Below, piece by piece: positions 1-64,000 of a stretch of DNA of 64,000 nt. A program made the translations under genes and the position numbers. Where the stretch lies: the NCBI GenBank assembly GCA_903813345.2, contig CAIIXF020000001.1:20109915-20173914 (forward strand). Reading direction: 5' to 3'. The notes beneath the pieces were generated by a model. That model saw nothing but the letters and a program-made list of their open reading frames with translations, was not told the origin of the DNA and did no database searches. The DNA is from Owenia fusiformis. Its lineage: Eukaryota > Annelida > Polychaeta > Sabellida > Oweniidae. Within the stretch, counting starts at the first letter, position 1. Each line of letters opens with the position of its first letter.

Positions 1-394
1 GTTATCTGTCCAATTCAAGAAAATATATTTCACCTTTAGTGATTTTATAACATGGGGTCTATGAGGAATCTCCCCAAACTAGAAGTCAGATTTTCAAATA
101 AATTAAATTTTCAAAGTTGATAAACAATTTTCGAAACCATATTTCAAGATGTATATTACTTTTACATGTACTCAAATATGTCATCACTGTGACTGGATTT
201 TGAATATTTAATGACATAAATCAAAATTATTGCTACTCGCAGTTAGTCTATTATCAATCATAAAATAAATAACAAAAAATATTTTCAAACTTGGAAAAAT
301 ACATAATGTAATGAGGCCACTTTATTATATCAATCTGTAAGTAAAAACCTTTTTGTCCCTCTCAGTAAATAACCTACTTATTTCAAATACATAC
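1..394. other. Partial intron at left edge
   Basis: This AT-rich intron lies downstream of the donor at 394. I looked for the next DGK exon (expected motif LLEVVGLEG) on the minus strand and do not see it. Confidence 0.8.
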
Positions 395-602
395 CTTGTA
401 CTGCCATACTGAGATCAACTGATGACATGCTACTTGTGGAATATTCACGATCCTTGTCCTTTTTGGGTGATTTCTTATTCCTTTTTTTCTGGCTTGGGTT
501 ATCTCCCCAGAGATCTGTCCCACCATATATGCTAGGTATGTTTAGCAAGGCTATACCCTCTAATGTTGGACCATTGGCTAGATCTAGTGAATAGCCATCA
601 CA
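395..602 (-). CDS. DGKB-like: DGK exon 22: accessory domain with Lys-rich insert (last exon in window)
   Basis: The exon is 208 bp, phase 0 to 1. It encodes [20 protein letters not shown], then [14 protein letters not shown], then a basic insert [20 protein letters not shown] and a Ser-rich tail ([15 protein letters not shown]). The LEGIAxLNIPSxxGGxxLWG motif is diagnostic. The Lys-rich insert corresponds to the basic stretch of vertebrate DGKB and could serve as a nuclear or acidic-lipid contact signal (inference). The remaining 3' exons are not in positions 1-394. Confidence 0.97.
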
Positions 603-3600
603 CTGAAAAACAGAACACATAAAGAGTTTCCAAGTACTGAATGTGTATGATACTCTAATGACTGGATATGTACTTGATCTTGGGGTATTAAGGTAGGAGT
701 AGCATGTCTAGCATCCTTGAACATCTTACACATAGCAGGGCCTGGGGGGGGGGCAAAATCTCTGCAAAATCTCTCAAAATCATGCAGTTTTTCACCATTC
801 TGAGCACTTTTCAAGTGGTTTTGGGCCAAAGTTGTCAAATAGTAAACCCCCCTGGAATTCTTTGAAAAGTGAACCCCTTGGTAAAAAGCTAGCTGCAGGC
901 CTGCATACCAGCTTCCATACTTATGCTGACAAAATGGTTCAAAATCATCTCACTAGACCCACCTTAAGAATGTTAAGGAAGCAAGCCGTAGATTTAGTAT
1001 TGTTCCTCTAATAATCTGTCAGGTCATTACGGTAATGCACCCCACATCAATTATTTCATTGTTTTAATTAAAAGGGTAACAAATTTAAGAAAGGAAATAA
1101 GAGTAACTTTCTAAAAATAAATTACAAAATCAAGTTTAATTTCTAGAAAGTCCAGATTTTTTTAATTTCAATGATAATCCTTTGATCTGGCAATACTTTT
1201 GATTCCCATTATTTTCCATTTTTTCATTTTGAATTACTGTACAATGAACTACTTCCTTATATGCATATGCTAAATACGTTTGGGAATATGCACTTACCAT
1301 GATATCAATAGACTCGTGGATCTTTTTACAGGTTGCAGAAAATGTCTCTGAAGTTCCAAACTCAAAGTACCATAACTTATTCTTCATTCTGGAAGTATAT
1401 AGGATCATACATTCTACAATGTATGTAACATTGTACAATTATGCACTCAGCCATTCTTCATTATGCACTCATACATTCTTTAATATGCACTCGGACATTC
1501 TTCATTATGCACTCATACATTCTTTAACATGCACTCGTACATTCTGAAATGTATCATCATACATTCTACAATATGTTGCCATATTTTTACAGTATGCACT
1601 CATAGTTATCAGCTATTTGAAGCGCATTTCCTCCCACTGAAAGACAGCATATGCTATGATGGGAAAATATGATGGTTTACACACTTCAGTTCATCTTACA
1701 AAGACATATTAATATAAAATCACTTTTTGGATAATATTAATATCTATTGTTCAACTAATTTTCATCATCTTCACATAGCAAGTGACACATAACATACCAA
1801 ATAACTATTTTTCAAATTGCTGATAAACTATGTCTCCTTATTCAGTTAAAAGAATGCAGGAAAATAAAATAGAGCCTGAACAACAAAGAAAATCCAGTTG
1901 TTTCTAAATTGCAGATTTTCTTGTCATTATTGTTTTAAAAATAATTTTATGTGATGATATTCCCCCATGGCATCATTCATTGGTGATTCCCCTTTCTGTT
2001 CATTGCTAAAAATACTACATTTTTCTGTATAGTGTTATATTTAACTCATTTATCATTGATGCATGTAGAAATATCATTGAGGACCACAGTAATAGTAGTA
2101 CAATATTATATATGGGAGATTTAGTAGGCAATTAATTCTTAGTGACACATGACATGTAATACCATTGTCAACAAGTAGTATTCATGACAATTTGATGTGT
2201 TGTTCAGACTCTATATATTAAAATATACGCCAACGCACTTACACATAAAGATTTCACTGGATATTATAGACGAATAGTACAGGAGATCAACTTGATTCCC
2301 TCCATTATTACAGAATGAGGTTCACCGTAAATATATTCATTTTTTTAGTAAAGACTGTTATATTTATAGCAGTTATTCTTCAGGTGATGCCACTTAGACC
2401 TTTATCACTCCACAGGTATATAGTAATCCTGAGATCTTTATGTGAGTGTTGGTATAAACAATTTATTTTAATCCACAAGTAAATAGATAGAATGCGCAGA
2501 AAGAGACTTCGCTGTCACAAACATGGCACGTCGCAGCGCCAGCAGGCTAGTTGGTTAATGAAATGTTTGGAGGTTAATGATGCTTTTCAGTTTTGAGATA
2601 TCATTACAAGAGCAATGTTGGGCCCAAAACAACAACTCAATTTATTATGCACAATGGGATCATAATACCTTGTCATGGAAAGCTTTGGGTGGACAGGATG
2701 TTTATACATATAATAATAGGGTAGGGATCATGCTAGTGCTACATGCTATTTCCATCACCAAAATATATAGGTGCAATAAAATTGTGCATGTAGAAATAAC
2801 TAAATACTAGGTGGAATTAATAAATATTGTGCATTGTACAATGTCAGTGTGGGACAAATAATCTAGTGCCATATCAGTAAGAAAAATTAGTATTAAGGAA
2901 AACCATAAAATCTGGCACAGTCATGTGAGTAAAATTCAAATATCTAAACCTAATATCTAACTGGTGACTTGTGTGCAGTTATAACACCTACAGTATGCTG
3001 TGTAGGATTTATGTTTTTGTAGTTTTAGTAATATCCAGTACCAAAATAAAGAGAATACATAAGTACATTTGGGGGAAATAAGTAACAGGTACAAAATCAG
3101 AAGCTATGGTTGGTTGACTATAACAACAAGCAGAAGATACCAATCATGCAATCACATAACATGTCAACAAATATTGGCACAATTACAAAATTTCACAAAA
3201 AAAACGTCACATCAATGAACATCTTTAAAACAATAAAAGCAAACACAGAGGATTAATCCCATTTGACATGTGATTAAAGTAGCGTGAAACTGGGGTACAT
3301 CCTCTATGTACAATTTACAACTTGAAACATAGCTTTAAGGAAGGCAGGGCAGAATGACCAATTTACCTAATGAGATGTACTAATGTCATATGTGCAGGTC
3401 AAAATCATTTCACACTGCCCACCTTAATCTTCCCAAAATTAACCCAAAACACAACACAGTCAACCAACCATCGTGTCCATTGTCCTCCCAAGCTTTTACA
3501 ATGACAAGGTTTTACAAGAACCCCCTACTCTACCTGCTATTGAATTTCTCGGGATGTTTTTCCCGCATCATATGAAACCTATGTGCGATGGACGCGTCCT

Positions 3601-6600
3601 GCAGAATAGAACACAATATCATAAATACAAAGAAATAAAAAACCCAGGGTGGACAGGCATTTTGTAAACATTTACATTGTAACACTGGATGGGAATAAGC
3701 ATAGGTTTGCCACCTTAGAGAGGAATTTACAAAAGCAATTCTGTAACAGTTCTGCAAAGGTAGGATTTGAATGCACCGTGGAGCTGTTATTGCAAGGATA
3801 GCCTACAAAAAGAGCATGCACACAATTTTAAAGCTTTTTACAGGGCAAAATACAGGGTGTTTTAAAAATATAATATGCATGTTTGATCTCATATTTTTAG
3901 AACGCTGCAAATTGGTAAAGGGTACGCATGCAAAGAGAAATTCTCCAATCTTAGTTGGAGAAATTCACATGTAAAAGAAGAAACACAAATATTCCATCAC
4001 CGACCATGATTGTAAAACATGTTGTCATCATAGCTTTGCTTTTAAGCCAAGTAATGATTATGTCTGCTATTTAAGACATTTACCAAAACAAGTATATTTT
4101 GATTTCAGTTACAATTTTCCAAACACAATTTTTACCCTTCCAAATGTAATTCTTAAAAAACATATTGATGTCAAACTGAAAGGTTATTGAACATTTAAAA
4201 TGGAGAAATCTGTGAATTACTAATCACCATCATGATGATTATCTGGAGAAGATTGTTTATTCTCATGGGGTTCCTGAAGCCCACATTTATTCTTAGCAGT
4301 TAGGCCAATATACAGAGTGGGCCAATAAAAATTGGAATGTGGATCCAATGAGGATAAAAAAGTTATGACCTGTGATTTTATTGTATATGTAATTTCTCAA
4401 TACATGTTTATTTACGAATGAAATTCATTCTCCAAAGTCTTTGTAATGTTCTCTGCTCCATATAATGTACAAGTAACACTCTCCTGGGGTGGAGATAAGA
4501 AAGCTGCACATGCATACAAGACACCAGCAACATAACGTCTCAGCATTCGAGAGCAACTAAGACAAAACATAGAATAAGGGGTGGAATGAAAGCTTGACAT
4601 AAATACTGGAGACCAAAATGCCTGTTCCTGGGTAAACACAAACCTGCTGTCAAATTTATGTGGATATTTTTCTCGCATCAAATGAAATTTGTGGGCTATT
4701 GACGCATCCTGGAATAGACTTTGTATATTAGTAGAAATTAAGGTTAAAAACATGATGAATTTCTAATCCAACAAACTTTAACAATGATTATATAACTGTT
4801 AATGATTTGGACTACATACTGTATTGTGAACATCCTCTCCATGTATCTTGACCCAACCCAAAAATAAACATATTGTGAAAAAATGAACACCCTTTTCAAA
4901 AACATTTGGGAAATATTCACATTCAACTGAACTAAAATGAAAGTAACAGCTTACCACCCCAATAGAGAAATAATTATTGATAATGTTACAAGGAACTGGA
5001 TCCCCTTGTTCTACAGTATCTGGCGTACTAAACTCTATCTGCCAGCGATCCAGCTGGACTTGGTTACCACTCTTTATTCTGTGTAAATATTTGTTCAGAT
5101 TTTCTCCCTCATAACCTGGAAAAACACAATTGTTTTCAAAAAAGACATTTACATACTTAATTTTTCTTTTTTACTCACATTTTACTTGATTACATATAGT
5201 GCATGTGGTATATCGCATATTAAATATTTTCAAAGGATGCAATGTTTGAAGGATACTTGAACAACATTTTTTAAATTGCCCTCTATTATGTAAATGTACA
5301 AATTGCATGCTGGCTTTGACTGTTAACAGTATATCAATAACTATTGTTTAAAATGACACATGCTATACATCAAAGAAAAGTGAGCACTGTTTAAAATCTA
5401 GATGCACATGTGGCAAATGTTTGAGCCGGATAAAATCCCCATGTTCAATAAAATGTCACACTTACAATACAATACAATAAATGGTGAAATGAATGTTATG
5501 TGGCTGTAAATATTTACCTCCTCCCCAGTTGAGACATCGTGCCAGGTCATTACCCGTCCCAAGAGGTAGAACTGCCACTGGCGGACGATTTACAAAGGTC
5601 ACCTTATCTACAACATAATATAAATACTATTTATTCATGTTCATTGAAGAGCATGAAAATGAATCCCTCCATTCTTGACAGAAACAGAATAGGTAATAAT
5701 GATATAGAGCTGATAATAGAAATGTATACTATTATTACTTATGCACTGCATTGTTCTTTATACTATTGATTCCTTTCAAAGCATGTTTCACTGGCTTTTG
5801 GTTTGATCATATTCAACTGCGTAGTTTCTTGTGTTAAACAATATCAAGAAGCAGCAGGGGATATCTAACTGCATGCCTATTAATCCCCCGCCTACTTAAA
5901 TTACCCCCTTTCTACTCACCCATGGCTTCAAGTAACCACCCGACTGTTCCATCTCCTCCGCAAACAAGAATTCGGAAATTTGGCACGTCTTTGAAAAACT
6001 GCAACCTAAAAATGTTACACTGTGGATGCAGTTTGTGTTATATTTTCATATTTTCAATGTAATATAAAGCATGAGTCTGCATAGCTTATAACTTCATACA
6101 ATAAGTTATACAATGTAGTAATACTTGTAAATTCAGTAATGACTGTCTATAAAGTGCACACCTCCCTATAAAGTGCAAACCTCCAGACAGACCTGCTCAT
6201 GTTAAAAACTGACCCCTATAACATTAGTGCCAATAAATTCTGAACAAAGTGTTCTCACTTCAAGAAATTCAATTTAAAAGAACCAGGATATTGTGATTTT
6301 TGAGATATGCTTTTGTCCATGTGTGAGTATCAATATCTATGCATACACAGTTGAGTTCATAAATTTACAGTGTACATACACTTGGAACAATGTTTTTAAT
6401 GTTGGCAGTCAATGTACTGTATATTTAAATGTGTTAATTCGGAATAAAGAAAGGAGAAAATGAAGGTTAAACATACGCTGGTTGAGGTCCTCCATTTTTG
6501 ATCAGATCATAAACCTGCCTTGGGTTGAGTAAATACTGAAACTTTCTTAATATCCTGAAATAAAATGCAATCAAACTTGAACACAATACGAATGTGTATT

Positions 6601-9600
6601 TTGTAACATAGTTGCTGCATAAAAAGTGGGCAAAAAGGTAGGTAGATGATCATTTGACATTTTCAAGACATACAAGTTAACCATTTACATACAGCAAAAA
6701 CTAACCATTATTAGCATATAATTTATTCACAATTGACTATTTTAATTGTGGGAAACTCGAAAGTGAGGGATAACGTACCTGGCACCTTGTTTCCCTCCAC
6801 TCTTTGGGTTGATAAAGACGAGAAGAGGTGAGGTATCATTCATCGGGGTGATCTGAAATGAACTCTGGCCCTGTCAGGTGACGCAGAGGGAAGAAAGACA
6901 AAGAATAGCGGGTTAGTTACAAAGCAGTAAAGCACAGTCAGGTCAAAGGGCAAATCAAGGGTAAGAGGGGGGATACCCCAGAATCCATAGATGACCCTCT
7001 TTCCATATAAAGATGAACTTTTAGGGGTTCATATACTAATTCTGAGGTATTCCCACCTCTTAATAAGGGTAATCTTATGTATGTCATTTTCAAATATTAG
7101 AAAATCAACACAATCATTCAATGTACTTTTGTTATAAATAACAAAAAAAGTTGACTTTTAATATAAAAAATTTCATCCATTAAGATATGGTTACTTTTTA
7201 CAAAAGGCAGAATTTCATGACAGAGATTCGTCACTTAATTATGATGTCAAAGACAGACCACTATTGTAACAGATTATATTATATTCTGATACTACTCTAG
7301 CATTGGTTAAATATTTGAGATCAAATTGTCATGTAGACCAATCATTGGATGTTAGAAGTGCTTTGATTAACCTGTCACGTGAAACAAACATGAAGATTCA
7401 CGATAGAAACACTAAAAACCATACTCCGAGGAGTGCATTAAAACATTAGACAAAATTGATCAGAAAACATTTTAATAGGGAGAACATGTATATGTTGGTC
7501 TCCATGACAATTATGCTTCTACATACTGGTCTTATAATAGTTATATATTAATATGTCTATCCCAACAACTTTACATTAGCACAGATAAGCTTATTAATCT
7601 GACTGTATGAAATCCTGAAATTCAGTGCTTTGGAAAAACACTATCACAAATCGTATTTAAATGCGCATCTAAACTTATCTGTATTAACCATTGTCTCCAC
7701 CAAACTTATAACTATGAAAGCTAAAGTATCTATTTGTATTCCCATGTATTTCTTGTTATAATGTGAAATAGGCAGAATTGTGTATTAATTTTTTATTATT
7801 TCAAATAGGCATTGAGAAATTTATTTGGTGTTAGAAATCGAAAAGACAGAAAATGTGTATAGCTTCTTATTATCTCAATTTGACACTGACAAATTTCAAG
7901 GAAAGAATTTGAAATCTCAGTGTAAAAAACTAAACAGTTAATCAAAAGTGCTTGAAATATTATCATCCCATAACCTAGGAAAAGCTCTTTAATAACACAG
8001 AATCAAAGGATTGTCTCTCACAAGCTTCTGTTAAATATAAGAACAAGAAACATTTAAATTTGAGTTAACAAATTCTTGAAAAGTTGAAAATGCCAAGAAT
8101 ACATTTTAACATGAAAAGCATATAGGTAAAGGTAAAATTGCTAGAACTTGCAAATATGCATCCTTATGGGAAACTGTAACTTTTGAAACCTTATATAAGT
8201 AAGAAAAATAGCCTGCACCTCATGCCCAAAGAAAGCACTAGATGCATATGCAATATTTAAAAATCTTATGTAATGTATGTGTCATGTAACTGATAGCTTT
8301 GTTTTTTTACAAATTTTAGAAAACCATTCATATGTAGAGCTGTAAAATTAATAACTAAAAATAAATAAATGTGACACAAAATCCCAAGATTTAATTACCT
8401 GCAGGCCGCCACTTCCAGAATTTTCACCCTCGTTACTTTTTTTACTAGAATTCATTGTGCTCTTACGTTCCTAAAAATAAAAATGAGGAATGATTTAAAA
8501 AATAGTCTGCACAACAATTGTATGAATATTAAAATTGTAAATGTAATATTTCTTGCGGTGAAACTTCTATTTGAACATGACTGTATTCACGCCTTCTATA
8601 AACTGTAAACAAAGTCAACATTTCACCCAGGGTATATTCGGGAACAAAACCCCTGGTAATACTTGTAATGAGTGACGTTATAATGGAGGGCCATAGTAAT
8701 GGCGGACCATAATGAATATCCGAAAAATGTTGGTGAGTTGTCATGTTCGAATCATAATATAGACCTCAGAGCAGGTGTAATATCGTCGAATACACCCCTT
8801 GGGCTAGGCACAAAAGTTTTTGAACCCCTCACTCCCTTCGGTCGTTTGGGGTACAGAAAACGTTTGTGCCTAGCTGCGGGGTGTATTCGACAATATTACC
8901 CCTGCTCTTTGGTCTATATTTCTTAATTCATCTACTTGGTGCTTATGATCCATATGAGCTTATGTTTGTGTCTTTCCTGAAGTTGACTATACCTGAGAGT
9001 GAAAAGACACTTGTTGATACAAATAACTATTATGTATTATTGTGGTACAGATTTCCGATATTTCCCCAACTATTGGTAAGAGTATTTTATAGATCCTACT
9101 GCCACCAGTAGAATCAGTTGACCTTATTGTGAAAAACTAGGGGGAGGGAGTATACTTACTAGGACAGCTGGACATATCGCATTGGGGGGAAGGATGTGAT
9201 CTCTAAATTCACCAAAGTCACATTCAGGTTTTACTTGTGATGCACATTTATTGTGGAGCTGAAAAAAAGAAGTCAATAGAACACAATTATATACATGTAC
9301 ATTGTCATTGTATACAAATCTGACTAGTATATGCCTTTTATTATCCCATGACATCAGTATTACAGAAAATAGAAATAGAAGCAGTGTTTTCAATTTTACT
9401 GGTTTTAAGGCGCTCACATAAATAATACCAGACTTCTCCTGTGTAGTACACAAACTTACATTTAGATGGCACCAGCGGCAATGAAGACCAGTCACGCCAT
9501 TGTAGGTTTTTATTGATTTTCTACATTTGTCACACTTGCCAGGGCTGTTCCCCTCAACCCAGTGATGCTGCATGTTCTGTAAGAAAACATTATGTATAAA

Positions 9601-12600
9601 TTCATGAATTTAAGAAATGTTAAAACATGCCAAATGGAAACCTTTTCACTTTTTAATATTCTTTATTTATGACTTCTTCAATATCTTTACAATAAAGCAG
9701 ACATAATCATGGTCTCATGGTTATGCTTTAAATTCTGTTTGAGGACATTTTACATTTTTTCTTGTTGATCAGATGTATCATTACATAGACATAGTATTCA
9801 ATGGTAAGATTTGGAGTGTTTTTCTAACTATATGGTATAACACTATATAGTATAATAAAATATATAACATTATAATAATATAATATAGTATAGTATAGTA
9901 CAAGAAATAATGTTCCTTAATAAAGGACTTACATTTAAACCTTTCTTTGACTTTACATATGTGGTTATACAACAAGCAGGGGCTCTGTGGACACACCTCT
10001 CGTGTACTGTATATTTGCAAACTGAAAATAACACAATTTAGTAAACATACATACAGACGGATGGATGGATGCGCCTATGCCGACAATAAGGCCCCACACT
10101 ATGTGGTGGGGACATAACAAAAGGAGTAAGGCGTCTCTGATAAATCAGCATGATCTTCTCATCTATATGAATATTTTCAAGATCGACAAAACCTCAGAAG
10201 AACTTATTTGTTTGACTTACATATGCAACTAAGGCCTTGTTTTCCTAGTCCCACTAGCATGTTAAGGCAGAGATTGCAGTAGGCAGGTTTGTTATAGTGT
10301 TTGAGACGCCAAGAGTGGGTCCCGTCATCTTTCACATTCTGAAGTATAGTGATTACTTAATAGTCTGGTTTATTATACTTATAGGTTAGAAGTTTAAGAT
10401 ATTGAAGTGTTTTACTTTAATTACAAAGAATATATATATAAGAAATGCTTCAAATAAAACAAATGAGTAAAATACACAATCTATCTTAATTTTATCAAAT
10501 TTAACTTCATCACCTGGTAAGTTATTGTGAATGGTTACAAAAGTGTAACAATGTATTACAAACACCAAAAGCCAAATGTTATTTACTGCCATTCATTATG
10601 AGACTGGTGGCTAAAACAAGGTCATTTCTTGGGTAAGGACAAATAGCTGCCCATGCCTATTGATAGTACATGTATAAGTTACATATTAAAATATTTTAGA
10701 ATTATTCAGGATGGGAATTACAGATGTTAAAGTTGTACATACTGTGTCTAGACCCAGTAGAACCAGGAGAGGTATTGTTGTAAGACCTCCACGCTTCCAT
10801 TCCTCCAGGGAAACAGTTCCATCTTCATCATAATCTATCTCACGCATCATGTCTTGTAATATCTGTAATAAGCTTATATGTTTCAATAATGCCTTACACA
10901 ATATTAGACAGCATTACATTCTTAGCAAAGCAATTATACTGGAGTCAGTCAAATTGATTCACATAATCCAACTAATAAACCGACACTAGGCCAAACTTAA
11001 GGTTTGTTTACTCACAGGTTTAAGCTCGGAGACATCCCAACCAAGGTACTCTGCGACAGTCATCATTTGCTGCACAATACAATCCAGCTCCTAAACCATA
11101 ATGCAACGCTCCTAATTAATATGGCATGACAAATAACATGCTATGACAATGATTATTACAGAGATAATCAATTAAAATCCAAGACTGAAGTGGTATAAAC
11201 CTCTTCATTATTATATAAAGAATCGAGAGGATGTTTATCTAAGAAACACCTATTTTACGCATTTGAAACCTCTGAAATGTCCAAATTGATGACAGGCATC
11301 AAAAACTGCATTATACAAGTATAAACTGGTTCTTAACATTAAAATTACAGTAGACTACAAATCAGGGAAGGCATCAAAAGACCAATGTCTGATAGGAAAA
11401 TAAATAAATCTAGTTTTGAGTTGGACCCCCCTCCCCAGCAAAACTAAATACAATGAAAGTTGATCGCGGACTTTTCACATGTTAAACGACTCAATTTGGA
11501 CTTTAATTGGGGCAGTACTATAACTTATTTATAATTCTTAAAACATGTGCCAACAACAACAGGCACAATATTCCATTGTTGCATGCATCTTGGTGAAGAA
11601 GGCATCTGGTAAAGTCTTTATTTTTAAACCATTCCAAGGAATTTCCAGTCGAAATTGCAAAAAATTTAAATGTTGAAATTTGTCGGATAGCAAACTGAAA
11701 TAGCTTTGAACCCCTCCCCTCAAACTAGATTTATTTAGTTTTCTATCAGACATTGATCTTTTGATGCCTCCCCTTATAAAGGTACTTCTAATGGTACTTC
11801 TAGAAATATACAGAAATTATTCAAAAATAGAAATTCAACAAAAATAAAAACATTTTTCTTCACAACTATTCAAGTATATTGAGCCCATATACCTTTCAAA
11901 GAGAACTATACCAATTCCAGAATGCTTTATCTACATCAATAATCTGCAAAAGGCTAATAAGCCCATTTAAAGCAGATATATTACATTTGAGAATCAGATA
12001 TTAAGCATGATGGGATTGGTTTGGGACCATTGCTACTTACACTACCCTCAAGTAGTAGATTGTCATCTGTATCATACAATCTAAACATGACTGAAAAACA
12101 CATCAAAGAGAGGACAGTAAAATAAAGAGACAACCCAAAGGACAACATAAAATGAAAAATAAAATGAAGAAGAAACAAGTTGAATACAAGAAAACAATAC
12201 TTTGCAGCCCTCTCCACCCCACCAACTGAGTGACCAATCCAATACAGTGCATGTGCTGGACATGTACAGTAGAACCTGTATATCCGAACACCTTTCTAAT
12301 CCAAACATCTCTCAACGTGAACACTTTATCTCATCTCCCATTGACTTACATATTGAGACACTTTGATATGTGAACACCTGCAAATGTGAACTTTTTTGGC
12401 CAGTCACAATGGTGTTCGGATTAGACAGGTTTTACTGTAATCACTGTAATAATTGGTGATTTAAACAGGTGTCATCAGTGGATGTACATGTATTAGATAC
12501 TTGTGCTGTTGAATTTAAAGGACTGCATTGCATCATGGGTACTACTGCACTATGGGATGGTTCTATCCTCCATTGAAAGGTGTGTTGCCTACTCTACAGA

Positions 12601-15600
12601 GAAAATAGTACGTAGGTTATAGTCATAAGCAAGTATCCATAACACAATACAAAGCCCCTTAGCAATTTCCTCGAATCAAGAAATAACTAAAACAAGATCT
12701 AGCAAGACTCATTGTGACAGGAAATACGAATCATCAAAAGTAAAATTGAACATTTCGGACAAAATTGATTTTGGAAAGATTTATGGAGTCAAAGTGTGTG
12801 CTATGAATCACTAAAAATGGCTATAACCTTACATCTTCAGTCTCTTATTATACATCTATTGTCAGTTTTATCACAATTTCTGAGGTTGTTTAATCATACA
12901 AATGACACACCATCAGAAACACATAAAATGTTTCAATAAGAAAACTAAGATAAGTGACTAAATGCATGCAATATATAGAGTTCTGGATCTCACATAACTA
13001 CATACTATGGAGAAGTACTACAAAATAAAATGTATCTACCCACGCCATGCAATACTGAAAATGCTAGATACAAGTTATCTCAATTAACAATAAGGTTGTT
13101 CCATTCATTTTGCTGTATTTAAAATGCATGGCTAGAGTATTTTAGTGAAAGGGGCAATATAATCATTGCCCTACCCTAACAAATACATGGAGATGGTACA
13201 AGGTCAGAGCAAGGAAAACGTTCCTGATATATCGAAATTAACCACTATTATTCAGAAAGACAGTGTTTCACTCAGTGTTTTTACTTGGGTAAAATTTTAG
13301 AGCTGTGGTTGTGAAAATGGATATGTTTATATACAAAATAGAATCTGTATTTAAACTTTATTTATGAGGGTAGTAACAAAAGCAACACCTACAAAAGACA
13401 ACATCTAGGTATCTTTATTTGCATATTCATTGTTTATTTGGTTATCGATGCATTGCATTTAATGACTAATATACAAATAGAGAACAGTCAGAATGAAACT
13501 AGTTGTCACAATGTTACCATAGTGATAGCATTTGTCACCATGGTTACTTACATCTGTATCTAGAATACCGTTGCCATCGGCATCATATAATCTGAACATG
13601 ACTACAATAGAAATGGAATACACAAAAGTTTTAACTCTCTTCAAATGCGTAAATAGTAAATCAAATGTTATATTGACTAAAATCTTATGACTTTAATTGG
13701 TCAGTAATTCACACACACTTGTAAGCTGCACCTAGACTAAAATACATATACTCGTACATCCCAAACAATAATGATTTGGGGTCCCGGCATGTTGTAACGC
13801 TATAATTGATGATTCGAGTCCTTTCAATAATCTTCTATTGCATCCATGTTATCCTGGAATTGATAAGTTTGGGTCCAAAATGACCTGAAGTTGAAGACCT
13901 GCATATTGGTAATGAAAGCCCTTTCAGGAAAATGAGGAATGCATACATGTAAAGCATACAAAGTAATATAAATATGGTAACGAGAGTATAAAAAATCTTA
14001 TCAAAACTATTCCAAATCTATGCACAAACATTGAATCAGTGATCTCCCCAACATTAACTTGAGAATTTTGAAAATAGGCTTGCACCCACTTGAAAACAAA
14101 AACATTTTCCCTTTTGCAAATGAGAAAATCATAAAAAATCTGTATACTTTGACCAATTTAGTATTAAACTGTATGAGAATTTTACACTGATAAAACCCGT
14201 TGAGCACACTCCATCTAGGTTTTATATCAATTCAGACTTAATTCACATTTGACCACAAAAGATTAAATGTACTTTTACTTCTTAATATTCCTATATACAA
14301 CATCCATTACTACTTACATTCTAATTTATCCTCTGGTCTCCCAGCCTCCAATAACGAGAGGTAACATACTAAATCCTTTAGATAGATACTGCCATTTTTT
14401 ATGTCTAAGCTATTCCGACGTTTTATATCATTGGTATTCAGTAGAGAAGACTTGGACTGGCGGATCCACGGATCACTGCTATCTATAACACAGAAAATAA
14501 AATGAGTAAAAAACAAATCGATTTTACATGAGATGAAATTTTATTATCGATCAGTCAATATCAATGAAACATATACATGAGTTAGCAATAACAACATGAC
14601 ATATGAATAAAGTTATATATTTGATAAATGTTTATTTAAAAAATAACAATTTTTCACAATTATTTCTGCCAAAACATATAATTTACAAATGTCCAACACA
14701 GACAATACAAAAACAGAAGCATATAATACATCATATCATACCAGCATACAACACGCTACACTTGCACCATACAGAACAAATTTGATTCCAAATTGGAAAT
14801 ATTACGCATGTACCAGTACTGATAAATATATGTGCAGTAAAACGTGGATTAGTTAAAGGGCTTATAGCTGTTATTTTAATCCTAAATAACCCAAAAATAT
14901 TTTTAATTCATAATGATGTGTAACTTACACAATCGATAGACTTGGGATTAAACTAATTCTTCTTTGTAATTACTGAAGCTTGAAAAAAATCATTCATGTA
15001 GAAAGTGAATTAATTGTTCTTAATAACTTTAAAGGTGCAAGCAGTCCAATGTAGAAAGTGAATTAATTGTTCTTAATAACTTAAAAGGTGCGAGCAGTCC
15101 AATGTAGGAAGTGGATTAATTGTTCTTAACTTAAGGTGCAAGCAGTCCAATCTTGATCTAGTCATACTGGTGACTTGGTGAGGATTTTTCTCAAGCCTTG
15201 ATATTTTCAAAAACTTTATGTTCAAGTCTATTGATTCTACAAGTATAAGTTACATATAATTCTGAATTCGAAATATTTCACAGTTATACCATGGTCACAT
15301 TTGCTCTGGTACTGGCACCCGACCGATGAGTATTTTGTTCAAAATTACATTCAGTTTTGAACAAAATACTCATCGACCTGGCTCCAGTGTTGAAGATAGG
15401 GGCAAATGTGACCACAGCATTATTTAGGCTGAAAGTTACATCTCTTATAGCCATTTAATAGCTGTTTGCAATTGCAGTTTCTATGAGATTGTTTCCCTGG
15501 GTATGAACCAGTCAATCTCACGGTCCTACCTACAATTTTCACTTGGATCATATGTGTATGTGTTGAATACACGTTTTACTGCAATATATGACAGCCCCAT

Positions 15601-18600
15601 GTGGCAGTACATTATATGTATTCTGAAATTCCTCATTTATAAGTATAAGCAATATGCAACTACAGTACATTAGTCATATACTACTCACAAAACAACATTT
15701 CCATAGAATACATGTATAACAAAAAATATAAAAAAATATGTAGATATGTTTTATTTCCAATAGTTTTGTAATAGGTTAAATTTATTTCTTGACAAGAAAC
15801 ATGATATTTGATAAATAAATTACCTAAAAATTGAAAAGATATTTAAACAGATTCATAAGAAAGACCCTTCTAAAAGCAAGTGCATTGTTCTTATAGCTCA
15901 ATTAAAAACTCCCCAGAATAGCATTTAAGAAATCTATAACTCTTGTTATACAGAGTGAGCTTCAGAGGTGATTTCTTGATATCATAGTCCAAAATGCCAA
16001 AAATGAAAGATACCATATGGCCTTTTTTTAAGTACTCAAAAAACAACCTGAAGTGATGACACTGAAGAAATACACAATAAGGGTTATCTACATGGTACAA
16101 TTATAGCATCAACAGCCACACATTCGGCACATACATCTGCACATCATAAAGTAAAGCATCTTGGATCTAAAATGCCTCCTCTGGTGCCACCTTTCAATAC
16201 AGAGGAGGTTCTATCCTACAAATCTCTGATAGACCAACTGATCATATCAACCAATCATAATAGAGGCTAAATGTCTTTAACTGATGCACAAATATTTGAT
16301 CTCTATATATCATGACCAAATCTAATAGAAAGCAACAAAACATTAAATTGTCATACAAAAAAATAGAAGTACGATTTCAATTTTTGGGTTACATGCCCAG
16401 ACTGAAAAGTTTGAATAGACATTTAGCCTCTGTATGATATAAATGTTAGACATTGCATGGACAACAATGTTGGACAAGATGTCCACTTACTAAGCTTAGT
16501 CTTTGTTAGCCCTAACTCTGACACATCCACTAAAATATGAATAATATGTACACACTATAAAACCCATACAATTAGAATATAACAATAAAAATAGCACAAA
16601 AATGAAAATTAATTAAGAACATGTATTTAATGTTGCTTATAGAGGCATCAAGTCAAATATATCATAAAAGTAAAAACCAGGAATTATTTTTCACAATTTT
16701 CTTCATGTACAGCTATTAACTCCTTTTCATAGAAATAAATCCAAAAATTTTGCTGCTGTAGTTGCCTTCAAGCTGCATTCCTTTATGACAATAATCAATT
16801 TTTATTAAAATATATAACAAGCAATATTGTGTTGTTGATTACCATAACATACTCTAAGTTAATCTTTACATGGAGACTTCTTATCATATCAAAAGATGTT
16901 CCACAGAGTAAAATAAAATATCAAAATATCAATTAATGTTATACATTTACCTCTGTTCCTACTACACAGGCGCCATCTTTCAATTCTTTTTATTATTTTT
17001 CCTGACTCAATCATTTACGATAAGGCTATTTCATTGAACATAATTTTTTTTATCTAAAGAAGCCAATGAGAAGAAACAAGGCACCTTTGGTGGTGACATA
17101 ATGAGTAAAAAATGAAAAGGGAGTAGATAGATTTCAACTTGCATTGAAACTCAGGGTTAAGTGAAATAGCCCTTTTAAAGTAAAACCTGTATATATTGAA
17201 AAAAATTCCCAAGAAAAAAATGTTCAGTGTTGGTAGGTGTACAGTACAGAGAGATATATACAGAAGTCAGTTGAGTATGTGTGGAGGAAGGGTCTCCACT
17301 AGAACCAGGTGTTCACTAAGACAGGTTTTACTGTAATAGAAATTTAAAGCAGGTAGAATAAGCAAAATCTGAGAAAGCAATGAATAAGATATGGACATGT
17401 AGTTGAAAAACTGTAATCTAACAAGTAAAAATAAAATAGAAAAACTTAAAATGATCAAGAAGTATAATATTCAAATAGTTCACTATGCAACAGTCTTACC
17501 TCAAGACTGCCATCAAAAATGCATACATCTCCGTGCACTGTATTAAAAACATTAAGAACATTACCAATGTTCAGAGTTGCCGCCAAAGCATTATAGAATT
17601 AGTCAATATTTGAAAGATCAAATTTATAAAGTACTAACCTGGTCAACTGCTTGTGGAAATAGAAGAGATGAATGTGAACAAAGTAGACAAGATATAACAT
17701 AAAAATGATGCAGTGATCTCCCCAGCATTAAAGCAAGTGGGTGCAGCACCCATCTGAAATTTGAAAACAGGCTTGCACCCACCTGAAAATCCATTTGCAC
17801 CCACTTGAAAATGAGAAAAATCCTTAAAATTGGCATATTTTGACCAATTTTGATCTGAGTCGTGAAAATGAGAATTTTGCACCCACTTGAGAAAAAATTC
17901 TGTGAAGAACACTGAGATGATATCGCAAACACCACAAGTATCTGATTGGTGAAAAATATGCCTTAAAACATATTTCAATTTGAAAAATGTGCCACATACT
18001 GACAATTCATGAAAATTGTGTCATGACACTTTCTCAATTTGAAATATGGTGTCGAGTCAAATACTGTCCATAAAATTGGAATTTTGATATCATGTATACA
18101 TGTACAATATATAAGGAGTGTACTTTAGAGGCAGAATTATGCAAAGCCAGCAAACCACTGAATATGGGAGAACAAATACAGATCCAAAACAGAGATATCA
18201 TACTTCTTCCTTATATGGATGGAAATGAGACTATATTCAATGCACTTAATTGACCATGATCAAGTCCTATGTATTTGTATCCCAAATTGAGTCAATTGAA
18301 TGATTGGAAATATTAAAACCATTTGATAGCCAATACTCAATTGAGTCATTGAACTAAAGTATTAAGAATATCAAAGATCTGAAGAAGTATATCAAAAAAG
18401 ACAATTTCAGTTTCAAATGAAAGGTATGAGGAGAAAATGGAGAAAAAACATGCCATGATTGGTTTGATGAAAAAATGCTTTAACCTGCAAGATAACAAGA
18501 ATGAAACCCATATGTTCAATATCAATGAGGAGCAAGGTTTGAAAGCAGCAGACAAGGCACAAAAGCTTCAAACAACCAATCTTGGAAAATAATCAAAAGA

Positions 18601-21600
18601 AAGAACAGCATATAGTTATTGATCATCACCTATTACATGTAGTTATAAAACCTGAAATATTTACAATTTTAACTGCACATAAAAGTCAATCATGCATGTG
18701 TTTTATAACAATAAAAACCAAACCATGCATGTGCCCCGTAACAAAGACCCAACCATGCAGGTGTCCTGTAATAAAAAAAATGCATGCAAAACCATGCACA
18801 TGTAGGACAATGAGCTGCACCAAGAGGAAGAGACAGTACAATGAGCAGTACAATGAGCGATACCAACGTGTGACAAGGAAACATATATAGCACACAAGCA
18901 TGTGACTGACTGGGGTGTATGAAGAAGAAGCTTACCATTGTGAATGCTATGGACCGAGTGTTGGGATTTTTTAGATGATGAACGGCTGTGGTTGGAGGGA
19001 TCCACAATGGGGGTACCATCAGGCAAGGTGCCCCCTGTTGAAGCCACTGCAACTGAAGGTGGAAGTGTGTAAAGCAGAAGTAGAGCTTTGTAGCTTGTAT
19101 AGAGGAAAGCAGGTGCTGTTAGAAAATGTCACACGCCAGATTATACATATAATACAGGGCAACTCTCATCTCAATAAACCAATCGAGACGTTTATACACA
19201 AGGCATGAACATGCAAAATGTCACCACCTACCATTTGTTACAATCACCGAACTTTGAACACCGACCACTAATTGCTAAACACCAACTGCTGAACACCGCT
19301 CACAAAAAAGGTGGAGACCATAACAATATGTCAACACTTGTGGTGGTGACATAATAATGTGTATCATCCCCAATTTGCATATCTTAACAGTAAGCGATAT
19401 AATAGTCTATGATGATTTCTCCCTACGTCCCTAAGTTAATGTAATAAATCTAATTCAATTTCATCATTTTGATTAATAGTAGGTGTAAAGTGAGGATGGT
19501 ATATGAGATGAGAATATTCCTCAATAGAGCGCAACAATACAATCTACATCATGTCCTGCATAAGATAGTTCAAGTCCAACACAGCCCTCAGTATAAACCT
19601 CAAGATTCTCAAAATAACCCAGGTGTATATATATTGTTCCAACACATTCTGGGGGATCCTAAAGAGTCGTGCATTCCTTCCATTAACTTCTTTCTGCTTT
19701 CAAACCGCAGGAATATAATAGAACTACAAAAATGTCTAAATAACATAGATCTGTCCAAAAATACTGCTTTTCACCAAAATGCTTTTGGATAAATTTCAGG
19801 ATTTGGAGACAAAGGATTAGGACATTATAATTTCTTCAAATATAAAAGTACATCCTTATGTTAAATAAAAAAGCTCTAACAAAGATTGATAATGTATAAT
19901 GTACAAGTAGGAATCAACGAACTTGCACATGATTTTATTTTGTGCATTACTCAATCAAAAATAGAATCAATGTCACAAACCATATTATCAAAATGAAACT
20001 TTCTCTTAAAATATAAAATCAAACAAATTGAATCTGGACTTTTTCTTAGATTTTATTTTAAATATGAGAATCTTGAGTTACATACTGTAAACAGGCAGCT
20101 ATGAAAGGATCGTCTACACATTGAGAAGTGCTGAGTAAAGATTTGAGGCCTATTACATTACAAAATGCTGGTCTCAATCAAAGTAACTAAAATGCATCCT
20201 GCTAAATCATGCATATATAGCTTTCTTTCAATTTTGAATGAACTGCATAATTTCTTATGTGATGATGCTTATTAAAAATTGTATTTTAGTGATAAAATCT
20301 AAAGTATAGGTCTCGGGATATATGTCATAAATATTCAGTTTTTACCTAAAAACTGCTCGTACTTATCTGTCACCAGGCCAACATTTCCCGGAAAGGGTTA
20401 AGTCATTTTCATCAGCAGATTGCTTTATGTTGTGTTTAACATGGTTTAAAATAATGTAATTTAGCATTGATTGAGTCCAGCATCAAGTGTTACTTAATAA
20501 AATGAGCAAAGATATGTCTACATTTGTATAGATTGTTCCAGTCTTGCATCACCCCCTTACCCCTCTCAATTCACAAATAGGAGCAGCCAATTTTGAAAGC
20601 ATATTTTTCATTCTGTGGTTGAACAGTACTTTGATCCTCATAGATGTCATTTTTATTTGATGATTAAAGTTTTTATTTGATGATTAAAGGTTTTGTTGAA
20701 ATAGAGTTTTGGAATTTTATGTCAATATCTAATAAAAGAAATCTGTGTTCAAATCTTTAATTCAAGTTTTCAAATATGCATTTTATTGTCTGGAACATAA
20801 ACACAGATGTGACCTCTAGCCCTTTTATGAATCTAAATTCATGAAATATTTACATGTTTTCTACATGATTTCCTCAAATAGATACCCTCTATTATGAGTC
20901 TTCATGAATTGAATTTTAAAAAATGTAAGAGAGAGCTTAAAAGAAGACTAAATCTAAAACTAACTATTTTAAGTTCTTACTGAAGTGAACATGTAGGACT
21001 CTCATGAAACTTAATTTTTGATCATCTACTCAACTGCAGAACCTCAAAACTCAAGTTCTTTCCTTCTTCTTAAGGAAAGCAAACCAAGGAGCACTGCATT
21101 TGGTTGATGTATTTAAATTCATATTCAGTGTAACAACTGTATTAAAGGTAAACTGGTCATTGCACCCTTAACTTGCAATTCAATCCACAATAATTGATTG
21201 TTTTAGCTGTGTTGCAATTTTAGGATGCAATGATCCGTTTAACAGGCATATCTATTATAGATTAGTTAAGGTTATTAGTGTTAATTTAAATGCCTTATAT
21301 GGTCTTATTATCAGGTTCACCTCAGTGGTTTTAAGTCCCTTACCTGCACGGCCGCGTTTAGCAGCCTCTCCACCACTACTATCATGGCGAGCATGACCGG
21401 CACGGCCAAGCTTCTCTGTCAATCCTTGAATTTTTTCTACAAGGCGTGGTTTACTTTCCTGCTTGTCAGAGATCTCCTGTAGCTGAGCCTGTATAATAGG
21501 AGCACTAACAGTTTGTGAGGCCATAGCGGCCACATCACGCACATTATAACTGCCTTCCTTACCCAGAGTCAAAGATTTCTGAGGGGGGCCAGATGGTCGT

Positions 21601-24600
21601 TTCAGGAAAGATAAAAATAGATGTTCGCAGAGTTCTTTTGGGATGTCATCCACCTCAAGGTATGTTTCCATGAACTGTTTGAAGCCTTCATAGTCAATAG
21701 GCTGCAATAGAGAGAGTATTGGTTAGCTCATTGCAAGGGTAGTCTATTATATAACTGTTGTCTCATCATATACAAGTGCATAGAAATCATATTGTCCTGT
21801 GATTCTTTAAAAGGGTGTATAACATTCATATTTGAGCACTTGTATTTAATACTGACATCAGACAGATACAAAGTTAGTGAAATCATATGAAAATGTCTAC
21901 TATTTTCGCTTTAACTCAGACATGAGGTTTAGTATAATTTGCATGCAAGAAGGTCAAAGAAACAATAAAATACTAAGTTGGATTACATCAATGAGTTCAA
22001 TTGAATTGAATATTTAAATAATGAACTGTCTAGTAACAAATAAGAATGAAATTAAAAATACTAATGATTCTATGCAAGCATATTATGGATATTAGCCAAG
22101 CATGGACAAATTCAAGTTATTACACTTCATAAAATAAAATAATGCACTACTTCAAAGAAAAATAATTTTTGCAATTATATGTAACACAACTTAATAACCA
22201 AATGTTGCATCTACAAAGTTCAATCTATGCAAAATATGTATCTTTATTTGTCATGGTGTAATGCAGATGGGGAGCCAAATGACAAATGTTTTTCGTAATT
22301 GCAATCGAAAAAAGTGTAAAAATGTGTCGAAACAGTTGTTGGAAAACCAAGTGAGACAAATGTTATATGAAAACAATGTATAAATTTTTTTTTTATTAAA
22401 TTATATGAAAGCTTCTTCCTTGTATGGGTCAATTGTGGCTATAGTACTACGGCCAAGGCGATTTGTGTCCAAAACACCTAGATTCAATTTGACTTTAGAT
22501 TCTTGTAGGGGACCCCAAGGCATGTAAAAAAATGTTTGTGAACCCTTGCAAAGCAGGCTCAAAAGTGCTGAGTCAGCAAATTTTATCATTTTCGAGTCAG
22601 AATTTGACCATATGCTTGAAACTATTTAATATCTCATTTGAGGATGATGCAATTGTAATGAAACATTGTTAATATATCAATAAGGCATGTATGAAGAATT
22701 CCTGAAAGTTTGGGTCTTATTCAACAAAATTTGGTAGAGATATGGGATAATTTGTCCCTAAAAGTACATAATTTCTCCTCAAAATGTCTTAATCAGTCGA
22801 TAGTTAATCAGTCATTTAAAAAACAGTAAGGGCCTATGGTGTATAAAACCTGATTAAAAACTTCACTGATGATGTGAGCAAATATTTCTTGAATAAGTTT
22901 CAATAAAAAGTGCATGCATCTATTTTTTCTGATTTTTCTCTTTACCTTCCCCTAAAAATTCAAGAAAGGGGGCGTGGCACCTTACACTTCAGTTGTTGAA
23001 CTTTTTGCTAGGGTCAAATAGAAAATATGTATCATTATAGCAAAAAGTGTTATTCTAAATAAATCTTAACACTATATGTGACATCATAATATGCTAAACA
23101 TATTCATTATCTATCATTTTATTGAAACTTATTCAAGAAATATTTGCTAACATCATCAGTGAAGTTTTAAATCAGGTTTTATACACCATATGCCCTTACT
23201 GTTTTTTAAACGACCGATTAACTATCGACTGATTAAGAAATTTTGAAGAGAAATTATGTACTTTTAGGGACAAATTATCCCATATCTCGACCATATTTTG
23301 TTGGTTAAGACCCAAACTTTCAGGAATTCTTCACACATGCCTTATTGATATAGTGACAATGTTTCATTATAATTGCAACATCCTGAAATGAGGTATTAAA
23401 TAGTTTCAAGCATATAGTCAAATTCCGACTCAAAAATAATAAAATTTGCTGACTCAGCACTTTTGAGCCTGCTTTGCAAGGGTTCACAAACTTTTTTTAC
23501 ATGCCTTGGGGTCCCCTACAAGAATCTAAAGTCAAATTGAATCTAGGTGTTTTGGACACAAATCGCCTTGGCCGTAGTACTACTATGCATCAAACTGATA
23601 TTGAAATTCAAAGATGAGGAATGAAGGATTCTAGAAAAAATAAGTCTCATATTGACATGTTTCAACCCATAAGAATCAAAATGAAACCGTGCAACCATCT
23701 CTTTTAATTTTCATTTGATGGTATATAAAGATTTTAATAAGCAAAACAATATAAGTTGTGAGTCTTGTGAGAATGCCATCTCTGTGTTAAGTATTTATAA
23801 TAGTGATATCCATGTGGTGTTTTGTTAAGTGACCATGTGGTGCGAGTGGTGCAATTCTAAAAGCAACACACAGGGTGAGGGTGGGCCAGAAAAAATAGAG
23901 TAAAAATAAACCCTATCACATTCAAATATTATACGAAAAATATATGTTTATTTTCTCATAGATTTTTAGTAATCATGATATTTATAAAACAGAAAGGAAT
24001 TAAAATGAGATTGGATGGAGATAAGTACTGCAATTAGGGATGCCTATTATAGTGCTATCTGAACTGATTAAAGCATGTTTAAGTTCTCAAAACCTCAATA
24101 CTCTACAAGCAGAGTGCCAGAATATTAAAAAAAGTTGATAGCTTTCCGCCAACCTGTCTTAAGGTAGGCCAAGGAGGATGCATTTTGAACTGATTGTGAA
24201 TAAAGTCAGTATATAAGCCTATGAGGCCAAACATACCAAGCATTCTACTTGGTCTACCTTACATAAATGTGGTTATGTATAAGCCAGCTAGGATTGTGAT
24301 GATGAGCTATATTTACGCCTTAACCAGTTCAGATAATCTGCACTAAATGACATTTGTTAAATGTTGACAATTACATTTTTGAAGTAAGTTCAAGTAAATT
24401 ACACAGGAATTTATATTTGAATGTGGCAGGTATGTTATATTGTGAGAATTGCCACCACAGTGGGTCTTACTCTCTCCAAGACCTCCAAATCCTGAGACTG
24501 GAAAGGGAATAGGCCTCAGGATTAATTCATGCAAGACATAGGGATGTATAATGCACAATACATACAGACAATGGTTGGTTACTCATTTCATGAGATCATT

Positions 24601-27600
24601 GTTACCATAGAAACAGCAACAAGATGTCATGACTTTACAAGCTTCAATAAAATTAACATGGTTTCATTAGAAAGTATGACATTGTAAAGATATAGCATAA
24701 TGATTCCCCAGTATTGTGTCTCACATGAGTGTAAAACTTTAATTTTACCAATTTTAATCAACAAATACATGAAGTTTCAGGTACAGAGGTCAGAGGTACA
24801 GGTTGATTTAATATTGTAGAAATCCCTCTATTGGTTACAGTATTGGTAAATTCCCAATTGCCCAATGCGAATGGTCGATAGTCATGAAAATGGTAGATAG
24901 TGATATAAATGGTAGAAAGTCATATAAATAGTAGAGTCATACAAATGGTAGATAGTCATATAAATGGTAGATATAAATAATGGTAGAGAGTCATGTAAAT
25001 GGTTAATAGTTATGTGAATGGTAGATGGTCAATTGGTCATGTAAATGGTGAATAATCATATAAATGTAGATGCATGTAGTCATGTTATTGGTAGATCACA
25101 GTCATGTAAATGGAAGATAGTCATGTAAAAAGTAGATAGTCATGTTAATGATAGATTAAGTCATGTTAATGGTAGATAGTCATGTAAATGGAAGATAGTC
25201 ATGTAAATGGTGGATGATAATTTGAAAATACAAATTTACTCAATTTAATCAATTTCCTGAGAATGTGGCAGTTCAGAATTGAGAATGAAAATAAGTGAAG
25301 ATACATGTATACTCAAATTAATACTGATATGACAGATTCATTCACAAATAAAGAATTCTATAATAAAATTTTGATGTTTTCAATGTTACTTCACATAATC
25401 ATTTAATCTTTCATAATTTGAACTTTCCATTTGAACATGAATATTAATTAATATTAATTATTAATTGACTACATGGATTTTTCATACATGTAGTTAAGGC
25501 TAAGCCCAAAACATCATCATGTCCCCCTCAGGCCCCTTAAATAAGGGGAAAACCTAAACTACTCAAAGTAAAAACAAAGCCAAAAAGAAATGAAAAGAAA
25601 CCAAACAGAAGTAATAAAGCAAAATCTCAAAGTTCAGAACATAATTTAAAACAATTGAATGTCTCTAAAATGTAGCACTGAGGAAGAATTTGATTCAAGC
25701 AGAAAATTAATTTTGTAATAATACTCCTAACATTGTCACTGCGTAATACTTATAGGAATATCTTTTATTCATTGACTAATTTCTACCATCTTGATCCATC
25801 TTGGTATTTCATATAAACTGAGAACCAATGAGGGTGATGACGATTAAAAAGACCCATTCAGTAAACAGACAGTTGCCCAAGTTCAGATATTTCAAGAGAG
25901 TTAGTGTCAAGACTGCATTGATGATAATAATATTCACTGTATAGTGGCATATTGCATACATTTCCATGCATTGACTATTGTCATGTTAATCAAACCCAAT
26001 AATTACATAAAATATGGTTTTATCGATTTCATTAATTTAACAATTAGCTAACAATGAAAGTACATGTATAGTATACTGATGAAATTAAAAACGGACCTTA
26101 CTAATACATGATTTAACATACTGCATATGCACGATATGTATTTAACGATAAGCTAAGATGCTTTTAGAATTTAGACCTAAAGAAAATATCCTGTTATAAT
26201 GTTAACAGAGCCATGCCCAATTTCATAAACAACAGGTATGATAGATATACAGTAAAACCTGTGTACACCTATGAAGCTAAAAAAATGTGTTCACTGTAGG
26301 TAGGTGTTCACTACAGAGATTGTAATTTATACAGAAGTCAGTTGAGTATATGGTCAGGAAGGGTGTCTTTTAGAGACAGGTGTTCACTTAAGACAGGTTC
26401 TACTGTAGTACTATAATCCTGCACCGAGAAAAACAAGCAACTTGCAAATTAATTGTTCTATTAGCCTATATAACATGTTGACCTTGGACATAAATTGACC
26501 TATCATACTGAACTTAAATCAGCCTATCACAAGCTAACCTTACATATGAACTGACCTATTACATGTTGACAATATACAATATAATTTGATCTATCGCAAG
26601 CTGACCTTAAACATAAAAAACATAAAATCTCAAGCTGACCTCGCATATAAATTGACCTACCAAATGTTAACATTGCAAATAAATTAACCAATAATATGTT
26701 GACCTTGAACATAAATTAACCTATCATATGTTGACCTTGAACATAAATGAACCTATCATATGTTGACCTTGAACATGAATTAACTCATAATATGTTGACC
26801 TTGAATATGAATTAACCCATCATATGTTGACCTTGAACATAAATTGGCCTATGGCATGTTGACAATGTACATAAACTTATCTATCACAAGTTAAAATTTC
26901 ACATAAATTTAAAAAATGTCTAGTTTAAATGTTGACCAGTTAACATGTCAGCACTCACCTCCTCTGGATTGTATTTGGACAACACATCTTTCAACTTCTT
27001 ATTGGAATCTGAAAATATAAAACATTTCTCTATAAAACGGAATAAACATTGGCAGAAGGGGCGAACTGAACGGTCAATACTCAGGAGGAAGTGGGCTTGA
27101 TATGCAGTAATACTTGCATGTAAAAAATGATATTTTTGAATAACTGACCACTGACTGAGTATGCACACTGATTCAAATATTGTTCTCCACTTTCATGAAA
27201 TGACAGCTTCTTCACTTTCCTATAGGTCTTTGGATTTCAATAATATTTAATTGCTAAAGATGCAGCCTTCAGTATTTTGATACTATTAATTGTGCACTTT
27301 TTACTTTTATTACAAATTATTGTAAGCACCCTACACTGCCTATTTGTCTCTTTAACAAGCTTTATAAGACATCGATCTGGTATTTATATTAGAGGCATCA
27401 TTTAATTAAATCAGTGAAAAATTTCTATCAAATATCATTTGTGTTATTGCATTCATACCCAAACTGTCATGAAACCATTTTCATCAAAATATGCCTGAAG
27501 ATGTATTCTGCAATTCTGGAAACAATTGTATAACTGAAGGCTGTATCTCTAGCAAACATATTATTGAATGATTGAAATGATGTGGCAAAATGAACTAAAC

Positions 27601-30600
27601 AAGGCATGAACATGACAAAAAACACCATCAGTTATTGGAAGTTATAAGAATGCTGAACCCCAAACACTGACTGCCGAACACCATCCACAAAAAGTTGAAC
27701 CTATATGGGGACATATTGAGCCTTCCCTCTCGATATTGCCAACTCAAAGGTCATTGACTTTGAGGCTATTGAGATGTACCAGACTCTCTTAGTTGGAAAG
27801 AGCATCTTCTTCTAGAAATATGAATACCACAATGCCACAGGACAAGAGGTGATATAACCTTTTAATATATTAGGTAGATCATATAAAATAACATTGGAGG
27901 TATTATGATATAAGTGGCACAAAAATTAACCCTAAAACTCTCATTTCCTCGTCAATTAGGAGGAACAGGCATATCACAAAGGAGCATTTAGAACTAACAA
28001 CGGACAACCACTTTAACAGGCAATAAGCAAAAAAAGGCGTTTAAAGTGTGGGTGGAGATATTGATCATTTCAATATTCTTCAGTGGCCTTGTTCAGCCGC
28101 GATCAATACATCAATAGTAGTTAATTGCATCAATGCGCTGTGTTCCTCCCACCCTCCTCTGACCCACTCAAATGCAAGATAAGCAAAATATCTAATAGGA
28201 CGTGAGTAGAGATCTGATGTAAGATAATATCAATAGGAGCTAGAGCAAGGAAAGGAAGGGGGAGTGGCAGTGATGTCAGATGACCTTTCCAATATAAAGG
28301 ATGACTGATTGCAACCAAAACTAATCACCCTCTGGTATACAGAAAGTGATGGATCACTAAATATTCAATTTCATGCCCATTATTAGAGATCTTATATCTT
28401 CACACTAACATACAATTTCCCAATTTTCGACAGATGACTATTTGTTTCACTGTCAAAATTGTATCAATCGTTGTAATGAAAAATCCACACATGCAAAACA
28501 AAGCATTTCATGGAAAATATTAATTTGAGATGCAAACAATTATGGTTTAGATTTCACAGAAATGATGGATGTTTAAGTTCAAGCTGCTCGTATCTCAAAC
28601 AAATTTTTCTCTTTTTATTAATATTTTACTGCAAAGGCCTATCCCTGTATGATCTCATATTTTAAGAATGTGAATATGACAAATATTAATGATGATGGTA
28701 TTTGCCTATTGATAAAACACCAGAAGAGCGATAATATACAAAAAAATTTCAGGAATCAAGGGAATCTAAATTCTTCCTAGATTGAATTGAGTAGAATCAC
28801 CGTGGCTCAATAAAGCTGTCCATAGTCACATCCGAGGAAATCATTGCAGCCTAAGCAACCAAACAATATTCATTGACCTTCAGTTAATTCTGGTTGGATC
28901 AAATATTCTGAAATACATCATGCTTTTAGAGCTGTATTGATTTATAAACCAATTCAGCAAATATTATATTTTGTTTTTTAGAATTTCCCTGGGAATATAT
29001 TTGATTTTTCCTAAGGATGTTGAAACAAGGTATGTGCAATTCAGGAAATGCATCTTTTTGAGGCTATCTTTCTTTTCAAGATATATAGGCTATCACAAGG
29101 TTATTTCGCATTTGCTTTTACTAAAATAACTATGTAAGTAATCCATGGGATGGACTGTGATGCAATTTTGTCAAAATCTTCATACAAACCAATTTCTGTA
29201 TATTTTGGATATGTGCAATAAAGCTGGGACATTTTGTACCTTGGAGCTTCAGCCTCTTTGAGAAGTTGTGCTTCAAAATCAAAATGGCATTGGAGCATCA
29301 ACATATATGATGCCATATATACCTTAGCTAAACTATACAAAATTCAAGAAATATACAATTTGCTCTCTGAATGGTTGGTGTTTGTATTTTTCTATTCAGT
29401 ATACCACTATAGCCATTGGACAATTGATCACATATTTTACAAAAAACAAATCCAAAATAATGTGATTTCACTTGCCATTTAATTCTAATTAACAATCTCC
29501 CAATTTTTTCTTTGGAATATGAACTACTTACAAATTCTAAATTTCTCAACAAATAAACACAGCTGGTAGTTTCAATACATTGATTTTCTAATTTTTGCAT
29601 ATAAGTATTAAGAACACATCTGGTTTCAAAATTTGATGGCCTACTGTGGTCTATGTCCTTGAATCCAGGTCTACTATGCAGTCGAAATGTTGAGGCATGC
29701 GCAGACCTCTATTTAGTGATATTTTCATTTCAAATATGGCGGCCAATCCGATGTCTGACGACCCTTACAAAGAATCTAGGCAGTTTGCATTTTTACCTCC
29801 TGTGAAATAACAAGTGGAATTTAGTAGTTGTTTTGTGTTTTATTATCATTCTGCATCGTAATTCTATGTGATGTGGTGTTGAAATGTCAGCAGAAATACA
29901 TATCCATACGATAATCGAGTGAATCAGATAACAGATTTTTCGAAAACCCGTCTCGTGCTAAGAGTGTAAAAACTTGTATTAACATGCTCAAAAGTGCCAA
30001 TGTGCACATCAATGTCAAGCTAAATCAATGTTGTGTCTAAAACAGGTACCCGATCTACTCAAAACAGCTTGTCATTCACGTATACACGCTTAGCAAACAC
30101 GGCGAAATGACCCGAATCTTGGAATTTCGTTCAAGAGCTAGTAATGTTTGCTCCGGTCTTCGTCATAAGTGTTCATCAGACTTCACGCATGCGCAGGGGA
30201 AAAACCATCAACCAATAAGGTTTATAAATCAATTTTGCGCATGCGCCTTACAACGGTAAACAAATTCGTATTTATAAACGAACCAGTTTGAGATAACCCG
30301 ATATCAGTCGGAGAAATCTGACGATCTACGAAACTCACTTCAAAAAATCAAATGCGGACTGACGGCGTATTCTACTATGTTTGGATCTAAGATTTTCAGT
30401 TTAGATAAAGTCTTTTATGATCTTTCGAATGAGGTAATTCTCTAGTTCGAAAGACAATCGTATCAACTTGAACAAAAGTTGAGTTTTGACGAAAAATTTT
30501 AACATGCGCAGAAGTCCCATTTTCGTTGTACCATATTGACTGTATGGTCCATATTCTTGAATCCAGGTCTACTCTGGTGTATGTCCTTGAATTCTGGTAT

Positions 30601-33600
30601 ACAATGGCCATGTCTTTAGGTCCCTGGTCCATATGCAGGTCTATCCTTGTCTGTCCTTTAGTCAAGGTCTACCCTGGTTCATATCACTGAGGTCAACTCT
30701 GAGTCCAGGTTTATCCTTACATATGTCCTTCACCTTAGGTCTGCCCTGGTCCATATCAATAATCAGAAGAATCTCTATGGAAAAATCTAATGCAAGAATT
30801 GTTGTGACAATGACATTGTTCAGCCAGCTGTAACTTTGCAACTAATGGCAGGATTCTTAATAATAGAAATCAAGGTCATGCTTGGAGTAAGAAATATAAT
30901 TCAGAAATGTTGAAATTCCTTTCAAATGGACAAGACTCCATTCATAAAGCCTCAGGGATTACTTGCAATAACCACAGCATGTCAGATAATAAACCTAGTT
31001 TCCATCATAAAGTACCCCTGGGACTACCCGAGAAAATATGATGGAATGAAGGAATGAAGGAATTGAGAGCAAAATAGTGGAATCCTCAAAGAACAAAGTA
31101 AACAGACATGTTATGAAGACCCTGGATGTATAAAAATACCAGAATACAAGGCAATTCATTGAATTTTAAAGATAAATGATACAGATATTGCAGGACTCAA
31201 CAATTTTTTAGTCGTGGATCTATAATGTCAAATAAATGTTTTGGGGAGATACGGGATAAAATCGAACAATATATGACTTTTACGAGTATTAATCATATCA
31301 AATGACAATCTCATTTTTTGGAAAAGTTTTTTTTATTTTTAAATCAATGCAAGTTGGTATGAAAAAGAAACATATCTGATGAATGATTGCAGAAATAATA
31401 TAATAAAATGTTTCCTCGTTAACTCAACCATGAAGTTAGTCATCATATTAGAGTTTCACTTTTGCTTCCAAGCAGTGATAAAAATCCTCTGGGGAATTGC
31501 CATCCAGGAAAAAGAAGAAAAATGAAAAGACGCGAAATCAAAATTGCAAATTCATTCCTAAGCACATTGAACTGTCATTTGACACACCAAACAAAGGATC
31601 GTGCGTGTATTATTGAAGCTATTATAAGCTCCCGGAAGATCTCCATGACAGCGAAGTCTCATAAGTCGCCCCTAGATTCCAATACATTTATGACGCATGT
31701 TACATGGTCAACCTTTTAAAATGAAACATAAACCATAGACAATGATGGTTATCAGTCTTATTATAGTACCAGAGACAGAAATAAAAATACATAGGCTATT
31801 TATACACTATTTCCAAGTGGATGGTAGTTTATTTAGCATTATAATGATAAGGCTGGAGTATGTGGCTTGTAATACTGCACTACAATGCATCATATATCAA
31901 CTCCCATTGAGATTAATACAGCTTGAGATTGTAGCTATGCTTGACACAAAGTAATAATTAACAATACAACTGCTTGCACATTTCTCTAAAAGACGTATCT
32001 TCTCTTTTTATAGCTCTCCAATGAAATGTCAACTGGTCAAGAAACTCATCCCTTGTGTGTTTTCTCGGAACAACTTGACAAAAATGGAAACACCAAAGAG
32101 TAGCATATCCGGCTATTCCGAATAATAAAAACATTTTAAATATTTCATGCTAAAAATAGCATGACTGCAGAATACCATCAATTGGAATGTGTTTGTCTAA
32201 TTTCTTGCCCTCATTAGACATTTTGAATTTCACTAAAGAATGAGTGTGAAAGGTGAAATAATATTTCTTATAAACAATGTACTCTGATAGACCTTAAATG
32301 ATCGAGGTGAATCCAGAGAGATGGCACTAAATTCAGTAGATTGGATATGGTTGGACAGATTCAACAATTGGGCACAATAGGTAGACCAGTCAATATAAAC
32401 AAGCTAGTTGCAAATGTCCCCCATCTTTCGAATGTTCCTACCTCACGACCTTGATAAATCTGCCCGATTTAACCGACCACTGTGTAAATAAACCCCAGCT
32501 GAGTTCACTCTCAATATTGCTCCTCCTGGCAGTTGCAACTGAGTTTTGTGAGACGCCACAAAACCAATTGGCCAATAAACGATGTTACATTTATTCAGAC
32601 GTTTTCAATATTTTGTCACGTGACGAAGCAGGGCGTTCTGATTGGGTCCGTGGACTTAAAACCGGGCCATGAACCGCCACATATGAATGGGACAAACAAA
32701 TTGACCTTTTATGCCACAGGGTCTCTAGACCCAGTGGAAAGCGACGATGAATGTCCTTATGTCATTAAAATGAAACAAACAGGTTGGTAATAATAGAGGT
32801 ATAGGCCTTAGAACATGTGCAAATATGAAACTGAAAGTAATCAATAGCTATACTTGTATATATATACCTCTCACATTAACCAATCTGCATATACAAGGCA
32901 CAGCATGGACTTAAAACTCTCTGAGATCACTTATGAATATATAAATTAGGAATAAAATGGAAAAAGTAATTAGTGCATACTATACTAGGAATAAATTATT
33001 GCCGAGAAAAGTTTCTTCTTATTCTCTCCTTTATTTTTTTCTTGATTGCTCTTGTTTCTAATTTGTGATGGCTATATTATTGTTTAATGTTTTCATTTTT
33101 TATTTCATTTTTATACAAAAATCATCATACAAAATTCTACATTTGAATTATCAAGGAGGATAGCTGTTTGCTCTTCATTATAGTCACACTCATTAGGCTT
33201 TGTCTACTTATATAACCATAAAACTGCAGATTATGCTTTCCCATCACACTCATGATCAATTGATCTCTTTTAATTGCTTTAACTGGTCCTTCAATGTTGA
33301 GTGAGTAAGAGACATATTTTCTAGAGTGGTTATCCCATAGTGGAATACTCCAAGAGGTGGTACAGCCTGTGGATCCCATAATGCTAAAAATAAATTCTGA
33401 AATGGATGAATGAAGCCAATTGCATGGCCCATTATACTGCTCACAAGTACTAAAAGTAGAATTTACTAATTGGAGTTAGATGTTTCCATTAAGCCCAATA
33501 TAGAAATGAATAATAACCTACCCCTAGCCTAATAATTCTTAGCATGGCATTTAAAGTGACTGTATCCAAAGTATTTAATAGTTCTTGAAAAAATGTGCTT

Positions 33601-36600
33601 GGCTAGTTTGATCTACTTTGTTTTAATTAAGATTGATGCAATATAAATGATACATTTATTTATGTAATATACACAATGTTTTGGTCAATTTTATCATTCA
33701 TTAAGGGGTGGTCATACTATATGTGTTGTTGAATTTGGAACTACAGCCTTTCAAGGGCATATTTTAAAAACAATTTCAATGTTCACCCTTCGACACTAAC
33801 TTTAGGACTTCAAGATCTTCTACATCTATGATTCCCTTGAGACCAGGTGCTCCCATTCTGATACTCATAGCATCTTTCTCTTTCACAGGGCTTATATGAA
33901 CTGAGATGTCATGGTTTATTGATGAGGTGCTCCGCATTGGGACTACTATTATCAACCTTTCTGCCTCTGTTAGGGGAACACTTTTCAGTCCGAACACCAA
34001 CTGGCTTAATGTTAAATGAATCTCTTTAAATAGAAGACCTCCAAAATGGAACACACACTGCCAAAGGTGTTCTTCTTAAACAGGTTTTCCTGTTTTGGAT
34101 TGTGATATTGATTACTGAATGATGGGGAAGAGTGCAAGACATTGCTTCTTTATATGTTAAATCATACTTTTTCCATTTCCAAATTTTGTAATGCTCTTTT
34201 TTCTTTTCACTTTTGGCATCATGTTTGCATATATTCAATGAATGTTACTCTGAATAAATCCTGGAAAACATATTCGAGACCAATATGCTTTGGAATTCTC
34301 AAATGCAGGAATGTTTCTAGAAATGCATCTCTGGCTAAATACTCATCATTCAAACAGAATTAGTAAAGTGTTTTAAAAGGTCACCTTATTTTGTAAACAA
34401 GCATATAGATATAAAAATAACAAATCCCTGTGTAATTTATACTCATCCAAGCTCTACTCAGTGAACATATCATAACTAATCAACATTTTTCCACATAAAG
34501 TTTCAGAAGAAAATTGAATATGCCAGCAAATGGCGAAGTCATTTATAATCCACCCACATGGTTCACCTAGAACCCCTACACCTGTAAACAGTATATTCTC
34601 AAGCAGTCTATCACATGTTATAAATGAGGAAATAACGCTATATGTGAACTACACAAGCAGTTGCCAATTAAGTTTTTGAGTGATTCATTTTTTATGAGAA
34701 CCGATAGTTGTTTGATATAACATGATATCTGATAAGACAAAATGCGTTTTTAATTCACTGCGATTAGAGACTAAGAAATAGCATCCAAGTTTGGCCAGCC
34801 GATATGGCGAATTTTCACTTTAAATAATGTCTGGGTCTATATACTGTACATACGTTCATGGAAAATAATAGACTCACCAAAAAATAATATTGACTATAAT
34901 CAACCTAATGGATGGTGTTCAGATATAAAATCAATTTTCAATAAGTTAGGGATGAATGATTATTATAACCAGAAACAATATGTTAATACCAGCATTGTTA
35001 AGAGAAAACTAAAGTTAAAATTACAAGAAAAATTACGTATAGACATTGAATCATAACCCAAATTGAGGACTTACCTGACTTTTAAACATGACTGTCCAAT
35101 AGAACAATATTTACTTACATCATCATTGACAAGGGGTGAATGCTCTTTAATAGCTCAGTTAAGAACTAACGTGAATTGAAAAGACAGTGCCAAATTTGTA
35201 ACTCAAATGATATTGAAAATGAATCACATTTTGTATTTAAATGTTCAAGGTATTCAGAAGCTAGAAAGTCTTTTCTTCAGGAAATCAAATGTACTTCCTT
35301 TAATGACATCTTTGAAAATAAAAAAATATATTAAATGTTTTGGAAAGTATTTGCAAAAAATAGTCTATATAAGGAAAAGCGTTTTATTTAAAAATCAAAA
35401 TCAATAATGATGTTGAACTTAATTGCACTAATTTAATATTTGTATTTGTAATTTTGTATTTGTATAAAATGTAACTTATTTTTATTAATGTAAAATGTGT
35501 CTCATAAGCCCAAGTAGGGCTGGCTATTAAATAAATGAATGAATAAATGAATATAAATAAATATACATGGTTGATTTGATTTGATTTAAATATTATATCT
35601 ATTCTGGGTAGCTCTATCAGTACAAAACTGGTCTTCTGAGAGGCCCAGTGATTCCAAAAGTAATCTTCCTTACTAGTATCAACTTGCTGAAACCTTATAC
35701 CTGGTACAATAATGATCACAATAATAAACAATCATTTTATTATAATAGTTTTCTGAGTAAAGTAATGTTCTGAATTTTGAGTGGCGCATGGCTCAACCTC
35801 TTGTAACTCCCTCCCTTGTGAACACCTTCCCATCCAGACACATTTTTCCGATCCTATTTATACCTCCCATTGACTCCCAATTGTGAAAAACCTGAAATTC
35901 AAACACCTCCTAATTCGAACAATTAACACTTTTCACAAAATATCACATATTTCTTACAAAATTGCTCAAATATACTTAAACACTGATTTGTTATGATTTC
36001 AAACTTTTGAAAAAACATCAAATTATCTCAATCATAATAGGTCTTTCTACAAGACTAAATTCATTTGAATTGGCTTTTAGAATGCCTTAATAAGCTATGT
36101 GGTCAAAAGAAATATTAATATTCATTGAGAATGCACTTACATTTCTTCAAAATAAAGAAACTGAAGGATACAAGAACCTGTGAAATTCGAACATATCCTA
36201 ATCCAAACGCTTTTAGCCAGTCTCAATGGCGCTTGACTTAATAGACAGGTTTTACTGTACATAAGCCATGTTACAATCTTTTGTTGCGAATGATTATAAA
36301 ATCTAAATAAACTGTAATAGCAGAATGAGTTCTAAAATCTATGAAGTGAGGCATCTCATAGAATTTTGTAAAGGACGATAAATTCTCTGGAAATTCACGG
36401 AAACAGGAAATAAATTGCGGCACATCATGTAGGCTACTGGCAACTCCTAAAGTAACATGTCGGTGGTTTATTGAGGCAATTATATGAGTATTGAGTCCAG
36501 CCGGGAGAGCATAAGGCATATATTCCTATGTAAATCATTTATTTATGGGGCTCTGAACCATTAATTGCACTCCGAGGATCTGAACTAATATAATGTCTAA

Positions 36601-39600
36601 TCAGTCAAAGAAAGTTAAAAGGAGCACATGAAATATGTCCATATCATTACTGGCTTCATTGCATTCAGTCTCTTTTTGTACTAACAATGTTTTGCATTCC
36701 TTTACTTACAGAATGTGAAGTTTGGCTGTGATATTACCTATTTATATATTATATAACCATGCCTTTAGTATACAGGGTGACCCCAGAAATGCAACCTTTT
36801 AATTTTGAAATAAACAATCTGTCTGTTGTTTTCAACAATAAATAAGAGTTATTCAATTGAGAGTTGTGCATTTTATAGTGTCACCCTGTACAAAACTCAA
36901 ACATCGCTTCCTCACTTGCAAATAAAGGTGAAACTCAATACTTTCTATTCTAGCGTCCTTCTCCTAATTACAAGGAAGATTTAGGGCAACATTAGAGAGA
37001 TTTCACAACTCACTTATAGCATGTTTATTATTCCTGTATAACGTATAACTTATAAAATGTTTGATTACGTCATAATTTAGTGTGTGATATTCTTACGCAG
37101 AGACGGCGATTTATATGAATATCACACTTATGGACGTATAGAGCTACGTAATAAATGATGAAGAAAATGTCTTTTTTGAGCGATCTCTATGAATATCACA
37201 CTTTTGGACGTATAGAGCTACGCAATAAATGATTAAGAAAATATATTTTTTGACAACTACTGTATGTGACCTTGTTTCACTATCATTTTATCCAGTATAT
37301 ATTCATATCCCCAGGTATTAAATATGCCCTTAGTCAGAACAGATATTGATATGTATATCAAGACACAACAGATCAAAGAAAGCATTAGACCCATTCATAC
37401 AACTATGTATTAAGAATGCTGAATGCTGATATTGACAATGTATATATTCAGACTATATGTGAAAACCCAATAAATGCATTATACTTCTATTATACAGTCA
37501 ATACATGTACTTAGATAAATAATTCTATTAAATTTAAATCAGGTGATCTAATATCACAGAAAATGATAGAAAATATCTCACCTGTTTTCTCAGCAATGTA
37601 AGGAGCAAGTTTGCTCAGTGCAACAAAAATTGACATTCTTTATGCTTCAATATTTACTTTTGTTTTTCATTGATTTCTTGTCCGAATTAATAGCAAGCAA
37701 CAGTGTAACATGTGTTCTCATCTAATTGTACCAGGAATTTTACGATAATATCTCTCCATATTTGGTCATTCTGTGTATGAGTGGCAGCGAAGGATCAGCT
37801 CCTTGTTCCTAAACCGATGATCTGTGGTGACTAATATGCGATCAACCGATTTACAATTTCTTGTTCCCAAGAATGTGTTCAATCAATAGCCAAACAGGCA
37901 TTACTAATTTAGAGGATCTTATTCAATGAGTTGATAAGAAATTAAATGTCATTGTTTATAATGTCCATGGATGTGATATTCTCTTCACAATTCTTTTAAC
38001 AAGCCAGCATCAATTGCACTGAACTAAATGTCAAATTGAATTGCTAGTACAATATTGTCCCATATTGCTATAAATATATCAGCTATTGATAAAGGTTTTA
38101 GTAAATTGTTACAGCTGTCCACACATAATGTTCATTTCTGGTATCCATATACTATAGTAGGTGTGTCTGTGTCTTATCTCTTGTTTGATGTGTCCATGAA
38201 CTATTGATGTGTCTTCACGAATCTGATCATTAAGTACACTAGGTACCAGCTTACTGAACAAATGCAGACCCTAGTATGAATTTTAAAATGCCCTAGCATG
38301 CCATATATAATTTATTACCGAGATGGATGAATTTATGCTAACTCCTACATGGCAAAAATCAATAGCTATAAAATAGAAAAAACTGTTCTAATTAACACAA
38401 GTTGATCTTGCAGACACGCTTCAAATAAAAACAGAAAACCTTCAGACAGTTGCATCTGGATTCAAACATGTTAGATCCCCAGTAATTATGCTTTAAACAT
38501 TGTAGGTCCATATGTTTTAGTTGGTATTTCATAAGTGAATCGGCCGTATTTGCATGGTGAGCCTTCAATTAATGGTCTTCAATAACATCTCATCCAACCA
38601 CGATCTGCAGTCAATCAATGTGCCACAATCCCTGGTTCGTAAAACTCTACCAGGGCTCGAGATAATCTATAGATCTCGAGAACTCAATGTGGCATGATCA
38701 AATTGGCACTTACTAAATTAGTAAATTAGTAAGCGAGACGCATCAGTATTCAATTCTAAAAGATGTCATAGATCACCAACCATTTCAACAATATCCTATT
38801 ACAGAAAACCAAATCAACCGTAATAATTATTATCTAATAAAACACATGGAGGCAATAACTGCTATGGATTAAACAGCCAGGCACAGGCAGCACTTTAATA
38901 TGCGTTACTTGGCCTCTTATGAGCAATGTTTCTTGGAGTAATGCACATGGGGTGCTGGGTCAGAAAGCAGCAATTACCACCTACTTCATCCATCATCCTC
39001 CATCAGATCCCATCTTTTCTGACAAGCAATTCGCAGATTGATGCTAATATTGATTTCTAAGATTGACCAAAGCTTGAAAATAAACATAGCCAATAATAAT
39101 AAGTCGCCTATCGCTTAGGAAAAGAATATGCTTTGGAAAACATTAAATTAAAGGCAGAATCAGATATATAGGGGGTGACAAAATTACAAGCAACTTGTCT
39201 TATTGACCTACAATCTATTCCTTACAATATCAAATACAATATCTCCAAAAAGATTCACAATATGTAAAAAATGGTGAAGTTATTAATGATTCAAAGTGCA
39301 AAAATGTTTAAATTCTCCCAAATAGAAAATTAATATATAATTGTAAAAATCTTTAGTTTTCCAGGAGTAAAGTATGTACTTTTGTGATTTTTAGAAAATA
39401 AACATGACAAGGAATGACATGAGCCAAAAATATTCTAAAATTGGAACAATTTTTTTTGTTTAGCCTGCTGACGCTATCTCTGATTCTCTCTTAATGCAAG
39501 CTGTATTCATCATTTTGGACATCAAGACCAACATTAGATTCTTCTGAAGAAATGGCTTTTCACTTCAAAAGCTTGAACATACATGTATTTTATACATTTA

Positions 39601-42600
39601 GATAAGTTGCACAAATAGCCTTTAAATGTTTGTAGCACTCTTTGACTGGTAAATCTAGCGACTTCAATATATATTATTAAATAAATTTTATTGAGTATAC
39701 TTTTCTACTTACTTGTTACATGTCAGATATATGTAGTATATGTTTCAAAATTTGAGGAAGATTTGACAATTTGAATATTAATTGTAAAATTATGATTATA
39801 TCGCCTGGCTATACATGAACTCTTAAGCAAACTCTCAATCTGAAGTATTTTCTTCTTTCTAATGGTATATGTCGGTGTAGCATGCTTTAATTGATCAAAT
39901 TTTGGAAAAATTGTTAATTGCATATGTTTCGAGTAAGAAAATATTTCTTCATCTTGGATTTCTTGTAATGAAATAGAGGTGTCATGAAAGACAGTATGAT
40001 GAAAATAAACAAGGCATTAATGTCACAACTTATCATTTGTTACAGATATCAACCACCAAACGCTATTACAGATACTGATACCGAACAATGTCCAAAAAGT
40101 CTATAACACTACAGGACATAACTCATAAAATGGTTATATAGGTTCACAGTAAAAATTTGAAGTCAGTCTAAACTAACTTGTTAAATCATTGGAAGTTATA
40201 GTAAGAATTTGTTACAGATGCCAAATACCAAAATCCTACTGCTGAATGCCAACCACCGACAAAAAAATTGGAGACTATAACAATACGTCACCACTGGGGT
40301 GACATTATAAAAAATGATATTTTCAATGAGGATAATGAGGCATATGGGAATGTAGGATTAGACATATTCATTTTTTGTAACAATCAGTTACATTCTGGGG
40401 AATTCAAGCAAAGACAGATTAATCAAATATGACCAGAGATAGTTGGGGAAATCATGTTACATCAGCCAGTACCCGAAATATCAATTGATTTTTCAACAGA
40501 AATAGTTTTTCATATCTTAAAATAATTATCTTGTAAATTAGGATTTATGAGGCTTGCATATGGCATTTATTTCCCTTTAAAGAGATTGCCATATACAGTA
40601 TTAGGGATATCATTTAGAATAAAGCTTTTAATGAGAAATCTATATTCAAGATCAATTTATTGTAGACAATGTTAAACATATATACCTTATACTATAGATC
40701 AAGGGTTCCAATAAAGAGGAACTTGGGTATGTTAAAATGTATATTTACTTTAATATATGAATCTTGTGGGCTCAATTTGTCATGGGTCTCTTACTGTGCT
40801 GTACATATCAATGAAGCCTTTTGATCTCCCCAAGCAAGGACGTGTGCTTTATAGTATAATATGGCTGCCATTTCATATGACAAAATATCAGTATGGGAAC
40901 AAGAAGAAGACAACACTATGTGATGCTCATAGACAAACATTATTCAGTAGTTATTTGTGATATCATATTTCATTGTCAACATATACAGTAGTGAGCCCTG
41001 ATAATATATATTAACAAAATTAGCCATGCATAAGTTGGTCATGATAACATATTAACATATAGTTGGTCATGATAATATGTATGAACTAATCGTTATATAT
41101 GTCAACACATACCCTGCATGCAGAGTCTAGTTAAAACTACCCTCTGCCTAGTTAAGACTATATTACAGTTAAGTAGCCCGCCTCTACAAGCTATGACATT
41201 CCTGGTCATACAGCCCTTTGAACCTCCCATGCTGATCTTTTCTCAACCAGTCAGTGAGCTGGAGGGAACACATACTAAATGCGTGTGTCAGAGGATATGA
41301 CCATATATAGAAAGTCGTCCCTATTACGACAACAAACTCTGAATGGCTCGGTGAGTTCAGAGATTTATCGTAAACCGAAAGAGTGAAGACGAAGCTCTCT
41401 TTTAAGGAGCGACGTCGAATGAATGCAAAGGGTAGTCAACACATAGTTGGTCATGATAATATATGTCATCATATAGTTAACCATGATAATATATGTCAAC
41501 AAAACTAGCAAAGATGATATAGATCAACTTATAATAAGCTATGATAACACATCAGGATCTCAACATAAAATTAGCCATAACATATCAATGTAAAGCTGAC
41601 CATGCCAACATATTTAGAGGTTATTTGACCATGATGTAAAATATGACAAAATTCTATCGATATAGGCAGACCTTGGAAGGCCTATGTCTTAACAAGATTA
41701 AGGGCATATTTCACATCATAGTGACATAACTGATGCATTACATCTCTAATATTACTATAGTTTTATCAAACTGTCAAATATGAGCATCTAAAATGTCAAA
41801 AGGATACTCAAAATTCAAACGAATTCAAAATGTATTTACCTAATCACATACATCTGTACGGATAAATGCACATATAAGGAATCCACCATGCCCTGTTCAG
41901 GACACGTAATTTTCAACACTGAACGCTCAATATCTTCGTTATATCAGTAATTTATATGATGTGGAACAGCTTCATCATTGTAATGGTTTTAAATCACATT
42001 GAAATGAATTCGTAAAACTTTAGGTCTAACGGGGATCCCAGTTGGGAATCCCAAAATTCAAAATGAGGTAAGAGAGCTTATCAATAATGCAAAAATACTG
42101 GTGGATATTGCCCACCTACTTTGCCACCGACTCCCGTACAAATGCTTCATTGGTATGTAAGACATCAACATAGATGGCTATAACATATGCCAATATAGAT
42201 GCCATGACAATACATAGATGGCTATAACATATGCCAACATAGATGCCATGCCATGCCATGCCATGCCATGCCATGCCATGCCATGCCAATACATAGATGG
42301 CTACGTATGCCAACATATGTCAATATATAGTTGCATTTATATTCCTTTATTCAAAGTTTCAGGATTTTCAAGTTTTCTGAAAAAGGTCAGGCTAAATTCC
42401 CATTGACACAATGTTAAAAAATCTTTACAAGTTCATTCACAACTTTAATGTTAAATCACAATCGGCATGTCAACAAGGTCACAAACATGTAGTTACATTC
42501 CAATGGCGTTTCACATTAATCCAAATGAAGATACTTGATAAATCAAGAAATTAAGTGACTAATTTTTCTAGTTGTCTACATATTATGGAAATTATTCTTG

Positions 42601-45600
42601 CTCTACCAACACAGATGCTGCCATCTATTTATCCACCAATAGCACATGGCCAATTAAAGCTTTATCCCCCACTATCAACTTTTATTTGGAATACATGTAC
42701 TAGCAGAAAAAAATGTACCTGCATGATTGTTTGTGAATGCACTACAGTTAACTATAGGTGATTGTAAAGGGATTCAAATGAATATAATTACGGTTAAAAA
42801 TAAAAATATCAGAAGTGATAGTAGAAATTATAATTTTGCCAATTAAATATACAGTATGTACTCCTTACTACTGAACTGAAATACTAATGATGAACTAAGA
42901 GCACCTCATTCACAGAATCGCTGAATCATAATATGGAGACTAATTGAATGGATTTGTACTGTCAAAAAGGAGCATCACATAAACAGGTAAATTAATGTTA
43001 TATGATACGCATCTTTTTATAGATTGTAATATAGCCTGACTTGCTATATACGTAATATCCAACTATATATAGCGATATTTATTACTCGGTGTGTTATAAT
43101 TGTTATCGTGGAAGATTATGGTTATTTATAGATTTGTGGGGAAATAGGAAACTTTAGCTTATTGCATTCTTTACCTTTATAGTACCTACTGCCTGCTTAC
43201 TATTCTCATCAAATGCTCCCTATTTGCACCAAATAACGTTAACCATAAGATTGATGCTATAAAAATTTCAGCCAATCTAGGCTCCTTGAAAGGACGTATG
43301 CACATAGAATTTCATATTGACAACTGAGGAGAGTGGCATGCGTGACGTGACGGTGACGTGACGCAGTTGACGTGAAGCAGTTGACGTGATGGAATCTGTG
43401 AATCTGAAGAAATATCTGGATGTAAATAGCTGCATGTCAGTATCTTGGAGTTTGGTTGCTATAGTTACCAGGGATATGTTACCTCCCTGGAGATCTCTCA
43501 TCCCATTTTAATTTGCTGTCTGCTATTAAGCCATATTAGTCCTCCATACATCCCATATGTTGAGAAGCAATCCTGTCTTCTTTATAAAACAAGAGGAGTT
43601 CCTGGATTCCATACATAAATCACAACCTTGAGCATATTTGTAAAAATGAAATATATACCCAAGAAGTATTGCTCACCTGGTTGGTGTTAAACAAAATACA
43701 CTGTCTACTCTAAACAGCAGGTCTACAACTCCAGTATCTCGAGCCTGGTTTTTACCTTCATTGTAAAGGACATGGCGTGCATTTTTAAAAATGAGGGTGT
43801 TCAATTTAATATAAAAGAGTCAGTTTTTATGAGAGAGTCTTACAGAATCAGAGTGAGATGTTTTGATGCTATGAACTATTTGTATCAGGCAAATATTCAC
43901 ATTTCATAAAGATTCGCTGTCTTAATATAACTCTGTTTTTCTAACCAAGAGTTCTTCTTGTAGCTATTTTTACTTAAACATTAAAGGGTTTCTTTCTGTC
44001 CTTTATATATTACAAAACTCCTATTGATTTGTATAAGGTATTCCCCTATCATCTATCTAACAGAGTCTGTGTCTTAGGGTATCCACCATTTGTATCTAAG
44101 TGTTTCTACAATTAACATATCTGACAACCTATTTACCTTGTCTGATGATTGACAGAAGTGTTTCTCCATTCCAGTAGAATTCAAGGTATCATATATCATT
44201 GCTGAAAAGTACATTGAACCTTTATCAACCATAACCACAAGGCAGTATGTATGCCCATCACAGTATAATTGAGAGGCCTCTGTAGCCAGTTTTTGCTGAG
44301 GGGGTTTGATTTTCAAAGGAGTCTAAGGGGAGGGGTCATATTTGACAACTTTGGCCCAATTTTTGCCTCCCTGAATCCCATTGGAACATGAATACTACAT
44401 CTGCATTATCAACACCCCATACACCATGGGCTGCTTGAGATGTTATTAGGTCACAGATTTCTACAAAACCTTAAATTAATCCTTGATAATTGATATTCAG
44501 AGAAGCCCATGCTCATTAGGCATCAGATATGTTTACAGACAAGTATATAAACAAGATTCCAGGAGTCCAATCAGTGTGTACTGCAATAAGACTGCTGATA
44601 ATAGTCTAATACCAGAGGAACTGAAACAGATATGGTTCACTGGATATAGCAATACCATATCTAATAGACTCCTATCTTGACTCACTGTCTCATTAATCAT
44701 GACCCTTTTGACCTCAGTTAAACTTGACATGACTGATTGACATTTGGGAAGTCAGTGATATAAACAAATCTAAATAGTATCTTATCTTTTAATCAACAAG
44801 TTGAGCATAGATGATTCTAAATGCTGGTGCTAAACATTGATTTCTGATATGGTCCCTATAATAGACTGCAACCTACTCCAATGACGAAAGAACCATTTAT
44901 TAGTTAAAAAAACTGCATAAGATAGCTGCTAGGTCATCTCAGGCCATGGTACACCTACGCACCCACACAGTCAACATGGCAATTTATTAGAAAATAATAT
45001 CAAAGGGACATCACTTTGAGGTCATTTCCCCATTGATCAATGGACCATCAATTAGGAAGCTTTGCAAACATGAAGGAACAACTCCCAGCACAAAGGCAGA
45101 AGATATGAAAAGTACATTATAATCAAAGAGAAATGTATTTAATTAATATCTGGATAATACTGATTGGTTTATTCATTGTTATAGATGGCGCATGAATAAG
45201 CTTTGAGATGAAGACCCAAGAAATTCTAAGACGTTCTATAAGCTAGACTCAATCGAATAATGAGCTAAAGGACAGAGTTCTAATTCATATTTTAAGACAC
45301 CCAGTTTGCTCTATTACTTAAACCATGTAAGACAATTCATTGTCGTGATGATTTACTTAAAGAGCCGAGTGATAAATGCTATCCTTGTGCTTTGATGATC
45401 ATTTGTCAAATCAAGAGTAAAAAGTTGGCATCATGTTAAACTGTGAGCAATATAAATTACGCTTGATTTTTAGTTGTTCACTTTCATAATGAGATCAAGA
45501 AAATATACCACAGATCTTATTCCAGGATATCTAATTACCTAGGTTTTATACAGGATTTCTGGTCATGCAGTTCTCTTCATCTTTTATTAACAAATATGCC

Positions 45601-46292
45601 ACTCATATGTTCTCATGAGCTACTCATTTTGAGTACATTTATTGTAATAGTGACAAGCTATACTCATATGTTAATCGTAACTTTAGTAACGATTGATGGG
45701 TGAAAATGGAGTTAAGAAAATGAAAAACCAGTAGATGATCCTCTATTATATGTACTTTGCTATTATATGTACTTTGCTAATTTATATGTACTTCTTGAAA
45801 TCCTTGATATAAGGGATGCAGCAATGTCCATCAAGAAAAATATGTCAATTTCATTTGATGACCGGAGAAGGTAAAATACTATTAAATGATATTTTTCTGA
45901 ATGATCCCATATATTCTGATCAGATTAAGTAGAGAAAATGGTATATTTTACACGGGGGTAAAGCAGACCCGATGATGCAATGAGCTTGCTCGGCGGTATC
46001 ATGACTGTGTAACGGGTCTTAATGTATAAGTGTGCTCGGCGGTAGGTTCAAACAACGCGGATCCTCAAAGCATGTGCTCATGGTATATTTGTGTTTTAAC
46101 ACTCGTGTTTTAGAGAGATGAAATCGAAATGGATCCTTGATATTTTAATGTGTTCCTTTAAATTTGCCCCACCTTTTTGTATTCTGACTTCACCCCTGTC
46201 TAAAGGAAAGAAACAGTGCACTACTTACATGAAGTGTATTCCTGAAGCTGATGGAATTCTGCCGGCGATAAATTCTGCCATTTGAACGCCAT
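395..46292 (-). CDS. DGKB-like: Type I diacylglycerol kinase (RVH - 2 EF hands - 2 C1 - catalytic), 3' end outside window
   Basis: The gene phosphorylates diacylglycerol to phosphatidic acid, ending DAG signalling at membranes; type I enzymes are calcium-activated through EF hands. I traced 23 coding exons and two duplicated alternatives on the minus strand; every junction is GT-AG and every phase agrees. Domains in order, with approximate residues: RVH-type N-terminus 1-190, linker 110-220, EF hands 263-330, C1 domains 352-400 and 417-465, and the catalytic domain from about 524, with GGDGT at 582-586 and PLGTGND at 609-615. The accessory domain starts near 670 and is cut at residue 799 by the window edge. 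Vertebrate DGKB is about 800 residues in total; the extra length here lies in the RVH to EF-hand linker. The gene spans more than 46 kb, with a 19-kb first intron. The family assignment is certain. The choice of beta rather than alpha or gamma is loose, because invertebrates usually have a single type I gene. Confidence 0.95.
1298..1388 (-). CDS. DGKB-like: DGK exon 21: accessory domain core
   Basis: The exon is 91 bp, phase 2 to 0. It encodes [20 protein letters not shown] and [10 protein letters not shown], one of the best-conserved stretches of all DGKs ([11 protein letters not shown]). Acceptor cttccag, donor ATG|gtaagt. A short minisatellite (1440-1535) lies in the intron just upstream. 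Confidence 0.97.
1389..3533. other. DGK intron between exons 20b and 21
   Basis: This 2.1-kb intron holds the 1440-1535 minisatellite and a small GC-richer patch at about 2494-2560 of unknown origin. No third copy of the alternative exon is visible. Confidence 0.7.
1440..1535. repeat. Minisatellite, about 26-bp unit
   Basis: Four to five imperfect copies of a unit like TATGCACTCATACATTCTTC run from 1440 to 1535. They start 50 bp upstream (on the minus strand) of the acceptor of exon 21. Confidence 0.85.
3534..3598 (-). CDS. DGKB-like: DGK alternative exon 20b: accessory domain, canonical copy
   Basis: The exon is 65 bp, phase 0 to 2, from ctgcag|GAC to AGCAG|gtagag. It encodes [19 protein letters not shown] followed by NS and a split Arg, almost identical to the vertebrate version ([19 protein letters not shown]). 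It is the downstream member of the second mutually exclusive pair and lies 1045 bp 3' of copy 20a. Donor gtagag is weak, as is that of the partner, which suits regulated choice. Confidence 0.94.
3599..4643. other. Intron separating alternative exons 20a and 20b
   Basis: This 1045-bp intron lies between the mutually exclusive copies. It contains CAGGGTG-type MITE ends near 3852 (tacagggtgttt) and 4312 (tacagagtgggcc). No coding sequence is recognised. Confidence 0.6.
4644..4708 (-). CDS. DGKB-like: DGK alternative exon 20a: accessory domain, divergent copy
   Basis: The exon is 65 bp, phase 0 to 2, from tattccag|GAT to AGCAG|gtttgt. It encodes [19 protein letters not shown] followed by DS and a split Arg. 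It differs from exon 20b at 5 of 21 residues (K/R, L/M, Y/H, H/E, D/N) and is the less usual version for the family. The two copies share length and phases. Inclusion of both gives a TGA inside exon 20b; inclusion of neither gives a TAA four codons into exon 21, so they are mutually exclusive. No stops; donor gtttgt is weaker than usual. Confidence 0.9.
4955..5115 (-). CDS. DGKB-like: DGK exon 19: end of catalytic domain and start of accessory domain
   Basis: The exon is 161 bp, phase 1 to 0. It begins [20 protein letters not shown], continues [20 protein letters not shown] and ends [17 protein letters not shown] and the NNYFSIG(V/L) D motif mark the junction between catalytic and accessory domains. 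The following aspartate comes from one of two alternative exons. Confidence 0.97.
5518..5607 (-). CDS. DGKB-like: DGK exon 18: catalytic domain, [10 protein letters not shown] motif
   Basis: The exon is 90 bp, phase 1 to 1. It encodes [20 protein letters not shown] then LARCLNWGG. The [10 protein letters not shown] motif is shared by the diacylglycerol, sphingosine and ceramide kinase superfamily. Donor GGAG|gtaaat. Confidence 0.98.
5920..6005 (-). CDS. DGKB-like: DGK exon 17: nucleotide-binding GGDGT motif
   Basis: The exon is 86 bp, phase 2 to 1. It encodes [20 protein letters not shown] and [13 protein letters not shown] (about residues 582-586) is the ATP-binding and catalytic motif; mutation of its middle Gly inactivates DGKs (family knowledge). 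All key residues are present, so the kinase should be active. Confidence 0.98.
6477..6554 (-). CDS. DGKB-like: DGK exon 16: catalytic domain
   Basis: The exon is 78 bp, phase 2 to 2. It encodes [20 protein letters not shown] and GGPQP. It matches the [11 protein letters not shown]-x-L motif of all type I DGKs. Acceptor atttcag, donor CAGC|gtatgt. Confidence 0.97.
6779..6870 (-). CDS. DGKB-like: DGK exon 15: start of catalytic domain
   Basis: The exon is 92 bp, phase 0 to 2. It encodes [20 protein letters not shown] and [10 protein letters not shown] before a split Arg. PLLVFxNPKSGGxQG is the opening strand and loop of the DAG kinase catalytic domain (lipid kinase fold). Acceptor ctgacag, donor CCAG|gtacgt. 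Confidence 0.97.
8399..8470 (-). CDS. DGKB-like: DGK exon 14: Ser/Lys/Gly linker
   Basis: The exon is 72 bp (24 codons), phase 0 to 0, from tttttag|GAA to CAG|gtaatt. It encodes [20 protein letters not shown] and GGLQ, a flexible linker like the poorly conserved ERQSTVKKEKSGS part of vertebrate DGKB. Both phases are 0, so skipping would keep the frame. Confidence 0.88.
8571..8752. mobile_element. Short copy of an inverted-repeat element
   Basis: The element begins ATTTGAACATGACTGTATTC and ends TCATGTTCGAAT, giving imperfect terminal inverted repeats of about 12 bp. A much longer relative lies at 49331-50338 with the same ends and near-identical outer sequence but about 820 bp of extra interior. 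This is the deleted form. The open frame from ATGGCGGACCATAAT here also occurs in the other copy, so it belongs to the repeat and not to a gene. Confidence 0.75.
8753..8925. repeat. Long hairpin (fold-back) next to the short element
   Basis: Left arm AATATAGACCTCAGAGCAGG and onward to GTCGAATAC is repeated inverted at the right end (GTATTCGACAATATTACCCC to TATATT). A second inner stem (CTAGGCACAAA / TTTGTGCCTAG) fills the loop. The same hairpin with a shorter loop occurs at 50338-50434, again directly beside the other element. Confidence 0.8.
9160..9258 (-). CDS. DGKB-like: DGK exon 13: end of C1 domain 2
   Basis: The exon is 99 bp, phase 0 to 0. It encodes [20 protein letters not shown] and then [13 protein letters not shown]. 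It finishes the second C1 domain and carries the conserved DHILPP-x2-ICP motif that leads to the linker before the catalytic domain. Donor CTA|gtaagt. Confidence 0.97.
9460..9576 (-). CDS. DGKB-like: DGK exon 12: first half of C1 domain 2
   Basis: The exon is 117 bp, phase 0 to 0. It encodes [20 protein letters not shown] followed by [19 protein letters not shown]. The spacing of His and Cys is that of the atypical second C1 domain of DGKs (HHYWVEGNCPTKCDKC in vertebrates). Donor AAT|gtaagt. Confidence 0.97.
9577..9932. other. DGK intron with TA-rich microsatellite
   Basis: Positions about 9830-9900 hold a degenerate TATAG/TATAA run. Nothing else is recognised. Confidence 0.7.
9933..10021 (-). 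CDS. DGKB-like: DGK exon 11: second half of C1 domain 1
   Basis: The exon is 89 bp, phase 1 to 0. After a split Phe codon it encodes [20 protein letters not shown] and YVKSKKGLN. It completes the zinc ligands (C, then HxxC, then C) of the first C1 domain. The intron just beyond its donor holds a 60-bp TA-rich microsatellite (about 9830-9900). Confidence 0.95.
10221..10338 (-). CDS. DGKB-like: DGK exon 10: first half of C1 domain 1
   Basis: The exon is 118 bp, phase 0 to 1. It encodes [20 protein letters not shown] and then [19 protein letters not shown]. The zinc-ligand pattern starts with His, 12 residues later CxxC, then 13 residues to the next Cys. C1 domains bind zinc and, in some proteins, DAG. 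The fourth Cys comes from the next exon. Donor CATAT|gtaagt. Confidence 0.96.
10743..10862 (-). CDS. DGKB-like: DGK exon 9: EF hand 2
   Basis: The exon is 120 bp (40 codons), phase 0 to 0. It encodes [20 protein letters not shown] and [20 protein letters not shown]. The second calcium loop, [12 protein letters not shown], is canonical: D1, D3, D5, G6, V8 and E12 are all present. This loop is not duplicated, so every isoform keeps one intact calcium site. The [14 protein letters not shown] end is a signature of type I DGKs. Confidence 0.97.
11016..11090 (-). CDS. DGKB-like: DGK exon 8: helix between EF hands
   Basis: This 75-bp exon, phase 0 to 0, encodes [20 protein letters not shown] and then SELKP. 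It supplies the Glu that completes EF-hand loop 1, followed by the linking helices. The vertebrate counterpart is [25 protein letters not shown]. Donor CCT|gtgagt and acceptor gtttag are clear. Confidence 0.95.
11365..11774. mobile_element. Fold-back element, about 410 bp
   Basis: The left arm (GGCATCAAAAGACCAATGTC and onward past AAATAAATCTAGTTT) is repeated inverted at 11700-11774 (AAACTAGATTTATTTAGTTT to GATGCCTCCCC). Arms are about 75 bp and imperfect. It lies in the intron between exons 7b and 8. Confidence 0.75.
12041..12090 (-). CDS. DGKB-like: DGK alternative exon 7b: divergent EF-hand 1 loop
   Basis: This duplicate of exon 7a is 50 bp, phase 1 to 0, from tttttcag|TC to AGT|gtaagt. 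It encodes [17 protein letters not shown]. The FMFRLYD helix end is kept, but the conserved Gly at loop position 6 is Leu. Position 4 is Asp and position 9 is Glu. Such a loop should bend poorly and bind calcium weakly or not at all (inference from EF-hand rules). There are no stops and both splice sites are intact, so it looks functional rather than decayed. Confidence 0.88.
12267..12437. mobile_element. Pogo-like MITE (171 bp)
   Basis: Ends are CAGTAGAACCTGTATATCCG and GACAGGTTTTACTG, flanked by TA on both sides. CAG-starting terminal inverted repeats with TA duplication are typical of pogo/Tigger elements. The interior repeats degenerate 'gaacacc' blocks and has no coding capacity. Confidence 0.75.
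12438..13551. other. Intron separating alternative EF-hand exons 7a and 7b
   Basis: The full intron is 12091-13551; apart from the MITE at 12267-12437 no feature is recognised. Elements controlling mutually exclusive choice would be expected here, but none can be named by eye. Confidence 0.5.
13552..13601 (-). CDS. DGKB-like: DGK alternative exon 7a: canonical EF-hand 1 loop
   Basis: The exon is 50 bp, phase 1 to 0, from attgtag|TC to GAT|gtaagt. It encodes [17 protein letters not shown]; the next exon supplies the Glu at loop position 12. Loop residues D1, D3, N5, G6, hydrophobic 8, D9 and E12 make a textbook calcium-binding loop. A second exon of identical length and phase (12041-12090) encodes the same segment with a changed loop. 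Using both copies shifts the frame to a stop in the 75-bp exon; using neither gives an immediate stop. The two must therefore be mutually exclusive. Confidence 0.92.
14037..14212. repeat. Dispersed repeat, copy 1
   Basis: Shares blocks such as TGATCTCCCCA, GGCTTGCACCCACTTGAAAA and TTTGACCAATTT, in the same order and orientation, with 17709-17912. Both copies lie in DGK introns. Class unknown. Confidence 0.7.
14318..14482 (-). CDS. DGKB-like: DGK exon 6: linker end and helix leading into EF hand 1
   Basis: The exon is 165 bp, phase 1 to 1. It encodes [20 protein letters not shown] and later the highly conserved [20 protein letters not shown] before KLE. Vertebrate type I DGKs have [25 protein letters not shown] at this point, just ahead of the first EF-hand loop. 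The exon ends with T. If no EF exon followed, that T would pair with GA of the 75-bp exon to make an immediate TGA stop. Confidence 0.95.
14997..15150. repeat. Tandem repeat, three copies of about 55 bp
   Basis: The unit begins GTAGAAAGTGAATTAATTGT and ends with GCAAGCAGTCCAAT. The first two copies are near-identical, while the third is shortened by loss of about ten bases (TTCTTAACTTAAGGTGC). Confidence 0.85.
15289..15420. repeat. Palindromic hairpin element
   Basis: A perfect 21-bp inner stem (15324-15344 with 15355-15375, starting CGATGAGTATTTTGTTC) is enclosed by an outer stem (TGGTCACATTTGC with GCAAATGTGACCA). It looks like a small hairpin MITE in an intron. Confidence 0.8.
16491..16529 (-). 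CDS. DGKB-like: DGK exon 5: 39-bp microexon in the linker (probable cassette)
   Basis: The segment runs from atattttag|TG to CTTA|gtaagtgg, is exactly 39 bp and phase 1 to 1. It encodes [13 protein letters not shown] followed by a split Asn codon. Both flanking exons join in frame with or without it, so it looks like a neuronal-style cassette microexon. Support is purely from splice sites and phase; the peptide has no recognisable relative. Confidence 0.5.
17178..17333. mobile_element. Pogo-like MITE (156 bp)
   Basis: Ends AGTAAAACCTGTATATATTG and GACAGGTTTTACTG. The interior (CAGAAGTCAGTTGAGTATGT) matches the element at 26250-26405, and both are 156 bp, so they form one subfamily. Confidence 0.75.
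17500..17537 (-). other. Exon-like 38-bp segment, frame-incompatible
   Basis: Splice-site-like ends (aatacag|TG and GAG|gtaaga) bracket an open stretch reading [13 protein letters not shown] in phase 1. It would end in phase 0, which neither the microexon nor exon 6 accepts; including it forces a stop. It could be a poison exon or chance. Confidence 0.2.
17709..17912. repeat. Dispersed repeat, copy 2
   Basis: The partner of 14037-14212, with three internal GCACCCACCTGAAAAT-like blocks. Confidence 0.7.
18690..18810. repeat. Tandem repeat, about 35-bp unit
   Basis: Three to four imperfect copies of AACCATGCATGTGTCCTGTA followed by ATAAAAA lie about 125 bp downstream of the exon 4 donor. Confidence 0.75.
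18936..19046 (-). CDS. DGKB-like: DGK exon 4: Ser/His-rich linker exon
   Basis: The exon is 111 bp (37 codons), phase 1 to 1, from cagttgcag|TG to AATG|gtaagc. After the split valine codon it reads [20 protein letters not shown] and then a Ser/Lys/His-rich run ([16 protein letters not shown]). No family similarity is expected in this linker. The exon is supported by its frame, by good splice sites on both sides, and by exact phase agreement with exons 3 and 6. Being symmetric, it can be skipped without a frame change. Confidence 0.75.
19218..19352. mobile_element. MITE with ATGTCACCAC ends (copy 1)
   Basis: Starts ATGTCACCAC and ends GTGGTGACAT. The interior carries TGCTAAACACCAACTGCTGA and GGAGACCATAACAATATGTC, which recur in the elements at 40020, 48949 and 59131. 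Confidence 0.7.
19353..21343. other. Rest of DGK intron 3
   Basis: AT-rich. An open stretch on the minus strand at about 20095-20158 reads [18 protein letters not shown] with splice-like ends but the wrong final phase. No other feature is recognised. Confidence 0.4.
21344..21701 (-). CDS. DGKB-like: DGK exon 3: end of RVH domain and long basic linker
   Basis: The exon is 358 bp, phase 0 to 1. It begins [19 protein letters not shown], the well-conserved core of the RVH domain (vertebrate IDFEGFKLFMKTFLE), followed by [13 protein letters not shown]. The rest is a linker of about 75 residues without recognisable family similarity. Its end is rich in Gly, Arg, Ala and His ([20 protein letters not shown]), probably disordered and basic. 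Acceptor attgcag and donor GCAG|gtaagg are both good. The linker is much longer than in vertebrate DGKs and may carry phosphorylation or membrane-contact sites; that is inference. Confidence 0.93.
22442..23582. mobile_element. Large fold-back element, arms about 470 bp
   Basis: The sequence from TAGTACTACGGCCAAGGCGA (22442) is repeated inverted at the right end (TCGCCTTGGCCGTAGTACTA is the mirror at 23563-23582), and the arms stay alignable inward to about 22912 and 23120. The middle is a 200-bp spacer. Both ends are flanked by CTA (22439-22441 and 23583-23585), a possible 3-bp target duplication. No coding capacity is seen. It sits in the 5.3-kb intron 2. Confidence 0.85.
24871..25216. repeat. 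Minisatellite, about 18-bp unit (GGTAGATAGTCATGTAAAT)
   Basis: About 18 degenerate copies of a GGTAGATAGTCATGTAAAT-like unit with single-base and indel variation. It lies in DGK intron 2. Confidence 0.9.
26250..26405. mobile_element. Pogo-like MITE (156 bp)
   Basis: Ends CAGTAAAACCTGTGTACACC and GACAGGTTCTACTG with TA on both flanks. Same subfamily as 17178-17333. Confidence 0.8.
26461..26899. repeat. Minisatellite, about 32-bp unit
   Basis: About 13 copies of a unit like CATATGTTGACCTTGAACAT followed by AAATTAACCTAT. The array ends 60 bp from the donor of DGK exon 2. Copies near 26700-26840 are the most alike. Confidence 0.9.
26959..27008 (-). CDS. DGKB-like: DGK exon 2: RVH domain, KKLKDVL segment
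   Basis: This 50-bp exon runs from ttttcag|AT to GAG|gtgagt, phase 1 to 0, and encodes [16 protein letters not shown] after a split codon. The segment is strongly conserved in type I DGK N-termini. It is the common acceptor for exon 1 and for the candidate alternative first exon. A long minisatellite (26461-26899) lies only 60 bp downstream of its donor. Confidence 0.93.
27009..29637. other. DGK intron 1, proximal part
   Basis: AT-rich and mostly unique-looking. A decayed relative of the ATGTCACCAC MITE lies around 27606-27710. No exon is recognised. Confidence 0.5.
29676..30530. other. CpG-richer insertion splitting a minisatellite
   Basis: The 30-bp 'ggtccatatccttgaatccaggtctac' minisatellite has one unit at 29648-29675 and the rest at 30535-30770. 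This roughly 855-bp block lies between. It carries four GCATGCGCA motifs (NRF1-like), an ATGGCGGCC start with a 24-codon frame ([19 protein letters not shown]) and more CpG than its surroundings. It could be an inserted element or an intronic promoter. Not recognised. Confidence 0.5.
30535..30770. repeat. Minisatellite, about 30-bp unit
   Basis: About seven imperfect copies of a GGTCCATAT...GTCCAGGTCTA unit. A separate unit lies at 29648-29675 on the other side of the CpG-richer block. Confidence 0.8.
30771..32440. other. DGK intron 1, no recognised feature
   Basis: AT-rich. Short open frames here show no family signature. Confidence 0.5.
32686..32782 (+). other. Possible first coding exon on the plus strand
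   Basis: An ATG opens [20 protein letters not shown] and then [13 protein letters not shown] before a weak donor-like CAG|GTTGGTAA. The preceding 250 bp are GC-richer, with a CACGTGAC box. The peptide has a coding look (acidic, balanced composition) but no recognised family and no partner exon. Treat as a lead only. Confidence 0.2.
34900..35550 (+). mobile_element. 5'-truncated LINE remnant (C-terminus of reverse transcriptase ORF)
   Basis: Plus-strand conceptual reading gives [15 protein letters not shown] and, after a frameshift, [19 protein letters not shown] followed by [10 protein letters not shown]. This is the CxxC...H...C zinc-knuckle tail common at the end of LINE ORF2 proteins. Two in-frame stops and a frameshift make it dead. 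A 3' UTR follows with AAGTAGGGCTGGCTATTAAA and a TGAA-repeat tail (about 35530-35560), as expected of a target-primed insertion. Confidence 0.75.
35800..36257. mobile_element. Degenerate pogo-like element
   Basis: The right end (TAGACAGGTTTTACTG then TA) and preceding CCTAATCCAAACGC block match the MITE at 12267-12437. The left end is decayed, so the start is approximate. Confidence 0.5.
36773..36888. mobile_element. 116-bp MITE with CAGGGTGAC ends
   Basis: Perfect terminal inverted repeats CAGGGTGAC / GTCACCCTG, flanked by TA on both sides, with further partial symmetry inward (ATGCAACC / TTGTGCAT). Tc1/mariner-type ends. Confidence 0.8.
37111..37250. repeat. Tandem duplication, about 75-bp unit
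   Basis: Two near-identical copies of a unit beginning TATGAATATCACACTT and containing GGACGTATAGAGCTACG then AATAAATGAT. Confidence 0.85.
37582..37636 (-). CDS. Candidate alternative first coding exon of the DGK
   Basis: Inside intron 1, an ATG at 37636-37634 starts [18 protein letters not shown] and ends at a strong donor (ACA G|gtgagata) in phase 1, the phase required by the exon at 26959-27008. The join would give GAT (Asp) and continue SNKKLKDVL. An in-frame TAA lies two codons upstream and the -3 base is A, so the ATG would be a genuine start. The peptide weakly resembles the LSPxEFxQLQxY segment it would replace. This would need its own promoter; none is obvious. An 18-codon match to phase and donor could be chance, so confidence is moderate. 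Confidence 0.42.
37637..40019. other. DGK intron 1, mostly unique sequence
   Basis: No repeat family or exon is recognised, apart from an 8-bp-arm palindrome CTCGAGAT...ATCTCGAG at 38656-38680. The low repeat content at 38500-39000 makes it a candidate for conserved regulatory DNA. Confidence 0.4.
40020..40305. mobile_element. MITE with ATGTCAC ends (long copy)
   Basis: Starts ATGTCACAAC and ends GGGGTGACAT; at 286 bp it is twice the usual size because the interior 'TTTGTTACAGAT...' block is duplicated. Confidence 0.65.
41000..41560. repeat. Degenerate ATAGTTGGTCATGATAATAT repeats around a GC-rich block
   Basis: Several copies of ATAGTTGGTCATGATAATAT with TGTCAACA flank an unrelated, GC-richer block at 41300-41430. 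The block folds locally (CTCTGAA / TTCAGAG and GTCG / CGAC stems). The block has no recognised identity. Confidence 0.6.
42168..42320. repeat. ATGCC pentanucleotide microsatellite within a longer repeat
   Basis: About nine perfect ATGCC units (42243-42287) sit inside copies of a 60-bp unit (ACATAGATGGCTATAACATA). Open frames across it are repeat artefacts. Confidence 0.95.
42321..43330. other. DGK intron 1, no recognised feature
   Basis: AT-rich, nothing supportable. Confidence 0.5.
43341..43390. promoter_or_regulatory. Cluster of TGACGTG motifs
   Basis: Six TGACG cores, most as TGACGTG(A), occur within 50 bp. The motif matches the half-site of CREB/ATF-type bZIP factors. It may be a short tandem repeat by origin; a regulatory role is inference. 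Confidence 0.35.
43400..46228. other. DGK intron 1, distal part next to exon 1
   Basis: Mostly AT-rich. At 45955-46075 a GC-richer patch holds two TGCTCGGCGGTA copies and a CAGACCCG / CGGGTCT inverted pair. It is not a tRNA. No other feature is seen. Confidence 0.45.
46229..46292 (-). CDS. DGKB-like: DGK exon 1: start codon and RVH domain N-terminus
   Basis: The ATG at 46292-46290 opens [20 protein letters not shown] and continues to a phase-1 donor (T|gtaagt). The pattern W-x2-LSP-x-EF-x-QLQ-x-Y is the hallmark N-terminus of type I DGKs. Joining to the next exon gives TAT (Tyr), then SNKKLKDVL, as in vertebrate relatives (EYSTKKLKDVL). The reading frame is open upstream to a TGA but holds no other in-frame ATG, so this start is well supported. 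G at +4 fits a good initiation context. A possible acceptor (ttcag) near 46340 hints that the 5' UTR may be spliced; the transcription start is not visible. Confidence 0.9.
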
Positions 46293-48948
46293 CGTCAGGT
46301 ATAATTGTGGCCGACCAACGGAATGGTAAGCATCAAACTGAATATGTCAACTCCTTCACATCATTAAATAGATACCAATCCTAGAAATAATAAACAATGA
46401 ACATATAAATAAAATGATAAGATATACTACAATGCCAGATGGTATACCATGCATAAAAAGCAAAATAGCATATTACGTAGTCAGTTAACATCTTTAGACA
46501 TTATCAATGACTTTTAATCTACCTCTGAGTAAACCATGATTCATCTCTCAAAATATATGTATATGCAATCTCACCATCTTTGCATTTTTTCATATTTAAC
46601 ATTATTGATTCAGAATGTGTTAATGAAAGGTGAAAATCAAGCATTATTGACACTGAAGATATATCAGAATCAACAGCTTTCTTATATCATATTTTACGTC
46701 TTCAAAATATTAAGAAGCCTAGACTTTACTGTTGAGATCTTGAAGAAACTAGATTCAGATATATACAGAATTCTAAAGAAGCCATAAGTCTATAAAATCC
46801 AGCCCTGGATATGTAATATTTGAAGTATGGCAATACTGACGTCATACTTCTATTGACATTGGTTAAATGGAATATTGCCTTATAGTGTATAGACACATCT
46901 CTCTATGATCAACCGGGGAATATTGTGGATATTCCTAGTCTATAGTAGGCTGGAAATAACCAGCATATTTCCATAGGAAGAACATCCAATTTCCATGATT
47001 TTACCATCTATACAATGCCCTATCCACCTATTTTACTTGTGACATTAGCTAAAAATGATAAGGCTGGGGAGAGGGATCTATTCCTCATTAATTGAACAAA
47101 GTCAGAATATATCGCTGCATATGGACAATTTATGATGAAATTATCGTGATTTGCATCAAATATGTTCAATATAATTCTGATGAATATTCTTGCTCTGATT
47201 TTGCTCTCATGACTATGTCCAGCACCTTTTTTGAAATAATATGGCAACGTATATTGATATCATAATGCATTAACTATTTGCCTTGGGAATATAGCAGATA
47301 AATAAGGGTTATGTACTGGGAGGTTTTGGATATGGATTTTATCAAGAGAGAGATACACATATGTACCTGGGGGACTGTAGGGATCGAAGGTAGATACACA
47401 TATCTCCCAAGGAATGAACCCTATTTCCAAACCGACCGTACATAACTGCTTTATCCTATACCCAGTAGCTTTCTAAAAAAATTTGCATTTAGGATAAATG
47501 TAAATATGTCCAAGGATGCACCCTATATCTAAAATTCAACTAAAGAGGGCACATCACAATTTTATCAAGCAAAACACCACCAAAATCCAACAAGATGAGA
47601 ACATATAAAGTTGATTTATATGGTATTGGGTGAGTCGGAGTCCATTTATATCTCCCTCAGGATAAATTCTATATAAAAACCTTTTATTACATCACCCTCA
47701 TTTATTCAATGGTTTTGAGGCAATAAAGGAAGATTCAGAGACTACAAAGTTTAGTTGGCAATATCTGATGCATAAATACCCTTATAAAAGAGAGTAATGT
47801 CAAGGCAATGTATAATCATAATGGTTACGGGACCAATATAGATGGCGCATCATTCATAAGTTGTTCTCCATCCTCGCTCCATTGGTTTATGTTCAAAAAT
47901 GTAGAGAGACTTGAACTACATGTACATTAATCAAATTAATATTAATTACTCAATTATAACGTGTAATGTGTCAGATGATTCAATATCATGTGATTTATAG
48001 ACAATATCAATATCATCTACTTTTGAGATTTTTGACAGTCTTTGAGGCAATTAGGCCTAAATTACTGAAAATTATCAACACCATTCAAGAATATTGTTTA
48101 ATTGCACAACGTTTCATGTATAGTTCAATTATGAAAACATCAACTCCCTGAATAATAAGCTGTGGCCTGATACTGCTAAGCATACAAGTATGAATACCTG
48201 CATAGTTCTTATTGGATGTAACAATGTAGGGGGTAATTAGTAAATACAAATGAATAAACAATATAAATTGGAAAATGCAATAAATTATGCATGAAATATC
48301 TGTCTAGTATTAATTAATATTGCCATAAGCTAACCTCATTATAATCTTCAACATATAGCTATTCAAGATGTTACATTTTCTAGTCAAAAAGAAATATGTT
48401 TCTAATGAAAATGCTTTTGCCAAACTAACCCATATGTTACCAACCTGTATGGTTGGTAATTTCCAGCTATTTACTCAATGCAATATGCAACATAACATCT
48501 GAAAATTCCTTATCATATGTAACACATTACTGACAATGAAATGTTATGTTCTTTCAGTGCTTTGTAACTTTAAGTATATTTGTTTATATCTATACTGGTA
48601 TTAAGCAATATAAATCCTAGAATCGGTCTGATGGTTGTTGTCAGCCTAAGTGTTCAGCTGGACCAATAAAAGTTGAAAAAGCATGGTCTGTTATGTCTGA
48701 CCACACAGTTCAAAATCAGAAGCAAAATAATAAAATGATTAGCCCTGTTACTGATGTGCTTGAGCATCACTAGCTTTAATGAAACTTAAACCTCATAAAA
48801 TTGTGACAAAATGACCCATTTACATGAATTCCCCATCCTTGCAGCAAGGGTATATAGTATTTTAAGCATAAATGAAGTCCTTTGAAGAAGAATGGAATGC
48901 CTCAATGCATGATGATCTCATTGATAACATAAGGCATTAACAAGCAAA
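46293..48948. other. 5' flank of DGK exon 1
   Basis: The 5' UTR and possibly the promoter should be here. No TATA box or CpG island stands out and no gene is recognised. Confidence 0.45.
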
Positions 48949-49075
48949 ATGTCACAACAGATATCAACTGCAGAACATTATTACAGGCACCTACTGCCAA
49001 ACACCAACTGCTGAATGCCATCCACAAAAAAAGATGGAGACTATAACAATATGTCACAACTTCTGTTGGTGACAT
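48949..49075. mobile_element. MITE with ATGTCAC ends (copy)
   Basis: Starts ATGTCACAAC and ends GTTGGTGACAT; the interior has TGCCAAACACCAACTGCTGA as in 19218-19352. Confidence 0.7.
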
Positions 49076-49330
49076 AAAAAACTATGTGGCATATTGTGTA
49101 TATTGTGGTTTCAACAGCCTCTATCTTAGGGAGAGATCTCTCACAAGATTAAATGAAGAAGAGGGACTCTGATGAATCAGAATGGGTTGAATTGAATTTG
49201 TACTCTTACACTTATAATCATATTAGCTTGCATACAGACATCATGTACTTGCAGGTTACAAAGCCATTCTACTCTGTCTACCTTAATTACTGCAAATTCT
49301 GATAGGCCTAAAATACAATTAAATAACTGG

Positions 49331-50338
49331 AATTCGAACATGACTGTATACACGCCTTCTATAAACTGTAAACAAAGTCAACATTTCTCCCGGGGTATAT
49401 TCGCGAACAATACCCCTAGTAATACCATTCTCAAAATTCATTTCGTTCGTTGCGTACCTTCACTACCTCTCTGACGTTGTTAAAATAGTTCTAAAATTCC
49501 CGGGGCACGATCTTAGAAAGCTTCAGAAATTAGTACTTTCTTTATTACGAAATCAACAACGCCAAAACTTTAACATTCCATTAATCAGAACGTTTACAAA
49601 TGATTTTACTATTGAAATTGGTAATCAATGCTGTATTTAATGTGTTTTTAGGTAAAAATCTCCGCGGAGCAACAAATTGTAAAATGTCAAGATCGATAAT
49701 CACTGGGTTCGACATTACTACACGATTTCAAGATGGCGGTGTCAAAATTTTCCAAAATCGCTTCAAATAATATTATGTTAATTTCTGGCGAGTTCACCAA
49801 TATCATAACGTGTTATCTAACAACAAGATAAAAAAATATGTAAGAAATTCAATTTTATCGATTAAAACATTACATCGACATGTGGTTTTCGTTTATTAGA
49901 CGATTAAAATTACGAATATGGGGATGACGTCACTTCAAAACGAACTGCATAGCAACGGTGTTAATAAACAATTTCTGACCTTGCAAATTCCTAAGTATTC
50001 ATTTTTAACGAATTGTTACGAATTACTTAATATTTTTCTTATGAATGAATTCTTACTACATTAGAAATAAACATTATATAAAATATAATGAATAAAATTA
50101 GTAGCAAACGCAAACAAATATATTTTTTGAAGCAGGTCAAAATATTTAGAAGGGTAAATTTCGCGGGAATTTAAAGATCTGCATGAGGTAAGGCACAGGA
50201 GGTACGGATGGCACTGGACGAAAGGCTCGGAGACTGTAGTAATACGTGTAATGTGTGACGTCATAACTGCGGGTCGTAGTAATGGCGGACCATAATGAAT
50301 ATTCGAAACATTTTGGTGAGTTTTCATGTTCGAATCGT
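49331..50338. mobile_element. Long copy of the inverted-repeat element
   Basis: Begins ATTCGAACATGACTGTATAC and ends TCATGTTCGAAT. Outer parts match 8571-8752, with about 820 bp of CpG-richer interior absent there. The interior contains ATGGCGGTGTCAAAATTTTC, a 32-codon frame. No transposase is recognised, so this copy is also non-autonomous. Confidence 0.75.
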
Positions 50339-50434
50339 AATACAGACCTCAGAGCAGGTGTAATATCGTCGAATACACCTAGCCCTGCGGGCTGTATTCG
50401 ACAATATTACCCCTGCTCTTCGGTCTATATTTCT
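50338..50434. repeat. Hairpin adjoining the long element
   Basis: AATACAGACCTCAGAGCAGG with its inverted partner ending CCTGCTCTTCGGTCTATATT; the loop is only about 20 bp, against a long structured loop in the copy at 8753-8925. Confidence 0.8.
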
Positions 50435-52485
50435 TAAATATAACATGTGGGTGTGAATGCAACACTACTTATCTTGAGAGGGCATAGGAAAATAGAAGCT
50501 GACAATACCAATCGAATGACACAGAGTTATTATGTCTTCAAGATCCATAAAGAACTTGATGTCACACCCACACCCTATCCAAGAATCAGGCGAAACCATC
50601 AACAGTTTATTAATATCTTTTCACATGGTGGGAGTACATCCTTTTAAATTACATAACTTGTTATTTCACCACATGCTGTAGTGCTATATATACTTCACAT
50701 ACTGTATAGTACATGTATATATACATAACAGGTGGATCTGATTATTCATCATTTTTAGAATGATGAATAGTGGTATACATTTCCATCATTTTTATACTGT
50801 AGACTTTGATATATTACAAGCTTATGATAGACATGATAGTTTATGATAGACATTTCATATCAGCTACATGATATATTATTCACCAAATGAAACAGTACAA
50901 CTACAATTGAATCTGATATAATAAGAGCTCACAGCCCCGCCAAGGACCCACTGCCCCACCAATTTCTTGAAAATTTGGAACTTGGAAATGTGAGCCAGAA
51001 ATCAACAAATCTCTATGGTGATTCCTGAAGACATGATGACTTCCATTTTACTTTTTATTTCAAATTCAAAATCATATTATGAAAACCGGAAATACAATAA
51101 ATTAATTTAAGATTTTAAGTGATTTACACGTTTTGCCACATTTACTTTTGGTTTTAAAAAGTTTTAAAAACAATTATGGAGAAACATACTATTGGCTGCC
51201 ATTTTGAATGTCAAAGATGTTAAAATGTCATCATTCTTGTATCATTGTTTCAATCCCTCTGGATTCTCTTGAAAATCATTAGACATCACTAACTTCCAAA
51301 TAAACATTTTATCTCTAAATGTATGTAAGTAAATATCTGGCAATTTCTTCAATACCTGTAATGCTAAAAGAAGCTGTTTGAGCATCGAATTTGAATTTAA
51401 TGTGGGCCAACATGACAGTTTTCATTTAATCATTCTAAGGCCTAAATTTTGCACTAGAAAATGCTATTCAAAGGCCTAAATTTAGCATTAAAAAGCCAAA
51501 TCATTGTAGCAATTTATGTGCATAATGTAAAGCAGCATAAAGCATGACATTAGATTTTAACAAGGAATTATTTCTTATACATTCCTTTCCTTCCTTGTAT
51601 ATATAAGAATAATACATACATTTTGAATATATTTGTTTAAAGTTATTTCAATTACATTTTCAGATATAAAAATCTATTAATGAATGGAACATTTATTTCA
51701 GCTTTTGTGATATATGATTAAGTGATGTCACAGGTACAATGTGTAATGGTACATGTTCTAATATATCAAACAATACCTATAAATAGGGAATGTGTGTTAA
51801 GTATACACTTGGGAATAGGAGCTCAGTTCCCTCACCCTACATGCCCTTATCATTTAATGCCATATACATAAAAAATAAAACCCTTTTACTAAGGATCATA
51901 CACGCTGTAATTTGGGAGAAAAATAGATGTACATAATTAGGCATTTGCATGAAAAATCGTTGAATGTATTTTGATTTTAAGTTGGTGAAAACTACTATAT
52001 GATAACCTTTAAGCAAAAGTACTCATCTTAACTTGACTTCATTATTTCATCTTTCCTTGGATTTGTATATGGAAGGGCTGCCATATCGAATATTTGTTAA
52101 TTTTATCTGGTGAGATGCTATTTCATTAGTTTTCTGCTATCGTATCATATATATAATATGTTGTGGATCAATCATCAATTATTGAGATCCTTTTCTATCC
52201 ATCTCTTATTTTCTACATGTAATGTTAATGCATCAGAAATCATTAATACATTGGGATGATTATTCTCTATGTAGCTATCTATCTAATAATAAACATGTTG
52301 AAATGAAAGCTCTTGTGCTATAGTACTATCATCTTCTTTTGTCTCCATGATTCTCAACAATTTTAAGATATTGTGGTACTCCTACTAAACTTTACATTTT
52401 CATTTACTAGTTTCATCTTCATTTTTATCGTATGACCTGTAAAATGAAGCCTTCTGATTGGTCAGTTCTTGTGCTGTACCAATTT
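50435..52485. other. No recognised feature
   Basis: AT-rich intergenic DNA. A short duplicated AAGGCCTAAATTT block lies at 51436-51490. Confidence 0.5.
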
Positions 52486-52731
52486 GTATTGCTACTGAGA
52501 TTGTCCCCGTTGATCATCTCCGTCGCAATACAGAAAATATTGGTACGGAGGGGACAATCTCAGTAGCAATACTGAGGATCACACGATAAAAACGTTATTG
52601 AATGATTTGAAGTGCAATACAGGATATATTCTGTCTCAATATTCTGTATTGGCACTCGATTTCGTCTCGTTCCAATACGGAATTTCTCGAGCAGAATATA
52701 TCCTGTATTATACTTCAAATCATTCAATAAC
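52486..52731. repeat. Two adjacent long hairpins
   Basis: The first has perfect 23-bp arms (52486-52508 and 52550-52572, GTATTGCTACTGAGATTGTC...). The second has 40-bp arms with two mismatches (52594-52633 and 52692-52731, GTTATTGAATGATTTGAAGT...). Both loops are GC-richer than the surroundings. Probably hairpin MITEs. Confidence 0.85.
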
Positions 52732-52936
52732 TTATAATATTTTAGTCTAAGATGTTCCCCTGATATGAGAAGAAAGATGTCCTGGTTTACAAGGATAATT
52801 ACTGTTAATATATATTATATATTCACAATATGAATGAATTTAATCTGATAATACTAACCATTAGCTTTCTATATGAAGTACCAAATACAAGTTAAGATTG
52901 GCATTTTAAATGTATACAGTAGAACAAATACTGTTA

Positions 52937-53040
52937 CAGTAAAACCTGTATATGTTAACAGTTAACACCTCTCTTAACATCTGCCAATCTCAATACTTTT
53001 TGCCAGTCCCAGTTGTATGCAAATTCAACAGGTTTTACTG
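52937..53040. mobile_element. Pogo-like MITE (104 bp)
   Basis: Perfect CAGTAAAACCTGT / ACAGGTTTTACTG ends with TA flanks on both sides; the shortest complete copy in the window. Confidence 0.85.
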
Positions 53041-53530
53041 TACATGTCTTCTTACATGGACAGACCAAATATATGACAAATGAAGAAATGATATCCAATG
53101 TACCTTTCAAATGATATTAGTCATCTCTTCCTTTAATAATCTAGCCATTCTTGTGATATTCAATAAAATAAGCAAGTATGATATTATTAAATCCTACAAC
53201 TTGGTCCTGGAGATTTTGTAAAACAGATAACGCAATATTTTTATATTTTCCAACCATGGCTGGTAACCTTTGTCATTGACCTCAACAAAGTCATGGCCAT
53301 GCGTATTGACCCAAACTCAATCAGACGATTGTCTATATAAGTCATTAGTAGAGATGTTGCAGCCAGCTATATCTCAGTTATTACTGGCATGAATGGGATA
53401 ATATGCTCACATGTTTTAGAGGAAGGTCTAAAGTTTTTGTGGGTACCATAAGTCACTTAAATCTTGCAGAAGTTACATGGCATCAACAGACATGCCTGAT
53501 TTATGGATGATGTGCTCAATCCATGCGCTA

Positions 53531-53912
53531 CAGTTCTGGATGACTGCTGAAATGTGAATGCTGAAGTTGTTCACTGCTCTATTCATTATAAACATATTTA
53601 GGGGAATTTTGTATTTCTAATACATTTCCTTTATTTTAAGGGAAACAGTTATACTTGCATTTTTTAGCAGTGAACAACTTCAACATTTGCATTTTTGAGC
53701 AGTAAACAACTCCAACATTTGCATTTTTTAGCAGTGAACAACTTCAACATTTGCATTTTTGAGCAGTAAACAACTTCTACATTTTCACTGCGGCACTTAT
53801 CCAGAACCATGAAAATAAAGAAAAATGCGTTAAAAATAAAATACCCCAAGATATGCTGGACAGAGCAGAGAACAATTTCAGCAATGACATTTCAGCAGTC
53901 ATCCAGAACTGT
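53531..53912. repeat. Inverted repeat with internal 31-bp tandem array
   Basis: The left arm (GTTCTGGATGACTGCTGAAA, then GTGAATGCTGAAGTTGTTCA) is mirrored by TTTCAGCAGTCATCCAGAAC at about 53893-53912. An array of four GCAGTGAACAACTTCAACAT...TTTGCATTTTT units fills 53655-53790. The open frame starting at 53853 overlaps the right arm. Confidence 0.75.
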
Positions 53913-54624
53913 GAAGCATTGATTGAGGACATCATCCATGAATCAGACATGTCTGTTGATGCAATGTACCTTTTGCAAGATCTAGAACCGAGTGACCTTT
54001 ATGGTACCTACAAACACTTAAGACCCTCTTCTAAAATATTGAGAATATTATCTTATTTATGCCAGTAAAAAGTCAGGTATAGCTTGTGTCGAGGGTTCAT
54101 TTTTGGACCACCCTGTATTTCCTACTCATTGGGCCTTGGAAGATTTATTTAATATAAATCTCTTCAAAACAAAACCAAGAAGAAAAAGAACAAAGAAATA
54201 TATGTACTCACAAAATGGAAATTTCAATGATTCTCTCTAATTATATGTTTATAAACATTGTCATAAGATCATTTGACTAGGTCAAGTACTTGTATACCTG
54301 TTTGATAAAAATCTAAATATAAAAGCAAGCCTTGCAACTTGTAGTAGTTAACAATAGGTATCACAAGTAAGAGATATTGATTGCCAAACAAATCGACAAA
54401 ATTTCCTGTATTTATTCCACATACTTGTGTTAACGAAATTCCTTCAGGTATAATTTACGCCAATAATCATCAATACATGAAGGAGATCTCTTGTAGCGAA
54501 TGAATACATAATTTCCTAAGTGTAATAATTACAAATGAGGAAAGTAGGAATGGAAAGGAAAGTAAAAGAAATTGAAATAACTTTAGCTAATCATCATTAT
54601 TATATGAGATAACAAATCATTATA

Positions 54625-55255
54625 CAGGGCGTCAAATAAGTCTGTTCTCCCCCCTTAACCTTTTTGATTCAGAGATAACATAGGGTTGCTATATATCATC
54701 TTAAAGGGAATTTAATTTGCTGATCATACATCAAATTTCAGAGTGATAGGTTAAATTCCAAATTTTTTAGAGCATTTTAAGTGATGTCCATATTTCACTT
54801 TTTTAATAGTATGTATGTTTCCCCCAGCAGCCCGGAGGGCCTCAATTCTACGAGGAATTGATCCTGTATAAGTCATTCAGAACGTTTAATTTTAGGTGTT
54901 ATCAACTATTTTGTGATGAGAGATGCCCTTCCTTCAAAGGCTCTCCTGAATGTAACACATTTTACTCTGTATGATATTGAGAACATCGAAATCACCCAAT
55001 GTTTGCATTGTCACTGCAATATCAACTTTTCACTTTTCATTCATTATACCTGGTAATGTTACTTGTTTTGACGTAACCAAAGGTCAACTACAACCTTACA
55101 AGAAACATTGTAGCAATTTTATTAGGAGGAGTTTATGATTGATTTTTTGAGGGTGATCAGCATTTTCCATGAGCTTCAAAATGATATATGGGAAAGTATG
55201 ATAAATTTAAAGATAAAAAAGTTAAGGGGGGAGAACAGACTTATTTGACACCCTG
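54625..55255. mobile_element. Deleted Tc1/mariner-like element with transposase fossil
   Basis: Terminal inverted repeats of about 44 bp (CAGGGCGTCAAATAAGTCTG / CAGACTTATTTGACACCCTG) with TA flanks. On the minus strand an internal piece reads GSIPRRIEALRAAGGNIHT, which resembles the C-terminal (S-x-PRR-x-x-A-x3-A-x-GG) end of Tc1/mariner transposases. The rest of the transposase, including the catalytic DDE/D region, is missing, so the copy is non-autonomous. Confidence 0.75.
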
Positions 55256-58200
55256 TACAGTAACTAAACTAGTATCTTCAAATGTTCTTCATAATATCCA
55301 CGAATATCACAACATCCAGATTATATCATCATAAAATTAAGATTAAATTTATTCCAATCTATTAATTTTATCTTTTAGTCCTTTTGCTATAGAATCTCAA
55401 ATGCTATTTGAATTTTGATTCATCATTTTCCTAAGATGCTCAAGCGACCTGTATGATAGCATAGGTCACAAAGTAACTTTTGGTCATGTTGACATCATTG
55501 CTTATTATTAAAAGGCATATCACTTTGACATTAATGCTTGAAACGAAAATCATGATTCTTGAAGCTGTTAAATAGAATGCATATACTAATTATATGATAA
55601 TTATAATAAAATCAAAGATATAAAGGTCAATAGATGATGATATGATGACATCAATGCCCTTTCGTAAATTTTCAATTATATGTTTTTTTGTTTTTTTCTT
55701 AAATATCAAATGATCAAATTATTGTTTTATATGTCAATGAAAGTTATATATAAGTTATATATTTCTCTGTACCTATAAGTTTTTCATGAAAGTATTTACT
55801 TTGTGACTTTTTCACATCAGCCCTTAGCATAGGATCTGATCCTATGTTTCAGATTAACTTTCCTCAATATTTTAGAAAACAGTTCAAGAGGAGTACAGTA
55901 AGACACTTTAAGAAGGTGTCTTTAAGAAAATGCATATATGTGTAGTATGAGCTTTTAGTATAGAAGTAATGTACATAATTGTTTTTTAAAATAGCTCTGA
56001 ACTTTAAACACCTGTAAATCGTCACTTTCTACTATCAGTGTTGGTGCTTGGCCTATGTAATCAACACACCTGTAAAATATAATTTATCAGAATAGGTGTT
56101 AGTTATATAAAGAACATTGGTAAATAAACTGTACAGTACAGTGCTCACCATAAATAAATGGCATCTTGATTTTTTCTTTCACCATTCCCAGACCATGGTG
56201 ATTTGAGACTTCATACTTTCCAATAATTATTTCCAATAATGTAGACATACACATCACTTGAGTTTTGTATACTTTACATTTTGTATACTCACAACTTAAT
56301 GTATGGTCACTTGAAAATTCTCTCCTTTTTAACATGGGAAATCCTCACTTCAGCAAATCCAGGTGTCATTTATTTATTTATGGTAGGCACTGTAGTCACA
56401 TTATGGGTGTGTATATGTTATATCCCTGCTCTTTCTTCATTTTATTTCGAGGATGAGGGTCATTGCCAGCAAAACAAGAATGAGATGAATTTATCAAAAT
56501 AATGAATAATGAAAAAATACTTGGCAACAAGTGTGTGTTTGGGGATTTAAATGAAGTGAGGTCAATCTCTGCTTTGATGTTGACACAAAAAATTACAACC
56601 ATATACTTTCATTTTAAATGCCATCATTTGAAATTCAGAAGGCAACCCCATTGAAATAATACTTTATTTGTAAATGATGTGTAAATTATATATATAAAAT
56701 AAGCTTTCTTGATATATATTTGGATAGAGCTGAAAATAGAAAAAGTTGAATATCATTATATTTGCTCATACTCACTGACCAGTTTCATTTTTGAAAAATG
56801 AATGAAAGTTCCTACCTAGGAAATTCAAGATTATATCTGCTCATAGATGGTGTACATATTGAATAATAGGAATGAAGATTCTGCATACAGTATTAGCTCT
56901 TCACTACTTAACTATGAATTAAAAGAACATAGGGATAATCATGTGATATACTGATAAATAGATCCTAGATGACTCACAACTCTTCTATTTTACAACCAAA
57001 ATGACCAGAGGGATTAGTGGATTTGGACAACATGGACATGAGAAGTTTTTGAGAGTTTCAGATGATGGTTTGATTGTGGACATTCTGCATGATTAGCATT
57101 AAAGACAGCTGACAGCCATATTTTCTTGAAATCTACCCTAAATTAGCTAGAAGTGATGAAGATGGAAAGGAGCCAGAATATTTGATGGTTTATTGACCCA
57201 TATCCCATTAATACCTGTATATTCAAGTTTAAAATGAAAATACAGTATTTATGATTATCGATCATTTGAATTAGAATTATTGCATTATTTAGTTCACTCT
57301 GTACCTATGCTATGTTGATACATAAACCTGTCTTAGTAAACACATGTCTCTAGTAAACACCTTTATTTAGTAAACACCACTTCAAGACAAATTTTAAATA
57401 AGATAGTTTCTAAATAGCAGAAAAACAGTGAAGTATAGTGCTGCCATCTTTTATTCAGTTTTTAATTTGGGCTGGACTGCCATTCACTGCCAGTCACATG
57501 TTAAAATTTTGGTAGAGTGGCTTATTTTCATGATTTATCAAAAAGCGTTAGTTGAATCTATATAAAACTTGAATGATATACCATATGATGACCTGTTAAT
57601 GTACATGTTGTGATTAAACATGCAAATGTTGGTTGACATACAAATAATCCATGGTTTTAAAGAATTTTAGCATTGCATCAATGGTGATTGGCCCAAGTTT
57701 TTTTAAATGTCATGGAAAATTATTCAAATTACATAACTGTGTAAACCAAACCTATTATAGGAGAAAACATTTTACTGAATTCAAATATGCCATTTAAAAG
57801 AAGGAAATGTGTGTTATTAGAGGTCCAATATGCAAATCTCTTAAAATCTCATGAAAAACAAGATTTAGCGAGATTTCAAAAGCTATTTGGAAACTGTACC
57901 ATCTACTCCTATATAAAACACCTTTCTATAGTGATAGTGAACACATACTTACAGTGAACAGTTTTTATGACTCAATAGGCATTCATTATATACAGGTTTT
58001 ACAGTATATGATTAGTTTAAGCCTCAATGATTAGAAAATGATACATCCATTGAAATACTTTTTACTTAATGACAAACAAGCTATGTATATCCTATTCAGA
58101 ATGATATTACTTACCATGTGAATGCTGTCGATGTAAAATCCTATCACATGTAAAGTCACTTCCCTAGTTAGACTTTATATAGTACTACACAGCACTGTGA

Positions 58201-59130
58201 GATAATCTTTGTATGAGAAACGCCTGCCTTGTATAAATCCAATTGTTCTTGTAATATGCCTACTATGCTTCTATATCATCCTACCTGCCTGCCTGCAATA
58301 TAGTCAGAGAGACACAGGGGTTAATAGACACAGGTAGCTGGCAATGGTTGTGTATTTGTACACAATGCAGCTGTGTGCATATTCACAACTCTGACAAGCT
58401 GGAGATTGCCATTCCATTAATACTAGAGAATCTAAGGTTGCAAAGAGCCGTGTATATGATGCAGGTATGGCTGCTATTGGCTATTAATACAATAAAAGCT
58501 TTGTGATTTACTTTCACTTCATATCGAGGAATCACTCCTCAGTTGTCTGGGAGAGAAACACAAACTTGACACATAATATATATGTATAACTATTACTATG
58601 GGCCAGTAAATAGGTAAAAATGCCATTGGGTAAAATAGGTAAAATGAAATCAACCAGAGGAATAGATTGGTTTTGAATCTTTGAAAGGAGTTTTATCTGA
58701 TAATTACTACTAAAGCCTGTGGGCCTCAAGGGTACTCAATATTGTATTCTCTGGAGGGAATTCCTTAAAGGAAAAAAATATAAAGAACTATTTTGGTTTT
58801 TTATTCTTAACCCTAAATATGAATATAACAAAAATATTTTAATATTAAAAAAATAGAATCAATGTTTTATTTACCATTGGGAGCCTAGTATGGAACAAAG
58901 CTAATGAAAAAACTGCATAGAAGATGGGGTTCAATTAATATAGGACTGCTACATCACTGCAATAATATCAACAACAAACCTCCATCATTTCATTCATCAC
59001 TTTAAACTATAAAGAGCTTCTAACATCACTCTATAAGTCTCCTCTAAAGCTTGATTTTGAGTGGAGGTTCTGAAATGTAACTTGTCACAGTTACAGTACA
59101 GTAAATATTCAGCGTGTCATAACAAGCAAA
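55256..59130. other. Intergenic DNA with few recognised features
   Basis: Degenerate pogo-like pieces (AAACCTGTCTTAGTAAACAC near 57328 and ACAGGTTTTACAGTAT near 57993) may be the ends of one decayed copy. No gene is recognised. Confidence 0.45.
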
Positions 59131-59209
59131 ATGTCACCACTTGCCATTTGTTACAGAAGCTGAACACCATCACAAAATATTTGGAGACAATAACAGTGGT
59201 GGTAACATA
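59131..59209. mobile_element. MITE with ATGTCACCAC ends (short copy)
   Basis: Starts ATGTCACCAC and ends GTGGTGGTAACATAA; internally deleted relative of the elements at 19218 and 48949. Confidence 0.65.
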
Positions 59210-59868
59210 ACAATACTTCTTAGTCATCACTCTCACATGAAATATGTAAATATACATCTATATATGTAGATGTGTATATCTTAATAACATTTGTCCAGTT
59301 AGGTATGAGGGATGGACCCTTAGAATTAGCTTATCCAACATTGATTTGTACGCTTTTCATTACTTAACCAATATAATATACATACAAGTAAAAGAATAGT
59401 ATTGATTATAACTTTTAAGTACCATACTAAAATTAATACAGATATTTGTACAATTGTATGTACATGTTATGTAACCGAAATCATGTAAAACAGTCAAATA
59501 TGATAAATAGTACATCCGTGGATAAACATTTCTAAAATATTGTTATCCAGGAGGGGAAAGTGGATTACATTTAATGTGCACATGGAGTTTGGGTTAATAA
59601 TACTACATTGAAAATTTGAGATACTCCCTAATATAATTCATGTTTTTTTATATTTATATATTGGTTTAAACTGACTCAGCCCACGCACTGAGTAGGATAT
59701 ATTTACATAAATGTATTAACCATAACTATTATTTTTAGCCAAGTATCATTGCAGTGATATCCATTAGATAATTTTCCAACATGGAGCTAAATCCTAATTA
59801 TATGTATGTATACCAGTTTTGGCAAAGTACCTCAATATTTCACCTTTTTGATAGGGTGCAAACATATT

Positions 59869-60548
59869 CACGGTGCGGTATCCTAACTGCGGGCATACTA
59901 TGCACGCAGTTTGAAACCCTGACAAACTGCGCGCATATTTAAAAATGGCAGATGGGGAGGACACGACTCCATTAAGGATGAAAAGTACTGGAATTACAAG
60001 GTTAGTTTTGTTTATCAGACATTACCATTATGTGGAGACTAGCTTACTTTACAAGTAGCACTGATCTTTTTCCTGGTGTAAACCTAGTTATCTCAATATA
60101 AGGTTCCTTAAAGGAGCTTGTTCAAAATATACAGTGTTGCGTCATATAATGTCTGTTTGTCGTAGTTTGAAGTTTATTCAGCCCTTGTGTTTGCACATAC
60201 TGAAAGATGCTAGATTACTGCATATAAGCAATACATAGTATTTTCTATTTCTGTGAAAAGTGTGACATCTTAACTTATGTGTGGGTATCGGTAATCAAAA
60301 AACCGATGACAATTTTTTATTAATCTGCTTATATTTTAAAACCTACGTTCATCTAGACATAACTTTCGCTATCACATGATAGAATCCTATAATTGCCACC
60401 GAATGGACGTATGAAACTAGAAAACAATGCAGAATAAATGTCTTCAATTGACATTTGAAAACACTTGTATTATGCAATGTTGATATGCAAGCAGTTTGTC
60501 ATTGTTGCATACTGCGTTCATAGTATGCACACAGTTTGGATACCGTGG
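59869..60548. mobile_element. Inverted-repeat element, about 680 bp, enclosing a small open frame
   Basis: The left arm (CGGTATCCTAACTGCGGGCA with TACTATGCACGCAGTTT) is mirrored at 60509-60548 (ACTGCGTTCATAGTATGCAC to GGATACCG). An inner pair GACAAACTGCGCGCATA / TATGCAAGCAGTTTGTC extends the match to about 80 bp per side. Just inside the left arm a plus-strand ATG (59945) opens MADGEDTTPLRMKSTGIT and runs into a donor-like AG|gttagt. It may be an element carrying a captured or native first exon. Confidence 0.65.
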
Positions 60549-60964
60549 CGTGATATTGTCAACAGGGTGGCATGTTATTCAGATTTTTTACAGGGTGTGG
60601 TATCTCATTGCTTAAATTACAACTCCAGCTTTCCATGTTTGTAGTTTAAGGTTAAGACCTCACCAAGGAAATATGGACAACAAAAAAATTAAAGTAAATA
60701 ATGCCTATATAATTTCTATACAAGAAAAATGATGATTTTTAATGAAAAATGATATTTCCAATATTCCACCTAAAAATCCTCATTATTATCAAAGTTACTT
60801 TCAATCTTATTCCCTTTCATCAATTCAGACAATCTTTTGATGTTGAGATAAAAATACTCCACAAATCTATAATCGAGATCAGTCCTGAACAGACATAACA
60901 GTATCAATTCCACCTCAAAGCCACTTTGAAGGTCTTCAGAAAAGATGTAGAGTGACCAGAATAT

Positions 60965-61230
60965 GTGAAGTCTAGCACACAGACCCGCAAAACATGACTT
61001 ATTAGGAACTGTCGCATTTGTGAAGGAATGAAGTTGCTGCCTAAACTTAATGCATTTCATGGTACTGTGAAGTCTAGCGCACAGTCCCACAAAACATGAC
61101 TTATTAGGAACTGTCGCATTTGTGAAGGAATGAAGTTGATGCCTAAAATTAATGCATTTCATGATACTGTGTAGTCCAACAACATTAGACCTACTGTGAA
61201 GTCTAGCGCACAGTCCCACAAAACATGGCG
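60965..61230. repeat. Tandem repeat, 102-bp unit
   Basis: Two full copies (from 60965 and 61067) and a partial third (61169), with a short extra start at 61196. The unit begins GTGAAGTCTAGCACACAG. Length divisible by three makes a long minus-strand open frame (60770-61249) with a repeated SCFVGLCARLHS segment; I regard this as a repeat artefact. Confidence 0.85.
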
Positions 61231-61249
61231 AGTTAAGGAATAACCACAA

Positions 61250-64000
61250 GTAGCTGAATGATCCCGGTTGCCTAAAACCGATGTTGTGTGCTGTTTTGGT
61301 ACAGTGTGCTGGCCTATAAGTACAATGTATGTGTGTGGTGCATTATGATGTCCCAATCAGAATCAATAGAGTGCAAACAAGACATTACTTGATAGCAAGT
61401 TATTGCACACATCTATTGACTCAACTTTGAGTATATATCAATATGTTCAGTATTCTTATAACCTGAAATAATTTTATTTCATTCAGATATCACCAAAAAT
61501 GACTCCCATTCCAATTTGCCTTTTTGGTTATCTATATCTAAATTATCTAAAATAAGTATCATCTAATTCCTATGCATTTGCTCATTTGTTTAAAGTATAA
61601 AGCTTCATTTAATAGGTTAGTTAATTGGCTCTGATTCGGAGCTTGGTGCAAGACTAAAGACTAACAAAGATTGACTCTGACGACCACCGTACTGGCAGAG
61701 CCACATCATTATGCGGCCATTAATTGATTGAAATGCTCAAATGCAGCAATATAGACAGAGTAACATAAAACATTGTTACACACCATCTTTATAAGTACAT
61801 TGCTAAATTAATAAAAAAGAAATATTGCTATCTGAAAACCAAATTATAAAGATAATAGAAGTTGATATGGAACTGTATTACGTATTACTTCCAAATTAAC
61901 AGAGATAAACCTAAGGTTACATAAACCCTCTTTATACTCCTACTACCAAGAAGTGACACGTTCGAGAAAAGTTTCTGACCTACAGCAGATTTAGATAGCT
62001 CCTTGAAATGTTGAGTTGAATGCCACTTCTAACAATAACAGATAAAACATTTTTTGATAATCAATTTTTTTAGCTCTTATTTTTGGTCCATGGACCCCTT
62101 GGTTTAAGTTGACCTTAGTGAGTTGAAACATATATAAGAAACACATTTTGATATACTTCAGGTAAATAGTAGTCTTACATTTCCTTTAAGACCTAAAGTG
62201 TTTTGTGACCTGAATCAACTGAATTGAAATTATCATTAACCTACATGACCAACTTTTATTTCACCTATTACAATATCTTTAAATTTGAGAAATATGCCTC
62301 TTCTTAAGTTTCTGTAAAAAAATAAATTCATGTCAATACCACAATGTTGTGATACTTTTCTAACCTTTTAAAAAAGTTGCAAAATTTTTTGGCCCACCCT
62401 GTATAGCCTTCCTCAGCTCAAATACAGTCAAACACAGTCTGGTACAAAGACCAAAGAAATATTCCACATTGAGGTAACTATTGAGTCTATTCCATTCATT
62501 TATATTTGTGGATGGATCATATTAAAGGTCTGTGCACCCATTAGATAGGTAGTGCTGTGATGGTACTAAAATCTATTATGATTTAAGGAGTCCCTCTATA
62601 TGTATCTCTCTTTCCAAGAGATTATAGAGGCTGTTGGTGCTATAATTACTAACATAATAGTAAGAGATCACTGTTTTGATAATTGCGATGACCATGTTGA
62701 CAAAATGGTCTGGCAGATCAGTGCCAAGATGGGTCCAAAAAGTGTAATTTTGGGACTAATTTTGAATTTCTTTTAGAAATAGGGCTTCTTTTATAAAAAA
62801 AAATATTTTTGGTAAAATATTCAAAAAAGTATATCTAAATTTCAAAACAGTAGCCTAAAATTGAGATCTTCAATGTAAATGCCTTCTGCAAAACCTAACT
62901 GACAGGGAACTAGATAATGGAGGAGGGGGCACCAAGTAACCATAGACCAAAACAAAGTGACTCAGTACAAAATGGTTACTTTAACCAAACAACCACAGAG
63001 GTCTTGTAGGGTCATGCCACAAGCATGCTGATGCTGACACCGCTCTTGGCAAATAAACATCCAGGTAGTACCTGAAGATGATGAATGTTGATTGGCTCAT
63101 TCAGGTCATGTGATTTTGTTGAGGCAAGCTGGGAAGAAATTAGTCTTTACAGTAAAAAATAATGTTTGTAAACATATCATTTTTGAGAAACTACAGTTAA
63201 CTTAAGGTGGGCTTGGTAATACAACATTTGGACCTGTTTATATATGATGTCACTATGCAAATCATCATATAGAGGTCAAATTATCCATTCTGCTATTTCT
63301 ACCTTAAATTATTCATAATATACAATACACAATGTAATATTTATGCTATATATCATTCAAGCATGATAATAATCAAATAAAACAATTTATAAAATAAAAA
63401 ATTAAAAAATATTTTATCTACATATCTTACTATTTAAAACTTATTAAGTGTTTTTAATTATCAACTGTGTATATTCAATATTGTTTATGATAAATGTTTG
63501 ATATTAACCCACATATTTCATTCATAATAATACTTTTCATATTGGAGTATAACCTTTCAAAATTATTCATACCTTTCAATCGATTGCTGGTATGATTAAA
63601 TTTCTATACAGGATTATCATAAGAGTTAAAATATTCTACAAAAATTGGCCAAAAACTTTCCTAAGTTTTATTTCTTAAAGGGATACACATATATCTTCAG
63701 TGGACTACAGGATGATTTCTAATTTCTAATTTCTCAATGGGGTTCAACATCCAATTTGCTTCAATAACGCAAAAAAACACTGGGCAATTCGGAAGAGGAA
63801 TCTATTAAATAAAACAGATTGGTCACTCAGGTATTTCAAGTACATGAAGATGAATAAGGGTTATATTCTTCCTATATGACATGTCAACTATAGTAACTTA
63901 AGTGTTTGGTACTTGGGAAATTGTCAAAGATCAATAATTCTAATATTAAATGTTCTGAATTATCTTGAAAAATTAAATTGCCATATTCTCAATTGGTCAG
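61250..64000. other. Right end of window, no recognised gene
   Basis: AT-rich. A lone CCACCCTGTATA MITE end lies near 62393. No coding signature is found on either strand. Confidence 0.5.

Follow-up and report, generated by a model that had tools for sequence, protein, structure and literature searches.

Diacylglycerol kinase (DGK) terminates DAG signalling and initiates PA signalling, and calcium sets when the type I enzymes act. The question raised by the present locus of the annelid Owenia fusiformis is whether a single type I gene can vary its calcium response by the choice of exons. The window, i.e., the whole stretch of 64,000 nucleotides that was analysed (assembly GCA_903813345.2, contig CAIIXF020000001.1, positions 20,109,915 to 20,173,914), carries part of one such gene. 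We consider it probable that this is one type I DGK gene with two clusters, each made of two homologous exons that exclude one another, the first cluster tuning the response to calcium. Exon structure, homology, frames, domain content and signs of protein-level constraint were observed directly. That splicing could tune a DGK in this way is strongly supported at the sequence level.

Gene identity and coordinates

The locus is, by its sequence, a type I DGK gene on the minus strand, apparently intact. The form containing exon A has two EF-hand_1 stretches followed by two C1_1 stretches (Pfam), i.e., the type I order. DAGK_cat is found at 104.5 bits in the spliced product. DAGK_acc is found at 124.1 bits in the A+D form and 120.1 bits in the B+C form, the match in both forms reaching profile position 110 of 158; the remainder lies left of the window, where C-terminal coding stretches of the gene were found. 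This domain content supports the type I assignment made in an earlier note on this DNA. PF14513 (recoverin-homology, N-terminal RVH) has two matches in the genome, both within the DGK gene; no second type I locus was found in this search, and the gene is the sole type I DGK gene found across the 498-Mb genome. As a type I enzyme, the kinase is predicted to be stimulated by calcium.

Table 1. Exons and donor elements of the DGK gene in the window (position 1 is the first nucleotide of the window).
Feature	Position	Strand	Basis and remarks
Probable first coding exon	46229..46292	-	Exon model
Recoverin-homology exon	21459..21701	-	PF14513 search; acceptor clear; given 3' end provisional, not a GT donor
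Exon preceding the EF pair (..GRPEDKLE, where the recoverin-homology domain ends)	14318..14482	-	PF14513 match there; phase 1 at its end, last base T
Donor-site element GTAAGTAGTAATGG after the upstream exon	14304..14317	-	Motif comparison in the window
Exon A of the first alternative pair, 50 bp (canonical loop of EF hand 1)	13552..13601	-	Exon model, homology, Pfam; final loop Glu from next exon
Donor-site element GTAAGTAACCATGG after exon A	13538..13551	-	Motif comparison in the window
Exon B of the first alternative pair, 50 bp (EF hand 1 with Leu for Gly6)	12041..12090	-	Exon model, homology, Pfam; ligand positions kept; final loop Glu from next exon
Donor-site element GTAAGTAGCAATGG after exon B	12027..12040	-	Motif comparison in the window
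75-bp exon after the EF pair	11016..11090	-	Gives Glu of loop position 12; contains the TGA met when A and B are joined
Exon with EF hand 2	10743..10862	-	Identical in all forms
Two C1 domains	9160..10338	-	Exons 10338-10221, 10021-9933, 9576-9460, 9258-9160
Catalytic domain and start of accessory domain	4955..6870	-	Exons 6870-6779, 6554-6477, 6005-5920, 5607-5518, 5115-4955
Alternative exon C, 65 bp (accessory domain variant)	4644..4708	-	Donor GTTTGT; homology, frames, shuffles
Alternative exon D, 65 bp (accessory domain)	3534..3598	-	Donor GTAGAG; homology, frames, shuffles
Exon following the C/D pair	1298..1388	-	Holds the stop reached if both C and D are skipped
Further accessory-domain exon	395..602	-	Gene runs on left of the window

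Two exon pairs and their reading frames

The earlier note had described two 50-bp exons of equal length and equal phases with clean GT-AG sites, and all of this was found again. Exons A and B are separated by an intron of 1461 bp; each borrows one base (T) from the upstream exon and joins the 75-bp exon in phase 0. The acceptors read attgtag/TC for exon A and ttttcag/TC for exon B, and the donor is GTAAGT for both. They are identical at 32 of 50 nucleotides and 10 of 17 residues. A second either/or pair of the same design, C and D (65 bp each, 1045 bp of intron between them), is absent from that note. In both pairs the exons are neighbouring, homologous in sequence, of equal length and in the same phases, with valid splice sites, as mutually exclusive homologous exons should be.

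By comparison with human DGK beta, exon D is taken to encode the accessory domain in its usual version. C and D are conservative variants of the same 22-residue segment of this domain. The residues common to D and to four other accessory-domain loci are all kept in C (9 of 9, as read from alignments with locus L005 joined across an intron). No duplicate of the homologous exon was found within 8 kb at any of these four loci, the comparison at L005 using the first, 24-residue part of the exon only. A search by sequence for a solved structure of the C/D region gave only weak CylK matches (best E 0.09).

In both clusters the exon lengths are 2 mod 3, so that double inclusion or double skipping leads to a premature stop and only four proteins are productive. 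The frame is open in 4 of the 16 splice combinations, i.e., exactly those with one exon from each pair, and a stop is met in the other 12, joint inclusion and joint skipping being unproductive. Spliced translation confirmed that inclusion of A and B leads to a TGA within the 75-bp exon, and that skipping of both gives an immediate TGA after PEDKLE, as had been claimed. Since the frames permit only one of two homologous exons, we infer exclusive use of A or B, and of C or D; the term «mutually exclusive» in the earlier note is thus to be read as a deduction from the frames. That note had a gene of two forms. The choice between A and B is open in frame, but the C/D pair had been omitted, so the gene could produce up to four forms.

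Signs of constraint on the copies and the calcium loop of exon B

For each comparison with A, the best stop-free 50-base segment flanked by AG and GT was retained, in the gene and in 200 dinucleotide shuffles of its 46.2 kb. B scores 52, the maximum of the shuffles being 26 and their mean 4.4, and the next best segment of the real gene scores 1. C scores 98, with a maximum of 17 in 200 shuffles. The A/B likeness is far beyond chance. A self-comparison of the gene covered its part up to 30 kb; the many other pairs in it looked like intron repeats on visual inspection.

Between A and B, the proportion of synonymous differences is 0.78 and that of nonsynonymous differences 0.25 (17 codons, 10 identical). 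Between C and D, these proportions are 0.87 and 0.11, i.e., 10 synonymous and 6 nonsynonymous differences. In the helix part of A/B the protein is unchanged (2 synonymous and 0 nonsynonymous changes in 7 codons); in the loop part the nonsynonymous proportion is 0.45, which would also fit relaxed constraint there. When the observed number of differences was placed randomly on A or D (200,000 runs), the observed protein identity was matched without a stop in 0.35% (A) and 0.002% (D) of the runs. The A/B differences suggest constraint at the protein level.

The loop of B contains D1, D3, N5, E9 and E12, i.e., the ligands at positions 1, 3, 5, 9 and 12 are all present, E12 being encoded by the shared 75-bp exon. 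The Gly6 of the canonical EF hand is missing and replaced by Leu. Pfam EF-hand_1 is passed in the B form by EF hand 2 only, the EF1 stretch being lost; the EF-hand pair model gives 34.4 bits with B vs. 39.6 with A, both above the cut-off of 30. EF hand 2 is intact whichever exon is chosen, as had been stated. The «broken calcium loop», whose choice would «toggle» the site, is right as to the loss of Gly6 and overstated as to the rest, since every ligand position is kept. Because D1, D3, N5, E9 and E12 are kept and only Gly6 is gone, weakened calcium binding is a likelier reading of B than a dead site. Gly6 is critical for high-affinity calcium binding in EF hands according to PMC5983762.

The proposed mechanism is as follows: (i) in cluster 1, splicing would select A or B; (ii) A would give an EF hand 1 with a canonical 12-residue calcium loop; (iii) with B, the Gly6 hinge would become Leu and residues 2, 4, 7 and 9-11 would be altered, the ligand side chains being kept; (iv) EF hand 1 of the B form should then bind calcium more weakly, EF hand 2 being retained; (v) in cluster 2, splicing would select C or D, which may or may not differ in effect. 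Since, in DGK alpha, it is calcium that frees the EF hands from the C1 domains (PMC9607625), B forms should need more calcium for activation, or respond less. The calcium effect of B could also be small, because its ligands are all kept. If the mechanism holds, (i) cells could set the timing of type I DGK without new genes, by exchanging a calcium loop and part of the catalytic half through splicing; (ii) two naturally occurring loops that differ at Gly6 would be available for testing the role of this residue; (iii) one more enzyme would join the proteins in which an EF hand is switched by exon choice.

A real but lesser possibility overlaps with the preferred explanation: both exons would be used, and B would leave calcium binding almost as it is, altering instead the EF1 surface in contact with the C1 domains or with another partner. 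The side-chain ligands are indeed all in B, five of the seven differences between the A and B loops fall at positions 2, 4, 7, 10 and 11, and the EF-hand pair model still recognises the B form. Against it stand the published weight of Gly6 for high affinity and the Leu at loop position 6, which is not a conservative replacement. It is unlikely that B (C perhaps as well) represents a relic or a rarely used duplicate, the protein being made from A and D while the other copies decay or serve as poison exons. The deviation of B from the EF consensus at Gly6, the nonsynonymous proportion of its loop part and the premature stops upon double inclusion would suit such a history. However, synonymous differences are near saturation, yet the helix protein of A/B is unchanged; moreover, synonymous changes outnumber nonsynonymous ones in C/D, the splice sites of B are intact, every ligand position is kept, and the simulations rarely reproduce the observed identity.

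An assembly artefact, i.e., collapsed haplotypes or paralogues with second copies coming from another locus, is hardly credible. The analysis covered a single genome assembly, and B was not among the matches when this genome was searched with the A peptide, so the search is too insensitive to exclude a diverged source locus. On the other hand, the copies are placed in order on a single contig, with correctly phased exons on either side, the introns around them are dissimilar beyond the first 21 bases, and no second type I locus was found. The A-peptide search gave four matches, the good ones being only the 75-bp exon and A of the DGK gene, and the other two being 46% and 43% identical (E 0.8 and 2). 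A retrocopy, which would have been evidence of splicing, was not seen in this search of limited sensitivity, the two weak matches being at unrelated places. As expected for an animal gene, relatives were found neither in prokaryote genome contigs (EF-B peptide) nor in viral contigs (EF-B and C peptides).

Known systems and possible control of exon choice

EF-hand exon switches are already known and the kind is not new, since alpha-actinin has one and OGDH offers a near analogue. Alpha-actinin is a cytoskeletal protein and not an enzyme. Like the DGK gene, ACTN1/ACTN4 have tandem duplicated EF-hand exons, of which one version alone keeps calcium binding (PMC9741552, citing Waites 1992); in contrast, exon B of DGK keeps the ligand residues and loses only Gly6, and the DGK gene has a second exon pair in its catalytic half. 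OGDH exons 4a/4b are likewise mutually exclusive and give calcium-sensitive and calcium-insensitive enzyme forms (PMC7969005; PMC9177970). The OGDH site is a DxDxD motif, whereas a full EF hand is concerned here. CaV2.1 also has alternative exons in an EF-hand-like region, of the 37a/37b type. It is an ion channel, with a fold context different from that of DGK; PMC9177970 cites work on a splicing switch of calcium-dependent facilitation in P/Q-type channels. Among its examples of EF loops interrupted by an exon split in their C-terminal part, the same text lists DGK genes, and the border found here, close to the loop's end, agrees with vertebrate genes.

Mammalian type I DGKs (alpha, beta, gamma) share with the present gene both the order of domains and EF hand 1; structure 6iie is matched with E 1e-21 (61-residue A peptide) and 2e-18 (49-residue B peptide). 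DGK alpha, beta and gamma bind calcium with different affinities (Yamada 1997, cited in PMC6089211). In mammals the affinity thus differs among isoforms, whereas in the present case a single gene could achieve such variation through splicing. Cell-type dependent splicing of a diacylglycerol kinase is described for C. elegans dgk-1 (DGK theta; PMC12084633), with a neuron-specific alternative 3' splice site; it is a different DGK type, and duplicated exons are not described in that text. Five oyster DGK genes are among the differentially spliced genes of PMC6611504, event types not being given in that text. DGK has no occurrence in the main texts of PMC5740500, PMC9741552 and PMC7954323. No report of mutually exclusive or duplicated exons in a DGK was found in the literature searched, in agreement with the earlier note, which knew of no type I DGK with this switch; unpublished or database annotation may exist.

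Exclusivity in OGDH involves distant branch points that restrict intron length. Neither steric hindrance nor U2/U12 incompatibility was found in the DGK gene: the donors are U2-like by inspection, and the introns, at 1461 and 1045 bp, exceed the length at which steric blocking could act. Pairing between introns, assessed by whole-intron duplexes in one species, i.e., a blunt test, was no better than in shuffles for any of the 6 intron pairs; in each case between 11 and 20 of the 20 shuffles paired equally well or better. A wider reading, rather doubtful as a whole, would be that one ancestral type I gene yields a 2x2 set of enzymes, splicing replacing the three genes of mammals: cluster 1 would set the calcium affinity of EF hand 1, cluster 2 the catalytic or lipid behaviour, and a common intronic element just behind the donors of A, of B and of the upstream exon would control cluster 1. 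The sequence GTAAGTANNNATGG is common to these three donors and occurs nowhere else in the window.

The putative alternative exons A and B

A type I diacylglycerol kinase (DGK) gene runs on the minus strand from 46292, the probable position of its first coding exon, to past the left edge of the window, and its C-terminal coding stretches were found in the 4 kb left of the window. The domains encoded are recoverin-homology, EF hands, two C1, catalytic and accessory. In the genome searched (498 Mb, 525 contigs, the window being on contig C1), both matches to the type I N-terminal family fall in this gene. The gene model is without one end of the recoverin-homology exon (21701) and may lack small exons in the interval 9160-6870, which has no bearing on the A/B finding.

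Exons A and B are putative alternatives for EF hand 1. The equal length, equal phases and clean splice sites claimed for them in the earlier note are found, as is the exclusion of other arrangements: the frame is kept when either exon alone is used, A plus B leads to TGA in the following 75-bp exon, and the lack of both gives TGA at the junction.

Exons of the DGK gene and donor motifs (window coordinates)
Feature	Position	Strand	Remarks
Upstream exon	14482-14318	-	before A and B
Exon A	13601-13552	-	50 bp, GT-AG sites
Exon B	12090-12041	-	50 bp, GT-AG sites, phases equal to those of A
75-bp exon	11090-11016	-	after A and B
Exon C	4708-4644	-	65 bp, near accessory domain start
Exon D	3598-3534	-	65 bp, near accessory domain start
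Donor motif, upstream exon	14304-14317	-	GTAAGTANNNATGG
Donor motif, exon A	13538-13551	-	GTAAGTANNNATGG
Donor motif, exon B	12027-12040	-	GTAAGTANNNATGG

The resemblance of B to A is far beyond chance (score 52; maximum over 200 shuffles, 26). The two differ at 18 of 50 bases, and their synonymous sites are nearly saturated with differences (7.8 of 10.0). Their shared start is confirmed, i.e., the first seven codons encode the same protein with 2 synonymous changes; the loop part is more changed (nonsynonymous proportion 0.45). The duplication is thus not recent, and the data suggest, on a small test of 17 codons, that at least the helix part has been under selection. Both exons end directly before loop position 12; DGK genes are named among those in which an exon border splits the EF loop in its C-terminal part (PMC9177970).

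Calcium loop of exon B

A standard EF loop has its ligands at positions 1, 3, 5, 7 (main chain), 9 (through water) and 12. High affinity is said to depend critically on Gly6, which allows the loop to wrap the ion (PMC5983762). The loop of B was previously described as broken. This is right for Gly6, replaced by Leu, but not for the ligands: with D1, D3, N5, E9 and E12 all of them are present, thus the hinge alone is missing. In the isoform with B, Pfam EF-hand_1 no longer detects EF hand 1; it detects EF hand 2, which is kept as proposed. The EF-hand pair model passes its cut-off of 30 with B (34.4 bits vs. 39.6 with A). Both exons align well with the solved EF hands of human DGK alpha (6iie); T2 and S11 are common to B and 6iie and absent from A, thus B is not merely a worn copy of A. 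We infer that calcium binding at this site is weakened in B but not lost.

The C1 domains of DGK alpha are held by its EF hands at rest and freed by calcium (PMC9607625); calcium chelation reduces the activity (PMC6089211). By analogy with this release of the C1 domains, the B-containing enzyme should have a higher calcium requirement.

The second pair, C and D

Self-comparison of the gene strand over window 1-30000, with intron repeats sorted out by eye, gave one other exon-like duplication, C/D. Of the 65 bases, 16 differ between C and D, with 10 of the changes synonymous and 6 nonsynonymous. The two share 17 of 22 residues, and C scores 98 against D (best of 200 shuffles, 17). A stop results from using them together and from using neither. 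When A, B, both or none are combined with C, D, both or none, 4 of the 16 combinations are open, i.e., exactly those with one exon from each pair.

All nine residues of D common to the four other accessory-domain loci of the genome are retained in C (by reading; one locus, L005, as two pieces joined across an intron). A second copy of a C/D-type exon was found within 8 kb at none of these four loci (for L005, the comparison covered only the beginning of the exon). In the paralogue at L005, which we take to be DGK zeta/iota, an intron seemingly splits the region that matches exon D (EFHESR / EANPEKFDSR), unlike in this DGK gene. Exons C and D have donors (GTTTGT and GTAGAG) that are by eye among the least regular of the 20 resolved, which would suit regulated exons; those of A and B are full GTAAGT.

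EF-hand exon switching is already known, in alpha-actinins (PMC9741552), and an exon pair of OGDH toggles an enzyme's calcium sensitivity (PMC9177970; PMC7969005). No report of such a switch in diacylglycerol kinases was found in the literature searched, and the putative double switch in one DGK gene is unusual.

Possible mechanisms of exon choice, and other features

With introns as long as 1461 and 1045 bp, steric blocking does not fit, nor do mixed U2/U12 introns, since the sites are by eye U2-like. A blunt test of intron-intron pairing gave no excess over shuffled sequences in any of 6 comparisons. A shared regulatory element could be represented by GTAAGTANNNATGG, which occurs at the donors of A, B and the upstream exon. 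Nowhere else in the 64-kb window is it matched (3 matches, 0.05 expected), and the narrower GTAAGTARYMATGG has 25 whole-genome matches, 3 of them at these donors (reversed-pattern control, 52); these figures are exaggerated since the motif was defined post hoc, the sites being already seen. The upstream exon is unrelated to A and B, thus duplication alone does not explain the common motif.

The intron preceding the exon at 14482 contains tandem repeats of about 54 bases (15010-15160, with GGACTGCTTGCACCTTTAAAGTTATTAAGAACAATTAATTC). A hairpin at 15325-15374, seen by eye, has arms of about 20 bases (GATGAGTATTTTGTTCAAAA and its complement) and may be a small mobile element. Introns of the DGK gene also hold two arrays of short, diverged repeats, at 24890-25240 and 26500-26880. 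A 190-codon open frame at 60770-61342 (-) contains the repeated unit CFVGLCARLHS..NATVPNKS.
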